Positions 1 through 62,858 of a stretch of 62,858 nt of DNA are shown here, piece by piece; the first letter of the stretch is position 1; every line of letters starts with the position of its first letter. The translations under genes and the position numbers were made by a program. This DNA is from a virus, in the IMG/VR virus record IMGVR_UViG_3300025131_005047, positions 1 through 62,858 of that record. The stretch is one strand, 5' to 3'. The notes under the pieces are model-generated. The model was not told the DNA's origin and ran no database searches. It worked only from the letters and a program-made list of their open reading frames with translations.

Positions 1-3000
1 TACAAGTTGTTTGTATGTTTCTCCAGCCACCCCATTTAATGGTGATGGGATATGTTTTGGCCATGCGACGATTCCTTGTGGTCCCATTATTGTTAATTGT
101 ATAACTGCAGGTGATACACTATCATCTTTTGTTATTCTAAATATTCCTAACTTAAACAATTGAAAGATAATAAATCTTTCTAGAGATGAGTTTTGGGCTG
201 CTGTTGAAAGTTCGCCTGATGTTGAACCATATGGTTTATCACTACTACAGTTAGATATAAGGGCTATACTTAAAGTATTGCTATTTACATCTAAAACATG
301 TGCTCCTTGGTATGTGTCTGGTCTTGCGGTTAAAATTGTACCACTCCTATCTCTATTTACCAAATAATGAAAAGCTATACCAGCAAAACCTAAATCCTTA
401 TGGGTCACATTTAAAGTTCCTACTGGGTCATTACCTAATTCCACATTCCCTGTAGAATGAAGAATTATCATAGTTATCTTTCCTGTCATTGGTAAAGCTG
501 GTGGGTTAGGTCCTGTATCTTTTTCTACTCCCTCTGGTCCAAATCCGCTAACTTGAACATCTGTCACCACTTTTCCTTTTACCCTTTCAATAAATGATTT
601 ATTAACTTTTGAAACTATGTCTTCAATATTTGGTAAGTCAAAAAATGGTGACCTAATACCAGTAAAAGATGTTTCCATATTATTAGGGCTGATATTATGT
701 TCTACATCTGTAATTAAGTATGGTCCCGTAAACATAGGCACATAACGTAAATTAAAATACATTGTAGGTTGTATGCATGCATTTCCCATCGCATTAATTT
801 TTGCAGTGTAAGACCTACTTCTATAAATGTTAAATAAATTTAATCCTTGTGTAGAAATTGTTTTGTCGTTAGAAGAGTCTGCTAATTGTTGTGTTAGTCT
901 AAATGATTCAGCTGTATTTCTAAATTCGTTCTGGTCTAAAGTAACCCCTTTAAATACACCTTGATTTTGTATTCCAAAATCTACATTAAAAGCTACAACC
1001 TTGTTGCACTTTGTTGGGTCTGTGCAATTAGAAAATAAAGGATTGTCAGAAGTTCTACCTAATAGGAAAGAATCAGTATCATAACGATATATGTCCGATT
1101 GTACATTTATGTGTTGTGAAGGTTCTCCAACATACATACATAAAAATTTAGGTGAAGAATCTATATAATCTACCTCCATATGTGTACCAAATAAGGCATT
1201 AGCTTCATCACTAGTATTATATTTAGATATTTGTTCTCCATTTATATTGGTTACCCCATAAAAATTAATATAACTAGGTAATGGTAAGAAATGAAAATTA
1301 TTCTCCTTTAATACTGCTCCAATAAAACCTAATAATGTTGTATTTGCATTACTTTCCATTGCTAATAATTTAAATGGTTCAACATCTATAATAGCTTTAT
1401 CTCCTATATCTCTATTCGCTCTATCAAAGAATAAAAAATCCTCAAATAAAGTTTTATCACTAAATTCTTCACCCGCAACCCATTTATCATTTAATGTTTT
1501 AAAGGTTTGATATATTTCTAATTTTTGTACATCAGTTTTAAATATAGGGTCTATATCGTCTATTTGTGTTCTAACAGGTATTTTATCAAATATTGTTTTA
1601 CTCTGTAGAAACACTTCATTTAGATGCACAGCCTGAGAATCGTCTAATCCACTAATTAATTGACTTATTTTTTCTTTAAACTGAGTTACAAACCCTGTAG
1701 GTTCTGGATAAGGTGTTACTGTATTTGTATTTACTACTGCACTAGATACTCTAGTAGAAGATATAGGTTCTTGCCTTATTCTTTCTGTTACATACATTCT
1801 AATTACCTTCCTAAGTAATTTAATATTTGTTTGTGTGAAATCTATATCTAAAGACACAAAAAAATCTGTTATCTCTGACCCTAAATCATTATAGTGAAGG
1901 GTTGGTAATTCTGGGTCATCAAAGAATCCAACGTGTAGGGCTAAACTAACCCATTCTGCTGGATAAGTTGCTTGAGATACTGCTACAGTAACATCAGGTG
2001 GGAGATTATTTTGGTAGGACCCAAAATTATAATAATCTTTCTCCCCACTTATGGTACGAAGTACTTTTAAATCAATATCATTTTGATTATAAAACTTAAA
2101 AGAAAGTTTTTTATTTAATAATGTTCGTAATGTAGATGAAATCTTACTATTTTGAGCTTTGGCCATATTAACACCAAAATCACTATTATTGTTAGCGGGA
2201 GTAACTGAATATTGTGGTACTACTAATAATTCTCTAACAACAGACTGAAATGTCATTCCATTAGTTGTTGTAAGATTAGACGAATTTAAACTATTGGTAC
2301 TATTATCACCATTAAAATATTCTAATCCATCTAATGTATTATCAAAATTAGTTTCATTCTCACAGAAATTTAAAAAGTATTCTTCAAATTTATCTAAAAT
2401 ATCTGGTGAAAATATATCAAATAATTCTTCAATACTATTATAAGTTCCATTATTTAATATGGTAAAAGGACTCTGGGATAAATTATTTGGGTCTACTTTA
2501 TCGATGTATTGCCATGGTTTAGGTTGTGAACGATTATCGTGTTCAAAATACCCATATTGTGACATAGGCCACAAAAATCTTACATTTCCATTATGTGTAC
2601 TTTTTTTACCTAAATAATCCCCTTCTAGTTCGAATTTAAGTTGGGTTCTTTTTAATCCCCCACTAGATGGGTAAATTATGTAGTTTGGTTCCGTATACCC
2701 AGAGGTTGCGGCGTCTGCTGTTGTATCATAAAATACATTCCAAAATTCAACACTTAAGTCTTGACCACCAGTTACTGGTGGTGTTAATGTGATATCAGTA
2801 TTTTTTTGTACATTTAATGCTCCTCCCACTATATATTGATTTATTTCTAGACTGGTAACTGGAAAACCGGTAATTGTAGTATTGTTGTATAATAAATCTC
2901 CAGTTACAAAATAATGTGTTAAATTAACTAATTCAGGATAAAAACCTAAATTTATTTTTGTAAATCCTCCACCTACTGGTTGTTCTGCTCCTAATGTAAT

Positions 3001-6000
3001 ACTATTATTATTGTCCCCAATATTAAGATTATATAAATAAGCTAAACTATTAGTACTAGGGTTAAACCCTTGGCCTGCATTATAATCATTCCATACATTA
3101 GCTAATGTGTCAGTTCCTGTTTGGATGTGGGTTTTATATCTATTCCATATGCTACCATATTTTAGAATCCACGCGTATGGTAACGGGTGTATGGCCGACA
3201 CCTGGTTTAATGTGGCAAATATGTAATCTCCATATACACTACTCCCGTTCTCCACCTCTAATAATGCTTTGTCTCTTAAAGAGGCAAGAGGTAAAGAATT
3301 GAGGAATAAATATGCTGCATTTATATAAGGATTAGAAACATTATTAAAATCATTTAATACCCCTTCTCTAAAAGCGTTAACAAAATAAGGAGTGTTTAAC
3401 ATAGATACAATTTGTTTATTGTCGGGTGTTAAATTACTTTTTTCACCACCATAAGATATACTACTCTCAGTTAAAAATAATTGGTTATTGTTCAGTATTT
3501 GAGATTGTGGTTGTGAGGCATCTTCATAAAATCCTTTCCATGATGGTTTATTGTCTATTATGGTCTCATATCTAGTTACCAACATATTATCGTATGTTGT
3601 AACAAAATTAGGTAATAGTACTTTGGGGTCCGAATAAAATGGTCCAGCACCAAAACTTGCTAATTCTCCTTCTGTTTTTATTTGGGATGTGAATGTTCTT
3701 AGATTGTCTGAAACAGTTAAGCTTTTGGAGATATTATATAAGTCTTGAAAGGAACCGATAGATGCTCCACCCGCTAAATTTCTCTTTACCCAAGGTATTG
3801 AATTTCCGTTTATTCCTTCACTAGAATTAAAATCTCTAAAGGGAAATGTGTCTACTATTAAATTATCTGTATCATTCTTAGGATAATTTAAATATTCTTT
3901 TAGTCTAAGAATTGCTTTATCTGTAGCTGTGTCCTCATTACCATAATTAGTACTTATTAAATCGATAAAAGGATAAAAAGATGCTCGTGCATCATTAATC
4001 ATCGTTCGAATATAGGGTGTATTTATCTCATCTCTAAGAAGTAATTGCCATTTAGTAAGAGGGGCAAGACTTTGTAAGAAACTCTGGTTATTACCTTCAT
4101 AACCAGTAGTGGAAAAACTATTATATTCTAATGTTTGGTTTTTTAATTGTTCTTGTAAATCAAATGACCCTGATGTTTTAGTTTTCATATCCACACACTC
4201 AATAGTAGCCATAGCTTGAAGGGTTGGGTAACTGGTATTATCCATGAATCTTGTATAAATTCCAGAATAAAAGGTGTGGAGTACCGACCTATCCCATAGT
4301 TCGTAATAAAAAGGAACATAGCTAGTATCAGCATAAAGTGAATTTTCTTGAAAATCTGCAGCACTTACTGGTGACCATTCTTCTCCAATAGCGGAGTTTT
4401 CCCCACTTATTTGAGGGAATCTTTCTCTTATAGTCATAGAACGAAGATATTCTTCCACAAACTCTACTTCAGGCCACACATCTGGTATATAAGCTTTTGT
4501 TTTAGTGGTAACTGATGACGCTCCTGGGTAAGTAGAAACAAAAGTTTGTCCACCATGTTCATTATCTTCTCTAATATAATAAGCTGGCCAAGGATAAACA
4601 AATTGGTCTTCTTGTAGTTGTGCGTCGGGAGCGCCTGAACCTTTTAAAGCATTAAGTCTGTCATCGTTTTCTCTTAATGACATAGACTTTAAATGTGTTT
4701 CATTCATTAATCTTAAAAAGGTATCTGCACCTCCTAGAATAACAGCAAATAAATTTCTTATTGTTGGTCTAAATCCTAAACCTTCATTACCACTTACAAC
4801 TCTATTTATAATTCCTGATAGGTTTTTTTCTATTTTTATCTTCTTTTGATTAAATTTAGTTTGTATAGCCCCTATTTTTTCCTCGAACCCATTTCTAGGA
4901 CCTTTAAATATAAACCATTCCTCTGTAGTCGCAGGCATTCCTTCAACTTTCTCAGCAATAAAATACTCATATTTTATATCAACAGGAATAAATTCTTCCT
5001 TATCCTCCCCAAAGGTTTTGTTATTTAATAACCCCTCATTACCTTCTTTAATGTATTTCTTAAGGGAATCAATAGCTTCTTGTTTTTTATCTTCATTTTC
5101 TGCTACTGATTTTTTCCACGTGTAAAACATATAATCAGTACCACCTCTATCTACGTATACAGCATTTTGTGTGGTATCCATAAATCTATTTCTCCAGCCC
5201 CCAGCACCTAATATCCTTGTGGTGTATTGGTCTAAGTATTTTGAATAGGAGTCTATATCGTCTAAAGCATCTAAATTGTAATTTTGTAAAGCATTCTCTA
5301 TTGCTGTTTCTAAATTACTGATTTTTATTACCAATTCTCTAACGGTCATATCTTTGAAGTTTTCGTCTATTAATCCTTTTCGTCTATAGATGTTGAATAC
5401 TTCATGTTGTATTTGAGCTCCTCGTGTGGTGGTAATTTTTGTAATTCCCTCATCTTCACTATTACTTTCATATTGTCTTGGGTACATATATGGTGCATTC
5501 ATAATTTCTTGAATGGTGATATCCGCTAATAATGCAGAAACCCTACCTATAAAATTACAACTAACATTGTAATTACCTGAAGCAGGGTCAAAGTTTGCAT
5601 TAAACTTATGCATCATTAATTGATATCGTACAGCTTTTCCATAAAATCCTTTAACGGTTAACATAAAGAGAGGATATGGTAGTTGAAAGAAGGCTGCGTA
5701 GGGTGAATTTTGTCCTTGTTCAAATAAAGTCTTCCCTCTTACGTCTACAAAATTAATGGTAACTGTAGGTATATAAGCAGAGTTTAAACTTATTTGTATG
5801 TTTTCAATTCCAAAAGATTCTGGGTCTCTTTTATTAATTATTGTTTCTTGTGGGTAGTCTTTACCTGTTAATGCGTCGGTTTTAGTGGAATTTACTTTTT
5901 GGTTGAATGGTCCTTCTTCGTCTCCCCCACCAGTCATTGTATCAGTCCAATCCGTGGTTAAATAATCTTTACCCCCTGGTTTCATAAAATTAATATCACC

Positions 6001-6228
6001 TTCAAAAATATCAACAAGAGCTTCAGTTTCTACACCAGCTCCACTAATTACCTTACTTCTAGGCACAACCCTTGCTTGTAAGTTAACATACATAGTAAGG
6101 TTTTCGTGTTTTACTAGTCGTTCTTGTGGTTCGTCATTAACTAATATTTTATTTGGGTCTACTAATACTACATTTTGTTCTGCAAACTCTACTAAAATAT
6201 TTTCTGTTCCGGTTATCTCATTTGCCAT
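1..6228 (-). CDS. Giant baseplate hub-like protein with C-terminal amidase-like domain (3' end outside window)
   Basis: The frame is open from an ATG at 6228 to the window edge, giving at least 2076 residues with no stop. About residues 120-220 contain hub-like beta-rich sequence (for example VTINFVDVRGKTLF, then FMLTVKGFYG), resembling late-control/gp27-type tail hub domains. From about residue 1905 the sequence resembles an N-acetylmuramoyl-L-alanine amidase of the T7 lysozyme/PGRP fold: IILHSTGN with the first zinc-type His at 1924, then AFHYLVNRD, GAHV and an N..SIAL strand. The last part has GPQG and KHIPSP where active enzymes have GH and K-x-D/C-P, so two zinc ligands seem to be replaced. 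It starts 11 bp inside the preceding LysM-like gene and ends the tail operon visible here. Likely role: tail-tip/baseplate protein that contacts or cuts peptidoglycan. Hub assignment is inference; the amidase fold is well supported. Confidence 0.8.
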   Translation of the reverse strand, partial: MANEITGTENILVEFAEQNVVLVDPNKILVNDEPQERLVKHENLTMYVNLQARVVPRSKVISGAGVETEALVDIFEGDINFMKPGGKDYLTTDWTDTMTGGGDEEGPFNQKVNSTKTDALTGKDYPQETIINKRDPESFGIENIQISLNSAYIPTVTINFVDVRGKTLFEQGQNSPYAAFFQLPYPLFMLTVKGFYGKAVRYQLMMHKFNANFDPASGNYNVSCNFIGRVSALLADITIQEIMNAPYMYPRQYESNSEDEGITKITTTRGAQIQHEVFNIYRRKGLIDENFKDMTVRELVIKISNLETAIENALQNYNLDALDDIDSYSKYLDQYTTRILGAGGWRNRFMDTTQNAVYVDRGGTDYMFYTWKKSVAENEDKKQEAIDSLKKYIKEGNEGLLNNKTFGEDKEEFIPVDIKYEYFIAEKVEGMPATTEEWFIFKGPRNGFEEKIGAIQTKFNQKKIKIEKNLSGIINRVVSGNEGLGFRPTIRNLFAVILGGADTFLRLMNETHLKSMSLRENDDRLNALKGSGAPDAQLQEDQFVYPWPAYYIREDNEHGGQTFVSTYPGASSVTTKTKAYIPDVWPEVEFVEEYLRSMTIRERFPQISGENSAIGEEWSPVSAADFQENSLYADTSYVPFYYELWDRSVLHTFYSGIYTRFMDNTSYPTLQAMATIECVDMKTKTSGSFDLQEQLKNQTLEYNSFSTTGYEGNNQSFLQSLAPLTKWQLLLRDEINTPYIRTMINDARASFYPFIDLISTNYGNEDTATDKAILRLKEYLNYPKNDTDNLIVDTFPFRDFNSSEGINGNSIPWVKRNLAGGASIGSFQDLYNISKSLTVSDNLRTFTSQIKTEGELASFGAGPFYSDPKVLLPNFVTTYDNMLVTRYETIIDNKPSWKGFYEDASQPQSQILNNNQLFLTESSISYGGEKSNLTPDNKQIVSMLNTPYFVNAFREGVLNDFNNVSNPYINAAYLFLNSLPLASLRDKALLEVENGSSVYGDYIFATLNQVSAIHPLPYAWILKYGSIWNRYKTHIQTGTDTLANVWNDYNAGQGFNPSTNSLAYLYNLNIGDNNNSITLGAEQPVGGGFTKINLGFYPELVNLTHYFVTGDLLYNNTTITGFPVTSLEINQYIVGGALNVQKNTDITLTPPVTGGQDLSVEFWNVFYDTTADAATSGYTEPNYIIYPSSGGLKRTQLKFELEGDYLGKKSTHNGNVRFLWPMSQYGYFEHDNRSQPKPWQYIDKVDPNNLSQSPFTILNNGTYNSIEELFDIFSPDILDKFEEYFLNFCENETNFDNTLDGLEYFNGDNSTNSLNSSNLTTTNGMTFQSVVRELLVVPQYSVTPANNNSDFGVNMAKAQNSKISSTLRTLLNKKLSFKFYNQNDIDLKVLRTISGEKDYYNFGSYQNNLPPDVTVAVSQATYPAEWVSLALHVGFFDDPELPTLHYNDLGSEITDFFVSLDIDFTQTNIKLLRKVIRMYVTERIRQEPISSTRVSSAVVNTNTVTPYPEPTGFVTQFKEKISQLISGLDDSQAVHLNEVFLQSKTIFDKIPVRTQIDDIDPIFKTDVQKLEIYQTFKTLNDKWVAGEEFSDKTLFEDFLFFDRANRDIGDKAIIDVEPFKLLAMESNANTTLLGFIGAVLKENNFHFLPLPSYINFYGVTNINGEQISKYNTSDEANALFGTHMEVDYIDSSPKFLCMYVGEPSQHINVQSDIYRYDTDSFLLGRTSDNPLFSNCTDPTKCNKVVAFNVDFGIQNQGVFKGVTLDQNEFRNTAESFRLTQQLADSSNDKTISTQGLNLFNIYRSRSYTAKINAMGNACIQPTMYFNLRYVPMFTGPYLITDVEHNISPNNMETSFTGIRSPFFDLPNIEDIVSKVNKSFIERVKGKVVTDVQVSGFGPEGVEKDTGPNPPALPMTGKITMIILHSTGNVELGNDPVGTLNVTHKDLGFAGIAFHYLVNRDRSGTILTARPDTYQGAHVLDVNSNTLSIALISNCSSDKPYGSTSGELSTAAQNSSLERFIIFQLFKLGIFRITKDDSVSPAVIQLTIMGPQGIVAWPKHIPSPLNGVAGETYKQLV

Positions 6229-6538
6229 AATAGAAGAAATAATTATCTGCCCTTTGTTTATAATCTTGTAGTGAAGCTATTAAAGGATAGGGCACAGTCA
6301 ATAGTCTACCATCTGGAATGTCCCATTCTATACTCCCAATACCAGGATTAGCTTCCATTATTAACCAACCAAAATAGGGTGAATTATAATAAAGTTGGCT
6401 AAGTTTGTCCAATCTAGATTTACCTACTTTATAAATTACTTTTTTATCGCTAGGCTTAGAAGGTAATCCTAAAAATGGTACTGTTATGTTTTCTCCATTA
6501 ATAGTAAACTGTTTATATCTATTATAATACTGTGACAT
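6218..6538 (-). CDS. LysM-like baseplate protein (gp53/gpX-like)
   Basis: This 106-residue protein carries one LysM-like unit at about residues 36-90: GKSRLDKLSQLYYN, then FGWLIMEANP and a proline-containing IPDGRLLTVP strand. That pattern is typical of small contractile-tail proteins that clamp the hub or wedge (P2 gpX/gpU type, T4 gp53 type). It lies between the 1673-residue baseplate protein (3 bp gap) and the giant hub-like gene (11 bp overlap), which is where such a protein normally sits after the tape measure. A structural role in the baseplate is likely; the exact T4 equivalent is uncertain. Confidence 0.65.
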   Translation of the reverse strand: MSQYYNRYKQFTINGENITVPFLGLPSKPSDKKVIYKVGKSRLDKLSQLYYNSPYFGWLIMEANPGIGSIEWDIPDGRLLTVPYPLIASLQDYKQRADNYFFYYGK

Positions 6539-6540
6539 AT

Positions 6541-9500
6541 CTATTCTCTATTAAATTTCCAATTAAAATTATTATCTGGATTATTACTTTTATAACTTAA
6601 CGCTAGTAAATTAGTTTCACACGCAGCAACAAATGGACCTACTGTTTTTTCATAATACACCTTTCTTTCTTTATCTAGTGATATGAACTCTGTTGTTAAG
6701 TTATCTCCAACTGTAGTTAATCCTTCAGTTATTGTTCCCTCTTCGGAAACAAATCTATCTTTTACTTGTTTAGTTATTGCTTGAAGATTTTTAAGATAGT
6801 AATCTTCGTTTTTAACAAAAGCAATACTTAAATTTTTTCTTGCGTTGACCCACCAGATTTCGTCCATCTCCATATTTAATTTTTCGTATATTTCAGTCCA
6901 TAAGGTGCCTGTAGTGTTATTTAAATTAAAGACATCTTGATAATAATAGAAATTCTCAGTAGATTCCATATCTACAACATCTTTATCTATTATCTCTTGA
7001 TTGAATATAAGGTATTCTACAGCCATCGTTGTAGGGTCTAGGGTTCCTCCGGGTGCGACCTCAAAGGAGTTTGGTGAAATATATTTTCCTATCTTACTTA
7101 AACTACCGGATTCACTAGGATTTAAACTACTAGATGCGTTTTCACATGGTAACTCATTTATTGTACAAGCTACACCCGCATCTCCATTTAATGTGTCAAC
7201 ATAATAATTTAATGTATTAATCATATAGGAATAATCATTACCTAGTTCTTGTAATGTGTCGGTAGGTGGTGTAGTTTGTTGAGCAGAAGAAGTATGTATT
7301 TCAGTTAATCCAGTAAGAGCAAATGAAACTGGTTTTGCAGTTGATACATATCCATCACATGAGAATGCTACAGTATTAAGTCTCTCAATAAAAGGACTTA
7401 ATTCCACAACTTTTTCACCTAAATTAGTTGCTACTTCTTCTAATTCATTAGTTATTGCATCTCTAGATTCTTCTAATTTTTGTTTTAAAAATCTTCTTAA
7501 TTTTCTTTTTCTTGCATTAGTTGGGAATGCCTCTATAATATGTTTTTGCTGAATGTACGTATTGTCATTTTTTATCTCGTTTTCACACCAATCATATAAC
7601 GCATTAATTCTAGTAGAAACGTCTACGGGTTGACCTAACAATTTACCTGGTACATTTGCAAATGAGTTTGGTGTGGTCGGATAATAATATTGGCCTTCTG
7701 TCCATTGTCTTTCAGCCATCACTAACTGAAGTAGCCCATAATTTCTACTTGTCAATAATAACTCTAATTCAGATAATGTGCCGGTTATATATACACCATT
7801 TTGTTGAAGATAATCATTAAATACTGTTTTATATGTAATAAATCCAGTTTCACCAGATGCCGTCGTCTGGGCAGTCGTTCTATCTCCAATGGTCTGACCA
7901 TCATTTGCTGAAGTGTCTAAATCATCTGTTTTTGCTGCCTCATCTTCTAAATCTGCTCCTACTTGATTTATAAGGTCTTGATTTTCTTGTAACCATTTTT
8001 GTTCGTCAGGGTCATCATCAGTAACCGTATATACTGCTCTAGAATCATACATTTCAGTATTACCATAAAAGTTAAAGGATAATGCATTTTGTAATCTTTC
8101 TACTGGACCTTTAAGTCCTTGACCTCCAACATAATTAAAAACAATATTTATAGATGCTATCATTGGTTGTACTCCAATACCTTCTGGATTAAAATCTAAT
8201 AAATTATCATCATAACTGATAGAAAGATTTTGTATTATAATTTTTGTATGATAAAAGTCACCAATTCTTAACACACATACTGGAGGTGCTCCAAATGATG
8301 TGTTTTTTGCATCTGTTTCATAATCTAATTCCCCTGTTCCCTTCTTTGTAGGAATAGTCGAACCGGGTCTTACACATTGATTTAAAAATGTAAGTCTACT
8401 ATTTAAACCTTCTGGTGTTATTGCGTGAAAAGCTGGGTGAAAATACTTAAACTTATCTTTAAGACTATCATAAATAAATGGGTCTTCTTCTTTTAACATA
8501 TCAAAGTAATCACATTCTGTTACCATTTCCCTTAGTACTTTATTTGCGATTTCTCTTCGGGTGTTCATTTGTTTTTCAGTTTTCTTCTTTACAATAGGTG
8601 GGGTTGGGCTTGGCCTATCGTATCTCCATGTTGTTGTTGTGGGTGGTGTTGTGTAGGTCTCGGGTATATCATCACCAGGAATTGCTTCAACATCAATACC
8701 TACTATAGATACAAACCTACAATTAGCAGCAGCAGCATTATAAACTGACGCAGCTCTGTCTCCAGCGTCATCTGAAACGGTAGAAACACATTGACTTTCT
8801 CCTAATGCGGAACCTTCTGGGAATATTAAAAATCCTTTTTCTAAATAAGTTTTAAATGGTTGTTCTCCCGCTAAAGAGTAGTCTCTCATCATTTGGTAAA
8901 CAGAATCTAGTCGTCTTTGGGATAGGTCAACATTATAGTCACTTGGTGCTAAATTACTAGCCCCTCCAACAAAAGTTAATGTAACTCTATTTTTTTTATC
9001 TTTTAAAGCGTTATCTACTTCAACCATAAATTTATGGAACCGGTCAGCTTCTTCACAGCATTGGGATGTGGCCTCATTAAAAAATGAAACTAATCCTTGT
9101 TTTAATGAGGAGTTAGGTTGTTGAGTTTGATAAGTATCTTGATTTGCAGTTGAATAATATACATCCGCTAAAGCGTTATATGGTGATGTAGATTTTACTA
9201 ATCTAGTATTAGGGTCTGGATAATCATTTTCAAAATAAAAACTTAATGCTGGGGAAGCAAATGCAATTAAGGGTCCAGAATCGTATGGGTCTTCAATTAT
9301 TTGGGGGTCAGTAGTATTAGTACCATCTGCAATTTCCGATATGGTTTCTTGGTCTACATCTACAGTATTAATAATTGTCTCAATTTCTTGTATTGTACTA
9401 ACCCCTAAATTCCATTTTCTTGCTAAGTCATATATATCATATGTTTTACATCCTGCATGAAAAGAATCTATAATTCCATTAACTTCCTCATCCGTAAGTT

Positions 9501-11562
9501 TGTTTAATTCTCTTCTTACTAACATATTTAAAACACTAGCATGGTCAACAACTATCTTAAATCTTAAAGTACCTGTTCTATCAGTATTATTATAACTAAA
9601 TATTGGTTCTGGTCTTCCTAAAAAATTATTTTGTGTCCAATTTGCTGTACTTGCTTCATCTACTTGTAAATCGTAAGGTGGAAACCACATTACTCTTCCT
9701 CCGTTTGCTCCTTTCTCACACGCAGGTAGGTCATCATAGGTAAAGCCTTTTTCTCTACTTGTTCTCCAAGCTAAGTTCTCAAGAGAGAACATATATTTTT
9801 TAGCTTTTCCATTAACTATATTACTAGACCCACTACCACCTTCATTGGTTCTCCATGGTGCAATATTTAAATTGAAAGGACTGTCTAAGACGGAATAAGT
9901 TTCTTTTCTATGATTCATTTGGGTCTTTTGTAGTCTTCCATATGTCCAATAAGGAATATCTTTAGTCCATAATCTACAATACTCTTTAGCTATTTCTACA
10001 CCTTTTCCGGATGTTGGGTCTGTATTTTCATATTTTCTAACCCTAGAACCTTTAGTTAATTCTTTATAACCATCATTAAAAACTTTACTTGCTTGATTTA
10101 TTGCATGACCTACATGTTTTAACCTTTTTCCTCCAACATTAGGAACTGACTCTATCATTTGTTGAGTAACGTCCATTATGCTATTATCTACATAATCGTA
10201 GTTGGTTGATTTGGTATCGTTATATTGTGGTGGTATTTCTTTATCTCCGTATACTTTAGTACCGTCTGTACTACCTTCTGGACCTTTTGTAGTCCCAGGT
10301 ACAATACCTTCTTTACTTCCGTACCATGTAAACCCACCAGGAACTGTGCCTTTATTTATTATAGCTTTTCCTTTTAATCCAAACCTATAATCATTACCAT
10401 CAAAATCTTTTGCAATTTCATCTGGTCCATAAACTGGTGCATAATTCTCTCCCGCATAGGTATTGTCTGGTGGACTAATCATATCACTCACCTTATTTCT
10501 ATTACTTCCTACATACTGTGGTGGATTAGGGGGATAGTTACCCACTCCTAAGATTCCACCACCAACAAAATCTATAATTTCTCCAAATACCGCACCAACA
10601 GCCGTCTGTGCTTGTGCACCTTCTCCATATTGGGGTCCGTATGTATTATATCTAATATGTTTAAATAATTGAGATTTTTGTCCTCCTCCTGTATATTCTA
10701 AAAATCTTTGTGACGGTGATTGTCTTCTTCGAGGGATGCCTATTAAACTCCCTAATATACCAGTAATGTCTGATATAATTTTTCCTCCCATAGATAGTCC
10801 TCTTGGTTCCTCTAACTCAAAATAATCCCCTGGTATATAAGAAAATGGTAATCCTATTCCCGTTAAACGAGAAATAAAATCTAATCCTTTACCTACAAGT
10901 GATTTAGGTACTGTTATTTGCCAATCTCTCTCTATAATGGATTCATCCCCTCTAATAATGTCTATCGCTGTATATGGGTCTTTAAATCCTTCTAATAAGT
11001 TAACTCTACCTATTGTTTGTTGTTCTAATTCTTGTCCTATTCTATACTGAAATTCTTTTTTTAGTTGTATTGCTCCTAACTGTTGTAGAGTACTATCATC
11101 TATTAAATCAGAGTCTGTTAATAGTCCTTCTGCGGTTACCCCTAATAATATTTGACCAGGAGAATAAAGTTGTCCGATACTATTATGACTTGTAATACCA
11201 CCACCTTCTGGTGCTAAAAAACTAGTTGTATAAACACCGGCATTAGTAGTATCTAAAATAATGGTGTTAATCTCGGTCATATCATCATAACCACCTACAG
11301 GCCCATATTTGTTTGCAAGGAATATTTGGTCAATAAAAAATTCGTTCATAAATTGAGTAGATGGTTGGTCTACAACCGCCATATCTCTCATTTGACTTAT
11401 AACAACCGACCCTGCTTTTTCTACACCACCTGTATTAATTAATAATGTTCCTGTTGGTGTTAGTTCTTGAGCTACCCCACCTAATGGGATACTCTCAAGA
11501 TTTTTGGCTAAAATCTGTTTTCTTAGATATTCCGTTGCGGAAAAACTTAATTCACTTGCCAT
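6541..11562 (-). CDS. Large baseplate/tail structural protein with OmpA-like domain
   Basis: A 1673-residue protein directly after the tape measure gene. The N-terminal third is Gly/Pro-rich. A middle block (about 620-680) has FLGRPEPIFSYNNTD followed by a LRFKIVVDHASV strand, a beta-rich tail-protein pattern. About residues 855-960 resemble an OmpA C-terminal peptidoglycan-binding domain: VTLTFVGGAS, DVNLSQRR-type spacing (NVDLSQRRLDSVYQMM), GESQCV and NCRFVSIVGI. A later block contains SINIVFNYVGGQG, common in baseplate proteins. Likely role: baseplate scaffold with a cell-wall-binding insert. No enzymatic motif was seen. The OmpA-like call rests on motif order only. Confidence 0.7.
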   Translation of the reverse strand: MASELSFSATEYLRKQILAKNLESIPLGGVAQELTPTGTLLINTGGVEKAGSVVISQMRDMAVVDQPSTQFMNEFFIDQIFLANKYGPVGGYDDMTEINTIILDTTNAGVYTTSFLAPEGGGITSHNSIGQLYSPGQILLGVTAEGLLTDSDLIDDSTLQQLGAIQLKKEFQYRIGQELEQQTIGRVNLLEGFKDPYTAIDIIRGDESIIERDWQITVPKSLVGKGLDFISRLTGIGLPFSYIPGDYFELEEPRGLSMGGKIISDITGILGSLIGIPRRRQSPSQRFLEYTGGGQKSQLFKHIRYNTYGPQYGEGAQAQTAVGAVFGEIIDFVGGGILGVGNYPPNPPQYVGSNRNKVSDMISPPDNTYAGENYAPVYGPDEIAKDFDGNDYRFGLKGKAIINKGTVPGGFTWYGSKEGIVPGTTKGPEGSTDGTKVYGDKEIPPQYNDTKSTNYDYVDNSIMDVTQQMIESVPNVGGKRLKHVGHAINQASKVFNDGYKELTKGSRVRKYENTDPTSGKGVEIAKEYCRLWTKDIPYWTYGRLQKTQMNHRKETYSVLDSPFNLNIAPWRTNEGGSGSSNIVNGKAKKYMFSLENLAWRTSREKGFTYDDLPACEKGANGGRVMWFPPYDLQVDEASTANWTQNNFLGRPEPIFSYNNTDRTGTLRFKIVVDHASVLNMLVRRELNKLTDEEVNGIIDSFHAGCKTYDIYDLARKWNLGVSTIQEIETIINTVDVDQETISEIADGTNTTDPQIIEDPYDSGPLIAFASPALSFYFENDYPDPNTRLVKSTSPYNALADVYYSTANQDTYQTQQPNSSLKQGLVSFFNEATSQCCEEADRFHKFMVEVDNALKDKKNRVTLTFVGGASNLAPSDYNVDLSQRRLDSVYQMMRDYSLAGEQPFKTYLEKGFLIFPEGSALGESQCVSTVSDDAGDRAASVYNAAAANCRFVSIVGIDVEAIPGDDIPETYTTPPTTTTWRYDRPSPTPPIVKKKTEKQMNTRREIANKVLREMVTECDYFDMLKEEDPFIYDSLKDKFKYFHPAFHAITPEGLNSRLTFLNQCVRPGSTIPTKKGTGELDYETDAKNTSFGAPPVCVLRIGDFYHTKIIIQNLSISYDDNLLDFNPEGIGVQPMIASINIVFNYVGGQGLKGPVERLQNALSFNFYGNTEMYDSRAVYTVTDDDPDEQKWLQENQDLINQVGADLEDEAAKTDDLDTSANDGQTIGDRTTAQTTASGETGFITYKTVFNDYLQQNGVYITGTLSELELLLTSRNYGLLQLVMAERQWTEGQYYYPTTPNSFANVPGKLLGQPVDVSTRINALYDWCENEIKNDNTYIQQKHIIEAFPTNARKRKLRRFLKQKLEESRDAITNELEEVATNLGEKVVELSPFIERLNTVAFSCDGYVSTAKPVSFALTGLTEIHTSSAQQTTPPTDTLQELGNDYSYMINTLNYYVDTLNGDAGVACTINELPCENASSSLNPSESGSLSKIGKYISPNSFEVAPGGTLDPTTMAVEYLIFNQEIIDKDVVDMESTENFYYYQDVFNLNNTTGTLWTEIYEKLNMEMDEIWWVNARKNLSIAFVKNEDYYLKNLQAITKQVKDRFVSEEGTITEGLTTVGDNLTTEFISLDKERKVYYEKTVGPFVAACETNLLALSYKSNNPDNNFNWKFNRE

Positions 11563-11601
11563 AGGTTATATTTTATATGTAAATATTCTTATTTATCATT
11601 A

Positions 11602-13929
11602 TTATGCCATTAGTGCACCTACACCACCACCTTTTTGTAATTCTTTATATCCTGGTTTACCATCTAACGAAGTTTCTACTAATTTATCTTTTAGCCACAT
11701 TAATACTAAATTCTTATCTAATAGTTCTTTTGCATCAATATTCATATTAAGTCCTGCAGCATTTAATGTAGCGGAACCACCTAAATTAACATCCACTTTG
11801 AGTTTATTATCTCCTCTCGCTTGAGCTCCTTGTCCTCGTATTTGGCTTCTAAAATCATCAATGTCTGAAGCCCCAATCGTTCCTGCGGGTAATGCACTAT
11901 TCATTTTAGTACTATCAAATGCGGCAATTATATCTGTAGATTTAGTTCTAACCCGTCCACTTGAGTTGGATATCTCCGTAACTCCTTGTGTTAGATAGTC
12001 CTCTGTGTCTGCAGTGTCAACGCCGAAATAACCTATAGCTAAGTCTATATATTGCTCCCATTTAGTTCCAAACGCTTGTTTAAATCCCTGTTCAAAACTA
12101 GTAAAGGATTCTGCCCAAGCTGCGTCCACTGCAGCCTCACTTCCTGCAGTGGGTGTTAGTGCATCTTGTAACACTTCTCTAAGTGTAACAGCAGATGCTT
12201 TCATCCCCTCCTGTATTCCCTCCATAATTGGGTGTTGTAACTTCTCTATTGTATTTTCTGCTAATGCTCCTCCCGCTGCACCTAATTCCATTTCGAACCC
12301 TAACTGACCTTTCGTAAATTGTGCTTGAATGGCCTCCAATGCGGTCATCGACCTAAACATTATTTCTTTTTCAGATTGAGCGTCCAATTCTTTTGCTCTC
12401 TCTTCGTCCCCTTTCATAGAGTCTCTTAAATCTGTAATCATGTCACCAGTTAAATCTTCTAAAGCCACAAAATCTTCTCCCGCTTCTAATTGTATCTTAT
12501 ATTTTCCGTCTCTGAATTCTGCCATACTTGCGGCAAACTGTTGTAGTTGTTCTGCATCTTCTGTGCCCGCGAATGCCCCTAAATTCATCTGGGACATAGC
12601 TATTGTTTCTTTTTTAGCCATTTTAACTGAGTTAACATATTCCTCGTAACCCATACCCAATTGTTCTGCCATTGCTCTCATTCTCCTCATTTCTGTAGGA
12701 GAAATTCCCATTTCACCAGTTTCTTCATTAAATGTTATGGCTGCCTCACCCGCTTCGATTATAGCGTTTTGTAAACCTTCTAAATCAGAAGTAGCCATAA
12801 ACATTAATTTAAATGGGTCCGCTAAATCACCGACTGCACCACCAATAACTTGTAAATTTGCGGCTAACTCTATGGCCCCTTCAGGGTCAATTACTTTATC
12901 CATCAAAGTTTTAACACTCTGCATACTCAGACCTAGCCTTTGTGCTTGTGCTGCCATTCGGGTAAATCCTTGTACTCCGTCTTTGAAATTATAGGCATTA
13001 ACCATAGACATATTGTCTGCGACAGTCCTCATGAATTTCCCAACATTGAGTCCCATACTGACCGCGACATCTCTCATTTCCATACCTTTGTCTAATGCTG
13101 CATCAACACCAACTCCCATTTTGTCAAATCCTTGGACTAATCTTGCAGTAGCATCCGCACCTAATTCTGTTGCATCAGCAAAAATAGCAAGTCTCGCTAT
13201 TGTCTCATCATCTATAGATAAATTTCTTCCGATAACCTCACTTAGTGTAGATACTGCTCTTAATGTTTCCTCAAATTCTATACCGTATTCAGAAGCTATT
13301 ATTGTTGCCTCGGCAATATTTTTTTGGTAGGTGGTCTGCATTGTACCTTGCATTCCCATACTCTTAACAACTGATTTTCTAATTGCCCCTTCTTTCTCTA
13401 ACGCACCATTTGCTAATCGTAATAAAGCATTCAGTCGTTGTTGTCCATCTGCACCTCCGGTAACGAGATTACCTATGTCCTCGTAAAATGCTTTACTCTT
13501 TCCTAATAATAAACTTTTTGCTGTTTGTAACTCAACTTCGTGTTCTGTTCCTTTATTAAGTTTGTCTTGTAACGCAATTTGTTCCTTTAGTATCTTTTTG
13601 TTGGCTGTGTTTAGTACGTTGATTTCACTTTGTAAAATTTTACGATGTTTACTATCTTTTATCAGCTTAGCCAAAAGCTCTGCTTCTTCAGCAGCGTCTA
13701 GATAGGATGGTAACGGCATCTCAATACCAAAAAGCTTAGCTAATTTAAGGGAATATGGGTTACCTTGGTTTCCGTATTTTAAAATGGAGTTTACTCTGGC
13801 CTGATGATTAGGTTCATCTTTTCTATTAAATATCCCTAATGGGACACCTAACTCTGGATGGGATGCGAAGTAGGGTTGTCCTCCAGACAATAACTTCTCA
13901 ATATATAATTGTATTAATAGCCTCAACAT
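11602..13929 (-). CDS. Tail tape measure protein
   Basis: A 775-residue, largely alpha-helical protein rich in Ala, Met, Glu and Lys. It has a predicted coiled-coil region at about residues 80-150 and repeated helical segments such as ATELGADATARLVQGFDKMG and NLQVIGGAVGDLADPF. These are typical of phage tape measure proteins, which set tail length inside the tube. The C-terminus is Gly/Ala-rich. It follows the tail tube and the overlapping chaperone pair, the canonical order. At 775 residues it is not especially long, so the tail would be of ordinary length. The ATG is 27 bp beyond the end of the chaperone extension. Confidence 0.8.
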   Translation of the reverse strand: MLRLLIQLYIEKLLSGGQPYFASHPELGVPLGIFNRKDEPNHQARVNSILKYGNQGNPYSLKLAKLFGIEMPLPSYLDAAEEAELLAKLIKDSKHRKILQSEINVLNTANKKILKEQIALQDKLNKGTEHEVELQTAKSLLLGKSKAFYEDIGNLVTGGADGQQRLNALLRLANGALEKEGAIRKSVVKSMGMQGTMQTTYQKNIAEATIIASEYGIEFEETLRAVSTLSEVIGRNLSIDDETIARLAIFADATELGADATARLVQGFDKMGVGVDAALDKGMEMRDVAVSMGLNVGKFMRTVADNMSMVNAYNFKDGVQGFTRMAAQAQRLGLSMQSVKTLMDKVIDPEGAIELAANLQVIGGAVGDLADPFKLMFMATSDLEGLQNAIIEAGEAAITFNEETGEMGISPTEMRRMRAMAEQLGMGYEEYVNSVKMAKKETIAMSQMNLGAFAGTEDAEQLQQFAASMAEFRDGKYKIQLEAGEDFVALEDLTGDMITDLRDSMKGDEERAKELDAQSEKEIMFRSMTALEAIQAQFTKGQLGFEMELGAAGGALAENTIEKLQHPIMEGIQEGMKASAVTLREVLQDALTPTAGSEAAVDAAWAESFTSFEQGFKQAFGTKWEQYIDLAIGYFGVDTADTEDYLTQGVTEISNSSGRVRTKSTDIIAAFDSTKMNSALPAGTIGASDIDDFRSQIRGQGAQARGDNKLKVDVNLGGSATLNAAGLNMNIDAKELLDKNLVLMWLKDKLVETSLDGKPGYKELQKGGGVGALMA

Positions 13930-13956
13930 ATCTTTCGTTTAAATATAAATATCTAA

Positions 13957-14166
13957 CTACAGATTTCTTTTGTTTCTGGCTTTTTCGATGTTCTCTTGTT
14001 TTTGTTGAGCTTCTTGTACCATTTTATCTATAAAAAATCTACGTTCATAGACTGGCATAATTAAACAATCCTGGTAGGAAAAGTTTGCATGCTTTACTAA
14101 ATAATAAATTTCCTCGAGTAGTGAAAGCCTATACTCCGAAGAAAGGGCGAAAAAAGGCGACCCCAA
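13957..14166 (-). CDS. Out-of-frame extension of the tail assembly chaperone (GT-like)
   Basis: A 69-codon frame whose only possible independent start is a TTG at 14166. It overlaps the 3' end of the upstream gene by 38 bp, in the +1 (equivalently -2) frame. Its peptide (YRLSLLEEIYYLVKH, MPVYERRFFIDKM and a Gln/Lys-rich tail) is helical. Reading across the run of six T residues on the coding strand (14155-14150) joins the upstream protein to this frame in one smooth sequence, GVAFFALSSEYR, giving a product of about 312 residues. Together with the tube-before, tape-measure-after context this matches the G/GT chaperone arrangement, where frameshifting makes a long minor form. Independent TTG initiation or a homopolymer sequencing error are alternatives. 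Confidence 0.6.
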   Translation of the reverse strand: MGSPFFALSSEYRLSLLEEIYYLVKHANFSYQDCLIMPVYERRFFIDKMVQEAQQKQENIEKARNKRNL

Positions 14167-14896
14167 ATGAAATTCTTGTGCTCACTTGGTTGCCGGAAGG
14201 CGCTGTAACGGTTCTTTCTAAATCTAAACCTGGTTTATTTTCTACAATGTATCTTCTTAGAGCTTGAGAATCCTTTATTGGCATTGCTTGTATACGAGTC
14301 GCTATAACTCCTAAGTCTTTTTCTCCTTCTATTTCTACTATATGTTTTTCTAGTCTTTTGGTAACTGTAGGTACTATTTGTACTCCACTATAATGTTCTT
14401 TTAGGTCTTGTAGTTCATTCTCTTCTTTACCAGTTAGAAATCTAAATTTTATTTTTTTCTTAGATGATGGTAGGGTAAAGTCAAAATTGTTGTCACTATC
14501 TGGTTTTAATTTAAACTCCTTAGTTCCAACAGTAGATAAATCGACGGTATGTGTAAAGTTAGTATTATCTTTAGAATCTACTAAGGTAATTTCATACTTT
14601 GCCCCATAAGCTGTATTTCTAAGAAATAAAAGAATAGCTTCTTTATCACATTCTAATAGTTCGTCCATTTGAAAGTCTGGTTCTAATATCTTTCTTCTTA
14701 AAAGTACGTCCACCATTTCACCGGATTGTACTAAATTCTGAGACATAATAATATTTTCGTCTGCTGCTGTTAGGTATGAAACTTTAATACTAGATTTTTT
14801 ATTTTTAGAGAACATTCCTTTTGATGGTAACTCAATAACATCATAAGGTACATTACTTTGAAGGTCTTCTTGTGCGTGTACGTTTGTTGGGTTCAT
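14129..14896 (-). CDS. Tail assembly chaperone / gp26-like protein (G-like short form)
   Basis: A 255-residue protein starting with YDVIELPSKGMFSKNKKSS and a YLTAADENI motif, a pattern known from T4-type phage baseplate/tail assembly proteins annotated as gp26-like. It sits between the tail tube and the tape measure, the position of the tail chaperone G in other tailed phages. The 3' end overlaps a second frame, and a six-T run lies seven codons before the stop. I infer that it is the short, abundant form of a frameshifted chaperone pair that keeps the tape measure soluble during tube assembly. The ATG at 14896 follows a 211-bp untranslated gap with a TATAAATC element (14907-14900), one mismatch from the late promoter. 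Confidence 0.65.
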   Translation of the reverse strand: MNPTNVHAQEDLQSNVPYDVIELPSKGMFSKNKKSSIKVSYLTAADENIIMSQNLVQSGEMVDVLLRRKILEPDFQMDELLECDKEAILLFLRNTAYGAKYEITLVDSKDNTNFTHTVDLSTVGTKEFKLKPDSDNNFDFTLPSSKKKIKFRFLTGKEENELQDLKEHYSGVQIVPTVTKRLEKHIVEIEGEKDLGVIATRIQAMPIKDSQALRRYIVENKPGLDLERTVTAPSGNQVSTRISFGVAFFRPFFGV

Positions 14897-15052
14897 TTTG
14901 ATTTATATTTTATACAAAGGTTCTTTATATTTTATTATATGTAAACATTTATTACTAGCATAAGTATACTTAGTAAAGAAATTTTTATGGTTATTATATA
15001 CCTTGTCTGTATAAAGATAATAAGTAAGTTGGAAAAGAAAATAATAGCATAT

Positions 15053-15080
15053 AAAAAATCCATACCTTAGATATGGATTT
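15053..15080 (-). terminator. Rho-independent terminator after tail tube gene
   Basis: On the minus strand the sequence forms a 9-bp perfect stem, AAATCCATA/TATGGATTT, with a 7-base loop, continuing into a run of T residues. It lies 28 bp after the tail tube stop codon and would end a separate abundant tube transcript before the chaperone gene. The stem is A/T-rich, so strength is uncertain. The rest of the 14897-15107 gap shows no gene. Confidence 0.6.
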
Positions 15081-15107
15081 AATATTATATATGTAGTAAT
15101 GCCTAGT

Positions 15108-15596
15108 TTAGTAAACTAATATACATCTATCTGGTCTTAAGGTTGCTGCGATATTTGCAATACCTTCATCACCATAAGATAAATCATTAAAGTTAACATC
15201 AGTTAAGAATGTTCCTTGTAGAATCCATTTTTCCACTACAACTCCTGTAGGGTCTAGCATCTCTAAGTCGATATCTTTTTTATAACCTGCAGCGTATCCC
15301 ATTCTTCCTGTAACTGACTCTGCGTGTAATCTTGCCCATTCCATTAATGCTTGTGCTGCGGAAGGACCGATAGGGTCTCTAAATGTTACGTTAATTGTAT
15401 TCCACACAAATCTACCAGCTACATATGTAGAGGTATTTAAAAAAGGAATTTCTACAGAACCAATACTAATATTAGGTCTAGATGTACTTTCCACATACCA
15501 TTCATTAATTCCTAACGATGAAGGAAATCTTAATATAAACCTATTCTTTTTCTTAGGTTCGTACGGTATGGGCATTTTCATTAATAAGTCAGCCAT
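15108..15596 (-). CDS. 19: Tail tube protein (T4 gp19-like)
   Basis: A 162-residue protein matching the T4 gp19 tail tube family in length and in pattern: an N-terminal KKKNRFILRFP strand, EWYVESTSRPNISIG, a central NTINVTFRDPIGPSAAQALMEW block and a MGYAAGYKKDIDLEMLDPTG block. It forms the inner tube through which DNA passes. It is flanked by a terminator downstream and a 118-bp gap upstream, so it may be transcribed as its own unit, as expected for a high-copy protein. The family assignment is strong. Confidence 0.9.
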   Translation of the reverse strand: MADLLMKMPIPYEPKKKNRFILRFPSSLGINEWYVESTSRPNISIGSVEIPFLNTSTYVAGRFVWNTINVTFRDPIGPSAAQALMEWARLHAESVTGRMGYAAGYKKDIDLEMLDPTGVVVEKWILQGTFLTDVNFNDLSYGDEGIANIAATLRPDRCILVY

Positions 15597-15714
15597 AATT
15601 TTTTATTCTTTTTTGTAATTCTTATTCATCAATAAATATAAACAACTTTGAAAATTTCTCATTTTTTGTCTTTACTTGCTTTAATAGTTTCTATTATATA
15701 TAATATAGCCGCTT

Positions 15715-16365
15715 TTAAATCTTAGCTTTCATAACAAATAGCTTATTAGCTTTAGTACTATCTAATGTGCTCTTTAATCTCTTTACTGCTTTTAAGTTCT
15801 TTATATCATCATCTAAAAATACAATTTCATCATAGTCATCTAATAGTCCATTTATAATTTCTGCTTTTTTATCAAAGTCCGCCACTGCGGTTAGTTTTGA
15901 TGAAGTGACTGCATCATTAATAGCATAAACTAAATTTCTGTCTAATCTGTCTCCTATTGGGACTAATCTTCCTTCTTTATCTCTATACATTAACCACTCC
16001 CTTAAAGTGTCGTAGACAGCGTCCTCGTGACCTCTGGCAGTCAATATACCAATGTTATACCCTCTATTTATAAATTCATCCATCACATTAAGATTTGCAA
16101 TAATAGGTTCTCCACCCATAATTGAATCTGTAATAGATTTAGGGTCTGCAAAATCTCTATAATCGTAATATTTTTTGGTTTCGTCCGTAACTTTTTCATT
16201 ACGATATTCTGCTGGGGTTAATGCAACTTCCTCTTCACCAGGAAATTGTCTATAGATGTATATGTCTTCAGGTTCAACTACTGTGTCGTCTAAATCTAAC
16301 AATACAAGTCTATTTAAGTTTGCAAGTTCTTTTAAAATAAATCTATTACTTATATTTTTAATCAC
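15715..16365 (-). CDS. HAD-superfamily phosphatase with N-terminal leader
   Basis: A 216-residue HAD hydrolase. Motif I is LLDLDDTVV (Asp24 and Asp26), motif II is GILTARG, a Lys follows in FDKKAEIIN, and motif IV is VFLDDDIKNL, so all catalytic positions are present. The first 18 residues precede the HAD core and contain FILKEL, an L-x-E motif like T4 prohead-protease sites. It is the third gene of a set read in order aldolase, deoxyribosyltransferase-like, phosphatase, 7 bp after the previous stop. The substrate is unknown; dephosphorylation of nucleotides or deoxyribose phosphates would fit the neighbours (inference). Confidence 0.8.
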   Translation of the reverse strand: MIKNISNRFILKELANLNRLVLLDLDDTVVEPEDIYIYRQFPGEEEVALTPAEYRNEKVTDETKKYYDYRDFADPKSITDSIMGGEPIIANLNVMDEFINRGYNIGILTARGHEDAVYDTLREWLMYRDKEGRLVPIGDRLDRNLVYAINDAVTSSKLTAVADFDKKAEIINGLLDDYDEIVFLDDDIKNLKAVKRLKSTLDSTKANKLFVMKAKI

Positions 16366-16372
16366 TAATTTT

Positions 16373-17344
16373 TTATTTAAAATTTTCTAAGAAAGGCCAT
16401 AATTCATCATCGACTAAAATTTTGGTAATGGAAGGCATCATCCATGGGGATATATTTGATAGTTTCATTCCGTTAGTTAACCAGATAATAATTTGTGAAT
16501 TTTTTAATGCACTAATTTGAGCCTCTCCGAATGTACCCGCTCCCGCAGTACCATCAAAATTTATTAAATTAGTGTCACATATTTTTAACATATACAAATC
16601 TTGTACTACTATTTTGTCTCTTATTTTCTCTCTAAATACTTTAAAAGACTCATTATCTAATTCATTTGATTTCCAAGTTTTAAATAGTTTTTGGAACTCT
16701 TCGTCTTCATCTCTTACGGTTTCTGCTCTCATAGGATTAAGTATGATTGGTATTTCCAATCCTTTAAAATCCATTGTACCATTTGTAACTAATTCTAAAA
16801 GTCTATTACCTTTAACAACATGGTCTGGTCCAAAAAAGTCTTCTACTTTAGTTCTCCATGAAAGTGCATCATCCGCAAAATCTATTCCACCACCCAAATA
16901 AATTGCTCTAGGTTTAAACACTCCATCCATATCCATAGGGTCCAACACATCTATTAAATGAATAGTATCTTTCATTTCATCTGCACTTGCATTAATAAGA
17001 AAGTCAGAAGCTTTATCAGTTAGATATCTTTTTAACCATTTTTTCATTTTAGAAAAGAAACCGTCAGCTTTAAGTTCTGGTATTCCCCCATATGAAATCT
17101 CATTTAAATCATCAGATACATCCTCATCATCCCTCATTTTTCTAAATTCATCATCATAAAAATAATCTGGATTCGTCCCAGGATATTCCCTCCAATTATC
17201 TGGCCTATCATCTTCAGTAGTATTAACTAAATCATTTAAAACTTTTTTTACTTCTTCTCTTTTCTCTGGAGATAGTGATACTAGTTCATCATAAAGATTT
17301 GTTTTATCTTCTACAAATTCTCTTATAATTCTTTTGGTGTTCAT
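16373..17344 (-). CDS. Nucleoside 2-deoxyribosyltransferase-like protein
   Basis: A 323-residue protein. The C-terminal half resembles nucleoside 2-deoxyribosyltransferases: RAIYLGGGIDFADDALSWR (about 147-164), ILNPMRAE, then CDTNLINFDGTAGAG and TFGEAQISALKNSQIIIWL, with Glu274 at the expected nucleophile region. Such enzymes exchange bases on 2'-deoxynucleosides or cleave the glycosidic bond. About 145 N-terminal residues have no recognised domain and are charged; the extreme N-terminus (MNTKRIIREFVE) is a short helix with an I-x-E motif. The ATG directly abuts the stop of the aldolase gene, indicating co-translation. The family call is moderate. Confidence 0.6.
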   Translation of the reverse strand: MNTKRIIREFVEDKTNLYDELVSLSPEKREEVKKVLNDLVNTTEDDRPDNWREYPGTNPDYFYDDEFRKMRDDEDVSDDLNEISYGGIPELKADGFFSKMKKWLKRYLTDKASDFLINASADEMKDTIHLIDVLDPMDMDGVFKPRAIYLGGGIDFADDALSWRTKVEDFFGPDHVVKGNRLLELVTNGTMDFKGLEIPIILNPMRAETVRDEDEEFQKLFKTWKSNELDNESFKVFREKIRDKIVVQDLYMLKICDTNLINFDGTAGAGTFGEAQISALKNSQIIIWLTNGMKLSNISPWMMPSITKILVDDELWPFLENFK

Positions 17345-18151
17345 TTAATAATTTGTTTTTTCTATTTTATTACCTTTTATAATATCTTTTGCAGCAGACG
17401 TTCCTAATCTAGTAGCCCCTGCGTCCATCATTCTTTCTGCATCTTCTTTACTATAAATACCACCAGAAGCCTTAACTTGCAGGGGTCCTGCGTTGGACTT
17501 CATAATACTTACAGCGTCTGTTGTTGCACCACCATGTCCACTACCTTCTGGATTAAAGAATCCTGTAGAAGTTTTAACAAAAACATTACGAGCTTTTTCA
17601 GGACCAACAGTTTCTATAACTATTTTACTAATTAATGTTGTAAGTTCAGCAATTGCTTGAGGACCTAAAGCTCCTGATTCTATAATCCACTTAACCGTTT
17701 TTCCTTCACTTATCCCTATAGCTGTTCCTTCACTCACTTCCTTCATAACCTTATCTAGGTCACCACTCAAAAAAGCTTTATAATCTACCACAAAATCCAA
17801 TTCATCAACCCCGTTTTCAATTGCTTCCAAAGCTTCATCCATTTTATCACCATGTTCATTATCCCCATAAGGGAACCCTATAACGGTACCAACTAAAACA
17901 TTAGCCCCTTTATTATCTATAAATTCACGTGCTGTTTTAACATATTCAGGCCTTATCATAACTAATTTCATGTCATGTTCTATTGCATCTTTAATTGTGT
18001 CGAAAACTATTCTATCAGTTTCAAACTCATTTACCCCCGCTTGTTCTGGTGTTTTTAAATATGTAGAATCTAGATAACGGGATAAATCAACGTCATCTTG
18101 TTCTTTTATCAACATTAAATCTTTTATTCTTTTTATTTGTTCATTTAACAT
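17345..18151 (-). CDS. deoC: Deoxyribose-phosphate aldolase with N-terminal leader
   Basis: A 268-residue class I aldolase that interconverts 2-deoxyribose-5-phosphate with glyceraldehyde-3-phosphate and acetaldehyde. Conserved blocks are present: VLVGTVIGFPYG, DELDFVVDY (Asp119), the Schiff-base lysine Lys193 in FVKTSTGF, Lys227 in VKASGGI and GATRLGTSAA. The family core begins at LSRYLDSTYLK, so about 22 leader residues (core motif EQIKRIKDLM, then LIKE) are extra. The leader resembles a phage capsid-targeting peptide with an I-x-E processing motif (inference). It is the first gene of the minus-strand set, with a late promoter just upstream. A phage-borne deoC could recycle host deoxyribose or feed the deoxyribosyltransferase neighbour. 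Confidence 0.88.
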   Translation of the reverse strand: MLNEQIKRIKDLMLIKEQDDVDLSRYLDSTYLKTPEQAGVNEFETDRIVFDTIKDAIEHDMKLVMIRPEYVKTAREFIDNKGANVLVGTVIGFPYGDNEHGDKMDEALEAIENGVDELDFVVDYKAFLSGDLDKVMKEVSEGTAIGISEGKTVKWIIESGALGPQAIAELTTLISKIVIETVGPEKARNVFVKTSTGFFNPEGSGHGGATTDAVSIMKSNAGPLQVKASGGIYSKEDAERMMDAGATRLGTSAAKDIIKGNKIEKTNY

Positions 18152-18163
18152 CTAGTAATTGTT

Positions 18164-18175
18164 TATTTATAAATA
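18164..18175. promoter_or_regulatory. Palindromic bidirectional T4-type late promoter
   Basis: The perfect palindrome TATTTATAAATA contains the T4 late promoter element TATAAATA on both strands. It lies in the 36-bp gap between divergent genes deoC (minus) and a P-loop kinase (plus), about 13 bp from each start. A further minus-strand copy of the element lies at 18183-18176. It probably serves both genes through the gp55-like sigma factor encoded at 61.2 kb. Confidence 0.65.
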
Positions 18176-18187
18176 TATTTATAATAT

Positions 18188-18841
18188 ATGAAAAATTTGA
18201 TTAGAAATGCACTAAGAGAAGAACTACTACTGGAAGAGAAGGTAATTGGGTTTGATTCCCCAACCAACAACTTTGTGGTGGTAGCAGGAGGTCCTGGTGC
18301 AGGAAAAAGCTTTATAACACGAAATTTAATTAATCTAGACAATGTTAAAGAATTTAATGTCGACCAAGTAAGAGTTATGACAGCAAAAAAACTATGGGGA
18401 GACGATTGGGAAGAAATGATATCTACAGAAGAAGGGTACCAAGAAATATTAAATAGAACTTATACTACATCTGACCCTAGAAACTTAACTGTAAGATTTC
18501 TTAAACAATTTTTACAACAAGAAAGAAATCAGGGAGTTAATGTTATTTATGATGCAGGTGGAGGACAACAACAAGTAATGAAAGATGTATGGAGTCTTGC
18601 AAAAGATTCGGGATTTAATACCACTTTAGTTTATGTGAGGACCCCTTTAGAATTAGCCCAAATAAGAAATGATGAACGACCTAGAAGTTTACCGGATGAT
18701 ATGGTAGCCCAATATCATCAAAAAGTTAAAGACAATATGAGAAATATAATACCATTATTTGATAATGTTTGGATTATAGATAACAAGGAGTTAATAAACT
18801 TGGGGGATAGACCTTCTGAGAATATAGAAAAGATAAAATAA
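18188..18841 (+). CDS. P-loop kinase (zeta-toxin/polynucleotide kinase-like) with N-terminal leader
   Basis: A 217-residue P-loop NTPase. Walker A is GGPGAGKS (34-41) after the strand NFVVVA; VIYDAGGG is the second acidic strand and RNDERPRSLPDD is an arginine-rich lid. This layout matches AAA_33/zeta-toxin-like small-molecule or polynucleotide kinases. The first 20 residues (MKNLIRNALREELLLEE) form a helical leader with L-x-E motifs, like the leaders on the neighbouring aldolase and phosphatase. It diverges from deoC at a palindromic late promoter and ends 1 bp before a convergent HAD gene. The substrate is unknown. No antitoxin partner is visible, so a toxin role is not favoured. Confidence 0.7.
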   Translation: MKNLIRNALREELLLEEKVIGFDSPTNNFVVVAGGPGAGKSFITRNLINLDNVKEFNVDQVRVMTAKKLWGDDWEEMISTEEGYQEILNRTYTTSDPRNLTVRFLKQFLQQERNQGVNVIYDAGGGQQQVMKDVWSLAKDSGFNTTLVYVRTPLELAQIRNDERPRSLPDDMVAQYHQKVKDNMRNIIPLFDNVWIIDNKELINLGDRPSENIEKIK

Positions 18842-18842
18842 C

Positions 18843-19277
18843 TTAAATAGTCTTTATAATTTCCAATTTTATATTGGGATAATTTTTCATAGCTTTAGTT
18901 ACCGACGTGATATGTTTATCTTTATCTTCCCAGTATTTAACATGAACACATCCTGGATATTTCTTCAGAATTTTTTTTACTCTATTTCCTTTATCACGGT
19001 CCTCATTGTCAATTAAGTAATAATCATCAAAGATATAACCAAATCTATTAAGTAGATTTATTAACGGTTCTTTAACTTCCATTCTTCTATTAGATAGTAA
19101 AATAAATACACCTTCTGGGTCATAATTTAAAGATGTTGTATAATCCTTTTTAGTTTTTACTATAGCGGTAAAATTAAGGGCGGGGTCGAGACTTTCTTTT
19201 TGGTCGAGATATTCTATCGTCTCTTCGTAGGGTAAGCCGACAATTGTGTTGTCAAAATCAAATAGGTATATGGTCAT
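18843..19277 (-). CDS. Small HAD-superfamily phosphatase
   Basis: A 144-residue HAD protein: motif I LFDFDNTIV (Asp7, Asp9), motif II FILLSNRR, Lys in DRDKGNRVKKIL, and the acidic motif in KYWEDKDKHI. The length suggests a minimal Rossmann core without a cap, as in phage polynucleotide or nucleotide 3'/5' phosphatases. It has no N-terminal leader, in contrast to the HAD protein at 15.7 kb. It converges with the P-loop kinase; a separate kinase and phosphatase pair next to each other recalls T4 Pnk activities, but RNA or DNA end repair is only a guess. Confidence 0.75.
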   Translation of the reverse strand: MTIYLFDFDNTIVGLPYEETIEYLDQKESLDPALNFTAIVKTKKDYTTSLNYDPEGVFILLSNRRMEVKEPLINLLNRFGYIFDDYYLIDNEDRDKGNRVKKILKKYPGCVHVKYWEDKDKHITSVTKAMKNYPNIKLEIIKTI

Positions 19278-19432
19278 ATAATATATTTTATTGTTAGTAC
19301 AAAGATACTAAAAAAATCTCAAATAACCATAACAAACTTCAATATAATTTATTTGGATTATATGAAACCTTTTATTATCTTTAGAGTATAATATAATAGA
19401 AAACTAATGTATAATTATAAAATAAAGAAAAT

Positions 19433-19663
19433 ATGACTTACCTACTAATTTATTTACTTGTCTCAACTGTCGTAATGGCAGGTTTTGTTTTGTTGAACGA
19501 AAAACAATTACAGGAGAACTATCTTAAAATTGAAGAAGAGCGTAATGGTACACCATCTAATTTATGGTATAATTTTTATATATTAACCCATTTTTTAAAA
19601 GCTCCACTTTTATTTCCTTTAATATTTGTATTAATATTACGTAATGGTGGAAAGATTATATAA
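19433..19663 (+). CDS. Small two-helix membrane protein
   Basis: A 76-residue protein with two hydrophobic segments (residues about 3-21 and 52-70) separated by a charged linker (QLQENYLKIEEERNG). It is likely an inner membrane protein with both termini on the same side. The start has an A-rich upstream sequence (aaagaaaat). It stands alone between a minus-strand HAD gene and a terminator. No family is recognised; superinfection exclusion, holin-like or envelope roles are possible, and none is supported by a motif. Confidence 0.6.
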   Translation: MTYLLIYLLVSTVVMAGFVLLNEKQLQENYLKIEEERNGTPSNLWYNFYILTHFLKAPLLFPLIFVLILRNGGKII

Positions 19664-19664
19664 T

Positions 19665-19691
19665 AAAAAAAGGTCCGAAAGGACCTTTTTT
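19665..19691. terminator. Bidirectional rho-independent terminator
   Basis: The sequence A-run, GGTCC, GAAA tetraloop, GGACC, T-run is a near-perfect inverted repeat. It lies 2 bp after the membrane protein stop and 10 bp from the stop of the convergent acidic protein gene, so it can end transcription from both sides. The GNRA-type loop and long U-tract support a strong terminator. Confidence 0.88.
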
Positions 19692-19700
19692 AATTTATAT

Positions 19701-20954
19701 TTATTCAAGTTCTATCTCAGCGTATTCCTCACCAAGAGAAATCTCATCATCAATATCTTCAAGCGCTTCATCCTCTTCTACCTCTGGATAAGGTATTGGG
19801 TTACTTACCGCATCATAACTTCTAGGAGCTGTTCCTCCTGGTTTACCTGATGCCATTAATTCTGCGGTGTACGTCATAAAATTATTTAATTTAGTTAATG
19901 TGTTCATTATCTGATGTCTTGTTTTCTTATCTTTAATGAAGGTCCATGCCTTTTTAAGATTTGATACAATATTTTCTATCCCGCTAGCGGCTGAAACCCC
20001 AGGATTACGACCACCACTCCATTCTGACTGTTCTACCAGTAAATAATTTTTTCTAGCCAATCCTCTAATTCTTTCTTTAACAATAGACTTTCTTATTTCT
20101 GTAAAAGTCTCCTCAATCATTAAATCTAATTGCTCTAATTGACTTTTGTGGTATAAATCATCTACTGATTCAAAATGAGTACCATATTCGCCTCTATCTT
20201 CATGGTCTTCATCATAAGACATATCTTTTTTAAGAGCACTTCTATGACTTCTACTCATATCGTCATGTTTTAATCTGTACTCATCATGTCCTTCATCTGC
20301 ACCATAATTATAAGTTTCTTCACCCTCACTATCTTCTTCAAGAGCCACACTATTAAACTTCTCTAAAGCGTCCATCGCCTTCTTTGTTTGACGTACTTTT
20401 TCTCGATTTTCTTCATTATCCTCAGCATCTCCTTCTTCTTCTATTCTTTGTTGCTTTATATTAGAATCAACACCTACAACTCTAGATTTTCTACCATCAA
20501 ACTCACTTCTATCTGAATGGTCAATATCTTCATAACCTTCACCCATTTCATAATCTCTTAACTTATCCATATTTAAATAAGCCCCAATTTCATCTTCATC
20601 AAAACCTTCTGCACTTTGGTCTGCCGTATATCCTGGAGTAAACTCACCTTCTTCATAACTAGGTCGATGACCACCCCCACCTTTATCATGACTAGGTCGT
20701 CTTTCATGTCTATAATCATCAAAAATTTCCTCTTCATTGGTTACGGTCATATCAGTATAGAAATCTTCAGAATCTGCTATAGCTAGGTCTACCGGGGGAG
20801 TTAACTGTTCGTTATATTGTTTTTCCATTAATCGAGTTAATTGTTCCTCACTAACCACTATTTCTTGAGGCTGTGACCCATAAGTTTCATGAATCTTCTT
20901 GGTTTTACCTAAACCTTCTAATATATTAGACTTTTTTAAATTGATTTTCTTCAT
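19701..20954 (-). CDS. Acidic phage protein of unknown function, sheath-linked
   Basis: A 417-residue protein, very rich in Asp, Glu, Gly, Tyr and His over residues 60-260, looking largely disordered. The C-terminal part (about 275-400) is helical, with segments such as LDLMIEETFTEIRKSIVKERI and NTLTKLNNFMTYTAELMASG. The N-terminus (KKINLKKSNILEG) contains an I-L-E-G motif similar to a prohead-protease site, followed by EEQLTRLME. It lies 2 bp after the tail sheath stop and ends at the terminator. It may be a tail or head accessory or internal protein; no known family is recognised. Confidence 0.6.
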   Translation of the reverse strand: MKKINLKKSNILEGLGKTKKIHETYGSQPQEIVVSEEQLTRLMEKQYNEQLTPPVDLAIADSEDFYTDMTVTNEEEIFDDYRHERRPSHDKGGGGHRPSYEEGEFTPGYTADQSAEGFDEDEIGAYLNMDKLRDYEMGEGYEDIDHSDRSEFDGRKSRVVGVDSNIKQQRIEEEGDAEDNEENREKVRQTKKAMDALEKFNSVALEEDSEGEETYNYGADEGHDEYRLKHDDMSRSHRSALKKDMSYDEDHEDRGEYGTHFESVDDLYHKSQLEQLDLMIEETFTEIRKSIVKERIRGLARKNYLLVEQSEWSGGRNPGVSAASGIENIVSNLKKAWTFIKDKKTRHQIMNTLTKLNNFMTYTAELMASGKPGGTAPRSYDAVSNPIPYPEVEEDEALEDIDDEISLGEEYAEIELE

Positions 20955-20956
20955 TT

Positions 20957-23900
20957 TTATACGTTCTCAAAAGATGCTCCTGTTGGAGTTATTAGGAATT
21001 CAACACTAATGAATTCAAGTGACCTTGTTGGTTTGATATAAATCTTACCTTCCAAGGTATTTTGGTCTATTAATTGTGGGTCATCAGATAGTACCACTCT
21101 AAAGTCTGTTAATCCTCTTTCTCTTCTAATAGAATCTAGAATTGGGTTTACTAAGTCTAAGAACTCATTTCTAACCTGTTCATCATTTTGTTCAAACAAT
21201 AATCTAACAGCAACTGCCGATATAAGTTTTCTAGCCTGTAGTAATAATCTTCTAACATTAATTCTATCTAACGCGGATTCTCTAATTTGTAAAGTTTTAT
21301 TACCCCAGATTACCGTACCTACATCAGAGTAGGTTGCAATTGGATTGATTCTACCTTGATAAAGGGTGTCTCTCTCATCTAGTGTAAGTTTCTTTCTTGC
21401 TTTAACAGCGTTTACAATACCCCGAGTATAACCAGCCGATGCGAACCATGGGAATGATATGTTATCCGTCAATGCTATGTTTCTCATTACCTCGTATGTT
21501 GGTGGTATGTATATTCTTACATTATTTTCTGTGTCATTATTAAGTACCCAAGGATAGTAAGTAGCCGTATAGTTAGAATCTATTCCAGTATTCTCTAAAG
21601 CTTGAACCGCGTTTAGAGGTGAAACGATACTAGCAGCATCACTCGGTGTAGCAACAAACATATTATAATCTGGTGTAGTTGCCACGTAAAGTGAATCCGC
21701 TCTATCATCCTCAATCATTTCTATAGATTCTTCTACTAAGTTACTATTATTAACATAATCAATACCTGGAGTAGCGAATATATTAATATTAACAGCTTCA
21801 GGATTAGCAAATGTGTGAATACCATCTAAATATGGATAATAATCCGTACTTGCGTCTAATGTACCGATTGGTTTGAATGAACCGTCACCAGTTGCGTTAG
21901 GGTATTCTGTAGTTGGACATGCTCCAGCTAAGTAACCACTTTGTCCTCTTCTATACGCGTCAGAATTACTTCTAGTTTTTCTATAGATATCCCAACCATC
22001 GAATCCACCATATGGTAGTACAGTGAATTTTCTTGAGTTTAATCTATAATAAGGGTCAGTAACTAAGATAGGTTCTGCTTGGAATGTAGCCTCTCCAACC
22101 ACAAATTGGTTGGTTATTCCAGATGTACCACCTACAGGACAACCACAATTAATAACTGCACATAACTCACCTTGTGTATAAGTACAGGTAGCATCTTTAT
22201 CCAGGTGGAACCCTTGTGTTAAACAAGGCCAGTCATTACCTGTAGGGTCTGCACATTTATCATTTGGTGCTTGTTTTCCTTTATAGTGGAAGAAATCTGG
22301 GTCGATTCCAATTGTGTCAGATATACCCAAATAAACCTGTCTTGGTTTATCTCCAGCACTAATAACTTCATTGCTTCCTCCTGATGATGTTCCAAACGGA
22401 GGATTATAAATTATTTCTCCTGGAGAATCATATTTTCTTTTATAAAGAACTGTTGGGTTCTTTCTACTAGCGTATTTTCTAAATAAGTAACCTTCAAAAC
22501 CACAAGGTAACGCTGTCCAAAGAGTATCGTCCATTTCAATATCTGGATTCATTTCTAACATTGCGTATCTACTCATTAATTCATATGTACCATCTGAAGT
22601 TCCAACTTTTTTACCTATGTAACTATTCAAGGTTGGGTTCAAACTACATCTAGTGTATTTCTCTAAAACTATTGGGTTAGCGTCCGTATCATTAAAGTCT
22701 CTGATAACAAAATCAAACTCAGCTCTTTCAAAACTAAGATTAATAATTGAGAATTTAACTGCTCTATTTGCTGCATCTCCATCAGGAATTGTTATAAATC
22801 TAAATAATTGGTATACTTTGAAACCTCTTAATTCAGATACAATCCATGGTGTTACTGGTGTTTGCCATTTTTCTTGATAGAATGCGATAGTATCCGTGTT
22901 AGCTGCTTCTCTAAATGAAGGTAGTGCTTGTAAAGTACATCTTAATCCTCTTACATAACCTTTTTTCCAGAAATGAGTTAACATTTTAGGATAAGCCTCC
23001 TCAACAAAAATAGGTACTTGTGTAGTGTCCCTATCAAAGTTACCAACACCATAAACTCGTTTTATATAATTTGTAGAACTTTCATTCATTGAAACATCAA
23101 ACATTCTACTTGTTCCTAATTTATCTATTACTCTCATACCAAAATCAGCAAATGGGTTGTTTAATACTTGACTCCATGTTGCCCCTGTACATACAAAAGC
23201 TACATCGGTTGCCCCGGTTACATCATAAAGTGGACCACCCGAACTTAAAGTACTTAACCCTCTCGAACGGAAAGTTGCAACTACTTGGTCATGATATTCA
23301 CAAAAAGTGTCTCCACTTAGTCGACACATTGTTATTGTAGTAATACCACTATATTGTGATTGTTGAATACTTGTTCCTGTGGTTGAAATATCTATTGCTG
23401 ATGTATAGGTCCCTGTTCCTCCACTTCTCGCTCCTAAAGTAAATAAAACAGAATAACCATCATATTTGTTTGTTACGGCATTATAATCAAAGAAATTATA
23501 TGTCCAAGTATCGTTCTTGTCGTCACATCTATCTGAACAGTGACTACTTAATCTATCAAACACTCCCCATCCATGAGTGTGAGGGTCAGTTCCGGTAATT
23601 ACACCATAAGGTATTGGTGCATTCATTTCAGGATAATTAATTGAGTTACCTGAACATACGCCAGAGTACTCTGCAAACTGGTGACAACCATATGACCATC
23701 CTAGACCTGTTCCTGATACAGCTACATCTGCTGGTGAGCCGTCTAAAGCGACTGGATGTTGTCCATTTAATTTTCCTGCTGCATATGTATAAAATGATGT
23801 TAAATCTGCTCTTAATGTAGTTGTACTTCCATTATACAATTCTATTGTGTTATCCATTCTATCACCTAAAAAAGTTGAACCCGCGATAATACTATCTATT

Positions 23901-24424
23901 ACCGAACCACCACCTGCATTTTTTACTGTGTTAGTAGAAGCAGTAAATACTGTTGTAAATAAAGCTTCGGTTGAACAATCTTCTGTAAGGCCTGTTATGC
24001 CGTCACAACATTGTGTAACAGCACTCATTGATGGGTCTTTTACATGACATAAATGTTTTAATGTTGTACAATCTAAATCTCCTAAAGTTATTACCGACCA
24101 AGAAGGTCCTGCGTCATAACCAGAATATCCTAATACTCTTGTTACAAATAGTTGATTTGATTGTTGTAAATAAGCTTTAGCGATATACCCCAATTCGTAT
24201 TTAGGTATCTGAGAGCCTACGTACTTTTCAGCACTTACACCCCCAAAATATGTGGTAAAATCACCATATGAACTTATAAAAATCGGCTCAAAAGCCGGTC
24301 CTCTTAATGCTTCTCCTGAAAGTCCTAATGTAGTAACTCCTACACTTTGTGATACGAAACTAAGGTCTTTCTCCGAAGTATACACCCCGGGGGAAACAAA
24401 AACTCTGTTAGAATTGTTAGCCAT
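20957..24424 (-). CDS. 18: Tail sheath protein (T4 gp18-like), unusually long
   Basis: A 1155-residue sheath protein. The N-terminus (VSPGVYTSEKDLSF, GLSGEALRGPAF, SYGDFTTYFGG) and C-terminus (GTVIWGNKTLQIR, INVRRLLLQARKLIS, FRVVLSDDPQLIDQNTLEGK) carry the conserved sheath polymerisation core. T4 gp18 has 659 residues, so about 500 residues are inserted between the two ends. The insert includes cysteine clusters (Cys119, 126, 139, 140 and 150; another near 740-790) and probably forms surface domains on the sheath. Its role is tail contraction driving DNA injection. It starts an operon with the acidic protein. Confidence 0.92.
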   Translation of the reverse strand: MANNSNRVFVSPGVYTSEKDLSFVSQSVGVTTLGLSGEALRGPAFEPIFISSYGDFTTYFGGVSAEKYVGSQIPKYELGYIAKAYLQQSNQLFVTRVLGYSGYDAGPSWSVITLGDLDCTTLKHLCHVKDPSMSAVTQCCDGITGLTEDCSTEALFTTVFTASTNTVKNAGGGSVIDSIIAGSTFLGDRMDNTIELYNGSTTTLRADLTSFYTYAAGKLNGQHPVALDGSPADVAVSGTGLGWSYGCHQFAEYSGVCSGNSINYPEMNAPIPYGVITGTDPHTHGWGVFDRLSSHCSDRCDDKNDTWTYNFFDYNAVTNKYDGYSVLFTLGARSGGTGTYTSAIDISTTGTSIQQSQYSGITTITMCRLSGDTFCEYHDQVVATFRSRGLSTLSSGGPLYDVTGATDVAFVCTGATWSQVLNNPFADFGMRVIDKLGTSRMFDVSMNESSTNYIKRVYGVGNFDRDTTQVPIFVEEAYPKMLTHFWKKGYVRGLRCTLQALPSFREAANTDTIAFYQEKWQTPVTPWIVSELRGFKVYQLFRFITIPDGDAANRAVKFSIINLSFERAEFDFVIRDFNDTDANPIVLEKYTRCSLNPTLNSYIGKKVGTSDGTYELMSRYAMLEMNPDIEMDDTLWTALPCGFEGYLFRKYASRKNPTVLYKRKYDSPGEIIYNPPFGTSSGGSNEVISAGDKPRQVYLGISDTIGIDPDFFHYKGKQAPNDKCADPTGNDWPCLTQGFHLDKDATCTYTQGELCAVINCGCPVGGTSGITNQFVVGEATFQAEPILVTDPYYRLNSRKFTVLPYGGFDGWDIYRKTRSNSDAYRRGQSGYLAGACPTTEYPNATGDGSFKPIGTLDASTDYYPYLDGIHTFANPEAVNINIFATPGIDYVNNSNLVEESIEMIEDDRADSLYVATTPDYNMFVATPSDAASIVSPLNAVQALENTGIDSNYTATYYPWVLNNDTENNVRIYIPPTYEVMRNIALTDNISFPWFASAGYTRGIVNAVKARKKLTLDERDTLYQGRINPIATYSDVGTVIWGNKTLQIRESALDRINVRRLLLQARKLISAVAVRLLFEQNDEQVRNEFLDLVNPILDSIRRERGLTDFRVVLSDDPQLIDQNTLEGKIYIKPTRSLEFISVEFLITPTGASFENV

Positions 24425-24534
24425 CTGTTATTATTTTAATTTTTGTTTATTAGTTTTATTTCTTAATAAATATGAATCTCTTATCGAAAAGAATTACATA
24501 AAACTAGGTATTTATGATTAAGTAGGAATAAAGT

Positions 24535-24720
24535 ATGACTATTTTCTACCTTACGACTATGAATGATAAGAAACCCATAAAAAACCTTAAAATTAAACCT
24601 GAAATACACAAGGTGTTAAAAGACTATTGCAATAAGAATGGTTTAAAAATGTTTAAGTTTGTAGAAAAACTAATTTTAGATAAATGTATCCCTAAAAAAG
24701 ACATTTATGGGGACTCATAA
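24535..24720 (+). CDS. Small ribbon-helix-helix-like protein
   Basis: A 61-residue basic protein with a pattern like an RHH/CopG domain: IKNLKIKPEIHKVLKDYC, a turn KNGLK, then FVEKLILDKC. An AGGA sequence lies 7 bp before the ATG at 24535; an internal ATG at 24559 is an alternative start giving 52 residues. It is the only plus-strand gene between the minus-strand sheath and connector genes and overlaps the end of the latter by 6 bp. It could be a small DNA-binding regulator. The family call is based on pattern only. Confidence 0.5.
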   Translation: MTIFYLTTMNDKKPIKNLKIKPEIHKVLKDYCNKNGLKMFKFVEKLILDKCIPKKDIYGDS

Positions 24721-25884
24721 TATGTTTCCACAAAACTCTATAGAAGCTGGGTAATATGGATTGGTTGGTGTCACCATTAAACTTAATACATCTTCATTAC
24801 TAATTTCTATTATTTTGCCGTAATCTATCCCTAAGAATATTCCGTTTTGGTATACTGTGTAGGTTCCGACATTATGTTGAGCAGAAATTTGTAAATTAAT
24901 AGTATAGTTATAAGTTTTAGTAACTGAATGAGTTGTAGTAATAGTATATCCCGTACTAGAAATTCCTGTACTTCCGTTAGTGCAAGTATCACCACTTTGT
25001 CCGTTATAGGTGCATCCGCTATAAAAATCCCAGGACTCACAAACTTTATCTGGATTTTCATCGCTGATACTATGAGGTCTATTCTTTTTAGTTTTAGTGT
25101 CAGTTTCAAAAACTAATAAAGACCTAGAGATAGCAGGAGTAACCTCAAACTCCTCCTCATCAATCAAAAATCCTTGCATCTGAAAAGTATAATTTTGCAT
25201 ATAAAATTTTCTACTTTCTAAATCTGATATTTGACTTTCATCACTTATCGTCTCAAGGATGATTGGTATATAATGACCTTTTACAAATGTATAAGCCTGT
25301 CTAGAACTAAATTTCTGTAACACAACTCTATTAAATTGATTTAATTCTCTCATTCTATTACAAACTAATCTCACATCATAAGTTATATCTATAGGAACTG
25401 GTTGTGGTATCTTATATAAATCCATTCCTTTTCTTTGGCCATCCCAAGTAGGTACTTTCGCATAGTGAAAAGTTTTTCTATTAGGTATTGTATATTGTAG
25501 GGAAGGATTAGTTCCAAATTGTACATCAGGCCTCCTAACTACGCACACAAATGGTAGAGTTATGTTCTCATCTCCGTCTACAAATTTCCATGTATTAGTA
25601 AACTCACCCCATCTCTGTGTGGTTAAAATCTGTTTAATTAGCGGAACTTCTTTTCCTTGTAATGTTATAGGAAGCTCTGCCTTTACAAAATCTAACATTC
25701 CTAAATCTAAATCCGCATGTAAAACACTTTTAGGCAAATAAGTTCCGTCCTCTGTTATAAATTCTGCTAGTTGTCTTCTTCTCTCAGGAGTGGCATACCC
25801 ATTATAACCATGTGGATAATTCTGTTGGTTTCTCACCACAGGATAGATATCTAATGTTTTTTTTACTTTTTTAGGTATTGCCAT
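24715..25884 (-). CDS. Neck/tail-completion structural protein
   Basis: A 389-residue protein two bases after the gp14-like gene and upstream of the sheath. The central part (RQAYTFVKGHYIPIILETI, YMQNYTFQMQGFLIDEEEF) resembles tail-terminator and sheath-stabiliser proteins of T4-type phages. The C-terminal about 100 residues are Ser/Thr/Gly-rich with several cysteines and look like an added beta domain. By position it should cap the tail or join tail to neck (gp15/gp3 role). Exact equivalence is not established. Confidence 0.55.
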   Translation of the reverse strand: MAIPKKVKKTLDIYPVVRNQQNYPHGYNGYATPERRRQLAEFITEDGTYLPKSVLHADLDLGMLDFVKAELPITLQGKEVPLIKQILTTQRWGEFTNTWKFVDGDENITLPFVCVVRRPDVQFGTNPSLQYTIPNRKTFHYAKVPTWDGQRKGMDLYKIPQPVPIDITYDVRLVCNRMRELNQFNRVVLQKFSSRQAYTFVKGHYIPIILETISDESQISDLESRKFYMQNYTFQMQGFLIDEEEFEVTPAISRSLLVFETDTKTKKNRPHSISDENPDKVCESWDFYSGCTYNGQSGDTCTNGSTGISSTGYTITTTHSVTKTYNYTINLQISAQHNVGTYTVYQNGIFLGIDYGKIIEISNEDVLSLMVTPTNPYYPASIEFCGNIL

Positions 25885-25886
25885 TT

Positions 25887-26402
25887 TTATATTCCTTTAA
25901 ATTCATTAGGCTGTGTTGGTACACATACTAGGGTTCTATAAAATGATTTATAACCTAATATAGTGTGAGTATTATCTGAAGTTACTTTACCATCATTTGC
26001 AACTGTATAGTAATTAACTTTATCTTCGGACTCTGCATATCCAATATAATCCCCATACCTTATATCGATAGATAATTCTTCTAAATGTTTTTTATAAACA
26101 CTAACTCTAAGATTACCGGGCTCATTATATCTTGCAAGCCCTGATGCATATGAAGAATTTGCAGGTTCAGCAATTTGTACTAAAGCTTTAAACTCAACAG
26201 GAGGGAAATATCTTATTTCATCTGGTGACGCTTCCCCATACACATCATCCACATTTGTCTTCTGTCTATCAACACTATACAATACTAAGGTAAAATTTAA
26301 CCAACCATGTAGCCATTCCATGCCCATTCTTTCTTGAAGACGGAAATCTTCAGAGCCAAAAAATTTATTTACCCTAGTTATTGGTATTTTTTTATCACTC
26401 AT
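25887..26402 (-). CDS. Neck protein (gp14-like candidate)
   Basis: A 171-residue protein with a VDDVYGEASPDEIRYFPPVE segment and a compact beta-rich C-terminal half (NLRVSVYKKHLEELSIDIRYGDYIGY). A D-x-(I/V)-(F/Y)-G-E motif followed by a beta barrel is seen in T4 gp14-type neck proteins. It starts the minus-strand connector-sheath run and is divergent from the SNF2 helicase across a palindromic late promoter. The neck role is inferred from pattern and order. Confidence 0.5.
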   Translation of the reverse strand: MSDKKIPITRVNKFFGSEDFRLQERMGMEWLHGWLNFTLVLYSVDRQKTNVDDVYGEASPDEIRYFPPVEFKALVQIAEPANSSYASGLARYNEPGNLRVSVYKKHLEELSIDIRYGDYIGYAESEDKVNYYTVANDGKVTSDNTHTILGYKSFYRTLVCVPTQPNEFKGI

Positions 26403-26412
26403 GTCCTCTTTT

Positions 26413-26424
26413 TATTTATAAATA
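26413..26424. promoter_or_regulatory. Palindromic bidirectional T4-type late promoter
   Basis: A second perfect TATTTATAAATA palindrome, placing TATAAATA on both strands, in the 64-bp gap between the gp14-like gene (minus, 11 bp away) and the SNF2 helicase (plus, 43 bp away). Same architecture as at 18164. Confidence 0.65.
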
Positions 26425-26466
26425 TCATATAAAGCCTTATATTTATGGTGTAAAAATTTATAAACT

Positions 26467-28203
26467 TTGGAAGTTAAGATACCTGAAAGAGAAGCGTCGG
26501 CAATCCTAGAATCATATTCTGGGGCAAATAACTATATTTTACTCATAAAAGATAAGTGTAAAAGCAAATACTATAAACTTAGTAGAAATCAAGCAGAATA
26601 TATAATAAAGCATAAAAATTCTGTACCTAAGATTGCAAGAAAGTGGGTAATGATTGACACTTATTATGGAATACAGTTACAAGAAAAAAAATTACTTACA
26701 ACTACACCTAAACAAATTTGGGTTGAGAAGATTTTAATAGAAAAAAACAAATCCTATCAAATATGGGGTAAGGTGGTAGAAAATGAGGAATTTTATGCTT
26801 TTTGGGTTCCAAAATCACAAATAGTCCCAACCACCAATAAAAAAATAGAAGTAGACTATTCTCCTTTTAGTCATCGTCCCCCACTACCACATCAAAAAAT
26901 AGCAATAGAAAGATTATTAACTAATGAAAAATATATTTTAGCTGATGATATGGGATTAGGTAAAACTACATGTGCTGTTATTTCGTCAATTGTTCAAAAA
27001 TCTAAAAAAACCTTAATTATATGCCCGGCATCACTTAAACTAAATTGGAAAAAAGAAATTGAAAATTATTTTAAAGGTACAATAGGTATTGTTGAGGGTA
27101 AAAATTGGGTTGATGATGATTATATAATTATAAATTATGATATACTAAAGAACTTCCATTCGTTAGACAATGATGAAAAAAGAGATATAATAAATAGTAA
27201 ATTTGATTTAGTGATTATAGATGAAGCTCATTACATATCTAATTCCAAAGCTCAGCGTACCAAAATAGTTAACCAAATTACCAATAAAATAAAAAGTGTA
27301 TGGTTGTTGTCCGGTACACCAATGACCTCTCGCCCTATTAATTATTATAATCTCTTAAAAATTGTGGGTAGTAGAGCTACTAATAATTGGGTGGGTTATG
27401 TTTTGAGATATTGTTCTGGAAGACAGTTTCGTGGACCTGGAGGGAGGAAAATATGGGATGTAAATGGAGCTTCTAATTTAGATGAACTTAGAGAACGTAC
27501 TCAAAATAAAGTACTAAGAAGATTAAAGGAAGAAGTTATTGATTTACCAGATAAAATAATAACCCCACTATATCAAGAATTAAAATCAAAAGAATATGAA
27601 AAAGAAGTTGGTGAATATATTGATTGGTCCGATGACAATCAAAACCAAGGTATTGCTATCCATCTAGCTAAACTTATGAAAGTAAGACAAATAATAGCAA
27701 ATGATAAGATAGATATTACATGTGAATTAATAAGCCAAGCTATTGAGCAAGAAAAGAAAGTTATTGTTTTTACTAATTTTACAGCTCCTTTAATGGCAAT
27801 GCATGAGAAATTTAAAAAGAATTCGGTTGTTCTTCACGGTAGTATGAAAAAAGAAGAAAGACAACAAAGTATTGACGATTTTCAAAATAACCCAGAAATT
27901 AAAGTTTTTATAGCTAATTTAAAAGCTGGAGGTGTGGGTATTACCCTAACTGCTGCTGAGGTAGTTATTATGAATGATTTAAGTTTTGTACCTTCGGACC
28001 ATTCACAAGCAGAAGATAGAGCGTTTAGAATAGGTCAGAAAAAAAACGTATCCATACTCTATCCTATATATGAAAATACCATAGAACAAATAATTTATAA
28101 CATATTACAAAAGAAAAAAAATATAATAGATACTGTTATGGGAGATAATATGTCTGACAATGATATATTTCAAGAAATATTAAGTGAATTGAAGACATTA
28201 TAA
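26467..28203 (+). CDS. SNF2-family helicase/translocase (SMARCAL1-like)
   Basis: A 578-residue superfamily 2 ATPase: motif I DDMGLGKTT (160-168), motif Ia LIICPASL, motif II DEAH (252-255), motif III SGTP (282-285), and motif VI SQAEDRAFRIGQKK, which identifies the Swi2/Snf2 branch. About 130 N-terminal residues are phage-specific. The gene starts with TTG in my reading, with no ATG nearby. Such proteins remodel or anneal branched DNA; in T4 the comparable job of processing replication forks is done by UvsW. It is embedded between neck genes and read from the palindromic promoter region. Confidence 0.85.
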   Translation: MEVKIPEREASAILESYSGANNYILLIKDKCKSKYYKLSRNQAEYIIKHKNSVPKIARKWVMIDTYYGIQLQEKKLLTTTPKQIWVEKILIEKNKSYQIWGKVVENEEFYAFWVPKSQIVPTTNKKIEVDYSPFSHRPPLPHQKIAIERLLTNEKYILADDMGLGKTTCAVISSIVQKSKKTLIICPASLKLNWKKEIENYFKGTIGIVEGKNWVDDDYIIINYDILKNFHSLDNDEKRDIINSKFDLVIIDEAHYISNSKAQRTKIVNQITNKIKSVWLLSGTPMTSRPINYYNLLKIVGSRATNNWVGYVLRYCSGRQFRGPGGRKIWDVNGASNLDELRERTQNKVLRRLKEEVIDLPDKIITPLYQELKSKEYEKEVGEYIDWSDDNQNQGIAIHLAKLMKVRQIIANDKIDITCELISQAIEQEKKVIVFTNFTAPLMAMHEKFKKNSVVLHGSMKKEERQQSIDDFQNNPEIKVFIANLKAGGVGITLTAAEVVIMNDLSFVPSDHSQAEDRAFRIGQKKNVSILYPIYENTIEQIIYNILQKKKNIIDTVMGDNMSDNDIFQEILSELKTL

Positions 28204-28229
28204 GATATTTATCGTTATAGAAAAATAAC

Positions 28230-28241
28230 TATTTATAAATA
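28230..28241 (+). promoter_or_regulatory. T4-type late promoter (palindromic) for neck gene
   Basis: A third TATTTATAAATA palindrome, ending 5 bp before the ATG at 28247. On the plus strand TATAAATA would drive the gp13-like neck gene with an almost leaderless transcript. The opposite orientation would read antisense into the SNF2 gene. Confidence 0.6.
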
Positions 28242-28246
28242 AAGAT

Positions 28247-29371
28247 ATGTCAACAATAATAACAACTACCGAAAGAACCAAGCTATATACCCAATTAAAA
28301 CATCAATTAGGAGCACCTATTATTGGTGTTGAGTTAGAAGACGAAATGTTGGATTCCTTATTAGAACTTTCAGTTTTAGATTACGGGATGTACGTACAAG
28401 ATTGGCTTATAGAAAATCAATGGTCATCACTTTATGATATTAGTATAGACGAAGCTGATTTAACTAGAGCGTTTATGACCAGAAGTTTAGATTGGGAAAC
28501 ATCGTTTACTTATGCATACTCAAAAATAGTAGGGTTACAAACTGCGGGGCCTTGGGAACTTAAAAAAGACTTTGTTTCTTTAAGTGCTAATACACAAATA
28601 TATCAAATTCCAGCAAATAGAGAAATTAATGAAATAATGTGGTATACTAGACCAGAATTAAATGAAATGTTAGTTGACCCATTTTTAGGTGGGTTTGGTG
28701 GTCTAGGTGGTATTGGTATGGGCGGTGGCCTTGGTGGTTGGGCTCAAATGGGAATTGTTGGTTCCTACTATATGATGCCAGCTAATGATTTATTATTAAG
28801 AATGGCAGATAGAAATATAAAAAATAGACTTATTGGTTCAGAATTAACATATAGAGTTACAGCTGGACCTAATGGTACTAAATTTCTTCATTTATATAAT
28901 GTTCCTGGTGGAACATTTGATTTCGGAAGTCAAGAAATACATGATTCTAGATGTTGGTACTGGTATTACGATACTAGTAAAGATGGTAGAGACGCTTGTT
29001 TAGAAGCAAATTCTGACGTTGTTTTACTACCATCCGATGTTCCCATAGAGGCGATTAAATATGTAGACCTTAATCCCCCAGCTAGAGCATGGATTAGGAG
29101 ATACTTTACTGCTTTAGCAAAAGAAACTTTAGGTAGGGTAAGAGGTAAATATAGTGGAGCTTTAAAAGTACCAGATAGTGAATTAACTATGGACTATTCT
29201 AGTTTACAAACTGAAGGTATAGATGAAAAAGCTAAACTTATAGAAGAATTAACTGGTAGACTGGAGAGACTTAGACAAGATACTATGATGGAAAGAAAAG
29301 CTAATGAAGCTGAGAATCTAAATAAGTCATTACAATATCGTCCTTTTCAGGACCCTTATAACGTAATTTAA
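28247..29371 (+). CDS. 13: Neck protein (gp13-like)
   Basis: A 374-residue protein. The N-terminal KLYTQLKHQLGAPIIGVELE followed by an acidic helix matches the T4 gp13-type neck start (L-G-A-P-x-I-x-V-E-x-x-D/E). The C-terminal part has AKETLGRVRGKYS and a charged helix ending ERLRQDTMMERKANEAENL. Residues about 148-165 form a glycine-rich loop (GGFGGLGGIGMGGGLGG) that is unusual for the family. Its role is head-tail joining. The next gene follows after 1 bp. Confidence 0.7.
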   Translation: MSTIITTTERTKLYTQLKHQLGAPIIGVELEDEMLDSLLELSVLDYGMYVQDWLIENQWSSLYDISIDEADLTRAFMTRSLDWETSFTYAYSKIVGLQTAGPWELKKDFVSLSANTQIYQIPANREINEIMWYTRPELNEMLVDPFLGGFGGLGGIGMGGGLGGWAQMGIVGSYYMMPANDLLLRMADRNIKNRLIGSELTYRVTAGPNGTKFLHLYNVPGGTFDFGSQEIHDSRCWYWYYDTSKDGRDACLEANSDVVLLPSDVPIEAIKYVDLNPPARAWIRRYFTALAKETLGRVRGKYSGALKVPDSELTMDYSSLQTEGIDEKAKLIEELTGRLERLRQDTMMERKANEAENLNKSLQYRPFQDPYNVI

Positions 29372-29372
29372 T

Positions 29373-30278
29373 ATGGGATATCCTTATGGTGGTACAGGTT
29401 TTTATACAAGAGCCGATTTAACTAGACAAATCTATCAACGATGCCAAACCGTTGCTACATTTTCAGGCTCTTCCAACTGGGGTGACAATTTACGAGTTAA
29501 CTATTTAAGTGCTGACACATATAACTTTACTGTTTCCGCTACTACAGGAACTACTGTAGTGGTAGGACTTAATCTCCAACCTAGACTTAATGGGTCATCA
29601 TTACAAATTAGCCCTTATACACTACATTCTGGTAGTGGTACCGATTTAGAAATAGACCTAACCAATGGGGATGTTTTTAGAAGTTCCTCTTCAAGAAGAT
29701 ATAAAGAAAATATACGAAATATGGAGTTAAGCCAACTCAAAAATTTTCTTAAACTTTCAGCAAAGAGATTTACATGGAAAGGTAACCAAAGAGAAGATGT
29801 AGGATTAATAGCTGAGGAACTTCATTATTTAGGGTTACAAGATTGGGTTATATATAATGGACCACCGGCCATAGAAACTGTAGAAAGTATTAAATATAAA
29901 CAACTTAGTGTAGGGTTATTAGAATTAGTTAAAGACCTATATAAGATTGTTGGCAGGGAACCTTTAGAACATATTAAAGAACCTTATGAAACTGTTAAAG
30001 ATAATTCAGAAAGTGTTAAAGTAATATCTCATAATTATACAACTAACGATATTAAATATATTATAACTAAAGAAAATGAAGTTACGATAACCTTGGACCC
30101 GTCACATACTAATAGATTCTATATTAAAGCGATGACACCGACAATCATTAAACCTCATTATGGCCTTATTGATGAAGAATGGGAAGAAATAGCTATGGGA
30201 ACACAAAGTAGTGTAGAATTACTGTGGGAAGGAACTTCTTGGTATATTTTATCTTCAGACGGTCTCAAGAACTCCTAA
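29373..30278 (+). CDS. Fibre/adhesin fragment with peptidase S74 intramolecular chaperone
   Basis: A 301-residue protein. A short beta-rich fibre region (1-100) is followed by the S74 chaperone domain: SSRRYKENI with Ser106 and Lys111 spaced as in the autocatalytic Ser-Lys dyad, then DVGLIAEEL and IKYKQLSVGLLELVKDLY. In the family this domain trimerises the fibre and then cuts itself off after folding. About 100 further residues follow (SHTNRFYIKAM, VELLWEGTSWYIL), an extra beta domain similar to fibre tips. The upstream fibre portion is very short. It converges with and overlaps the DNA polymerase gene by 24 bp. Confidence 0.8.
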   Translation: MGYPYGGTGFYTRADLTRQIYQRCQTVATFSGSSNWGDNLRVNYLSADTYNFTVSATTGTTVVVGLNLQPRLNGSSLQISPYTLHSGSGTDLEIDLTNGDVFRSSSSRRYKENIRNMELSQLKNFLKLSAKRFTWKGNQREDVGLIAEELHYLGLQDWVIYNGPPAIETVESIKYKQLSVGLLELVKDLYKIVGREPLEHIKEPYETVKDNSESVKVISHNYTTNDIKYIITKENEVTITLDPSHTNRFYIKAMTPTIIKPHYGLIDEEWEEIAMGTQSSVELLWEGTSWYILSSDGLKNS

Positions 30279-32975
30279 GTCAGTTAAGAAATTTTGTGGG
30301 TCTTCTCCAACCCTATTCCAAAATACCATTTCTTCGTCACTTAAAGTAAGTATTTCTTCTAAAGTATCTTGGTCCCCTTCTCTTCTAGGTTGTCCATTTA
30401 TTAATTTACATTGTTTTTTAGTAAAAAATTGTATATCCTCTGGTTTCTTTACTAATAAACTATCTCTTACATCTGGTGAAAATACCACTAATAATGGTTC
30501 TATACGTTTATTGAAAACATTTACATATCTCGCGATATTATATTCCCCTTTTAATTCAGGATTATTTTGTATGTCTTCTTCTTTTACTCTATAGCACCTT
30601 AATAGGGTTTTAGACGTTCCGTCTTTTAATCTTTTATTCTGTACATCACCATGAGAAACTGCTGTTCCATTATTAACATAGTAAATAGTATCACCTAAAC
30701 TAACACTTAAATTTTCTTTTAATATTAATTCCATATGTGCCATTTTCGACATAGGGTGACCTGCTTTATTTTTCTTTTTAGAACGCACAATATACTCATC
30801 AACAGTTAATTTAACCCTAGATTTATTAGCTATTTTATAGAGTGGTATATCTCTATTATATATTTTATCTATATATTCATAATAATAGTCTACAAATTCT
30901 TTTCCTTGTCCTTTTAATAAAAGTGTTAACCCTTTATCTAGAAAATCTGCTATATATTCTGAAAGTGTTTTAGACTTAATAGTATTTCCTGTTAATTTAA
31001 TCTTTCCTTTATCAGTTAATAAAGCATAATTCTTTCTAGCCACATTAATACAAGCAGGCCATTGTCCATCGGTATCTAATCCCATTTCTCCTCTCATAAA
31101 TAAATCATTATATTCTGCTACATCTGCTTCAGAACCAAAATACCTTTTATCCTTTATTACTAATTCATTATTACCTAATCCTATATACTCTCTAGCCTCT
31201 ACATCTGTAGGACAAGAAAAATTTACCCCATCCGTATCCATTACTAAGGGGTCGTAACCTTTTTTAATAAAAAACTTAACCATTTGTCTTAAATACTGTC
31301 TAGCGGTACAGGTAACTTTTTCACCCATATCCATATCTCCCCACGGAAAAACGTGTGGTGCTGATAAAGAACCAAACATGGAATTAATAAAAATTTTAAT
31401 AGGTAATTGTTTTCTACCAAAAGAAGCTGATTTTTTCTTGTCTGTAATTGAGTATTTGGACGCTAAGTTTTTATATTTAATTCTCGTGTCCCTAAAATAC
31501 TTTAACATTCCTTTCATAGCGTGAGTTATATCACATTTTGGAAATACATCGTGAACTAATTGTATAGAAGGATAAAGTGAACTAAAATCCAACTTAAGAA
31601 CATTTTCAGAATATCCTGTTTTTACCAATTTAGATAATCCACCAACAAAAGGTCTTTTTTCTTCTTTTATAGGTATTGCTAACCCTTTATGATAAGACCA
31701 TGCACACATTAACATCTTCCATAATGTAGCGGTACCAATAGTTGACACTCTTTCGTATGTAGTAGGTACCATTGTAGACAATAAAAATGAAGCTTGATTA
31801 AATTGTTCATCTACTACCATTGTCTCGTCTAAGTCATCCCCCAAGTATCTATTTATAATTTCTTTACCTGTTATTTTTTTATATGTGTTTGGGTACCTAC
31901 TTAATAAATCTTTTAATCCGTCCTCACTACATAGTTTGTATTTACCTGTTCTAGGATTAAAATAATATTCTAAATCCTCTTCATATGTCTTATAAATTTT
32001 ATCTCCGGGCACATATACACGATTATTTTTATTTGCTCCTACAAATTCTGTTATGTACTTTAACCCCCAAGATTTAATATCTGAATTAATTGTTTGGGCT
32101 CTTCTAACTGCATGGGCAACATCTACGACATTATACCCCCACATTTGAGTGGAGGCATATTCTTCAATCTCTGCACCTAATTTTAATAGTGAGTCCCTCC
32201 TTCTTAATTTTACATTAGGGTTCAAAGTTTTAGACACATCTCTAATATTTAATCCCAATATTTCTGCTCTACGAATAATCCACTCCCAATCAAAAAATGA
32301 GGAGTTGTACCCCCCAATAATGGTGGGCCTTAGCTTATCGATATAATCAAAGAAATCTACAATCATTCTTCTTTCACTATCCTCATCATTAGCAAATAAT
32401 ACTTTCTTATTTCCTCTATTATCTGACATACCAATTAGAAAAATTGTTCCATCGTCTGGTCTAAGAGAAGTTGTCTCAATATCAAAAACAAATCTATGAA
32501 TCTCATCATATTCTAAAAATCCTTTGAAGAGCCTCTTACCTCTTTGTGTTAAATATTGTTCTACAGGTGTTAGAATTATAATAGAATCTCTACTATCTTT
32601 ATCCCAAGGATTTAAACCTCCTTGTGTAAAAAAAGATACAAGATTTTTATATGCTTTAGTAGTTTTTACTAAATATCTTAATCCGTTTTCTAATCTTTCA
32701 TTATCTCCTGTCTCCAAAGACTCAATAATAATTCCGTGTTGGGACATAGCTTCTTTTTGTAAAGATTTACTATTCTTATAAAAGTTTTTCTTTCGTAAAT
32801 CTCCCACCCAACAAAAAGGAATAAATTTATCTTTTTGTATGTATTTGCCTTTAACCGGGTCTTCTTTTATTTTATAAATGGAATTTGTTCTATAGTCGTA
32901 TTCTACAGCTACTATATATTTTTCAGGGTCTGTGCCTTCTAGGAAGTTTTGTATTTCTTTGGGTGTGAGTTTCAT
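30255..32975 (-). CDS. 43: Family B DNA polymerase (T4 gp43-like)
   Basis: A 906-residue replicative polymerase. The 3'-5' exonuclease has FDIETTSL (Asp165, Glu167) and GYNSSFFDWEWI; polymerase motif A is LDFSSLYPSI (Asp463), motif B RKQLPIKIFINSMFGS, and motif C VMDTDGVNFS (Asp580, Asp582). Motif C has Gly where most family members have Ser (DTDS). Length is close to T4 gp43 (898). It stands alone on the minus strand between fibre genes. A 7-bp inverted repeat 30 bp upstream of the ATG could be a regulatory hairpin. Confidence 0.95.
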   Translation of the reverse strand: MKLTPKEIQNFLEGTDPEKYIVAVEYDYRTNSIYKIKEDPVKGKYIQKDKFIPFCWVGDLRKKNFYKNSKSLQKEAMSQHGIIIESLETGDNERLENGLRYLVKTTKAYKNLVSFFTQGGLNPWDKDSRDSIIILTPVEQYLTQRGKRLFKGFLEYDEIHRFVFDIETTSLRPDDGTIFLIGMSDNRGNKKVLFANDEDSERRMIVDFFDYIDKLRPTIIGGYNSSFFDWEWIIRRAEILGLNIRDVSKTLNPNVKLRRRDSLLKLGAEIEEYASTQMWGYNVVDVAHAVRRAQTINSDIKSWGLKYITEFVGANKNNRVYVPGDKIYKTYEEDLEYYFNPRTGKYKLCSEDGLKDLLSRYPNTYKKITGKEIINRYLGDDLDETMVVDEQFNQASFLLSTMVPTTYERVSTIGTATLWKMLMCAWSYHKGLAIPIKEEKRPFVGGLSKLVKTGYSENVLKLDFSSLYPSIQLVHDVFPKCDITHAMKGMLKYFRDTRIKYKNLASKYSITDKKKSASFGRKQLPIKIFINSMFGSLSAPHVFPWGDMDMGEKVTCTARQYLRQMVKFFIKKGYDPLVMDTDGVNFSCPTDVEAREYIGLGNNELVIKDKRYFGSEADVAEYNDLFMRGEMGLDTDGQWPACINVARKNYALLTDKGKIKLTGNTIKSKTLSEYIADFLDKGLTLLLKGQGKEFVDYYYEYIDKIYNRDIPLYKIANKSRVKLTVDEYIVRSKKKNKAGHPMSKMAHMELILKENLSVSLGDTIYYVNNGTAVSHGDVQNKRLKDGTSKTLLRCYRVKEEDIQNNPELKGEYNIARYVNVFNKRIEPLLVVFSPDVRDSLLVKKPEDIQFFTKKQCKLINGQPRREGDQDTLEEILTLSDEEMVFWNRVGEDPQNFLTDLGVLETV

Positions 32976-33004
32976 CTTTTACTTTTAACGTTTGTACTAT
33001 TAGC

Positions 33005-33023
33005 TTCATGTTATTTACATGAA
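33005..33023. promoter_or_regulatory. Inverted repeat upstream of DNA polymerase gene
   Basis: TTCATGT and ACATGAA form a perfect 7-bp inverted repeat with a 5-base spacer, 29 bp upstream of the polymerase ATG. It could be an operator or an mRNA hairpin. T4 gp43 controls its own translation by binding a hairpin near its start, so the position is suggestive, but this site does not overlap the start codon. Confidence 0.35.
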
Positions 33024-33044
33024 TTTTACTTAACACTACTAAAA

Positions 33045-33082
33045 TATAAAAATAAAAAGTGTGATTGTCAATTAACAATCAC
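33045..33082 (-). terminator. Rho-independent terminator with the stop codon inside it
   Basis: On the minus strand an 8-bp stem GTGATTGT/ACAATCAC with a 6-base loop is followed by ACTTTTTATTTTTAT. The stop codon of the 128-residue gene (33074-33072) lies in the loop. It ends the fibre/adhesin transcript before the polymerase gene. Confidence 0.75.
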
Positions 33083-33458
33083 AAGAACTATTGACGAAAC
33101 TATCTGTTATATTAATATATAAATCTTCTCTAACAGGAACAATTAAATCACTACAATCATCTATTAATGATATATTAAATTGCCCTTGATATCTACCCAC
33201 TTCACTAACATCGCTAGGTTGCCATCTGTAATAGATATAATATTCTATTGGGGAAAGAGCGTCAACATTTGTTTTTGAAACTATGCCTGCAGCTTTATTT
33301 AAAATAACAAACACACCATTTTTTGTGTCCTTCATAGAAAAAGAAATAGCTGAGTTTACCAGCTTTTGATAAAAACTATCAAAATCACTTCTACCGTCCT
33401 GTATAAGTTGCATTTTCAGGATTGGTTCAGTTGAATTTTTTCTTATAAAGAACTCCAT
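33072..33458 (-). CDS. Small beta-rich structural protein (BppU-like N-terminal pattern)
   Basis: A 128-residue protein with the order ISFSMKDTKNGVFVILNKAA, EYYIYYRWQPSDVSEVG, RYQGQFNISLID and a C-terminal DLYINI strand. This resembles the small beta-sandwich found at the N-terminus of baseplate/receptor-binding proteins (BppU type). It ends with three Cys close together (SSCDC). It lies 4 bp after the repeat-containing fibre gene and before a terminator. Likely a fibre or baseplate attachment protein; the family call is tentative. Confidence 0.5.
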   Translation of the reverse strand: MEFFIRKNSTEPILKMQLIQDGRSDFDSFYQKLVNSAISFSMKDTKNGVFVILNKAAGIVSKTNVDALSPIEYYIYYRWQPSDVSEVGRYQGQFNISLIDDCSDLIVPVREDLYINITDSFVNSSCDC

Positions 33459-33462
33459 AATT

Positions 33463-34932
33463 TTAACTTGGGTTAATTATGAAAAATTGTATTTTTCCTT
33501 CGGCAGCTAAATCTACATCTCCGTCACCTGAATTGTCTATTCTCACATCGAAATACCCAATATAAGCACCCGTTAACGAAGCCGTTAAATTTGCGTCGGA
33601 TGGGGAATCATTTTGTATTACTGTTAAGAACACTAATGTGTCCGAACCTTTAACTTTATTATTCCTAACTCTAAAAATAGCTGATGATTGTGATGTAAGA
33701 ACAGAACCTCCTGCATCATATAACCTAATTGTTCCACTACTTGAGTTTAGGCTTACTTGTTCTGCAGTACTTGCTGATTGTGTTACTGTTCTTCCTGCAC
33801 CACCCGCGTGAATAAAGTCACCAGCCCAAGTGTCGCCACTTAGACCATCACCACCAAAAGACAAGTCTCTGTCAGTAGATATGTTACCTGAATCAATTGT
33901 TGTCCAAACTCCATCTTCATCACCCAAAGTTAGTGCTCCGTCGGCGATATAGGTGTTACCACTAATTACCGCTGAGCCATTTACATCAATTGAATTTAGA
34001 ATTGATAGTGTTCCTGTACACGCTGAGATATTATTAACACTTAAAGTATTGTATGTTGTAGATGTTACTGTTACAGCTGAAGTTGTTGCTGTATATCCTG
34101 TTATTACTGTTCCACCACTTATACATGTACTAGTCGATGCGGTAGATATAAAAGTACATCCACTGAGATAGGTTGTTGTGACTACTGTATCCGCCCCTCT
34201 ACATAAATTAAGGTCACCTATTATAGTTGTATTTCCTGTTATCACCGTAGGTGTGGCAATATGTAAGGTACCACTACATCCCGATATTTCGGAAACTGTA
34301 AGAGTTGTTGTAACTGCTGTAGTTCCTGTATTAGCTGAGGTAGCCCCTGTCCAATTCTCGTCGGTTTTAACACAACACAGATTTAAATTACCACATATAT
34401 CTACATTATTACTAATAGATAATGTTCCTGTACAAGCTGAAATTTTACTAACGTATAGTGTTGGTACTGTTGTAGCTGTAGTTCCTGTCATCCCTGAGGT
34501 AATAACTGGTGGACAACCACACATGTTTAAATCACCACACATTGTAGTGGTACCACTTAATGTCATTCCTCCGCTAACTGTAATTCCTCCGTTAAATGTA
34601 ACAGGACAACTAAAAGTACTAGTTGCATTTACTAATAATGTGTTAACACATGTCGTCCCTAAAACAGTATTAGCAACTACTGTATGGTCTGTTCCTACCC
34701 ACACATTCCCACTAACATCTACACTTTGTTGGAAGTTATACCCTGTAGCTACGGTTAAGTTTTCTTCTAAATACGGTACTCTTAATAAGCTACCTGCTGC
34801 ATTTATAACACTTAAATGTTCATTAGTGAACGGTGCTGCAGTGTCCGCACCCGCAAATAATGAAATATACCCTGAAGGTGGGGTTGTGATTGTTGATTTA
34901 TTCTCTAAGTTAATTCTAAGTTTTGCCGACAT
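33463..34932 (-). CDS. Tail fibre protein with internal repeats
   Basis: A 489-residue Thr/Ser/Gly-rich protein. The N-terminal KLRINLENKSTITTPPSGYISLFAG is typical of fibre attachment ends. Residues about 155-345 hold three imperfect repeats built on TL-x-V-x-x-I-S-(A/G)-C-(T/S)-GTL-x-I followed by a (D/T)-(I/V)-x-GN unit, consistent with a trimeric beta-helical shaft. The C-terminus (SLTGAYIGYFDVRIDNSG, KIQFFII) is a compact beta tip. It is probably a host-binding or whisker-type fibre. No S74 chaperone is attached. Confidence 0.75.
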   Translation of the reverse strand: MSAKLRINLENKSTITTPPSGYISLFAGADTAAPFTNEHLSVINAAGSLLRVPYLEENLTVATGYNFQQSVDVSGNVWVGTDHTVVANTVLGTTCVNTLLVNATSTFSCPVTFNGGITVSGGMTLSGTTTMCGDLNMCGCPPVITSGMTGTTATTVPTLYVSKISACTGTLSISNNVDICGNLNLCCVKTDENWTGATSANTGTTAVTTTLTVSEISGCSGTLHIATPTVITGNTTIIGDLNLCRGADTVVTTTYLSGCTFISTASTSTCISGGTVITGYTATTSAVTVTSTTYNTLSVNNISACTGTLSILNSIDVNGSAVISGNTYIADGALTLGDEDGVWTTIDSGNISTDRDLSFGGDGLSGDTWAGDFIHAGGAGRTVTQSASTAEQVSLNSSSGTIRLYDAGGSVLTSQSSAIFRVRNNKVKGSDTLVFLTVIQNDSPSDANLTASLTGAYIGYFDVRIDNSGDGDVDLAAEGKIQFFIINPS

Positions 34933-34979
34933 GTTTTTATTCTTTATTAGTTATTTTATTCATTTTATTATACTCTATA

Positions 34980-35297
34980 TTACGTAATGGAGACGACTAC
35001 CGCCTCACCATCCAAGTTTATCTGCCCATTTATAATCCATTCATCCGCATGTATAACTTGCATGTTCGTCTTAATGCAATAAATATCATTCCAATCAACA
35101 GGAGATGGGTGTGCACCCATGGTTAACATATCCTCTAGTCGTTTGAGTCCCCCTTGTACCTGACAGCTATTGTTAATGTTAATGTGAGTTGCAAAACTCG
35201 TTTCCCCACTAAAATTAACCCAACTAAAAAACGTGGTAGGTAATGGCACGTCACCACCCTTCCAATTTTCTATTATATTTTTACATTTACAACCCAT
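34980..35297 (-). CDS. Small Cys-containing protein in fibre cluster
   Basis: A 105-residue protein starting MGCKCKNIIENWKGG, with further single Cys residues in INNSCQVQGG and NDIYCIKTN. The C-terminus has EWIINGQINLDGEAVVVSI, a beta pattern. No family is recognised. It lies between the large Cys-rich adhesin (6 bp gap) and the repeat fibre gene, so it is probably a minor structural or adaptor protein. A minus-strand TATAAATA element (35312-35305) overlaps the end of the upstream gene, 8 bp before the ATG. Confidence 0.5.
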   Translation of the reverse strand: MGCKCKNIIENWKGGDVPLPTTFFSWVNFSGETSFATHININNSCQVQGGLKRLEDMLTMGAHPSPVDWNDIYCIKTNMQVIHADEWIINGQINLDGEAVVVSIT

Positions 35298-35303
35298 TAT
35301 CTT

Positions 35304-37874
35304 TTATTTATAATAATTTCCATATATGACCATTTTTGAATCTATTTCATCATTTATCTTACTAATAACTATTTTGATGACATCATTTGGCCCCGCACAA
35401 AACGGGAAAGTAACAGTTTTTTCTGCTCCATGACCCATTTCACCATATATATACATCGAATAGCTTGCAATATTGTCAATAAGTGCGTTTGTAAATTTAA
35501 CTCCTGACCAACCTCCTGCAGATAAATAATGGTCCAATCTATCAACAGCTAATGTAAGTACCTGATTCTCAGTATACCCTGAGGTTGGGACATTATTAAT
35601 CTTACAAAAGTCTTCTACGAGCCCTGTTTCTCTACACATAATGTCAAACTCTAAAGAAATGTCTAAAGAATCCCCTTCAGTTAAATATAATACCTGACCT
35701 GGTCTACACGCATTAAAATTACAACTACAATCTAGTAAATTATATCTATCTTTATCTACTAAATAATTGTGTATTATTTCATCATTAGTTAATGGTTCTA
35801 AATAATATCTCATTTGAGATATTCCTCCATCAAAAGTGCCTGCAAAATTCTTTTCTATTAATAACCCTAAATCTTTATTATCTTGGTGGTATGGGTAACA
35901 AGTATCTCCAGATATAAAAGTTAAGCTTTCTATGAGTCCTTGTGACCCTCCACCCCACGACATATTATATGGTACTCCCACCTGTAATTCTGGCTCCGTA
36001 TTTAATCTTCTAGGGATAATCTCTTCAAAGTCAGGAACCTCCAAAACTGGTCGTCCATTAACAAATAATGTTAAAGTTCCTCTTCTAAAATTAATTTCGT
36101 CTAACCATTTTTTATTAAAATTTATTACTGTTTTTTCTTTTATGTGTGCTGTTATAGCTGCAGTACTAGGTGTAACGATTTCTCTTAAATCATTGACACC
36201 ACCATAATTTTCTAAATCACAACCCTCATAACAATAGTCTCTTTGGAATCTTGCTGTGATTTCTAACCATGGTTCTTTAGCTATATGGGTACTTCCAGTT
36301 AATCCACAAATTGATTTAGAAGTGTATTTTTCACTAATTGTATATCCTGTAGTGTAGGTGTATCCTGTAATACACGTACCTGTCATTATACAACTTCCAG
36401 TGTAGTATATTGCTCTATAACCTAACTTATAATCTGGAGTTAATCGCAGGCCAAAAGCGTTACTCATTGAATCTATTATATTAGGATATGTCCATTTTTC
36501 ATAGAGTGTTTTCTTATTATTACATCCGTCTACTACTATTACTTTTTTACTTTTTTGTATCGGTAGGGTCCCACCAGAACAGGAATACTCCATATTATCA
36601 CATGTTGTTACACCCGATTCCCCAGAAAATACATTCCAAAACTTATTCTCTGCTCTAGTTCCCATATACCAGAAAAATCCAGCATTATTAGGGTATTTGG
36701 CGTTTAAAGTATTTTCATAACCAGGACATATTTCTGGATGCTGTCTTACTTTAAGTAAACAATCAACAGTCCATCCACACTCAGTTCTTGCTGGAAGAGC
36801 TTCATATTCATAATCATATAATTTAAAGAATCCTTGATAGAATCCGCCATCAAGTTCTTGGTATTGTCCTGCACATGACCCTGTCACACTCACTATATTA
36901 TAATTGTATGGGTTTTTAGTGTATCCTGTTACCGCATGCATTTTGAATCTTTTATCATAATGAAGCGGATTGTGTTTATATTGTGATGGCAAAGTTTCCC
37001 ATAATTTAAGTGATTCTATTCCACAAGGTGTCTTCCAATACCCTAGTTGTACCGAAGTAGAAGCTGTAAAAATAGCACCGAAAGGAGTTGAAGCTGAACT
37101 AGTTATCGAAGCGTTACTTAATGTAAATTTATACGCAGTCCCTCCAGTAAAGAAACAACAGGTAACATATTTCATATCCTCACAATTAAATCCACTAAGA
37201 TTATTATTAGTAGTTTTTGCTGTATATGAAACAGTTGGTACTCCATTAACTAAAGTGTTTGGGTATTCACATCCTGTATCACAGTTTGGTGGGTTGGTAA
37301 TATTAGGTGACCAGGTTACTGGCCAGAAATTAACCGTATTCTCGAGTGTTATTCCTGTAACAGTACCTACAAAGGTGGTGTTTGCGGTAAATGAAACTTT
37401 ACAAAAATCACAGATTGTAGGGTCGTCTTTCATATACCTCACCAATCCGTTATCGGTTCCTGTTAGCCCTATACCACACACAGCTTCTACAAATTTTGTA
37501 TAACCACTATAATCTCTAGTTTCACATTTTATACATCTACACAACGCATCATGTTCATTAGGTCTTGCCTTATCCCAATAAGATAAACTTAATAAAGTAT
37601 TTGCAGAATAATATTTATTACACGCAAGATTAAAAGATTGTGTACATCCTGTTCTATTCAAATCAAACCATGCTCCTAATCTATTAGAGGAAAAGGCTGT
37701 ACCTGTTTTTAGAGAACTTTCATTCCCCAGGACTCCTATAGGGGATTTTGAGTATATTACCTCCATATTATAGTCCTTTTCATCAGACGCTAAAAAGAAA
37801 TCATAGTATGAGCTATAATTAATATGTGCATCTAATTTATTAAAAAAATAGTTATTTAAATTTTGTGGTCCCAT
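35304..37874 (-). CDS. Large Cys-rich tail adhesin with LamG/ConA-like region
   Basis: An 856-residue protein with about 30 cysteines, often paired (CRCIKC, CDFC, CCFF, CSCNFNAC). The part from about residue 555 to 715 (WLEITARFQRD, GTLTLFVNGRPVLEVPDFEE, AGTFDGGISQMRYYLEPLT) resembles a laminin-G/concanavalin-like jelly roll, the type used for glycan binding. Other parts are Thr/Tyr/Gly-rich and beta-like. It starts the fibre-cluster transcript with a late promoter 30 bp upstream. Likely a long receptor-binding protein; no catalytic motif was seen. Confidence 0.65.
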   Translation of the reverse strand: MGPQNLNNYFFNKLDAHINYSSYYDFFLASDEKDYNMEVIYSKSPIGVLGNESSLKTGTAFSSNRLGAWFDLNRTGCTQSFNLACNKYYSANTLLSLSYWDKARPNEHDALCRCIKCETRDYSGYTKFVEAVCGIGLTGTDNGLVRYMKDDPTICDFCKVSFTANTTFVGTVTGITLENTVNFWPVTWSPNITNPPNCDTGCEYPNTLVNGVPTVSYTAKTTNNNLSGFNCEDMKYVTCCFFTGGTAYKFTLSNASITSSASTPFGAIFTASTSVQLGYWKTPCGIESLKLWETLPSQYKHNPLHYDKRFKMHAVTGYTKNPYNYNIVSVTGSCAGQYQELDGGFYQGFFKLYDYEYEALPARTECGWTVDCLLKVRQHPEICPGYENTLNAKYPNNAGFFWYMGTRAENKFWNVFSGESGVTTCDNMEYSCSGGTLPIQKSKKVIVVDGCNNKKTLYEKWTYPNIIDSMSNAFGLRLTPDYKLGYRAIYYTGSCIMTGTCITGYTYTTGYTISEKYTSKSICGLTGSTHIAKEPWLEITARFQRDYCYEGCDLENYGGVNDLREIVTPSTAAITAHIKEKTVINFNKKWLDEINFRRGTLTLFVNGRPVLEVPDFEEIIPRRLNTEPELQVGVPYNMSWGGGSQGLIESLTFISGDTCYPYHQDNKDLGLLIEKNFAGTFDGGISQMRYYLEPLTNDEIIHNYLVDKDRYNLLDCSCNFNACRPGQVLYLTEGDSLDISLEFDIMCRETGLVEDFCKINNVPTSGYTENQVLTLAVDRLDHYLSAGGWSGVKFTNALIDNIASYSMYIYGEMGHGAEKTVTFPFCAGPNDVIKIVISKINDEIDSKMVIYGNYYK

Positions 37875-37903
37875 TATACATAAATACTTCTTGAATTACT
37901 TAA

Positions 37904-37911
37904 TATTTATA
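37904..37911 (-). promoter_or_regulatory. T4-type late promoter for adhesin operon
   Basis: TATAAATA on the minus strand, 30 bp upstream of the Cys-rich adhesin start, in the 51-bp gap between divergent genes. The plus strand here has only a variant (CATAAATA near 37880), so the divergent gene at 37926 may use another signal. Confidence 0.55.
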
Positions 37912-37925
37912 GTAAAACAACTATT

Positions 37926-38603
37926 ATGGTTAATGAAGAAACAAAATGTGATTGTAACAAAATACACCCAGATATGTCTCATGATGATTGGGTAGACCAA
38001 AATCCTGAAATGGTAGAGGCTGGAGAAGATGAGGAATTAGAAGAACTTGTAGACTATGATGGGTCTATACTAAGTTCCAAGGTCCCTAATAATTTTACTA
38101 AAGCAACTAAAGTTAGTAGAAGTACTAGTGATGATGTAGAGAAAGCTTCACATATGAAATCACGTAATTTTTACTATAAAAGATTTTGGGCTGAAGGATA
38201 TATGGGAGCTGGTCTTGGGGATAATGAGGAAACTGATACTTTAACTGGTGATGAAACTATAGAGATGTTTACCGATGAAGAAGAAGGTTATGGTCTTTCA
38301 TTATCTAAAGCAATTGAAAAAGCAGAGGAAAAAGGTAAGATTGTTAAGGGTTCTCAGAAACAACTAGACTCACCTAAAATGAGAATTACTGAAAAAGAAA
38401 AAATAAAAAAAATTGTAGAGAAATTATTAAGTAATAAAGATTCGGATATTAGTGTTTCTGATAAAGAACAAGAACTACATGATGGTGGTGAAATAGACCC
38501 AATCATAAAAAGAAAGTTCAAGAGTCTTATCAAATCAATTAACTCTACATCTAATCTGAGCGTAGATGAAGTTATAAAAAATTTATTAAGTAATGCCGGA
38601 TAA
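37926..38603 (+). CDS. Acidic phage protein of unknown function
   Basis: A 225-residue protein. The N-terminal third is very acidic and carries CDCNKIHPDMSHDDW, which could bind a metal. The C-terminal third has basic helices (ITEKEKIKKIVEKLLSN, IKRKFKSLIKSI). It overlaps the next gene by 11 bp, indicating translational coupling. No family is recognised. The position, a run of small charged proteins before the sugar cluster, is compatible with internal head or assembly proteins. Confidence 0.55.
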   Translation: MVNEETKCDCNKIHPDMSHDDWVDQNPEMVEAGEDEELEELVDYDGSILSSKVPNNFTKATKVSRSTSDDVEKASHMKSRNFYYKRFWAEGYMGAGLGDNEETDTLTGDETIEMFTDEEEGYGLSLSKAIEKAEEKGKIVKGSQKQLDSPKMRITEKEKIKKIVEKLLSNKDSDISVSDKEQELHDGGEIDPIIKRKFKSLIKSINSTSNLSVDEVIKNLLSNAG

Positions 38604-39045
38604 GTCTTTAAATGGGAAAACTTTCAAAGTCTCTGATAAAGTCATTGAAAAAATTAAACTGTCTTTAAATGCGTTTGATGGTCCTAGGACTACAGAAGGA
38701 TATGAGAGAGCAAAAAATATTATTAATGACCCTATTATTAGTCTAGCTTTATTAAAAAAAATAAACCATTTTTTTAGAAATGCAGATAAAGATAGTTGGT
38801 CTTATAAATTAACAGGTGGGGACTTAGGAAAAAAATTCTTTTCTATTCTTGAGGATAAGGTTAGAGACGGAGAAAATTCTAGTAAGAAAGCTAGGTCCAG
38901 AAGTGGAATGGAAAATATTTATAAAGATGAACACACTAAAGATGGTTTAGGGAACCCAACGTATGTTAATGTTCCAGGACCACCTAAAGTAGGTGAATTA
39001 AAAGAAGAAATAAAAAGAATAAAAAAATTAATAAACTTAAATTAA
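38593..39045 (+). CDS. Small basic phage protein with IKRIKKL tail
   Basis: A 150-residue, Lys-rich protein with no recognised family. The central part is helical (LISLALLKKINHFFRNADKD-like region at about 50-70). The last 15 residues (LKEEIKRIKKLINLN) closely resemble the leader of the deoC product (NEQIKRIKDLMLIKE), suggesting a shared short interaction or packaging tag. It starts inside the end of the previous gene and is followed after 11 bp by the next small gene. Confidence 0.55.
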   Translation: MPDKSLNGKTFKVSDKVIEKIKLSLNAFDGPRTTEGYERAKNIINDPIISLALLKKINHFFRNADKDSWSYKLTGGDLGKKFFSILEDKVRDGENSSKKARSRSGMENIYKDEHTKDGLGNPTYVNVPGPPKVGELKEEIKRIKKLINLN

Positions 39046-39056
39046 ATTAAATTATT

Positions 39057-39386
39057 ATGGCAACTAACGAACCAAGTGCAGCTCAACGAATGAGCGAAAT
39101 GGCAGAAGCTGAAAGAAAAAAAGCTTTTGCTCGTAATGAATATAACCCTGTAAAAGAGGATGATGGGTACGATGTTAATCACCCAAACGCCAATTCTGAT
39201 GGGGACGATAAAGGTAGAGGCACAGCTTCTTATTTAGGAGTACATGGAGATGCTGGTACACAAACAGACCAAAAACTTAGAAAAGACTTAATTAAAGGTA
39301 ACCTTTACAACTCTAAAAATGAGTACTACTCTAATACTCCTGGTGATGAGGCAGGTAGTAGTGGAACTATAGAGTTAACTCCTTAA
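39057..39386 (+). CDS. Small hydrophilic phage protein
   Basis: A 109-residue protein, hydrophilic and probably disordered. The N-terminus (AAQRMSEMAEAERKKAFA) is helical and the rest is rich in Asn, Asp, Gly and Ser. No domain is recognised. It lies in the same tight run of small genes; the start is preceded by an A/T-rich sequence without Shine-Dalgarno. Confidence 0.5.
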   Translation: MATNEPSAAQRMSEMAEAERKKAFARNEYNPVKEDDGYDVNHPNANSDGDDKGRGTASYLGVHGDAGTQTDQKLRKDLIKGNLYNSKNEYYSNTPGDEAGSSGTIELTP

Positions 39387-39398
39387 TTAAAAGAGAAA

Positions 39399-39809
39399 AT
39401 GAAGCTTTACAACTCATTAAAAGGTCTTATATTAGAAGCGGCAAACCGGGTGGAGATTGAAGAGGCCATTAAGGGTAGGAATGTTGTGTCAATATATTAT
39501 GCTGGAGATACTACGTTAAACCCTGGTTGGAGAACTATAGAACCAGTATGTGATGGAATGAGTAGAACAAAAGTAGGCACTGGTAATTTGGTGGTAAGAG
39601 CATGGCAACGAGAAGGAGCAACAGATAGACCTAGAACAATGCCGGGTTGGAGACTGTTTAGAGCTGACAGAATTACAACTTGGAATCCTACTCTGGATAC
39701 TTTTGAGGAACCTAGGCCACATTTTAATCCTGTAGGGGATAAAACATTAAGAAATAATGCGTGTTTTGTAATTGCAGACTTCAAAACCGCACCAGAAACA
39801 ATAGTATAG
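39399..39809 (+). CDS. WYL-like domain protein with capsid-targeting-like leader
   Basis: A 136-residue protein. After a short leader (KLYNSLKGLILEAANR) the body follows the order of a WYL-type SH3-like domain: NVVSIYYAGDT, GWRTIEPVCDG, NLVVRAWQREG, GWRLFRADRITTW and a final PRPHFNP. WYL-like folds bind nucleic acids or nucleotides. The leader contains I-L-E-A, the best match in this window to the T4 prohead protease site (I/L-x-E, cut before Ala). That suggests it is packaged in the head and processed (inference). Family call is moderate. Confidence 0.55.
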   Translation: MKLYNSLKGLILEAANRVEIEEAIKGRNVVSIYYAGDTTLNPGWRTIEPVCDGMSRTKVGTGNLVVRAWQREGATDRPRTMPGWRLFRADRITTWNPTLDTFEEPRPHFNPVGDKTLRNNACFVIADFKTAPETIV

Positions 39810-39812
39810 AAA

Positions 39813-40472
39813 ATGGCAGATTTAACATCTTTAGAAACATCTTTATTAGCAGCAAAACAATTCATGAATCATGAAAAAATGCAAGTAAATGGTAAAGGAA
39901 ATACAATGACTCAACCTACGAGACCACTACAAGAGGTTGCGAGTGCTCCGGTACAATTTCCACAAAATACACCAATGCCTAACACCCCTCCACCGAGTCC
40001 ATCACTTTCTAACTTAAAGCCTCATTCTACTATAACCGAAGAATCTATTAGACAATCTAATCTTCCTCCAGCCATAAAAGAAGCGATGATAAAACACCCT
40101 ATACCAGATATTCAAACAGGAGCTGATTTAAATCCCGACTTCATAGATAAAGTAGCCCAAAAAATGAATGATAGCGACTACACTATACAAGGCATGAGAA
40201 ATACAGCAAACTCAACACTACAACAACCATTGACGGAATCTACACCTCAAATTAAAAAATCTCCTATACCATCACCTACTAGAACTCTAGAGTCGAGCGA
40301 TTTAAAAAATGAAATCAAAACTCTTATATCTGAAAGTCTTGACGAATTAATAGAAAATAAAATTAATAAGGTATTGATGGAATCTAAAAATGTAAAAGAA
40401 AATATACATTTTAGAGTGGGTAACAAAATATTCACAGGAAAAATTTCAAAAGTTAAAACATTAAAAAGTTAA
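39813..40472 (+). CDS. Pro-rich phage protein of unknown function
   Basis: A 219-residue protein with a Pro/Thr-rich low-complexity region (residues about 30-70), a middle block ITEESIRQSNLPPAIKEAMI, a second Pro-rich linker, and a C-terminal acidic helix (LKNEIKTLISESLDELIE) followed by a small beta/basic end (HFRVGNKIFTGKISK). No family is recognised. It ends 3 bp before the sigma70-type promoter of the sugar cluster. Scaffold-like or accessory roles are possible. Confidence 0.5.
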   Translation: MADLTSLETSLLAAKQFMNHEKMQVNGKGNTMTQPTRPLQEVASAPVQFPQNTPMPNTPPPSPSLSNLKPHSTITEESIRQSNLPPAIKEAMIKHPIPDIQTGADLNPDFIDKVAQKMNDSDYTIQGMRNTANSTLQQPLTESTPQIKKSPIPSPTRTLESSDLKNEIKTLISESLDELIENKINKVLMESKNVKENIHFRVGNKIFTGKISKVKTLKS

Positions 40473-40475
40473 AGG

Positions 40476-40504
40476 TTGACATACCAATCATTTTTAGGTA
40501 CAAT
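40476..40504 (+). promoter_or_regulatory. Sigma70-type promoter for the sugar cluster
   Basis: A consensus -35 TTGACA (40476-40481), a 17-bp spacer and a -10 TACAAT (40499-40504) lie 21 bp upstream of the first glycosyltransferase ATG. This is the best host-type promoter I found and suggests the cluster is expressed early by unmodified host RNA polymerase, unlike the TATAAATA-driven structural genes. Confidence 0.7.
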
Positions 40505-40525
40505 TTACTTAAATAAAAACTTAAT

Positions 40526-41758
40526 ATGTCAAAAATTAATGTACTAGTAATCCCGAGTGATAGGACTGGGGTTTCAAAATTCCGTTCCGTAGACCCACAT
40601 CTATATCTTCAAAAAATGTATCCTGATGACTTTTGGGTTGATATCGATTATGAACCAAAACTTGACGATGAAAACTTTCTTAAAAAATATCAAATAATCC
40701 ATTATCATAGAAGTTTATCGCCAGATTATAATAAGTCTTTGGACTCTCTTCCCCTAATTCAAAAATTAGGTATTATAGATATAATGGATTTAGACGATTA
40801 TTGGTTACCTAATAGAGAACATCCCGCCTATATGTTAATTAAACAAAATGGTATGGATAAAATGATATTAAAAAATTTACAAGCTGCGGGCCATGTAGTT
40901 ACCACCACACCTATTTTTGCAGCAGAAATTAAACCTCATTGTGATAAAGTATTTGTTTTACCTAACGCGGTAGACCCCACTGAAAAACAGTTTACTCCTA
41001 ATTATGAAAAGTCTGATAAAGTTCGTGTAGGGTGGCTAGGAGGTTCTTCTCACATGGCAGACTTAGAGCTACTTAATGGTATAATTGGTAAATTAGGTCC
41101 TACCGCATCTAAATCACAATTTGTTTTATGTGGTTTTGATACTAGAGGTAGTGTTACCATGATTAACCAAGAAACCAAAGAACAAACAAATAGAGCTATC
41201 ACCCCTAAAGAATCTGTTTGGTTTAAGTATGAACAGATTTTTACGGATGGGTACAACACAGTGGACGAAAATTACAAAAAGTATTTAATGGAATTCAAAA
41301 GAGATGAATATACTGAGGACTTTAACGATTTAAATTATAGAAGAGTGTGGACAAGACCTATTACAACCTACGCTGAAAATTATAATCGTTTTGATATTAG
41401 TTTAGCTCCACTAAAACATCATACATTTAACAGAGTAAAATCACAGTTAAAGGTGATAGAAGCTGGGTTCCATAAAAAAGCATTAATTGCTCAAAATTAC
41501 GGGCCTTATCAAATAGACTGTGTTAATGCTAGGGAACGTGGTGGAACTATTAATGATAAAGGAAATGCCTTGTTAGTAGATAAAGTTAAAAATCATAAGT
41601 TGTGGGGGAAATACACTAAATTATTAATTAATAACCCAGATTTAAGGAAACAGTTAGGTGAAAATTTATATAGGGATGTACAACCTTATCACATTAAAAA
41701 TGTAACAGCTAAAAGAGCTGAGATTTACAAAGAATTAGTTAGACAAAAAAATAAATAA
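40526..41758 (+). CDS. Glycosyltransferase, GT4-like (GT-B fold)
   Basis: A 410-residue protein. The N-terminal domain starts KINVLVIPSDRTGVSKFR and has IIHYHRSLS; the C-terminal domain has KVRVGWLGGSSHMADLELL, RFDISLAPLKHHTFNRVKS and LKVIEAGFHKKALIA, the usual GT4-type donor-binding region. It would transfer a sugar from a nucleotide sugar. First gene after the sigma70-type promoter. Donor and acceptor cannot be read from sequence. Confidence 0.75.
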   Translation: MSKINVLVIPSDRTGVSKFRSVDPHLYLQKMYPDDFWVDIDYEPKLDDENFLKKYQIIHYHRSLSPDYNKSLDSLPLIQKLGIIDIMDLDDYWLPNREHPAYMLIKQNGMDKMILKNLQAAGHVVTTTPIFAAEIKPHCDKVFVLPNAVDPTEKQFTPNYEKSDKVRVGWLGGSSHMADLELLNGIIGKLGPTASKSQFVLCGFDTRGSVTMINQETKEQTNRAITPKESVWFKYEQIFTDGYNTVDENYKKYLMEFKRDEYTEDFNDLNYRRVWTRPITTYAENYNRFDISLAPLKHHTFNRVKSQLKVIEAGFHKKALIAQNYGPYQIDCVNARERGGTINDKGNALLVDKVKNHKLWGKYTKLLINNPDLRKQLGENLYRDVQPYHIKNVTAKRAEIYKELVRQKNK

Positions 41759-41760
41759 TT

Positions 41761-42018
41761 ATGTCTCAAGATAATAAATTACCAGAATGGTTCGATGGTG
41801 AACTTTATGAAAAAGGAGATGTGGTTACTAATCGATTCTCAGGTGAAGAATACACCTTAACCTCCGAAGAATTATCTATGTATGATTTTATAATGGGAGC
41901 ACAAATAATTTTAGAAATGGGTATGAACAACCAATCCCAAACTATTTTAGATATGAGAAAAGGATTAGAATGGTTCAGAGAAAATAATAACGAGGCCTAT
42001 ATGGTCTTACTAGATTAA
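41761..42018 (+). CDS. Conserved small acidic protein
   Basis: An 85-residue protein with the pattern PEWFDGELYEKGDVVTN, FSGEEYTLTSEELSMYDFI and GLEWFRENNNEAYMVLL. I recognise this type as a widespread small protein in T4-like marine phages, function unknown. It is 2 bp after the glycosyltransferase stop and 12 bp before the CDGSH gene. Confidence 0.6.
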   Translation: MSQDNKLPEWFDGELYEKGDVVTNRFSGEEYTLTSEELSMYDFIMGAQIILEMGMNNQSQTILDMRKGLEWFRENNNEAYMVLLD

Positions 42019-42030
42019 AAATTTAAAAAA

Positions 42031-42210
42031 ATGACAGTAGAAATTAATATAATAGAAAATGGACCTATATTGGTCAAAGGAAAAACTACCGTAACAAAAG
42101 GTGGTGAAAAAGTAGTAGTTAGTGAAAATTATGCATTATGTAGATGTGGGCAATCCCACAATCAACCAATGTGTGATGGAACACATAAATCATGTAATTT
42201 TAAAGGATAA
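42031..42210 (+). CDS. CDGSH iron-sulfur domain protein
   Basis: A 59-residue protein. Residues 36-52 read LCRCGQSHNQPMCDGTH, which fits C-x-C-x2-S/T-x3-P-x-C-D-G-(S/A/T)-H exactly: Cys37, Cys39, Cys48 and His52 would bind one [2Fe-2S] cluster as in mitoNEET-type proteins. The N-terminal half is a short beta region (GPILVKGKTTV). A single CDGSH unit is the size of bacterial members. In this family the cluster is redox-active and labile. Fits snugly between neighbours (12 bp before, 4 bp after). The role in the phage is unknown. Confidence 0.85.
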   Translation: MTVEINIIENGPILVKGKTTVTKGGEKVVVSENYALCRCGQSHNQPMCDGTHKSCNFKG

Positions 42211-42214
42211 AAAT

Positions 42215-42448
42215 ATGTACTATCAAGCAATCGTAGCATTTGAAACAGGAGTTATCGACGGTAACGGTAATCCAAAGATTAAAAAATTTAAATATGTTGT
42301 AGAGTCTGAATCGGTTTTTGAAGCAAATAAAAGACTTGCACATTATCTATCTGAAGACACTAGAGATTCAGAAATCATATCGGTGGTTAAAGCCCCGTAT
42401 GAAGATATTTTACACCCAGAACTAACACCAAATTATTATAAACAATGA
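42215..42448 (+). CDS. Small conserved protein of unknown function
   Basis: A 77-residue protein, YYQAIVAFETGVIDGNG, KKFKYVVESESVFEANKRL and DSEIISVVKAPYEDIL. I chose the ATG at 42215 because an upstream in-frame ATG at 42122 lies inside the CDGSH gene. It looks like a small single-domain alpha/beta protein as found in T4-like phages. It overlaps the exonuclease start by 4 bp (ATGA). Confidence 0.6.
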   Translation: MYYQAIVAFETGVIDGNGNPKIKKFKYVVESESVFEANKRLAHYLSEDTRDSEIISVVKAPYEDILHPELTPNYYKQ

Positions 42449-43134
42449 TTGACAATATAAACAAATTATTATTTTTAGATATAGAAACTGTTGGTGCTTA
42501 TAAAGACCTAGATGAATTATATCGTGAAGACAAACAACTTAGCAAAGTATGGGATGATAGTGGTTATGAGTATTTTAAAAGACACTACCCTGAAGATTCG
42601 GAATTATCAAGTACTGATGTGTTTAGTAAACGTGCAGGTCTATTATCTGAGTTTGGAAAAATAGTTTGTATATCTGTTGGATTTGTTTTGGAAGATGGAG
42701 AAATTAAGTTGGATAGTTTTACTGGTGGTGAAGAAGAGATTCTAACAAAATGTTCTAGTCTTTTAAATAGAGTGGACAAATTAGGATTTCTTATTTGTGG
42801 TCATAATGTAAAAAACTTTGACCTGCCATATATTGGAAAAAGAATGTTAATAAATAATATTACAGTTCCTAATATTATACCTAACTATAAAATAAAACCT
42901 TGGGAATCTAGAGTTCTAGATACTAAAGAGGTTTGGAACTTTAATTCCTATAGGGGACTGTCCTCTCTAGAATTAGTGTGTGCATCTCTAGGGATACCAA
43001 ACCCTAAAGATAATGAAGTAACGGGGGCAAATCTCCACTCTTTTTACTACACTGAAGGAGATATAGAAAAGATTAAAGACTATTGTGAGAAAGATGTTAA
43101 ATCTTTAATAAATTTTGTACAAAAAATAAAATAA
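42445..43134 (+). CDS. 3'-5' exonuclease (PolB-exonuclease-like, DEDDy)
   Basis: A 229-residue protein of the predicted 3'-5' exonuclease family related to the family B polymerase proofreading domain. Exo I is LLFLDIETVG, Exo II is FLICGHNVKNFDLPYI, and Exo III is YTEGDIEKIKDYCEKDV with the acidic residues and a Tyr. It lacks a polymerase domain. Likely role: DNA end trimming during replication or recombination. It starts 4 bp inside the previous gene and is followed by dut. Confidence 0.8.
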   Translation: MIDNINKLLFLDIETVGAYKDLDELYREDKQLSKVWDDSGYEYFKRHYPEDSELSSTDVFSKRAGLLSEFGKIVCISVGFVLEDGEIKLDSFTGGEEEILTKCSSLLNRVDKLGFLICGHNVKNFDLPYIGKRMLINNITVPNIIPNYKIKPWESRVLDTKEVWNFNSYRGLSSLELVCASLGIPNPKDNEVTGANLHSFYYTEGDIEKIKDYCEKDVKSLINFVQKIK

Positions 43135-43135
43135 T

Positions 43136-43744
43136 ATGATAGAAGGATTAATGGGTAAAATAAAAAAACTACAAACATTGGCTAGTGTAAGTCCTGATAG
43201 CATGATGAAAGAAGTAATGGATATTCAAAACGATGCAAACCTTTTAAAGGATTTAGAAAAATTACAAATGGAGGACCTTGCCCCAGAACCGCAAAAAATA
43301 CCAGTTAAATTTATAAATAAAAGCAATCATCCAGACCCAGCCTTTCAACATAAAGATGATAGTGGTTTTGACTTTAGAGCAAATATACCAAGAGACACAT
43401 TAACATTAAAACCTATGGCGCGACTAGCGGTTCCTACCGGCCTATACTTTGAGTTACCCGAGCATTATGAATTACAAGTAAGACCAAGAAGTGGTTTAGC
43501 TTATAATCACGGTATAACAGTACTTAATACTCCAGGTACTGTAGATAGAGGATATAGAGGAGAGATTAAAATCATTTTAATTAATTTAGGTCAAGAAAAT
43601 TTTGTCATCAATGATGGCGATAGAATAGCACAAGGAGTAATAAACGGCATATTATCACAATATTGGTCTGATTTCATTAAAGTTAATGAGATTTCTGAAA
43701 CTGAACGTTCTGATAATGGTTTTGGTAGTACAGGTAAAAAATAA
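43136..43744 (+). CDS. dut: dUTP diphosphatase (trimeric) with N-terminal extension
   Basis: A 202-residue protein that converts dUTP to dUMP and pyrophosphate. All five motifs are present: DDSGFDFRA, PRSGLA, GTVDRGYRGEIKI, GDRIAQGVI and RSDNGFGSTGK. The dUTPase core begins at about residue 53; the preceding helical extension (GKIKKLQTLASVS, MKEVMDIQNDANLLKDLEKL) is not part of the usual enzyme of about 150 residues. It prevents uracil incorporation and supplies dUMP. The gene overlaps the next by 1 bp. Confidence 0.92.
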   Translation: MIEGLMGKIKKLQTLASVSPDSMMKEVMDIQNDANLLKDLEKLQMEDLAPEPQKIPVKFINKSNHPDPAFQHKDDSGFDFRANIPRDTLTLKPMARLAVPTGLYFELPEHYELQVRPRSGLAYNHGITVLNTPGTVDRGYRGEIKIILINLGQENFVINDGDRIAQGVINGILSQYWSDFIKVNEISETERSDNGFGSTGKK

Positions 43745-44724
43745 TGAAAAACATATTAATAACTGGTGGACTAGGTTTTATTGGGGCGGCCTTAACAAAA
43801 AGATTACATAATAAGTACCCTGAGTATAAATTAATTATTGTTGATAATAATAAAGACCAACATAGATTAGATGAAATAAAAAAAAGTATAAAACTTTATT
43901 CATATGATATATGTGACCAAAGACTTATAGATAAATTATTTGACCTATATGCTTTTGATGGTGTTTTTCATTTGGCTTCAAGAAAACCTAAAGTAAATGA
44001 AGAATATAAAGAAACTCAATTTATAAAAACTAATATTGTAGGAACTTCAATTATACTAAATAATTGTGTTAAACATAAAAGTAGAATATTATATACATCT
44101 AATACTGAAGTATATGGTAGTTTAGATATGGATAAACGTACCCATTTATATGAAACCAATTGTTATCATCCATCAACTCCTTATGCTGCATCTAAAGCTG
44201 CTGCAGACCACCTTATAACATCTTATCATGAAAAATACGGTTTAGATACTTTAATAACTAATATATCTAATACCTATGGTCCAGACCAAGACAATGAAGA
44301 TTTTGTTTATATTATTATAAATTGTTTATTAAATAATAAATCTGTTCCTGTTTATGGAACCGGTGAAAATGTAAGAGATTGGGTTTATGTTGATGATGTG
44401 ATTGATATGTTAGATTTAGCTTATCATAAAGGAATATCTGGAGAAAATTATAATGCGGGAGGTGGAGAGCTTAACGAATTTACTAATATTGAATTAATAA
44501 ATCAAATTAGTAGAGGTATAACTAATATTTTAAATGGTGAGCCTTCTCAGCATAGATTAATTAATCACCTTTCAGATATTGGTGGTCATGATTTAAGACA
44601 TTCGGTTAATTACGATAAAAGTATTCTTAGGTTACGTTGGAAACCTAAAACCCATATCGAAATGGGTATAAATGAAACTATAAAATGGCATATGAATAAA
44701 GATGGGATTAACAATAGCATTTAG
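43744..44724 (+). CDS. NAD-dependent epimerase/dehydratase (extended SDR)
   Basis: A 326-residue extended SDR. The NAD motif is ITGGLGFIGAAL, the catalytic pair is Tyr147/Lys151 in TPYAASKAAADHL, and RDWVYVDDV is the conserved substrate-domain strand. It resembles UDP-glucose 4-epimerase and dTDP-glucose 4,6-dehydratase-like enzymes. The exact reaction cannot be fixed; a nucleotide sugar is the likely substrate given the cluster. It overlaps the following glycosyltransferase by 23 bp. Confidence 0.8.
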   Translation: MKNILITGGLGFIGAALTKRLHNKYPEYKLIIVDNNKDQHRLDEIKKSIKLYSYDICDQRLIDKLFDLYAFDGVFHLASRKPKVNEEYKETQFIKTNIVGTSIILNNCVKHKSRILYTSNTEVYGSLDMDKRTHLYETNCYHPSTPYAASKAAADHLITSYHEKYGLDTLITNISNTYGPDQDNEDFVYIIINCLLNNKSVPVYGTGENVRDWVYVDDVIDMLDLAYHKGISGENYNAGGGELNEFTNIELINQISRGITNILNGEPSQHRLINHLSDIGGHDLRHSVNYDKSILRLRWKPKTHIEMGINETIKWHMNKDGINNSI

Positions 44725-46216
44725 CACAAAAGAAATAGATAATAAATTTATATCTCATCTAAAAGAAAGTTGTGGTGTAAAGGATGTTCAAATTTTACCG
44801 TATGAGAATAAAGGAACTATGTCTCTCACTCAGGTTTATAATAAAGCCTTGGAAGACTCTACCTCTGATATTATTGTGTTTACCCATGACGATGTAATAT
44901 TAGGTAAAAATAATTGGGGCAAAAAACTAATCAAACAATACACTAATTCTGATTTTGGTTTGTTAGGTGTAGCTGGTACCACTAATATGGCATCTACAGG
45001 AAGATGGTGGGAGGACACCTCTAAAATGATTGGTAGGGTAAGTCATTCCCATGAAGGTAATACATGGACAAACAACTATAGTAATACTTTTCCTGGTAAA
45101 ATTTTAGAAGTGTGTTGTTTAGATGGTGTATTTTTTTCATGCCATAAAAAAAGAATAAAAAATAGTTTCGATGAGAATATTAATGGTTTTCACTTTTATG
45201 ATGTAGATTTTAGTTTTGGCAACCACCTACATGATGTAAAATGTGGTGTTATTTTCGATGTTAAACTAACACATAAATCTATTGGTCAAACCAACGATGA
45301 ATGGGAAAGTCATAGAATAGACTTTGTTGAGAAGTACTCTTTTATGCCTAATACTGACAAACCTTGTTTACCGTACAGTATCCAACCTACTATAATTTAT
45401 AGGGATAAACTAATAAAGATAAAAAACCCACCAAAGGTTAGCATAATAATTCCTACTATTGATAATATAGATATGTTGTTTAGATGTGTGGATTCACTGT
45501 TAGAAAAAAGTAATTACAAGAATATTGAAATATTAATTGCGGATACTGGGAGTAGCGAGGAAAATCTAGAGGAGATGAAAAATAGATACCCTCAAGATTT
45601 TATTAAGATACTTGAGTACGATTATTATCATTTTGCAGAGATTAATAATGACGTAGTCAATAACCATGTTAGTCCTGACACTGAACTTCTACTATTCTCC
45701 AATAATGATATTGAGTTAATAAATGATGCTATAAGTGAAATGGTTAGTCTCTGGAGTAAAAATAAAAGACGTTGTGGGACTGTAGGTGCAAGACTACACT
45801 TTGAAGATAATACTCTACAACATGCTGGAATGTTTCTTTTTGGTAGAAGAGAGGGTGAAAATATAAATTTAGGTCTTACACATCATGGTCATCGGTCACC
45901 CTACACTTATCCTTTTGATAATGTGACAGGAACAATAGGCAATACTGCCGCTTTTGTTCTAATAAGTAAATCTCTGTTTAAGGATGTAGGAATGTTTAAT
46001 GAAGAGTATATGGAATGTTTAGAAGATGTAGAATTAAACCTAGCTTGTGCAGCTAAAGGAAGATTGAATTGTTTTGCGGGTAACGCTGTAGGATATCATT
46101 ATGAAAGTATAACAAGAAAGACGGATGGTAAATTAAACCCCCAAGACTGGCAAAAATTGGTGGCTTACATTAGAAGTAATCCCAAATTAACTAACTTAAT
46201 AAAAATAATAAACTAA
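44702..46216 (+). CDS. Two-domain glycosyltransferase (GT2-type)
   Basis: A 504-residue protein with two GT-A-like units. The N-terminal unit has IIVFTHDDVIL (Asp63-Asp64) and LDGVFFSCHKK. The C-terminal unit starts at about residue 244 (PKVSIIIPTIDNIDMLFRC) with LFSNNDIEL, a DVGMFNEEYMECLEDVELNL block and a final His-containing AVGYHYES. The second is a clear GT2. Tandem transferases commonly add alternating sugars; the product is unknown. Confidence 0.8.
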   Translation: MGLTIAFSTKEIDNKFISHLKESCGVKDVQILPYENKGTMSLTQVYNKALEDSTSDIIVFTHDDVILGKNNWGKKLIKQYTNSDFGLLGVAGTTNMASTGRWWEDTSKMIGRVSHSHEGNTWTNNYSNTFPGKILEVCCLDGVFFSCHKKRIKNSFDENINGFHFYDVDFSFGNHLHDVKCGVIFDVKLTHKSIGQTNDEWESHRIDFVEKYSFMPNTDKPCLPYSIQPTIIYRDKLIKIKNPPKVSIIIPTIDNIDMLFRCVDSLLEKSNYKNIEILIADTGSSEENLEEMKNRYPQDFIKILEYDYYHFAEINNDVVNNHVSPDTELLLFSNNDIELINDAISEMVSLWSKNKRRCGTVGARLHFEDNTLQHAGMFLFGRREGENINLGLTHHGHRSPYTYPFDNVTGTIGNTAAFVLISKSLFKDVGMFNEEYMECLEDVELNLACAAKGRLNCFAGNAVGYHYESITRKTDGKLNPQDWQKLVAYIRSNPKLTNLIKIIN

Positions 46217-46217
46217 T

Positions 46218-46994
46218 ATGAAAATAGGAATATCTTATAATTTATTTGATGGTGAAGAACTACTAGAAAGTTCTATTAAAAGTATTCGAGATAATGTAGA
46301 ATATATAAGTGTGGTATACCAAACCACATCTAACTTCGGTAATCAATGTGGTAAAGAACTAGTACCTCTTTTAACTACATTAAAAGAAAAAGGATTAATA
46401 GACGAATTGTATTTCTATAAACCTATCTTACGAGGTGGGGGACATTTTAACGAAATAACAAAAAGAAATATCGGATTATCTTTATCTGAACGTAATGGAT
46501 GTACTCATCATATGGCAATGGATTCCGACGAATTTTACACTTCAACACAATTTTTCAATATGAAAAACATATTGAAAGAAGGTAACTATGATTCAAGTGC
46601 ATGTCAAATGGTAACCTACTATAAGGAACCAATTTATAGATTAGAACCTAAAGAAGAATATTACGTGTCCTTACTTTTTAAAATTAACCCAGGGAGGGCT
46701 TATAAAATTAATTGCCCATTTCCTGTTTTAGTAGACCCGACTAGGAGAATGGAGGGTGGTACTTGTAAGATTTTTAAAAGAGAAGAAATTGAAATGCACC
46801 ATATGAGTTATGTTAGAAAAAATATTAAAACTAAATTAACCAATTCCTCTGCCTCCCCAAACTTTAGAGATATTGATAGGATAGTTAATTATTATAATTC
46901 CTGGAAATACCCAAAACAAGGTTTAATGGGTGGTTCTCCAGATAAATTTTACGATATAGTAAAAGAAGAAAAACTATTTGACTCATGGGAATAA
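46218..46994 (+). CDS. Putative GT-A glycosyltransferase
   Basis: A 258-residue protein starting KIGISYNLFDGEELLESS, a GT2-like N-terminal strand. The DxD-type metal motif is HHMAMDSDEFY (Asp102, Asp104), and a later EMHHMSYVRKNI may hold the closing His. It overlaps the following gene by 10 bp. Donor and acceptor unknown. The GT-A call rests on the DxD and neighbours. Confidence 0.65.
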   Translation: MKIGISYNLFDGEELLESSIKSIRDNVEYISVVYQTTSNFGNQCGKELVPLLTTLKEKGLIDELYFYKPILRGGGHFNEITKRNIGLSLSERNGCTHHMAMDSDEFYTSTQFFNMKNILKEGNYDSSACQMVTYYKEPIYRLEPKEEYYVSLLFKINPGRAYKINCPFPVLVDPTRRMEGGTCKIFKREEIEMHHMSYVRKNIKTKLTNSSASPNFRDIDRIVNYYNSWKYPKQGLMGGSPDKFYDIVKEEKLFDSWE

Positions 46995-47617
46995 TAAATG
47001 ATTTTTTTGATAAAATTTATTGTGTTAATCTAGATGAACGGGTTGACCGATGGGAACAAGCCCAAAAAGAATTTACCAAACTAGGAATAAATGATGTTAC
47101 TAGGTTTTCTGCTGTTAAACATGAAAATGGTGCTATAGGATGTAGAGAGAGTCATCTAGGGATTATTAGAGAGGCAAAAGAGTTAGGATTAGACAATGTA
47201 TTAATCTTTGAAGACGATTTATTAGTTTTAGATGAACATGTAGATAAAATACATTTAGCCTTAAAAGATTTAGAGACTGTAGACTGGGATTTATTTTATT
47301 TTGGTGCAACAGTAGACCCTAATGTTGGGCAACTTCAAAGAGTTACGGAGTACTTAGTAAGAACCAACTGGGCATATACAACACATGCTTACGCAGTTCC
47401 ATCCAGACTATTTGATTATATTTTAAGTGAAGGACCTAACCATGGAATAATTGATGTATTTTTATGTACAACAATTGTACCTAGAGGAAAAACTTTTATT
47501 ATGAATCCACTTTTATGTATACAACAAGAGAGTTATAGTGACATAGAAAAGCATGACGCGGATTACTGGTGGATGATTAAGTTTTTCAATAACGTATTAA
47601 ATAAAGAAAAAAAATAA
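46985..47617 (+). CDS. Glycosyltransferase family 25
   Basis: A 210-residue protein matching GT25 (LPS galactosyltransferase type): DKIYCVNLDERVDRW, GAIGCRESHLGIIREA, then VLIFEDDLLV with Glu76-Asp77-Asp78 as the metal motif. It probably adds a hexose to a lipid-linked or protein-linked glycan. The stop overlaps the next gene's start by 1 bp. Confidence 0.85.
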   Translation: MGIINDFFDKIYCVNLDERVDRWEQAQKEFTKLGINDVTRFSAVKHENGAIGCRESHLGIIREAKELGLDNVLIFEDDLLVLDEHVDKIHLALKDLETVDWDLFYFGATVDPNVGQLQRVTEYLVRTNWAYTTHAYAVPSRLFDYILSEGPNHGIIDVFLCTTIVPRGKTFIMNPLLCIQQESYSDIEKHDADYWWMIKFFNNVLNKEKK

Positions 47618-48300
47618 TGGCATATAATCACGAAAAAGGAACATGTTGGTACAATGAAAAGACTTGTTGTTATATTGGAATACCTAAAACCGCTTCCACA
47701 ACTATGAGAAGAGTTTTTAGTTTAGAGTCGGTGGACAACTATTATCAACCAGAAAACGTTAACATAAAAAAGTTGGATTTAATTACTATTTTTAGAAATC
47801 CTTTAGATAGGCTCGTATCAGCTTATAATGAAGTAGTTACGAGAGGTGGTCATCCTGTTGAAGGTGAAGGAATAAGAAAAGCTTCTTTTTGGAAGATGCC
47901 TGAGAGTAAAGAAAGATTTATTACATTTTTAGATGATATAGAAAAAGAATTTTTTGATTCTCATGTTGAAGAGCAGCTATTCTATATGACTAATGAAAAT
48001 GATGAACTGTTACCTTTTACTCACATATTGGATTTTAATAATTTAGATGACCAGTTCATCAATGTCCTAGGTTTACGGACCACTGAAAACCCAGACTATT
48101 TTTTAAAGCATGACGGGATGGTACAAATAAGAGTTCATCAACGAAGTAAAGACTCGGATAGAGAAAGAACTAATAATTATTTAGATGATACACTTATAGA
48201 GAGAATTAAAAAAATATACTATAGAGATTTTGAGTTCTTTAATCTTCTAACTAAGCCAAAACCAACACCTAAACTCTTTAATAGTAATTTAAAATGGTAA
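47617..48300 (+). CDS. Sulfotransferase-like protein
   Basis: A 227-residue protein of the carbohydrate sulfotransferase type: CYIGIPKTASTTMRR (5'-phosphosulfate loop, about 18-32) and IFRNPLDRLVSAYNE (3'-phosphate site). These enzymes move sulfate from PAPS to a sugar hydroxyl. It overlaps the fucosyltransferase by 7 bp, so the sulfated target may be the glycan being built. Activity would depend on host PAPS. Confidence 0.75.
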   Translation: MAYNHEKGTCWYNEKTCCYIGIPKTASTTMRRVFSLESVDNYYQPENVNIKKLDLITIFRNPLDRLVSAYNEVVTRGGHPVEGEGIRKASFWKMPESKERFITFLDDIEKEFFDSHVEEQLFYMTNENDELLPFTHILDFNNLDDQFINVLGLRTTENPDYFLKHDGMVQIRVHQRSKDSDRERTNNYLDDTLIERIKKIYYRDFEFFNLLTKPKPTPKLFNSNLKW

Positions 48301-49064
48301 CGTCTAATTTAATCGGTGGCCTAGGAAACTATCTATTTCAAATTGCAACTGCATATTCGTTAGCGGTGGATAATAATGATAGTATTGTTTATGACCCAGA
48401 AAAAACTGTTGTAGTGCATAACCATATTAGTACATATATGAATAATATACTTTATAATGTGCCTTTTGGTTCTGTTTTGGTGGAAAATGAATATCAGGAA
48501 CCACACTTTAACTATTCTCCGATTGAGTACAAGCCTAATCTCAACCTAAGTGGATACTACCAAAGTGAGAAATATTTTTTACATAATAGAGATAAGATAT
48601 TAGAATTATTTTCATTTGGTGAGTCAGTTAATAAATTGGTTAAGGACAAATATAATAACATTTTAAATATTAAAACTTGTGCTATCCATGTAAGAAGAGG
48701 CAATTATTTAATGTTACCTAATCATCATCCGGTATGTTCATTTGATTATTATCAACGTGCAATTACAGTAATGCCAAAAGATTGTGAATTTATAGTCTTT
48801 TCTGATGACTTAGAATGGTGTAAGAATAATTTTAGTAATATAGATAGAAAATTTCACTATATAGAAGATAATGTAGATTATGTAGATTTACTATTAATGT
48901 CTAAATGTGATAATAATATTATTGCAAATTCTAGTTTTTCGTGGTGGGGGGCTTGGTTAAACCAAAACCCAAACAAATTAATAATAAGTCCAAATAAATG
49001 GTTTGGTACTTCTATTAACCATAACACTGATAACTTAATACCAACAACATGGGTAAAACTATAA
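48294..49064 (+). CDS. GT11-type alpha-1,2-fucosyltransferase
   Basis: A 256-residue protein of family GT11. It shows the N-terminal LIGGLGNYLFQIATAYSLA, the GDP-fucose-binding HVRRGNY (132-138), FDYYQRAI, FIVFSDDLEWCK and the NSSFSWWGAWL block. It would transfer fucose or a related 6-deoxy sugar from GDP. The donor can be made by Gmd and Fcl encoded 7.5 kb downstream. It overlaps the GT10-type gene by 16 bp. Confidence 0.88.
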   Translation: MVTSNLIGGLGNYLFQIATAYSLAVDNNDSIVYDPEKTVVVHNHISTYMNNILYNVPFGSVLVENEYQEPHFNYSPIEYKPNLNLSGYYQSEKYFLHNRDKILELFSFGESVNKLVKDKYNNILNIKTCAIHVRRGNYLMLPNHHPVCSFDYYQRAITVMPKDCEFIVFSDDLEWCKNNFSNIDRKFHYIEDNVDYVDLLLMSKCDNNIIANSSFSWWGAWLNQNPNKLIISPNKWFGTSINHNTDNLIPTTWVKL

Positions 49065-49798
49065 GAGCAAAAACATATGGATGTTTAGAACCAGAGTTAT
49101 ACTTTCATAAAAGTGTTAGTATCTCATCTGATACCACAGAACGCGACCCTACTGCAGAATTTAAAGTATTATTGCAATTAGAGCCCCCAAGTATTATAGA
49201 TTTAACAATACCAATAATTCAAAACCAATATCATTTTGATTTAATTTTAGCATGGAAGCAAGAAGTGTTAGATGGTTGTGAAAATAGTGCATTTCTACCT
49301 TTTGGTTCGTGTTGGATTGATGATAAAGACCATGGGGTTCATAAAAAAACTAAATTAGTTTCTATCATTGCGTCCCAAAAAAATATAACTATTGGGCATC
49401 AATTACGTCACGCTATTATAGCAAGAGATAAAACATTAGACTTATATGGTAGGGGCTATAATGCTATTGATAATAAAATAACCGCTTTAAAAGATTATAT
49501 GTTTTCTGTCATAATAGAGAATTCTACAACTAAAAATTACTTTAGTGAGAAAACAATAGATTGTTTAATTACCGGCACAGTTCCTGTTTTTTGGGGTTGT
49601 GAAAATATTTCGGATTTCTTTGATACAAGAGGTTTTATATTTTTTGATAGTGTAAAAGAGTATAAACAAATTAGAGACTCACTAACTAAAGAAAAATATC
49701 TTGAGATGTTACCTTATATTGAGAAGAACTATACTCTATCATTAAATTATATTAAATTTGCTAAACGAGTAGAAACAGAAATTGATAAAAGAATATGA
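49049..49798 (+). CDS. GT10-type alpha-1,3-fucosyltransferase
   Basis: A 249-residue protein. Residues 148-185 carry the family GT10 donor motif: KDYMFSVIIENS, YFSEKTIDCLITG and VPVFWG. It would add fucose or colitose-like 6-deoxy sugars from a GDP donor. It is adjacent to the GT11-type enzyme, giving two fucosyltransferases of unrelated folds in a row. The N-terminal acceptor domain is short. Confidence 0.82.
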   Translation: MGKTIRAKTYGCLEPELYFHKSVSISSDTTERDPTAEFKVLLQLEPPSIIDLTIPIIQNQYHFDLILAWKQEVLDGCENSAFLPFGSCWIDDKDHGVHKKTKLVSIIASQKNITIGHQLRHAIIARDKTLDLYGRGYNAIDNKITALKDYMFSVIIENSTTKNYFSEKTIDCLITGTVPVFWGCENISDFFDTRGFIFFDSVKEYKQIRDSLTKEKYLEMLPYIEKNYTLSLNYIKFAKRVETEIDKRI

Positions 49799-51282
49799 AA
49801 GAAAAGGTATTAGTAATAATGGGACAACATAGAAGCGGTACCTCTGTTTTATCTGGATGCTTAAAAATATTAGGTAGTTATCTAGGTGTAGATTATCAAT
49901 CAGAAAAAGACCAGTATAACGAAAAAGGATATTTTGAAGGAAAATGGACAGACCACGTTAACAATACCATCTTAAATAAGATAGGCATGGAATGGAATAA
50001 TGCAATAGAGTTACCTAATAACTGGTACAATCACTCTAAGTTGGAGGAATTATATGGTGTGGTAAGAAACCATATACTTAAAGATTTAGAAAACAAACCA
50101 GAAGGAAGTTTCTATACGATAAAAGACCCTCGTATTTCATTAATTTTACCTTTTTATATTAGAGTGTTCACACAGTTAAATCTTGACCCTAAATTTATAT
50201 TTTCCGACAGAGAAAACGCTGAAATGACAGAATCGTTAGTTAAGAGAGACAATTTAAATCCTGATTCTCTTGATACTTTATTTAATTATCACAGACATTA
50301 TTGTAAGAAGTATATTGGTGATGAAGACATAATCTGGACTAATACCTTCAAAAATATATTATATAAACCCATTAATTTTTTAAAATATATTATAAATAAA
50401 TTTGACTTGCCTGATAATATAAATAAAACAACCAAAAAAGAGATATTAGAATTTATAGATAAAAAATTAAAACATAATCATAGTAAAAGTAATGTTAAGG
50501 TTATATGCACTTACTTCGGTCATAGAAGAACTAATATTGTTTACGGACATAGTGAAACTCATAGCGGAGAAATACCAAAACATTCAGGTGTAGAACACAC
50601 TATTAACTTTATTAAAGATTTAATAGAAAATGAAAGAGCTGTTGATTCCGGTGTCTTTATGGATACTATATTTGTTAACCATAATGTAAGTGAAATAACG
50701 AAAGATAAAGAAGCTAAAAAATTTTTAAAAGAAATAGATGGAACGCCGACTAGAAATGGCGTTATTAAAGTTCTAAATAGGCCATGGAATAATGGTATTG
50801 GTGGTGGTTTTGGCTCATTTAATTATGTTTATCAAAAACATAAAAAAGATTATGAATATTGGTTTTTTACCGAAGATAATGTAATTCAAACAAAAGATAA
50901 CTATTTTAAACAATCCATAACTCAACTAGATAATAATGATAGAGTAGGTTACATATGTGGATATAGACACACTAGCTTAAAACAAAACACCCACACAAAA
51001 GCACATTGTCACGGTGGTTGTGGTGCTACCCATATTACCCATTTAAATAAAGTAAATGGACATCATGGCTCCTTATCTTATTACCCAGAACCATATAGTG
51101 AGAAAATGTTAGAAAATATTAATGATATGGAGGCATTTGGTAGTCATGCTTGGGCATGGTACAGTGGTTTTGAGGACCAAGGTGAGGTAGGTTTCACCTA
51201 TTCATTTATTGAATCTGGTTTACTCCTACAAGATATACAGATGGAGGATAAATTTTGTTGTTACTATGGAGACTGTTACTAA
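49795..51282 (+). CDS. Sulfotransferase-like / glycosyltransferase-like fusion
   Basis: A 495-residue protein. The N-terminal half has a P-loop-like sulfotransferase start (VLVIMGQHRSGTSVLSG, residues 6-21), EKGYFEGKW and KDPRISLILPF, as in PAPS-dependent enzymes. From about residue 230 a different region begins (VKVICTYFGHRRTN), with WFFTEDNVI as a possible DxD-like motif and a His/Cys-rich AHCHGGCGATHITH. The second half resembles a GT-A-type transferase but the family is not clear. The start overlaps the previous gene by 4 bp. Confidence 0.6.
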   Translation: MKEKVLVIMGQHRSGTSVLSGCLKILGSYLGVDYQSEKDQYNEKGYFEGKWTDHVNNTILNKIGMEWNNAIELPNNWYNHSKLEELYGVVRNHILKDLENKPEGSFYTIKDPRISLILPFYIRVFTQLNLDPKFIFSDRENAEMTESLVKRDNLNPDSLDTLFNYHRHYCKKYIGDEDIIWTNTFKNILYKPINFLKYIINKFDLPDNINKTTKKEILEFIDKKLKHNHSKSNVKVICTYFGHRRTNIVYGHSETHSGEIPKHSGVEHTINFIKDLIENERAVDSGVFMDTIFVNHNVSEITKDKEAKKFLKEIDGTPTRNGVIKVLNRPWNNGIGGGFGSFNYVYQKHKKDYEYWFFTEDNVIQTKDNYFKQSITQLDNNDRVGYICGYRHTSLKQNTHTKAHCHGGCGATHITHLNKVNGHHGSLSYYPEPYSEKMLENINDMEAFGSHAWAWYSGFEDQGEVGFTYSFIESGLLLQDIQMEDKFCCYYGDCY

Positions 51283-52088
51283 TGATTTCAATTTGTATAC
51301 CAACATATAATCGTAAAGGAGATGAACATGATGAGACCTACAATAATCTCACTATGTTAGTTGATTTATTTAAAAGTATTGAGAGTCAAACGTATACTAA
51401 TTATGAAGTTATAGTTTCAGACCACTCTATAGATGGTAGTATTAAAGAGGTTTGTGATGTTTGGATTGATAAAATTAATATAAAATATTTCTTAAATAGT
51501 AAAAACCATGGTAGTTGTGAAGCCAATCTTAATTATGCAATAACTAAGTCCATTGGAGACTACATAAAACCTATGTTACAGGATGATTATTTTAGTTCAC
51601 CAGAGTCTCTAATGATTTTAGTTAACACATTAAAAAATAATAAGAATAAATGGATAGCTTGTGGTTGTTTACACATTAACGAAAATGACCCTACACCATT
51701 TAATCCCCACCCACCTAGATTAAATGACCCACGACAGTTATTAAATGGTATAAATCTTATTGGGAGTCCAGTGGTTGTGATGTATAAAAAAGAAATGGAT
51801 TTATTGTTTGACCATAACTTAATTTGGTTAATGGATGTTGAGTTTTATTATAGGGCTCTCAAAAACTATGGACCACCTATTCTTATAGATGATATGTTAT
51901 TAGTAACACGATTAAGAAAAGATGGAATAACCAATACAATGATAACCCAAGATATTATTGATGAAGAGACTAACTACTGTAACCGTAAAAATCTTGATGG
52001 GGTAAAGATTAACTTAGACGAATACCCATCGATGAACAATAGAATTAAAAAATTTAAGAGTAAAAACTTTATTTCGTCTAAAAAATAG
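51282..52088 (+). CDS. Glycosyltransferase family 2
   Basis: A 268-residue GT2: MISICIPTYNRKG, DLFKSIESQTYTNYEVIVSD, GSCEANLNYAI and the metal motif LQDDYFS. I chose the ATG at 51282, which overlaps the preceding stop (TAATGA), rather than an upstream in-frame start at 51255 that adds a Leu/Trp run. Its donor sugar is unknown. Confidence 0.85.
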   Translation: MISICIPTYNRKGDEHDETYNNLTMLVDLFKSIESQTYTNYEVIVSDHSIDGSIKEVCDVWIDKINIKYFLNSKNHGSCEANLNYAITKSIGDYIKPMLQDDYFSSPESLMILVNTLKNNKNKWIACGCLHINENDPTPFNPHPPRLNDPRQLLNGINLIGSPVVVMYKKEMDLLFDHNLIWLMDVEFYYRALKNYGPPILIDDMLLVTRLRKDGITNTMITQDIIDEETNYCNRKNLDGVKINLDEYPSMNNRIKKFKSKNFISSKK

Positions 52089-52120
52089 AGTATGATTATA
52101 ATGAAAAAAAGTAAGAATTC

Positions 52121-53314
52121 GTGAAAAGAGAACAAATTAATTTATTTAAAGTAAGGATGTCAAAAGAGGCTGCAATCGACGCTTCTAAAATTTTAAATTC
52201 TGGGTACATTGGACAAGGTCCTGTAGTCGACGAATTTGAAGAAAAATTAAAAGAAAGGTTTAAAACTGATTATGTTGTAACAACGAACGCTGCAACTTCT
52301 GCAGAACACTTAGCTATTCATATGTTGAAAACCCCTAACACTATAAGAAAAGATGTGCAGGAATATGGTTATGGTGTTCAATCATATTGGCCTGGTATTG
52401 AAGAAGGTGATGAAGTACTTGCAACCCCACTAACTTGTACCGCTACTAATTTTCCAATCTTAGCTAATGGTATGAAAATTAAATGGGTGGATGTAGATGA
52501 AAAAACCTTAAATATGGATTTAGATGATTTAGCAAGAAAAATCACACCAAAAACAAAAATTATTTTTGTTGTTCACTGGGGTGGATATCCTGTAGATTTA
52601 GATAGATTAAAAGAAATACAAGAACAGGCAAGAAAGGATTTTGGATTTAAACCAGCCATAATTGAGGATTGTGCTCATGCTTTTGGTAGTAAGTTCAAAA
52701 ACCAGCCTCTAGGAAGTCATGGTAATATTTGTACGTTTAGTTTTCAAGCTATTAAACATATGACCTCAGTTGATGGTGGATGCTTGGTGATTCCTCACCA
52801 AAAACTTTATAATAGAGCTAAATTATTAAGATGGTATGGTATAGATAGAGAAACTAACAGTAAAGATTTTAGATGTGAAGCAGATATTCCAGAGTGGGGA
52901 TTTAAATTTCATATGAATGATGTTAACGCCTCGGTTGGTTTAGCAAATTTAAAGGAGGTAGACAAAGAAGTGTTAGCTAAACATAAAGATAATGCAAAGT
53001 TTTATGATGAAAATCTTAAAAATGTTCCAGGCATAACGTTATTAGAAAGAGATAAAAGAATGGACTCAACATTCTGGGTATATTCTTTTTTAGTAGATAG
53101 AAAGAGTGACTTTATGGATTATATGAAAGAATGTAAAATAATGGTAAGTCAAGTACATGAAAGAAATGATATTCATTCGTGTGTTAGGGAATTTAAAACC
53201 CAATTACCTACATTAGATAAAATTCAGCCAAGACTTATTTCTATTCCTGTTGGTTGGTGGGTAACTACAGAAGAGAGAAAATATATTGTTGATTGTATAA
53301 AAAAAGGTTGGTAA
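52121..53314 (+). CDS. DegT/DnrJ/EryC1 aminotransferase (perosamine-synthase-like)
   Basis: A 397-residue PLP enzyme. The Schiff-base lysine is Lys212 in FSFQAIKHMTSVDGG, and the pyridoxal-binding Asp is in IIEDCAHAFGS. It has the N-terminal NSGYIGQGPVVDEFE typical of sugar 4-aminotransferases. With Gmd in the cluster, GDP-4-keto-6-deoxymannose is a plausible substrate, giving GDP-perosamine (inference). The start is GTG at 52121; the nearby ATG at 52101 runs into a stop. Preceded by a 32-bp gap. Confidence 0.82.
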   Translation: MKREQINLFKVRMSKEAAIDASKILNSGYIGQGPVVDEFEEKLKERFKTDYVVTTNAATSAEHLAIHMLKTPNTIRKDVQEYGYGVQSYWPGIEEGDEVLATPLTCTATNFPILANGMKIKWVDVDEKTLNMDLDDLARKITPKTKIIFVVHWGGYPVDLDRLKEIQEQARKDFGFKPAIIEDCAHAFGSKFKNQPLGSHGNICTFSFQAIKHMTSVDGGCLVIPHQKLYNRAKLLRWYGIDRETNSKDFRCEADIPEWGFKFHMNDVNASVGLANLKEVDKEVLAKHKDNAKFYDENLKNVPGITLLERDKRMDSTFWVYSFLVDRKSDFMDYMKECKIMVSQVHERNDIHSCVREFKTQLPTLDKIQPRLISIPVGWWVTTEERKYIVDCIKKGW

Positions 53315-53529
53315 TGGCAGTAGATTTAGAATCGTCAATAAAAGAACAAGGCCAATGGGTTACTAAAATAATTCATTTTGTACATGGAGAAAAAAGAACA
53401 ATAGAGGGGGTTCATACCCACACTGTTAGGCAGGGACAATTCACTAAATTTAAATTAAAAGATAATAGTTATCTTATGGTGAATGATAAAAACGTACTTA
53501 TGATAGAAGTATTTAGTGAAAAAATATAA
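53314..53529 (+). CDS. Small protein linked to sugar cluster
   Basis: A 71-residue protein, AVDLESSIKEQGQWVTKII, GVHTHTVRQGQFTKFKLKD and a beta C-terminus (LMVNDKNVLMIEVF). I chose the ATG at 53314 because it overlaps the previous stop by 1 bp. The single-domain beta character suggests a cupin-less small binding protein. No family is recognised. Confidence 0.55.
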   Translation: MAVDLESSIKEQGQWVTKIIHFVHGEKRTIEGVHTHTVRQGQFTKFKLKDNSYLMVNDKNVLMIEVFSEKI

Positions 53530-53531
53530 AA

Positions 53532-54119
53532 ATGTACTCAACAGAAATGTATTCAGAACCAAAACACATTGTATCTTCATATAATGTAAATGATATAGGT
53601 AAAAGCTTATATGATTTAGTAATCCAACACAAACCATTAAAAATAATAGATTTTGGAGTCCTTTATGGGTACTCCACGGTATGTCTTGCACAAGCTGTAC
53701 ACGATAATGGTTTTGGTGAAATAATTGCGTATGACCTTTTTGAAGATTATGAATATAAGAATGGGGTTAAAGATGTGGTAAAACACAACCTAGATTTTTA
53801 TAAATGTAAACATCTAGTAAAACTAGAACAAAATGATTTCTATAAATGGTTAGATAATCCAACACCGTTTGATTTATTACATGTTGATATTTCTAATACT
53901 GGAGACATTCTAATTGATATAAAAAATAAATTAGGTAAATTCATAGACAATGGTTCTATCGTAGTTTTTGAGGGTGGTGGTGAAATACGGGACAATATTG
54001 CTTGGATGGAAAAATATAACTCTACAAAAATGTTTCCTCTTAAAGAAACACTAAACTATAAAATTATCCGAGAAGAGTATCCTACTCTTTCGGTTTTTAA
54101 AAATAATAAAATACTATAA
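53532..54119 (+). CDS. SAM-dependent methyltransferase (class I, small)
   Basis: A 195-residue protein. The Rossmann glycine motif is IIDFGVLYGYSTVCLA, the acidic SAM-ribose position follows in IIAYDLFEDYE, and LLHVDISNTGD is the motif-IV-like strand. It fits the Methyltransf_24 class often linked to glycan modification. The N-terminus SEPKHIVSSYN and lack of an additional domain point to a small sugar or lipid methylase. Substrate unknown. Confidence 0.65.
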   Translation: MYSTEMYSEPKHIVSSYNVNDIGKSLYDLVIQHKPLKIIDFGVLYGYSTVCLAQAVHDNGFGEIIAYDLFEDYEYKNGVKDVVKHNLDFYKCKHLVKLEQNDFYKWLDNPTPFDLLHVDISNTGDILIDIKNKLGKFIDNGSIVVFEGGGEIRDNIAWMEKYNSTKMFPLKETLNYKIIREEYPTLSVFKNNKIL

Positions 54120-54120
54120 T

Positions 54121-54666
54121 ATGGCACCAATATCCCAACTAGGCCAAGAGGTCTTTGTCCTTAATCAAACTAATCATAAAAAATATGGAACTTTTGTAGA
54201 TGTGGGTGGCGGACATCCCAAACTAATAAATAATACTTTTACATTAGAAAAAGATTATTTATGGTGGGGAATATCTCTAGACATTGGTCCACCATATACT
54301 CATGAATGTGACAAAATGACAATGCAAGAATATATTGATTTTTGGAACTCTGAACGAACTACTCCTATAGTGATTGGTGACGCATTAAAAATAGATTTTG
54401 TAAAACTTTTTGAGGATAATTCTTTGCCTACCACTATTGATTATTTATCTTTAGATTTAGACCCTCCGGTAGTAACTTATGAGTGTCTTAAACTTATTCC
54501 TTTTGATAAATATAAATTTAATATTATAACATTTGAAACAGATTATTATAGAGAAAAAACTACTAGAGAGCCTTCTAGAAAATTATTGGCAAGTCATGGT
54601 TATACACTTGCGACAACCCAAGGTGGTCAATTAGAGCAAGAGGATTGGTATATTAGAAAAGATTAA
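54121..54666 (+). CDS. FkbM-like methyltransferase
   Basis: A 181-residue protein with the N-terminal SQLGQEVFVL, then TFVDVGGGHPKLINNTFTLE and GISLDIGP, typical of FkbM-type SAM methyltransferases, and a central DYLSLDLDPP strand. FkbM relatives O-methylate sugars in surface polysaccharides. It follows another methyltransferase after 1 bp and precedes the ColD-like gene by 2 bp. Confidence 0.7.
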   Translation: MAPISQLGQEVFVLNQTNHKKYGTFVDVGGGHPKLINNTFTLEKDYLWWGISLDIGPPYTHECDKMTMQEYIDFWNSERTTPIVIGDALKIDFVKLFEDNSLPTTIDYLSLDLDPPVVTYECLKLIPFDKYKFNIITFETDYYREKTTREPSRKLLASHGYTLATTQGGQLEQEDWYIRKD

Positions 54667-54668
54667 TT

Positions 54669-55808
54669 ATGATAAAACTAGTAAATGACACTATAAACGA
54701 AAAAGATATAGATAAACTAATTGAATGGTTAAGCACTTATCCTAGACTAACCAAAGGCCCTTTAACTCTAGAATTTGAGAAGAAGTGGTCGAAATGGCTC
54801 GGAGTTGACTTTACTATATTCTGTAACTCCGGCTCATCCGCTAATCTTTTAATGTTGTGGGCACTTATAGAATGTGAAAGAATTAATAGAGATGCAAAAA
54901 TAGTAGTTCCTTCAGCTTCTTGGTCAACAGACCTATCCCCAGTAATACAGTTGGGCATGACACCAATTTTATGTGATGCAAATCTGGAAGACTTGTCAGT
55001 AGATTTAGACCATTTAGAAAGAATATTTAAAGAAACTAATCCAGATGTTTTACTATTAGTCTCTGTTCTAGGGATTGTTCCAAAAATGGATAGAATAATA
55101 GAATTATGTGAAGAACACGATGTAATTCTTTTGGAGGACACTTGTGAAAGTATGGGGTCAAAATACAAAAATAAAAAATTAGGCACATTCGGTATTATGT
55201 CTAGTTTCTCTACCTATTTTGGACACCATATGTCAACTATAGAAGGTGGTTTAATATCTACTAATGATGAAGAATTATATGAAGTCTTAAAATGCATTAG
55301 AAGTCATGGTTGGGATAGAGATTCTAGTAAAGAATATAGTGCACATTTAAGAAGTTCTTGGGATACCTCAGATTTTGATGCATTATACACTTTCTATCAT
55401 GCAGGATTTAATCTAAGGTCTACTGACTTACAATCCTTTATAGGTTTGGGGCAGATTGATAAACTGGATAAAATCTGTTTAAAGCGAAATAAAAATTTTA
55501 AAATTTATAATGAGTTACTATCAGACTTTTTACCTTATATTAAAGATAATGGGTTTATATCTAATTTTGCTTATCCGGTAATAACTAAAGACAGAGATAA
55601 AATTATTAAAAAGCTACAAGATGTTAATATAGAAGTTAGACCTATGATTTGTGGTTCCATGGGTACACAACCCTTCTATGTAAAAAGATTTGGAAAAAAA
55701 GAATTACCTAATGTTTCAATGATTGATAGGTATGGTTTCTACATACCTAACCATCCAGAACTCACTAGGAAACAAATAAATAAAATAGTTAACATAATAA
55801 AAGAATAA
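54669..55808 (+). CDS. ColD/RfbH-like sugar 3-dehydratase (PLP, His in place of Lys)
   Basis: A 379-residue fold-type I PLP protein of the DegT family. At the position of the Schiff-base lysine it has His186 in FSTYFGHHMSTIEGG. A His here is the hallmark of GDP-4-keto-6-deoxymannose 3-dehydratase (ColD) and RfbH-type 3-dehydratases, which remove the 3-OH instead of transaminating. The EDTCESMGS block holds the PLP-contacting Asp156. Downstream Gmd makes the presumed substrate. The product would lead to a 3,6-dideoxy sugar such as colitose. The Lys-type relative at 52.1 kb gives a direct contrast. Confidence 0.82.
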   Translation: MIKLVNDTINEKDIDKLIEWLSTYPRLTKGPLTLEFEKKWSKWLGVDFTIFCNSGSSANLLMLWALIECERINRDAKIVVPSASWSTDLSPVIQLGMTPILCDANLEDLSVDLDHLERIFKETNPDVLLLVSVLGIVPKMDRIIELCEEHDVILLEDTCESMGSKYKNKKLGTFGIMSSFSTYFGHHMSTIEGGLISTNDEELYEVLKCIRSHGWDRDSSKEYSAHLRSSWDTSDFDALYTFYHAGFNLRSTDLQSFIGLGQIDKLDKICLKRNKNFKIYNELLSDFLPYIKDNGFISNFAYPVITKDRDKIIKKLQDVNIEVRPMICGSMGTQPFYVKRFGKKELPNVSMIDRYGFYIPNHPELTRKQINKIVNIIKE

Positions 55809-55811
55809 TAA

Positions 55812-56813
55812 ATGTATATGTTGGGAGACGGTAACAAGAAGAAAGTTGCTTTAATAACAGGAATAAACGGACAAGATGGTTCGTATCTTGCAGAATTATT
55901 ATTAGATAAAGATTACGAAGTATGGGGCATTCTTAAAAGGAATTCTGTTTCAGAAAATCAAACATCTAGAATTTCCGATGAAATATTTAATAGAATAAAT
56001 TTAGAGTATGGAGATATGTTGGATATGCCTTCTTTACTTAAGGTATTACAGAAATGTAATCCAGATGAAATTTATAATCTTGCAGCCCAATCCCATGTAA
56101 GAATAAGTTTTGACCAACCAGTATATACCACACATTCAATAGCAACTGGAACCCTAAATCTTCTTGAATCTATAAAAATTATTTGTCCTAAAACTAAAAT
56201 GTACCAGGCAAGTAGTTCAGAAATGTTTGGTAATAATATCGATGACGATGGGTATCAAAGAGAAACTACTCCTATGAACCCAGTATCTCCTTATGGTTGT
56301 GCAAAAGTTTACGCTTATAACTTATGTAGAAATTATAGAAACTCATATGGAATGTTTGTCTCTAATGGAATTTTATTTAATCATGAGTCCCCTAGAAGGG
56401 GTAGTAATTTTGTAACTGGTAAAGTAGCAAAAGAAGTCGCAAAAATAAAACTAGGGATAACTAATAAATTAAGTTTAGGAAATCTAGAAGCTAGTAGAGA
56501 TTGGGGCCATGCGAAAGATTATGTAAAAGCAATGTGGTTAATACTGCAACAAAATAATCCCGATGATTATGTATGTGCAACTGGAATATCTCATACTGTA
56601 AAAGATTTAGTTTTACATGTTTTTAATAGGGTTGGATTAGATTGGGAAACTTATGTAACTACAAATGAAAAATATTATAGACCTGAAGAATTAAAACATT
56701 TAAAAGGAGATTGTACAAAAATAAAGAATAACTTGAACTGGGCCCCCACGTATACTTTTGAGTCTATGATGGATGAAATGGTGGACTACTGGTTAGATAA
56801 ATTATCAAAATAA
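55812..56813 (+). CDS. gmd: GDP-mannose 4,6-dehydratase
   Basis: A 333-residue extended SDR that makes GDP-4-keto-6-deoxy-D-mannose. Hallmarks: ALITGINGQDGSYLAELLL, YNLAAQSHVRISFDQP, QASSSEMFG, Tyr161/Lys165 in PYGCAKVYAYN, NHESPRRG and LGNLEASRDWGHAKDYV. The size matches the family. It is the entry enzyme for GDP-fucose, GDP-colitose and GDP-perosamine. The adjacent genes encode the follow-on enzymes. Confidence 0.96.
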   Translation: MYMLGDGNKKKVALITGINGQDGSYLAELLLDKDYEVWGILKRNSVSENQTSRISDEIFNRINLEYGDMLDMPSLLKVLQKCNPDEIYNLAAQSHVRISFDQPVYTTHSIATGTLNLLESIKIICPKTKMYQASSSEMFGNNIDDDGYQRETTPMNPVSPYGCAKVYAYNLCRNYRNSYGMFVSNGILFNHESPRRGSNFVTGKVAKEVAKIKLGITNKLSLGNLEASRDWGHAKDYVKAMWLILQQNNPDDYVCATGISHTVKDLVLHVFNRVGLDWETYVTTNEKYYRPEELKHLKGDCTKIKNNLNWAPTYTFESMMDEMVDYWLDKLSK

Positions 56814-56814
56814 A

Positions 56815-57717
56815 ATGAAAAGATTAATTACTGGAGGAAGTGGACTTGTTGGTTCTACTATAGATGCAGAGATAAAATTAGGGTCTCGTGATGGTGATTT
56901 AAGAAAATGGTCACAAGTACAAAATATTTTTGAAACCCACAAACCAACTCACGTAATTCATTGCGCTGCTCGTGTTGGGGGAGTTGGTGGCAATATAAAA
57001 GCTAAAGGGGAATTCTTTTATGATAATATAATGATAAACACGAATGTTTTAGAAGCGTGTAGATTATATAATGTAAAAAAAGTTGTTTCTTTTTTATCTA
57101 CCTGTATATTTCCAGATTCTATTGATTATCCATTAACGGAGAAAAAGATTCATCTGGGTGCTCCTCATTGGTCTAATTATGGTTATGCTTATTCTAAAAG
57201 AATGTTAGACGTACAAACTGAAGTATATAGAGACCAATATAATGTAAATTTTGTAAGTGTTATACCCACCAACATTTATGGTCCAAATGATAATTTTAAT
57301 CTCGATAATGGACATGTTATTCCGTCACTTATTCACAAATGTTATTTAGCTAAAATAAATAACAGTGACTTTGAGGTGTGGGGTAGTGGTAATCCTTTAA
57401 GAGAATTTATATACTCTAAAGATATTGGTAAACTAACTAATTGGGCATTAGAAAATTATGACGAGTCTGAACCTATAATCTTCTCAACGTCTCAGGAAAT
57501 ATCTATTAAAAATTTGGTTGGGTTGATAGTAGATAATATGAAGTTTACTGGTAAAGTGGTATTTGATACGACCAAACCAGAAGGTCAATTTAGGAAACCT
57601 GCGGATAACTCCAAACTAAAAAGTTATTTGCCTGATTTTGAATTTACTTCAGTAGAAACTGGAATTAAAGAAACTGTTGAGTGGTTTATAACAAATTATG
57701 AAAATTGTAGAAAATAA
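56815..57717 (+). CDS. fcl: GDP-L-fucose synthase (epimerase/reductase)
   Basis: A 300-residue extended SDR that converts GDP-4-keto-6-deoxymannose to GDP-L-fucose. RLITGGSGLVGS is the NADPH site; HCAARVGGVGGN, STCIFP (Ser95, Cys97), Tyr124/Lys128 in YAYSK, and NGHVIPSLIHK (His) match the catalytic positions of the E. coli enzyme. A ColC-type reductase acting on the 3-deoxy intermediate has the same fold, so it might serve the colitose branch instead or as well. Confidence 0.9.
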   Translation: MKRLITGGSGLVGSTIDAEIKLGSRDGDLRKWSQVQNIFETHKPTHVIHCAARVGGVGGNIKAKGEFFYDNIMINTNVLEACRLYNVKKVVSFLSTCIFPDSIDYPLTEKKIHLGAPHWSNYGYAYSKRMLDVQTEVYRDQYNVNFVSVIPTNIYGPNDNFNLDNGHVIPSLIHKCYLAKINNSDFEVWGSGNPLREFIYSKDIGKLTNWALENYDESEPIIFSTSQEISIKNLVGLIVDNMKFTGKVVFDTTKPEGQFRKPADNSKLKSYLPDFEFTSVETGIKETVEWFITNYENCRK

Positions 57718-57722
57718 ATAAA

Positions 57723-58472
57723 TTGGGAAAACGGAATAAAAAATTAAGTAAAGAAGAAAAACAGGAGGTAGAAGCATGGATTTACCAAAATAATACAGAA
57801 GAAAGTAGAATGACTGACACTATGACAATAAATGTTAAGTGTAAAACAGTCAATCAAAAATCATTAGTAAATTCTATAAAAGAAAATGAAGTAACTATAT
57901 GTTCTGGACCAGCAGGTACTGGTAAAACATATTTAGCATGTGCAGAAGCATTAAAACTTATTAAACGTTATGCTAAATATAGAAAAATAATTATAGTGAA
58001 GTCTGTAACCACACTTAAAAATGAAGAGATAGGATTTCTAAAAGGTGGGTTACGTGAGAAAATGGAACCGTTTATGTTTTCTTTTGTTCATAATTTTGAA
58101 AAATTAATAGGACAAACTATAACCTCAAGACTACGAGAATTAAAAACTATAGAAGAAATGCCTATAGCATATATGAGAGGCATTAATTTAGATAGGTCTG
58201 TTATTATTATAGATGAAGCACAAAATATATCTCAAGACAATATAAGAACTATAATGACTAGGCTTGGAAAAGACTCTAAAATGATATTTTTAGGGGATGA
58301 GAGACAACAAGATTCTAAAGGAGGCAATGGCTTAACTTTTCTTATGGACCACTTTACTGATATAGAAGAAATAGGTTGTGTACAATTTAATAAATCAGAT
58401 GTTGTAAGAAATCCATTGATTGCTAAAATAGAAAGAGTTTTTGATTCTTTACAAAATAGAAAAAAACTTTAA
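57723..58472 (+). CDS. phoH: PhoH-like P-loop ATPase
   Basis: A 249-residue protein with TICSGPAGTGKTYLA (Walker A 62-69), a central VKSVTTLKNEEIGFLKGGL block, VIIIDEAQNIS (Walker B, Asp164-Glu165) and FLGDERQQD, the PhoH signature. The family are ATPase/helicase-like proteins common in marine phages; their function in infection is not settled. The start is TTG at 57723, 5 bp after fcl; the first 30 residues are polar and may not belong to the core. Confidence 0.9.
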   Translation: MGKRNKKLSKEEKQEVEAWIYQNNTEESRMTDTMTINVKCKTVNQKSLVNSIKENEVTICSGPAGTGKTYLACAEALKLIKRYAKYRKIIIVKSVTTLKNEEIGFLKGGLREKMEPFMFSFVHNFEKLIGQTITSRLRELKTIEEMPIAYMRGINLDRSVIIIDEAQNISQDNIRTIMTRLGKDSKMIFLGDERQQDSKGGNGLTFLMDHFTDIEEIGCVQFNKSDVVRNPLIAKIERVFDSLQNRKKL

Positions 58473-58480
58473 CTTTAACT

Positions 58481-59065
58481 ATGCGAATTGGAATAACAAT
58501 AAACGGTGTTTTACGTGATACTTTACAAAAAGTAATATCAACCTACAATCGATATAATGAAACAGAATTAAAAGTAGAAGAATTAGAAAGCCTAAATCTT
58601 TTAGAATACCTTAACTTTGAAACTGAGGAAGAGTTATTAGAGTGGATGTATGTCGAATGTCCTATGGAGATATTTGGTAACGGTGTTGCTTTAAGTGATA
58701 ATATATTTAATACTCTTAATACTTTTTATAAAGATTTTAGAGACGAACATGAACTTGTTATATTGTCTGAAGAAATAGAAAAATCTAAATCCGCTACTCT
58801 ATTTTTCTTGGCAAAATATGGTTGTCTTATAGATAATATTAAATTTTTTGGTTTAAATTCATTCTATAATAAGGCATGGGAAGATATTGATGTGTTATTA
58901 ACCACTGATTCCCAATTACTGTTACAAAAACCAGATAATAAAAAAAGTATAAAAATAGAAAATAGATTTAATAAAGAAATTAATTCAGACTTTACAATAA
59001 GTGAATTAGAACAAATATTTGATTTAAGCATATTTAAAAATGAAAAGGAAGAAATTACAGAGTGA
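58481..59065 (+). CDS. HAD-like protein with degenerate active site
   Basis: A 194-residue protein. The start MRIGITINGVLRD matches the first strand and motif I of 5'(3')-nucleotidase-type HAD enzymes (usually IDIDGVLRD), but both catalytic Asp positions are Thr6 and Asn8. Later blocks remain recognisable: LVILSEEIEKSKSATLFFLAKYG and DVLLTTDSQLLL. It is probably a non-catalytic HAD fold, perhaps binding a nucleotide or a partner. It overlaps the next gene by 26 bp. Confidence 0.6.
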   Translation: MRIGITINGVLRDTLQKVISTYNRYNETELKVEELESLNLLEYLNFETEEELLEWMYVECPMEIFGNGVALSDNIFNTLNTFYKDFRDEHELVILSEEIEKSKSATLFFLAKYGCLIDNIKFFGLNSFYNKAWEDIDVLLTTDSQLLLQKPDNKKSIKIENRFNKEINSDFTISELEQIFDLSIFKNEKEEITE

Positions 59066-59354
59066 ACTAAGTAATCTACAATTAGATATCGTAGGTGTCC
59101 CAATGTATGTGGATGTCGATGAATTCATAAATTTAGTTACCACACATAGTACTAAAAAAGACGATGACGACTCTTTACAGATAAATGCACCTAAATATGA
59201 AATCTTAAGATTGCTGTTGGATGTTGTTTTGAGTGATAACGAAATAGTAGATGATACTCTAGGTATTAGAGCTTTACGAAACTCAACAATTCCTTTTAAA
59301 TTAACTCTTAATACACTAATAAACTATAATATAATAAAAGAAATTAAAAATTAA
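59040..59354 (+). CDS. Small protein of unknown function
   Basis: A 104-residue protein with an acidic middle (THSTKKDDDDSLQ) and helical C-terminal half (YEILRLLLDVVLSDNEIVDD, FKLTLNTLINYNIIKEI). No family is recognised. It overlaps both neighbours (26 bp and 1 bp), so expression is coupled to the HAD-like gene and the following glycosyltransferase. Confidence 0.55.
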   Translation: MKRKKLQSELSNLQLDIVGVPMYVDVDEFINLVTTHSTKKDDDDSLQINAPKYEILRLLLDVVLSDNEIVDDTLGIRALRNSTIPFKLTLNTLINYNIIKEIKN

Positions 59355-60430
59355 TGGAAAATTCAAACGAAAAAAATCCAAAAGAACAATTAGAAAAAGC
59401 TTTGAACTCTTTAAATGCTAAGGAGAACAAATTTTATTTTTTGGTGCAGGACACCAAAGGAGTGCAGCGAGCGTCTGTAGCTACAACCTATGAATTTGTT
59501 AAAATTTTAACAGAAGATGGGTATAACGCTTTTATTTTACATGAGAAGAATGACTATCATAGTGTTGGTGAGTGGTTGGGTGAAGAATATCCTTCCTTGC
59601 CTCACGCATCTATAGAATCGCAGGAACTATCGGTAGGGCCTGCAGATTTCTTAATCATACCAGAAGTATTTGGGCATGTATTAGACCAAACAAAAGAAAT
59701 GCCTTGTACTAGAATAGTATTTTGTCAGTCATATGATTACGTATTTGAAATGTTGCCTCCAGGATTTACATGGGGCATGATGAATGTAAGTAATGTAATA
59801 ACTACTGGGGAGGCACCTACAAAATTCTTAAACGGAATATTTCCTAACCTAGATATACAACAAATAAATCTAGGAATTCCAGAATATTTTATTCCTAGTG
59901 AGAAACCAAAAATGCCAGTAGTAACTATCCATACTAGAGAACCTAGAGAAACTATGAAAATAGTTAAATCTTTTTATGTTAAATTTCCTCAATTTAAATG
60001 GATTACATTTAGAGATATGAGAGGTTTGTCAAGAAGTGAATTTGCAAAAGCTTTAAGTGAGTCATGTGTTAGTGTGTGGGTAGATGATATTAGTGGCTTT
60101 GGGACATTTCCATTAGAATCTATGAAATGTGGTTCTCCAGTTATAGGTAAGGTTCCGCATTTAAAACCTGATTGGTTAACTGAAGACAATGGATTCTGGA
60201 CATTTGACCCCAACCAAATAATTGATGTTTTATCTTCTTACCTTAAAAATTGGCTAGAGGATGCTATACCCGCTGAATTATACCAAAAAATGGCTGAAAC
60301 AATTAAACCGTACAATATGGAAGACCAAAAAAGAAAAGTTTTAGAAACCTTTGGAACTTATCAAGAAGAAAAAACAAAACAGTTAGAAGTACAACTGAAT
60401 AAACTACAACCAGTAGAAGAAACAAAATAA
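59354..60430 (+). CDS. Glycosyltransferase, GT4-like
   Basis: A 358-residue GT-B-type protein. The N-terminal domain has KFYFLVQDTKGVQRAS and ADFLIIPEVFG; the C-terminal domain has SCVSVWVDDISGFGTFPLESMKCGSPVIG, with the E-x7-E-type donor motif simplified to FPLESMKCG, and a Glu/Lys-rich tail. It may act on structural proteins or host glycans. It lies directly upstream of a GT2-type gene. Confidence 0.75.
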   Translation: MENSNEKNPKEQLEKALNSLNAKENKFYFLVQDTKGVQRASVATTYEFVKILTEDGYNAFILHEKNDYHSVGEWLGEEYPSLPHASIESQELSVGPADFLIIPEVFGHVLDQTKEMPCTRIVFCQSYDYVFEMLPPGFTWGMMNVSNVITTGEAPTKFLNGIFPNLDIQQINLGIPEYFIPSEKPKMPVVTIHTREPRETMKIVKSFYVKFPQFKWITFRDMRGLSRSEFAKALSESCVSVWVDDISGFGTFPLESMKCGSPVIGKVPHLKPDWLTEDNGFWTFDPNQIIDVLSSYLKNWLEDAIPAELYQKMAETIKPYNMEDQKRKVLETFGTYQEEKTKQLEVQLNKLQPVEETK

Positions 60431-60438
60431 ATATAAAA

Positions 60439-61239
60439 ATGAAAGATATTACAGTTATAATTCCAATTAACGATATTGCTCAAACAAACTTTTCACAGTT
60501 GTTTGATACCGCAATAAAAAGTTTAAATACCCAAGCAACACAAGCAGAAAAAATAATAGTTGTACATTGTGAGTGTCCTGGTGTTGGACAATGGTTAGAT
60601 AATTATGATTTTGGTGAATTAGATGTCACTATTATTAAAAATACAGGAGACACAGATTTTTGTAGTCAGATAAATTTTGCCGCTGAAAAGGTAGAGACTA
60701 AATGGTTCTCTATTTTAGAATTTGATGATGAATATTCTAATATTTGGTTTAAAAATGTCAAAGAATATATGGATTCTTATACTGAGATTGGTATATTCCT
60801 TCCTTTAGTTTTAGATGTAGATGTTGAAGGAAACTTCATTAATTTTACTAATGAAGCTTGTTGGGCTATGAATTTCACAGAAAAGTTAGGGTATCTAGAT
60901 AATGGAGCTTTATTAAATTACCAAAATTTCCAAACTAGTGGAGCGGTATTTAAAACTGAAGATTTTACAAGTATCGGAGGGTTTAAACCTGGCATAAAAT
61001 TAACTTTTGTTTATGAATTTTTACTAAGAGCTACATATAATGATGTAAAAGTAATGACAGTACCTAAGGTAGGATATAAACATACAAACATGAGAGCTGG
61101 GTCTTTATTTTGGGAATATAAAAATAATGACAGGACTCAAATAGGTTCTGATGAAGCTAAATTCTGGATTGATACGGCTAAGAAAGAATATTTCTTTAAA
61201 GACGATAGAAATATAATATACGAAGAAAGTGTAAATTAG
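60439..61239 (+). CDS. Glycosyltransferase, GT2-like
   Basis: A 266-residue protein: DITVIIPINDIAQTN, AEKIIVVHCECPG, then WFSILEFDDEYSNIWF as the metal-binding DxD-like motif, and SGAVFKTEDFTSIGGF. It ends 6 bp before the late sigma factor gene. The GT2-like fold is clear but the motif is diverged (EFDDE). Similar proteins occur near structural genes of T4-type phages. Confidence 0.7.
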   Translation: MKDITVIIPINDIAQTNFSQLFDTAIKSLNTQATQAEKIIVVHCECPGVGQWLDNYDFGELDVTIIKNTGDTDFCSQINFAAEKVETKWFSILEFDDEYSNIWFKNVKEYMDSYTEIGIFLPLVLDVDVEGNFINFTNEACWAMNFTEKLGYLDNGALLNYQNFQTSGAVFKTEDFTSIGGFKPGIKLTFVYEFLLRATYNDVKVMTVPKVGYKHTNMRAGSLFWEYKNNDRTQIGSDEAKFWIDTAKKEYFFKDDRNIIYEESVN

Positions 61240-61245
61240 GATATT

Positions 61246-61944
61246 GTGCCTAGAAAACCCACAAAAAAAATGTATTTCGGGGAACCTCAAGAGGCAGCGG
61301 TTAGAATGTTTTTGACCGCTACTACTTTTACTGAACGTAATGAGGTATATAGAAATTATTTATACCATCCTTTAAATAAGATGATTGAAAGTATAATTAG
61401 AAGATATAAACTCTATAGAAAGGGTCTGGTATTTGAAGATATTCATGCTGACACACTATCTTTTCTTATTACTAAAGCTGATAAATTTAAACCGGCAAAA
61501 GGAAAAAAAGCGTATTCTTATTTTGGGACTATCTGTAAAAATTATTTAATGGGTCAAATCATAAAAGACCAGAAAGAACAAAATAGGTCAATAGCTTATG
61601 AGGACATATCAACAAGTATGGAGAATGATGAAAGGTATGCTTATGTGGACCACGTAGAAACCGTAGCAACAACTGAAATAATCAAAAAATTAATAGATGA
61701 GATTGAATCTTTTATGTTAATTACACCACTAAATGAAAATGAAACTAAAATAGGATTTGCTTTAATAGATATTTTTAGTAATTACGAACAGGTTTTTGTA
61801 CACGGCAAAAGTAATAAATTCAATAAAAACCTTGTATTACTTTCACTTAGAGAAATGACAAACCTAACAACTAAAGAGATTAGAGCGGCCTTAAAAAAGT
61901 ATAGAAACATATATTCAGAACTTTCCAGTAAAATGCGTAATTAA
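61246..61944 (+). CDS. 55: Late transcription sigma factor (T4 gp55-like)
   Basis: A 232-residue protein. A region-2-like helical block (HPLNKMIESIIRRYKLYRKG, SFLITKADKFKPAKGKKAYSYFGTICKNYLMGQ) matches phage late sigma factors that direct host RNA polymerase to TATAAATA. The C-terminal part (LVLLSLREMTNLTTKEIRAALKKYRN) resembles a weak DNA-binding helix-turn-helix. Its presence explains the TATAAATA elements upstream of structural genes. The start is GTG at 61246. Confidence 0.75.
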   Translation: MPRKPTKKMYFGEPQEAAVRMFLTATTFTERNEVYRNYLYHPLNKMIESIIRRYKLYRKGLVFEDIHADTLSFLITKADKFKPAKGKKAYSYFGTICKNYLMGQIIKDQKEQNRSIAYEDISTSMENDERYAYVDHVETVATTEIIKKLIDEIESFMLITPLNENETKIGFALIDIFSNYEQVFVHGKSNKFNKNLVLLSLREMTNLTTKEIRAALKKYRNIYSELSSKMRN

Positions 61945-61963
61945 ATACCCCTCAAGGTATTTA
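61942..61963 (+). other. Stem-loop after the sigma factor gene
   Basis: TAAATACC and GGTATTTA form a perfect 8-bp stem with a 6-base loop (CCTCAA). The sigma factor stop codon forms the first bases. No U-run follows, so it is not a standard terminator. It could stabilise the mRNA 3' end or be a processing or protein-binding site. Confidence 0.4.
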
Positions 61964-61992
61964 TGGTAATAAACCAAATAAAATTTTTTATC

Positions 61993-62364
61993 ATGCCTAG
62001 ACCAAAGAAAAAACAAATAACATTTAAAAAAGAAAGTGTTCTTGCTTTAATGCAAGAAATTTATAATGAATGTGTAGAACAAAGAAATACAGCAATTAGA
62101 ATACAAAATAAAATGTTAAGTTTTATGCAAGGACCTGAAGACTTACACTTATTGGGCCCTGTAATAAAAGAACAACAAAAAATAATTGATTCTGCTATAG
62201 AGAAAAAAATACAACTATCTAAATTACAAAGTACATTATTAAGTAAAAGTTTTGCCACCAACAAAGATTCAGCGTCATTAAGTATTGATGATAAAGAAGC
62301 TCTAAACGCATTACTCCAAGAGAAGGATGACGGAGATTCTACAACCAACCAATACGAAATATAA
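61993..62364 (+). CDS. Small helical phage protein (terminase-small-subunit position)
   Basis: A 123-residue protein. The start PRPKKKQITFKKES is basic, and the rest is helical (VLALMQEIYNECVEQRNTAI, VIKEQQKIIDSAIEKKIQ). I chose the ATG at 61993 over an upstream in-frame ATG at 61963, which would add hydrophobic residues that overlap the stem-loop. Small basic/coiled-coil proteins in this position are often small terminase or structural accessory proteins; no family is established. Confidence 0.5.
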   Translation: MPRPKKKQITFKKESVLALMQEIYNECVEQRNTAIRIQNKMLSFMQGPEDLHLLGPVIKEQQKIIDSAIEKKIQLSKLQSTLLSKSFATNKDSASLSIDDKEALNALLQEKDDGDSTTNQYEI

Positions 62365-62858
62365 TGGCTGAAGATTCACAAGAAGGTAAAAAGAAAATTT
62401 TTCGAAGAATAGAAACCTTAGGGAACGTAGGAAAAGCTATTGATGCAAGTAAAGAAAAGGTGGAACTACAAAATCTAATGGGGTCCTATGACTCTATTAA
62501 TAAGAAGGATAGTAATATGTTAGAATACTTTCTAGATTTAATTCAGCTAACCGGAGGTAAGGATGCGGTTAAAAGAGCCAAAAAGAAAGTTATAAATAAA
62601 GTTACTACAGAATTTCGAGATGGCGTAAAAGATATCTTATTTGAAGAATTTTTAAGATTTACTAATTGTGATTTAGGTTTTGTGATTCCGTCTAATGATG
62701 CGTTCGCTGGCCCTGACACCAACCAAATTAGAGTAGATGTAAAAACTATAGACCCTTTTGGTATGCTTAAAGTGGACCCTAATACTAAAGTTGGTAGTTT
62801 TATGTATGAGGGGGAACCTTTAGCTCCTGGTTTTCCTTACTCCGCTAATAGAGAATTA
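62364..62858 (+). CDS. Structural-type phage protein, N-terminal part (3' end outside window)
   Basis: An open frame from the ATG at 62364 (overlapping the previous stop by 1 bp) through the window edge, 165 codons. The N-terminus is basic and helical (KKKIFRRIETLGNVGKAID), followed by SNMLEYFLDLIQLTGGKDAV and RAKKKVINKVTTEFRDGVKD. Later sequence includes VIPSNDAFAGPDTNQIRVDV and FGMLKVDPNTKVG, a beta-rich extension typical of large virion proteins. No firm family. Confidence 0.55.
   Translation, partial: MAEDSQEGKKKIFRRIETLGNVGKAIDASKEKVELQNLMGSYDSINKKDSNMLEYFLDLIQLTGGKDAVKRAKKKVINKVTTEFRDGVKDILFEEFLRFTNCDLGFVIPSNDAFAGPDTNQIRVDVKTIDPFGMLKVDPNTKVGSFMYEGEPLAPGFPYSANREL

Follow-up and report, generated by a model that had tools for sequence, protein, structure and literature searches.

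Candidate capsid-targeting leaders on metabolic enzymes of a marine T4-like phage

Why would enzymes encoded by a marine phage begin with short N-terminal extensions that end in (I/L)-x-E? The question is raised by a 62,858-base IMG/VR fragment of a marine T4-like myovirus that infects bacteria (the window, meaning the whole stretch of DNA analysed here). Six leader genes are located between its tail sheath and tail tube genes. We propose that the leaders are probably capsid-targeting propeptides of the T4 kind, which would be removed by a prohead protease, and that the enzymes would be packaged and injected with the DNA.

Leader-bearing genes of the window

The genes and their leaders are as follows; here and below, a slash marks a proposed cut.

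15715-16365, minus strand: HAD-type phosphatase with leader, GTG start; matches PHROG 415 'polynucleotide kinase' (E 5.8e-10); orthologues at 38 viral loci
16327-16365, minus strand: HAD leader VIKNISNRFILKE, followed by LAN; proposed cut after E13, position of E fixed in orthologues
16373-17344, minus strand: nucleoside deoxyribosyltransferase-like (NDT-like) protein with leader; weak assignment, Pfam Nuc_deoxyri_tr2
17318-17344, minus strand: NDT-like leader MNTKRIIRE, followed by FVED; proposed cut after E9; orthologues read IIRE/F, ILKE/F and LLKE/Y
17345-18151, minus strand: deoxyribose-phosphate aldolase DeoC with leader; TIGR00126 at 137.8 bits (cut-off 117.3), PDB fold matches
18101-18151, minus strand: DeoC leader MLNEQIKRIKDLMLIKE, followed by QDDV; cut proposed between E17 and Q18 from comparison with cellular DeoC starts
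18188-18841, plus strand: P-loop kinase (AAA_33 / zeta-toxin / PSTK-like) with leader; PF13671, E 8e-13
18188-18235, plus strand: kinase leader MKNLIRNALREELLLE, followed by EKV; proposed cut after E16, position of E fixed in orthologues
18843-19277, minus strand: second small HAD protein, leaderless, which serves as an internal control; starts MxxxLFDFDNT in all orthologues
19701-20954, minus strand: acidic protein, probably disordered, encoded immediately downstream of the sheath; leader-like motifs NILE/G and VVSEEQLTRLMEKQYNE/Q
20916-20954, minus strand: leader of the acidic protein, MKKINLKKSNILE, followed by GLG; orthologues ILEG, LVEG and LVES
20957-24424: tail sheath gene, matching annotated phage tail sheaths
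39399-39809, plus strand: WYL-domain-like protein with leader; PF13280, E 7e-4, slightly below the cut-off
39399-39437, plus strand: WYL leader MKLYNSLKGLILE, followed by AAN; proposed cut between E13 and A14; every full-length orthologue found retains ILE or LTE

A preliminary description of this DNA had proposed a capsid-packaged set of nucleotide-salvage enzymes with cleavable leaders. It had placed leader-bearing reading frames at the HAD, deoxyribosyltransferase-like, DeoC and kinase genes, and leader-like N-termini on the WYL-like and acidic proteins; all of these were found at the coordinates listed above. The leaders of the four enzymes are 9-17 residues long and end in (I/L)-x-E. The name 'nucleotide-salvage set' holds for DeoC, which is firmly identified by an NCBIfam equivalog profile scoring above its cut-off. 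The deoxyribosyltransferase assignment is weak: in two of five orthologues Nuc_deoxyri_tr2 gives a sub-threshold match (best E 0.0038), a profile search of the NDT-like protein against the PDB returned matches at chance level only, and its AF2 model is unreliable (pLDDT 37). For the HAD phosphatase and the kinase, a salvage role is likewise putative. A pathway in which the HAD phosphatase, the NDT-like protein, the kinase and DeoC degrade deoxynucleotides is plausible, and secure for DeoC only.

DeoC is the cleanest leader case. Its catalytic lysines (KTSTGF and KASGGI) are intact in six of six aligned orthologues. All 80 cellular flavobacterial DeoCs compared lack a leader and start 7-10 residues before DSTYLKT. 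The phage protein starts 27 residues before this motif, and a cut after E17 would leave 10, so that the predicted cleavage would restore a start of cellular length. The closest matches in a genome contig scan are Flavobacteriales DeoCs, with 50-55% identity at the top; judged by these comparisons, the phage DeoC is host-derived and extended by about 20 residues. In the AF2 model, whose fold matches DeoC structures in the PDB, the barrel begins at residue 23, and a low-confidence helix (residues 2-13) followed by coil lies outside it.

Position, exchange and spread of the leaders

By itself, (I/L)-x-E is common. It occurs within the first 27 residues of 18 of the 58 window ORFs, about one third; counting it carries little information, and the signal above chance is comparative. 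For this reason the tests concern its position relative to the domain, its behaviour in orthologues and its restriction to phages.

Profile-guided scans of IMG/VR yielded 29 kinase loci and 40 HAD loci. In all 17 distinct HAD leaders the glutamate is placed exactly five residues ahead of (R/K)L(V/I)LLD, with I or L at P3. Measured as far as the domain, these leaders are 16 to 31 residues long, and they fall into several unrelated sequence groups, e.g. MKSLIKQILIE, MNYIRRILREYTEQPLNE, MPYIVKKNIISE, VIKNISNRFILKE and MRNIIINNKQLLFLVENIKNKRNLSE. A rough estimate puts the chance of this fixed position at about 6e-8 (five crude independent groups, a per-position frequency of 0.02, 20 offsets allowed). 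The 18 distinct kinase leaders, which belong to two unrelated types, likewise all place the glutamate exactly 12 residues before the P-loop strand FVVxAGGPGAGKS, with I or L at P3 in 16 and F in two. Leaderless homologues had been named beforehand as a refuting outcome; the homologues checked keep their leaders, in which the spacing between (I/L)-x-E and the domain is constant. Directly before a domain, a conserved glutamate could be structural in one family, but hardly in several unrelated ones.

Elsewhere in the leaders the sequence varies, or the whole leader is swapped for another type. The window kinase carries a leader of the MKNLIRNALRE... type (MKNLIRNALREELLLE), and its orthologue in the 246-kb relative G003 carries MLTEQINRMKKLMLVE, the type found on the window DeoC (MLNEQIKRIKDLMLIKE). 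This swap shows the leaders to be modules. In distant T4-like phages of Pelagibacter, Methylophilales and Aeromonas, kinase homologues start with short leaders of their own, ILKE/G, LQE/G and LEE/K (HTVC008M MIPFILKE/G, Melnitz MKTFAELQE/G, Aeromonas CC2 ...FVQLEE/K). The Melnitz leader resembles T4 MKTYQEFIAE/A. A genome-wide list of HTVC008M leaders from a loose regular expression was too noisy and is used here for the kinase alone.

Across whole proteomes the picture depends on which families are considered. A column-conservation test on 93 widely conserved families gave no global excess of N-terminal (I/L)-x-E or E, which indicates that the common core set does not carry the leaders. Over 536 non-redundant families, (I/L)-x-E is enriched at residues 5-30 (OR 1.69, p 2.5e-13), and the control (I/L)-x-D gives an OR of 0.93. 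Leader profiles built from a single phage, G004, matched 23 of 431 held-out N-termini against 15 of 1941 internal segments (OR 7.2, p 5.7e-9). With pN/pS of 0.19-0.39, the leaders are under selection as protein.

The residue after the cut is less regular. A small P1' residue (A/G/S), usual at T4 sites, is present in the WYL-like (A) and acidic (G) proteins and absent from HAD (L), NDT (F), DeoC (Q) and kinase (E); L, F, Q, E, Y and D occur across the leaders. We do not treat P1' as a defining feature, because the published rule for T4 gp21, which cuts after L/I-X-E as part of a prohead process (PMC9026906), names these positions only. A general preference for Q at P1', prompted by LNEQ-type leaders, was rejected, as E, S, Q, D and others occur among the pattern matches described next. 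Some leaders contain several (I/L)-x-E sites.

One leader type was also sought as a degenerate DNA pattern (M-K-x-[LF]-I-[KR]-x-I-L-x-E), which matched at least 120 stretches. Among the matches listed (80 loci), 97 of 106 coincide with the first in-frame ATG of their ORF, and the median ORF length behind the leader is 159 aa. The cargo includes a NUDIX hydrolase, an Ntn-hydrolase-like protein, HAD, kinase and many unknowns; a 2H-phosphoesterase with weak similarity to the anti-CBASS protein Acb1 is a further case. Of 20 phage contigs, 19 contain matches to the leader profile (as many as 10 in a contig), whereas 24 Flavobacteriales genomes contain none. The weight lies on the host side of this comparison, since most of the contigs were picked for carrying the pattern. 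The cultured Flavobacterium phage vB_FspM_immuto has a run of such leaders, one of them on a 5'-nucleotidase (MKKVMGNLADLLLE/ESDF); in the same phage, a small gene located between those for portal and prohead protease bears this leader type (MKKSQIVKAVQEVLEE). Literature searches on immuto virions and on DeoC in virions returned nothing relevant. Judging by titles and abstracts, cargo of this kind in phages of marine origin or of Bacteroidota is apparently not a subject of any of the 15 papers in the collection searched that use the term 'capsid targeting sequence'.

Prohead protease, capsid cut site and promoters

Is a protease of the right kind encoded alongside the leaders? A search for the prohead protease gene, suggested at the outset, succeeded in the relatives; the gp21-type profile PF03420 is absent from the window record, a 62.9-kb fragment. 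Head genes and protease were therefore read from relatives. A gp21-type (S77) prohead protease is encoded by four of them (G002, G003, G004 and G009) and by 14 of 20 further large contigs, leader-bearing or related. Aligned with T4 gp21, the relatives' proteases conserve the ELNHP histidine and the SSRG serine. The major capsid proteins of five relatives carry LINE/A, aligned with FLTE/A of T4 gp23. A comparison of T4 cut sites places such leaders on the T4 internal proteins and on gp24. An aspartate at P1 blocks processing in T4. Ten residues of the IPIII capsid-targeting sequence (CTS) are enough for targeting and packaging into the T4 head, and foreign proteins fused to a CTS are packaged and subsequently delivered (PMC9026906).

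The timing of expression can be judged from three promoter elements in the window.

18168-18176, minus strand: putative late-type promoter motif ATATTTATA at -25 of DeoC, heading the DeoC-NDT-HAD run
18175-18183, plus strand: second copy of ATATTTATA, putative late-type promoter motif of the kinase (at -13); it overlaps the divergent copy of DeoC
19300-19307, minus strand: host-type (Bacteroidota) -10 element TATCTTTG upstream of the leaderless HAD, in the window and in G005

In relatives other than G005, the promoter of the leaderless HAD is TATATTTG. The exact T4 late promoter TATAAATA does not occur above chance in the window; instead, the sense-strand octamer TATTTATA is enriched at -30 to -11: of 1334 starts in these genomes, roughly 185 have it 11-30 bases upstream. 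A slightly relaxed version is found ahead of the sheath and tube genes. This relaxed late-type motif stands upstream of 22 of 41 leader families and of 69 of 436 other families below 450 aa (p 1.8e-7). By position, by the genes that it precedes and by analogy, the ATATTTATA-type motif is a putative late promoter. Judged by this motif, the leader genes are putatively expressed late, together with the virion genes.

Proposed loading into the head and comparison with known systems

The T4-like capsid-targeting reading of the preliminary description is partly supported by these data: the leaders and their modular nature, the constant position of (I/L)-x-E, the protease and capsid cut site of relatives, the phage-only spread and the association with late-type promoters are all read from sequence. 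From them we infer docking, cleavage, packaging and injection of the leader-bearing enzymes. The enzymes would be produced late, from phage late promoters. The N-terminal amphipathic helix would bind the scaffold core of the prohead, and the docked enzyme would be enclosed as the shell forms. A gp21-type prohead protease would then cleave after (I/L)-x-E, leaving an enzyme of native length within the head. DNA would be packaged around the released enzyme, which would be ejected with it into the next host and be active there before any phage gene expression.

An alternative, to which we give a small but real chance, is that the leaders are docking peptides that stay uncleaved. Within the infected cell they would attach the enzymes to some phage protein or compartment, or for example to one another, and would not direct them to the head. 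In its favour, co-assembly could benefit enzymes of one pathway, and some leaders contain several (I/L)-x-E sites. Against this, the only constants across unrelated leaders, I or L at P3 and E at P1 at a fixed distance, are the recognition rule of gp21. The leaders also sit on very diverse cargo and are associated with late-type promoters, and one type is shared with a gene in the head cluster of immuto.

It is improbable that the leaders direct proteins to the tail, baseplate or outer surface of the virion instead of the head interior. The window genes are indeed flanked by those for tail sheath and tail tube, but position in a structural cluster alone assigns no protein, and (I/L)-x-E cleavage in T4 is a prohead process whose leaders are those of internal proteins and gp24. 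Least probable of all is that the extensions share no function and stem from normal N-terminal variation, misassigned start codons or chance: the high background of the motif and the widely conserved families without excess would suit such an origin, but on the sequence comparisons it is refuted as a general account by the fixed glutamate in 35 distinct leaders of two families, the held-out profile enrichment, the purifying selection, the first-ATG position of the listed pattern matches and the host genomes without leader. Single leaders, such as that of the NDT-like protein, could still be chance occurrences.

If the leaders are capsid-targeting propeptides, they may belong to a general protein-loading system, in which interchangeable classes (MKxLIKKILKE, TESELxxLIxxVLxE, LxEQIxRIKxLM...xE and TEEEKxRIxxLH...LxE) would mark a broad set of unrelated proteins, enzymes and possible counter-defence proteins among them, for injection as a ready-made toolkit. 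We regard this broader proposal as evenly poised. That delivered enzymes may blunt nucleotide-based host defences at infection is speculation, prompted only by the Acb1-like cargo found elsewhere. Injected proteins are usually learned by proteomics, phage by phage. A loading system of this kind would make them readable from the genome: given leaders that are cut by a fixed rule, packaged proteins could be predicted across thousands of marine phage genomes. Some 'auxiliary metabolic' enzymes would then be delivered at the instant of infection instead of being expressed late, and the leaders could serve as natural tags with which enzymes are loaded into phage heads.

Of the known systems, the CTS of T4 (IPI, IPII, IPIII and Alt) with gp21 is alike in its 10-20-residue N-terminal helical leader ending in (L/I)-x-E, in the protease and capsid cut site seen in our relatives, and in the varied mature parts behind similar leaders. 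T4 injects its CTS cargo into the host (PMC9026906). This cargo is a handful of small basic proteins plus Alt, whereas the predicted cargo here includes host-derived metabolic enzymes such as DeoC; a cargo range far wider than that of T4 is the best reading. One leader type alone marks 1-10 proteins per contig, several leader types exist, and Q, E, L, F or Y is frequent at P1'. In phiKZ and SPN3US, many inner-body proteins and the virion RNA polymerase are packaged, with propeptides removed by a related protease (PMC5694885, PMC9026906). Those propeptides are mostly much longer and are cut at A-x-E or S/A-x-E, and the phages described here are T4-like by sheath, major capsid protein and protease. 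Cyanophage-type auxiliary metabolic genes, finally, also encode host-derived metabolic enzymes in marine T4-like phages. They are expressed in the infected cell, whereas leader and late-type promoter together point to loading of the enzymes into the particle.

Further leader-bearing proteins and a cultured phage

Short N-terminal leaders ending in (I/L)-x-E also precede other proteins at loci used for comparison:

L391:2527-3072, 2H-phosphoesterase directly behind the leader MKDLIKKILKEE
L402:1044-1457, NUDIX hydrolase (PF00293, E 5.3e-15), with the leader MKRFIKKILRE immediately ahead of the domain
L447:9812-10411 and L447:23311-23532, leader genes of Flavobacterium phage immuto

The 2H-phosphoesterase has weak similarity to the anti-CBASS protein Acb1 (PF23474, E 4.5e-4, under the cut-off) and is a candidate injected counter-defence protein. 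Immuto carries a 5'-nucleotidase with a leader and a small leader-type gene, the latter between portal and prohead protease; being both cultured and leader-bearing, it offers a tractable test system for the leaders.

Probable DeoC recombination, apparent sugar genes and promoters

The region around L001:7476-8288 is nearly identical to the window (deoxyribosyltransferase-like protein 99.7%, P-loop kinase 100%) except in the middle of DeoC (window 17345-18151), where L001 resembles L002, another comparison locus. This pattern points to recombination inside the DeoC gene.

Window 43744-61239 holds an extended series of apparent sugar-nucleotide and glycosyl genes, called from N-terminal sequence only:

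52121 and 54669, apparent aminotransferases
55812, GDP-mannose dehydratase-like
within 43744-61239, apparent epimerases and glycosyltransferase-like proteins

Upstream regions in the relatives G001-G012 contain two promoter classes, each on a different gene set:

class 1, [ACG]TATTTATA, -30 to -11
class 2, TAnnTTTG, Bacteroidota-type

Internal motifs and the scaffold-like protein

In long low-complexity proteins of two relatives (G001:C1:120618-122309 and G003:C1:81166-83676; loci L129 and L099), the motifs SNLTEQIDRIKQMILFKE and KLRESDLYRIVERVLNE are of leader type but lie internally, with a possible domain after each. The products are perhaps polyproteins or core proteins with multiple cut sites.

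Between protease and MCP, three relatives encode a scaffold-like protein:

G003:C1:211685-213367
G002:C1:125878
G004:C1:28404

Near its N-terminus lies a leader-like stretch (IEELVKESLNEQ, IKELVKESLSEEE), which recalls the likeness of IP leaders to gp22 in T4.
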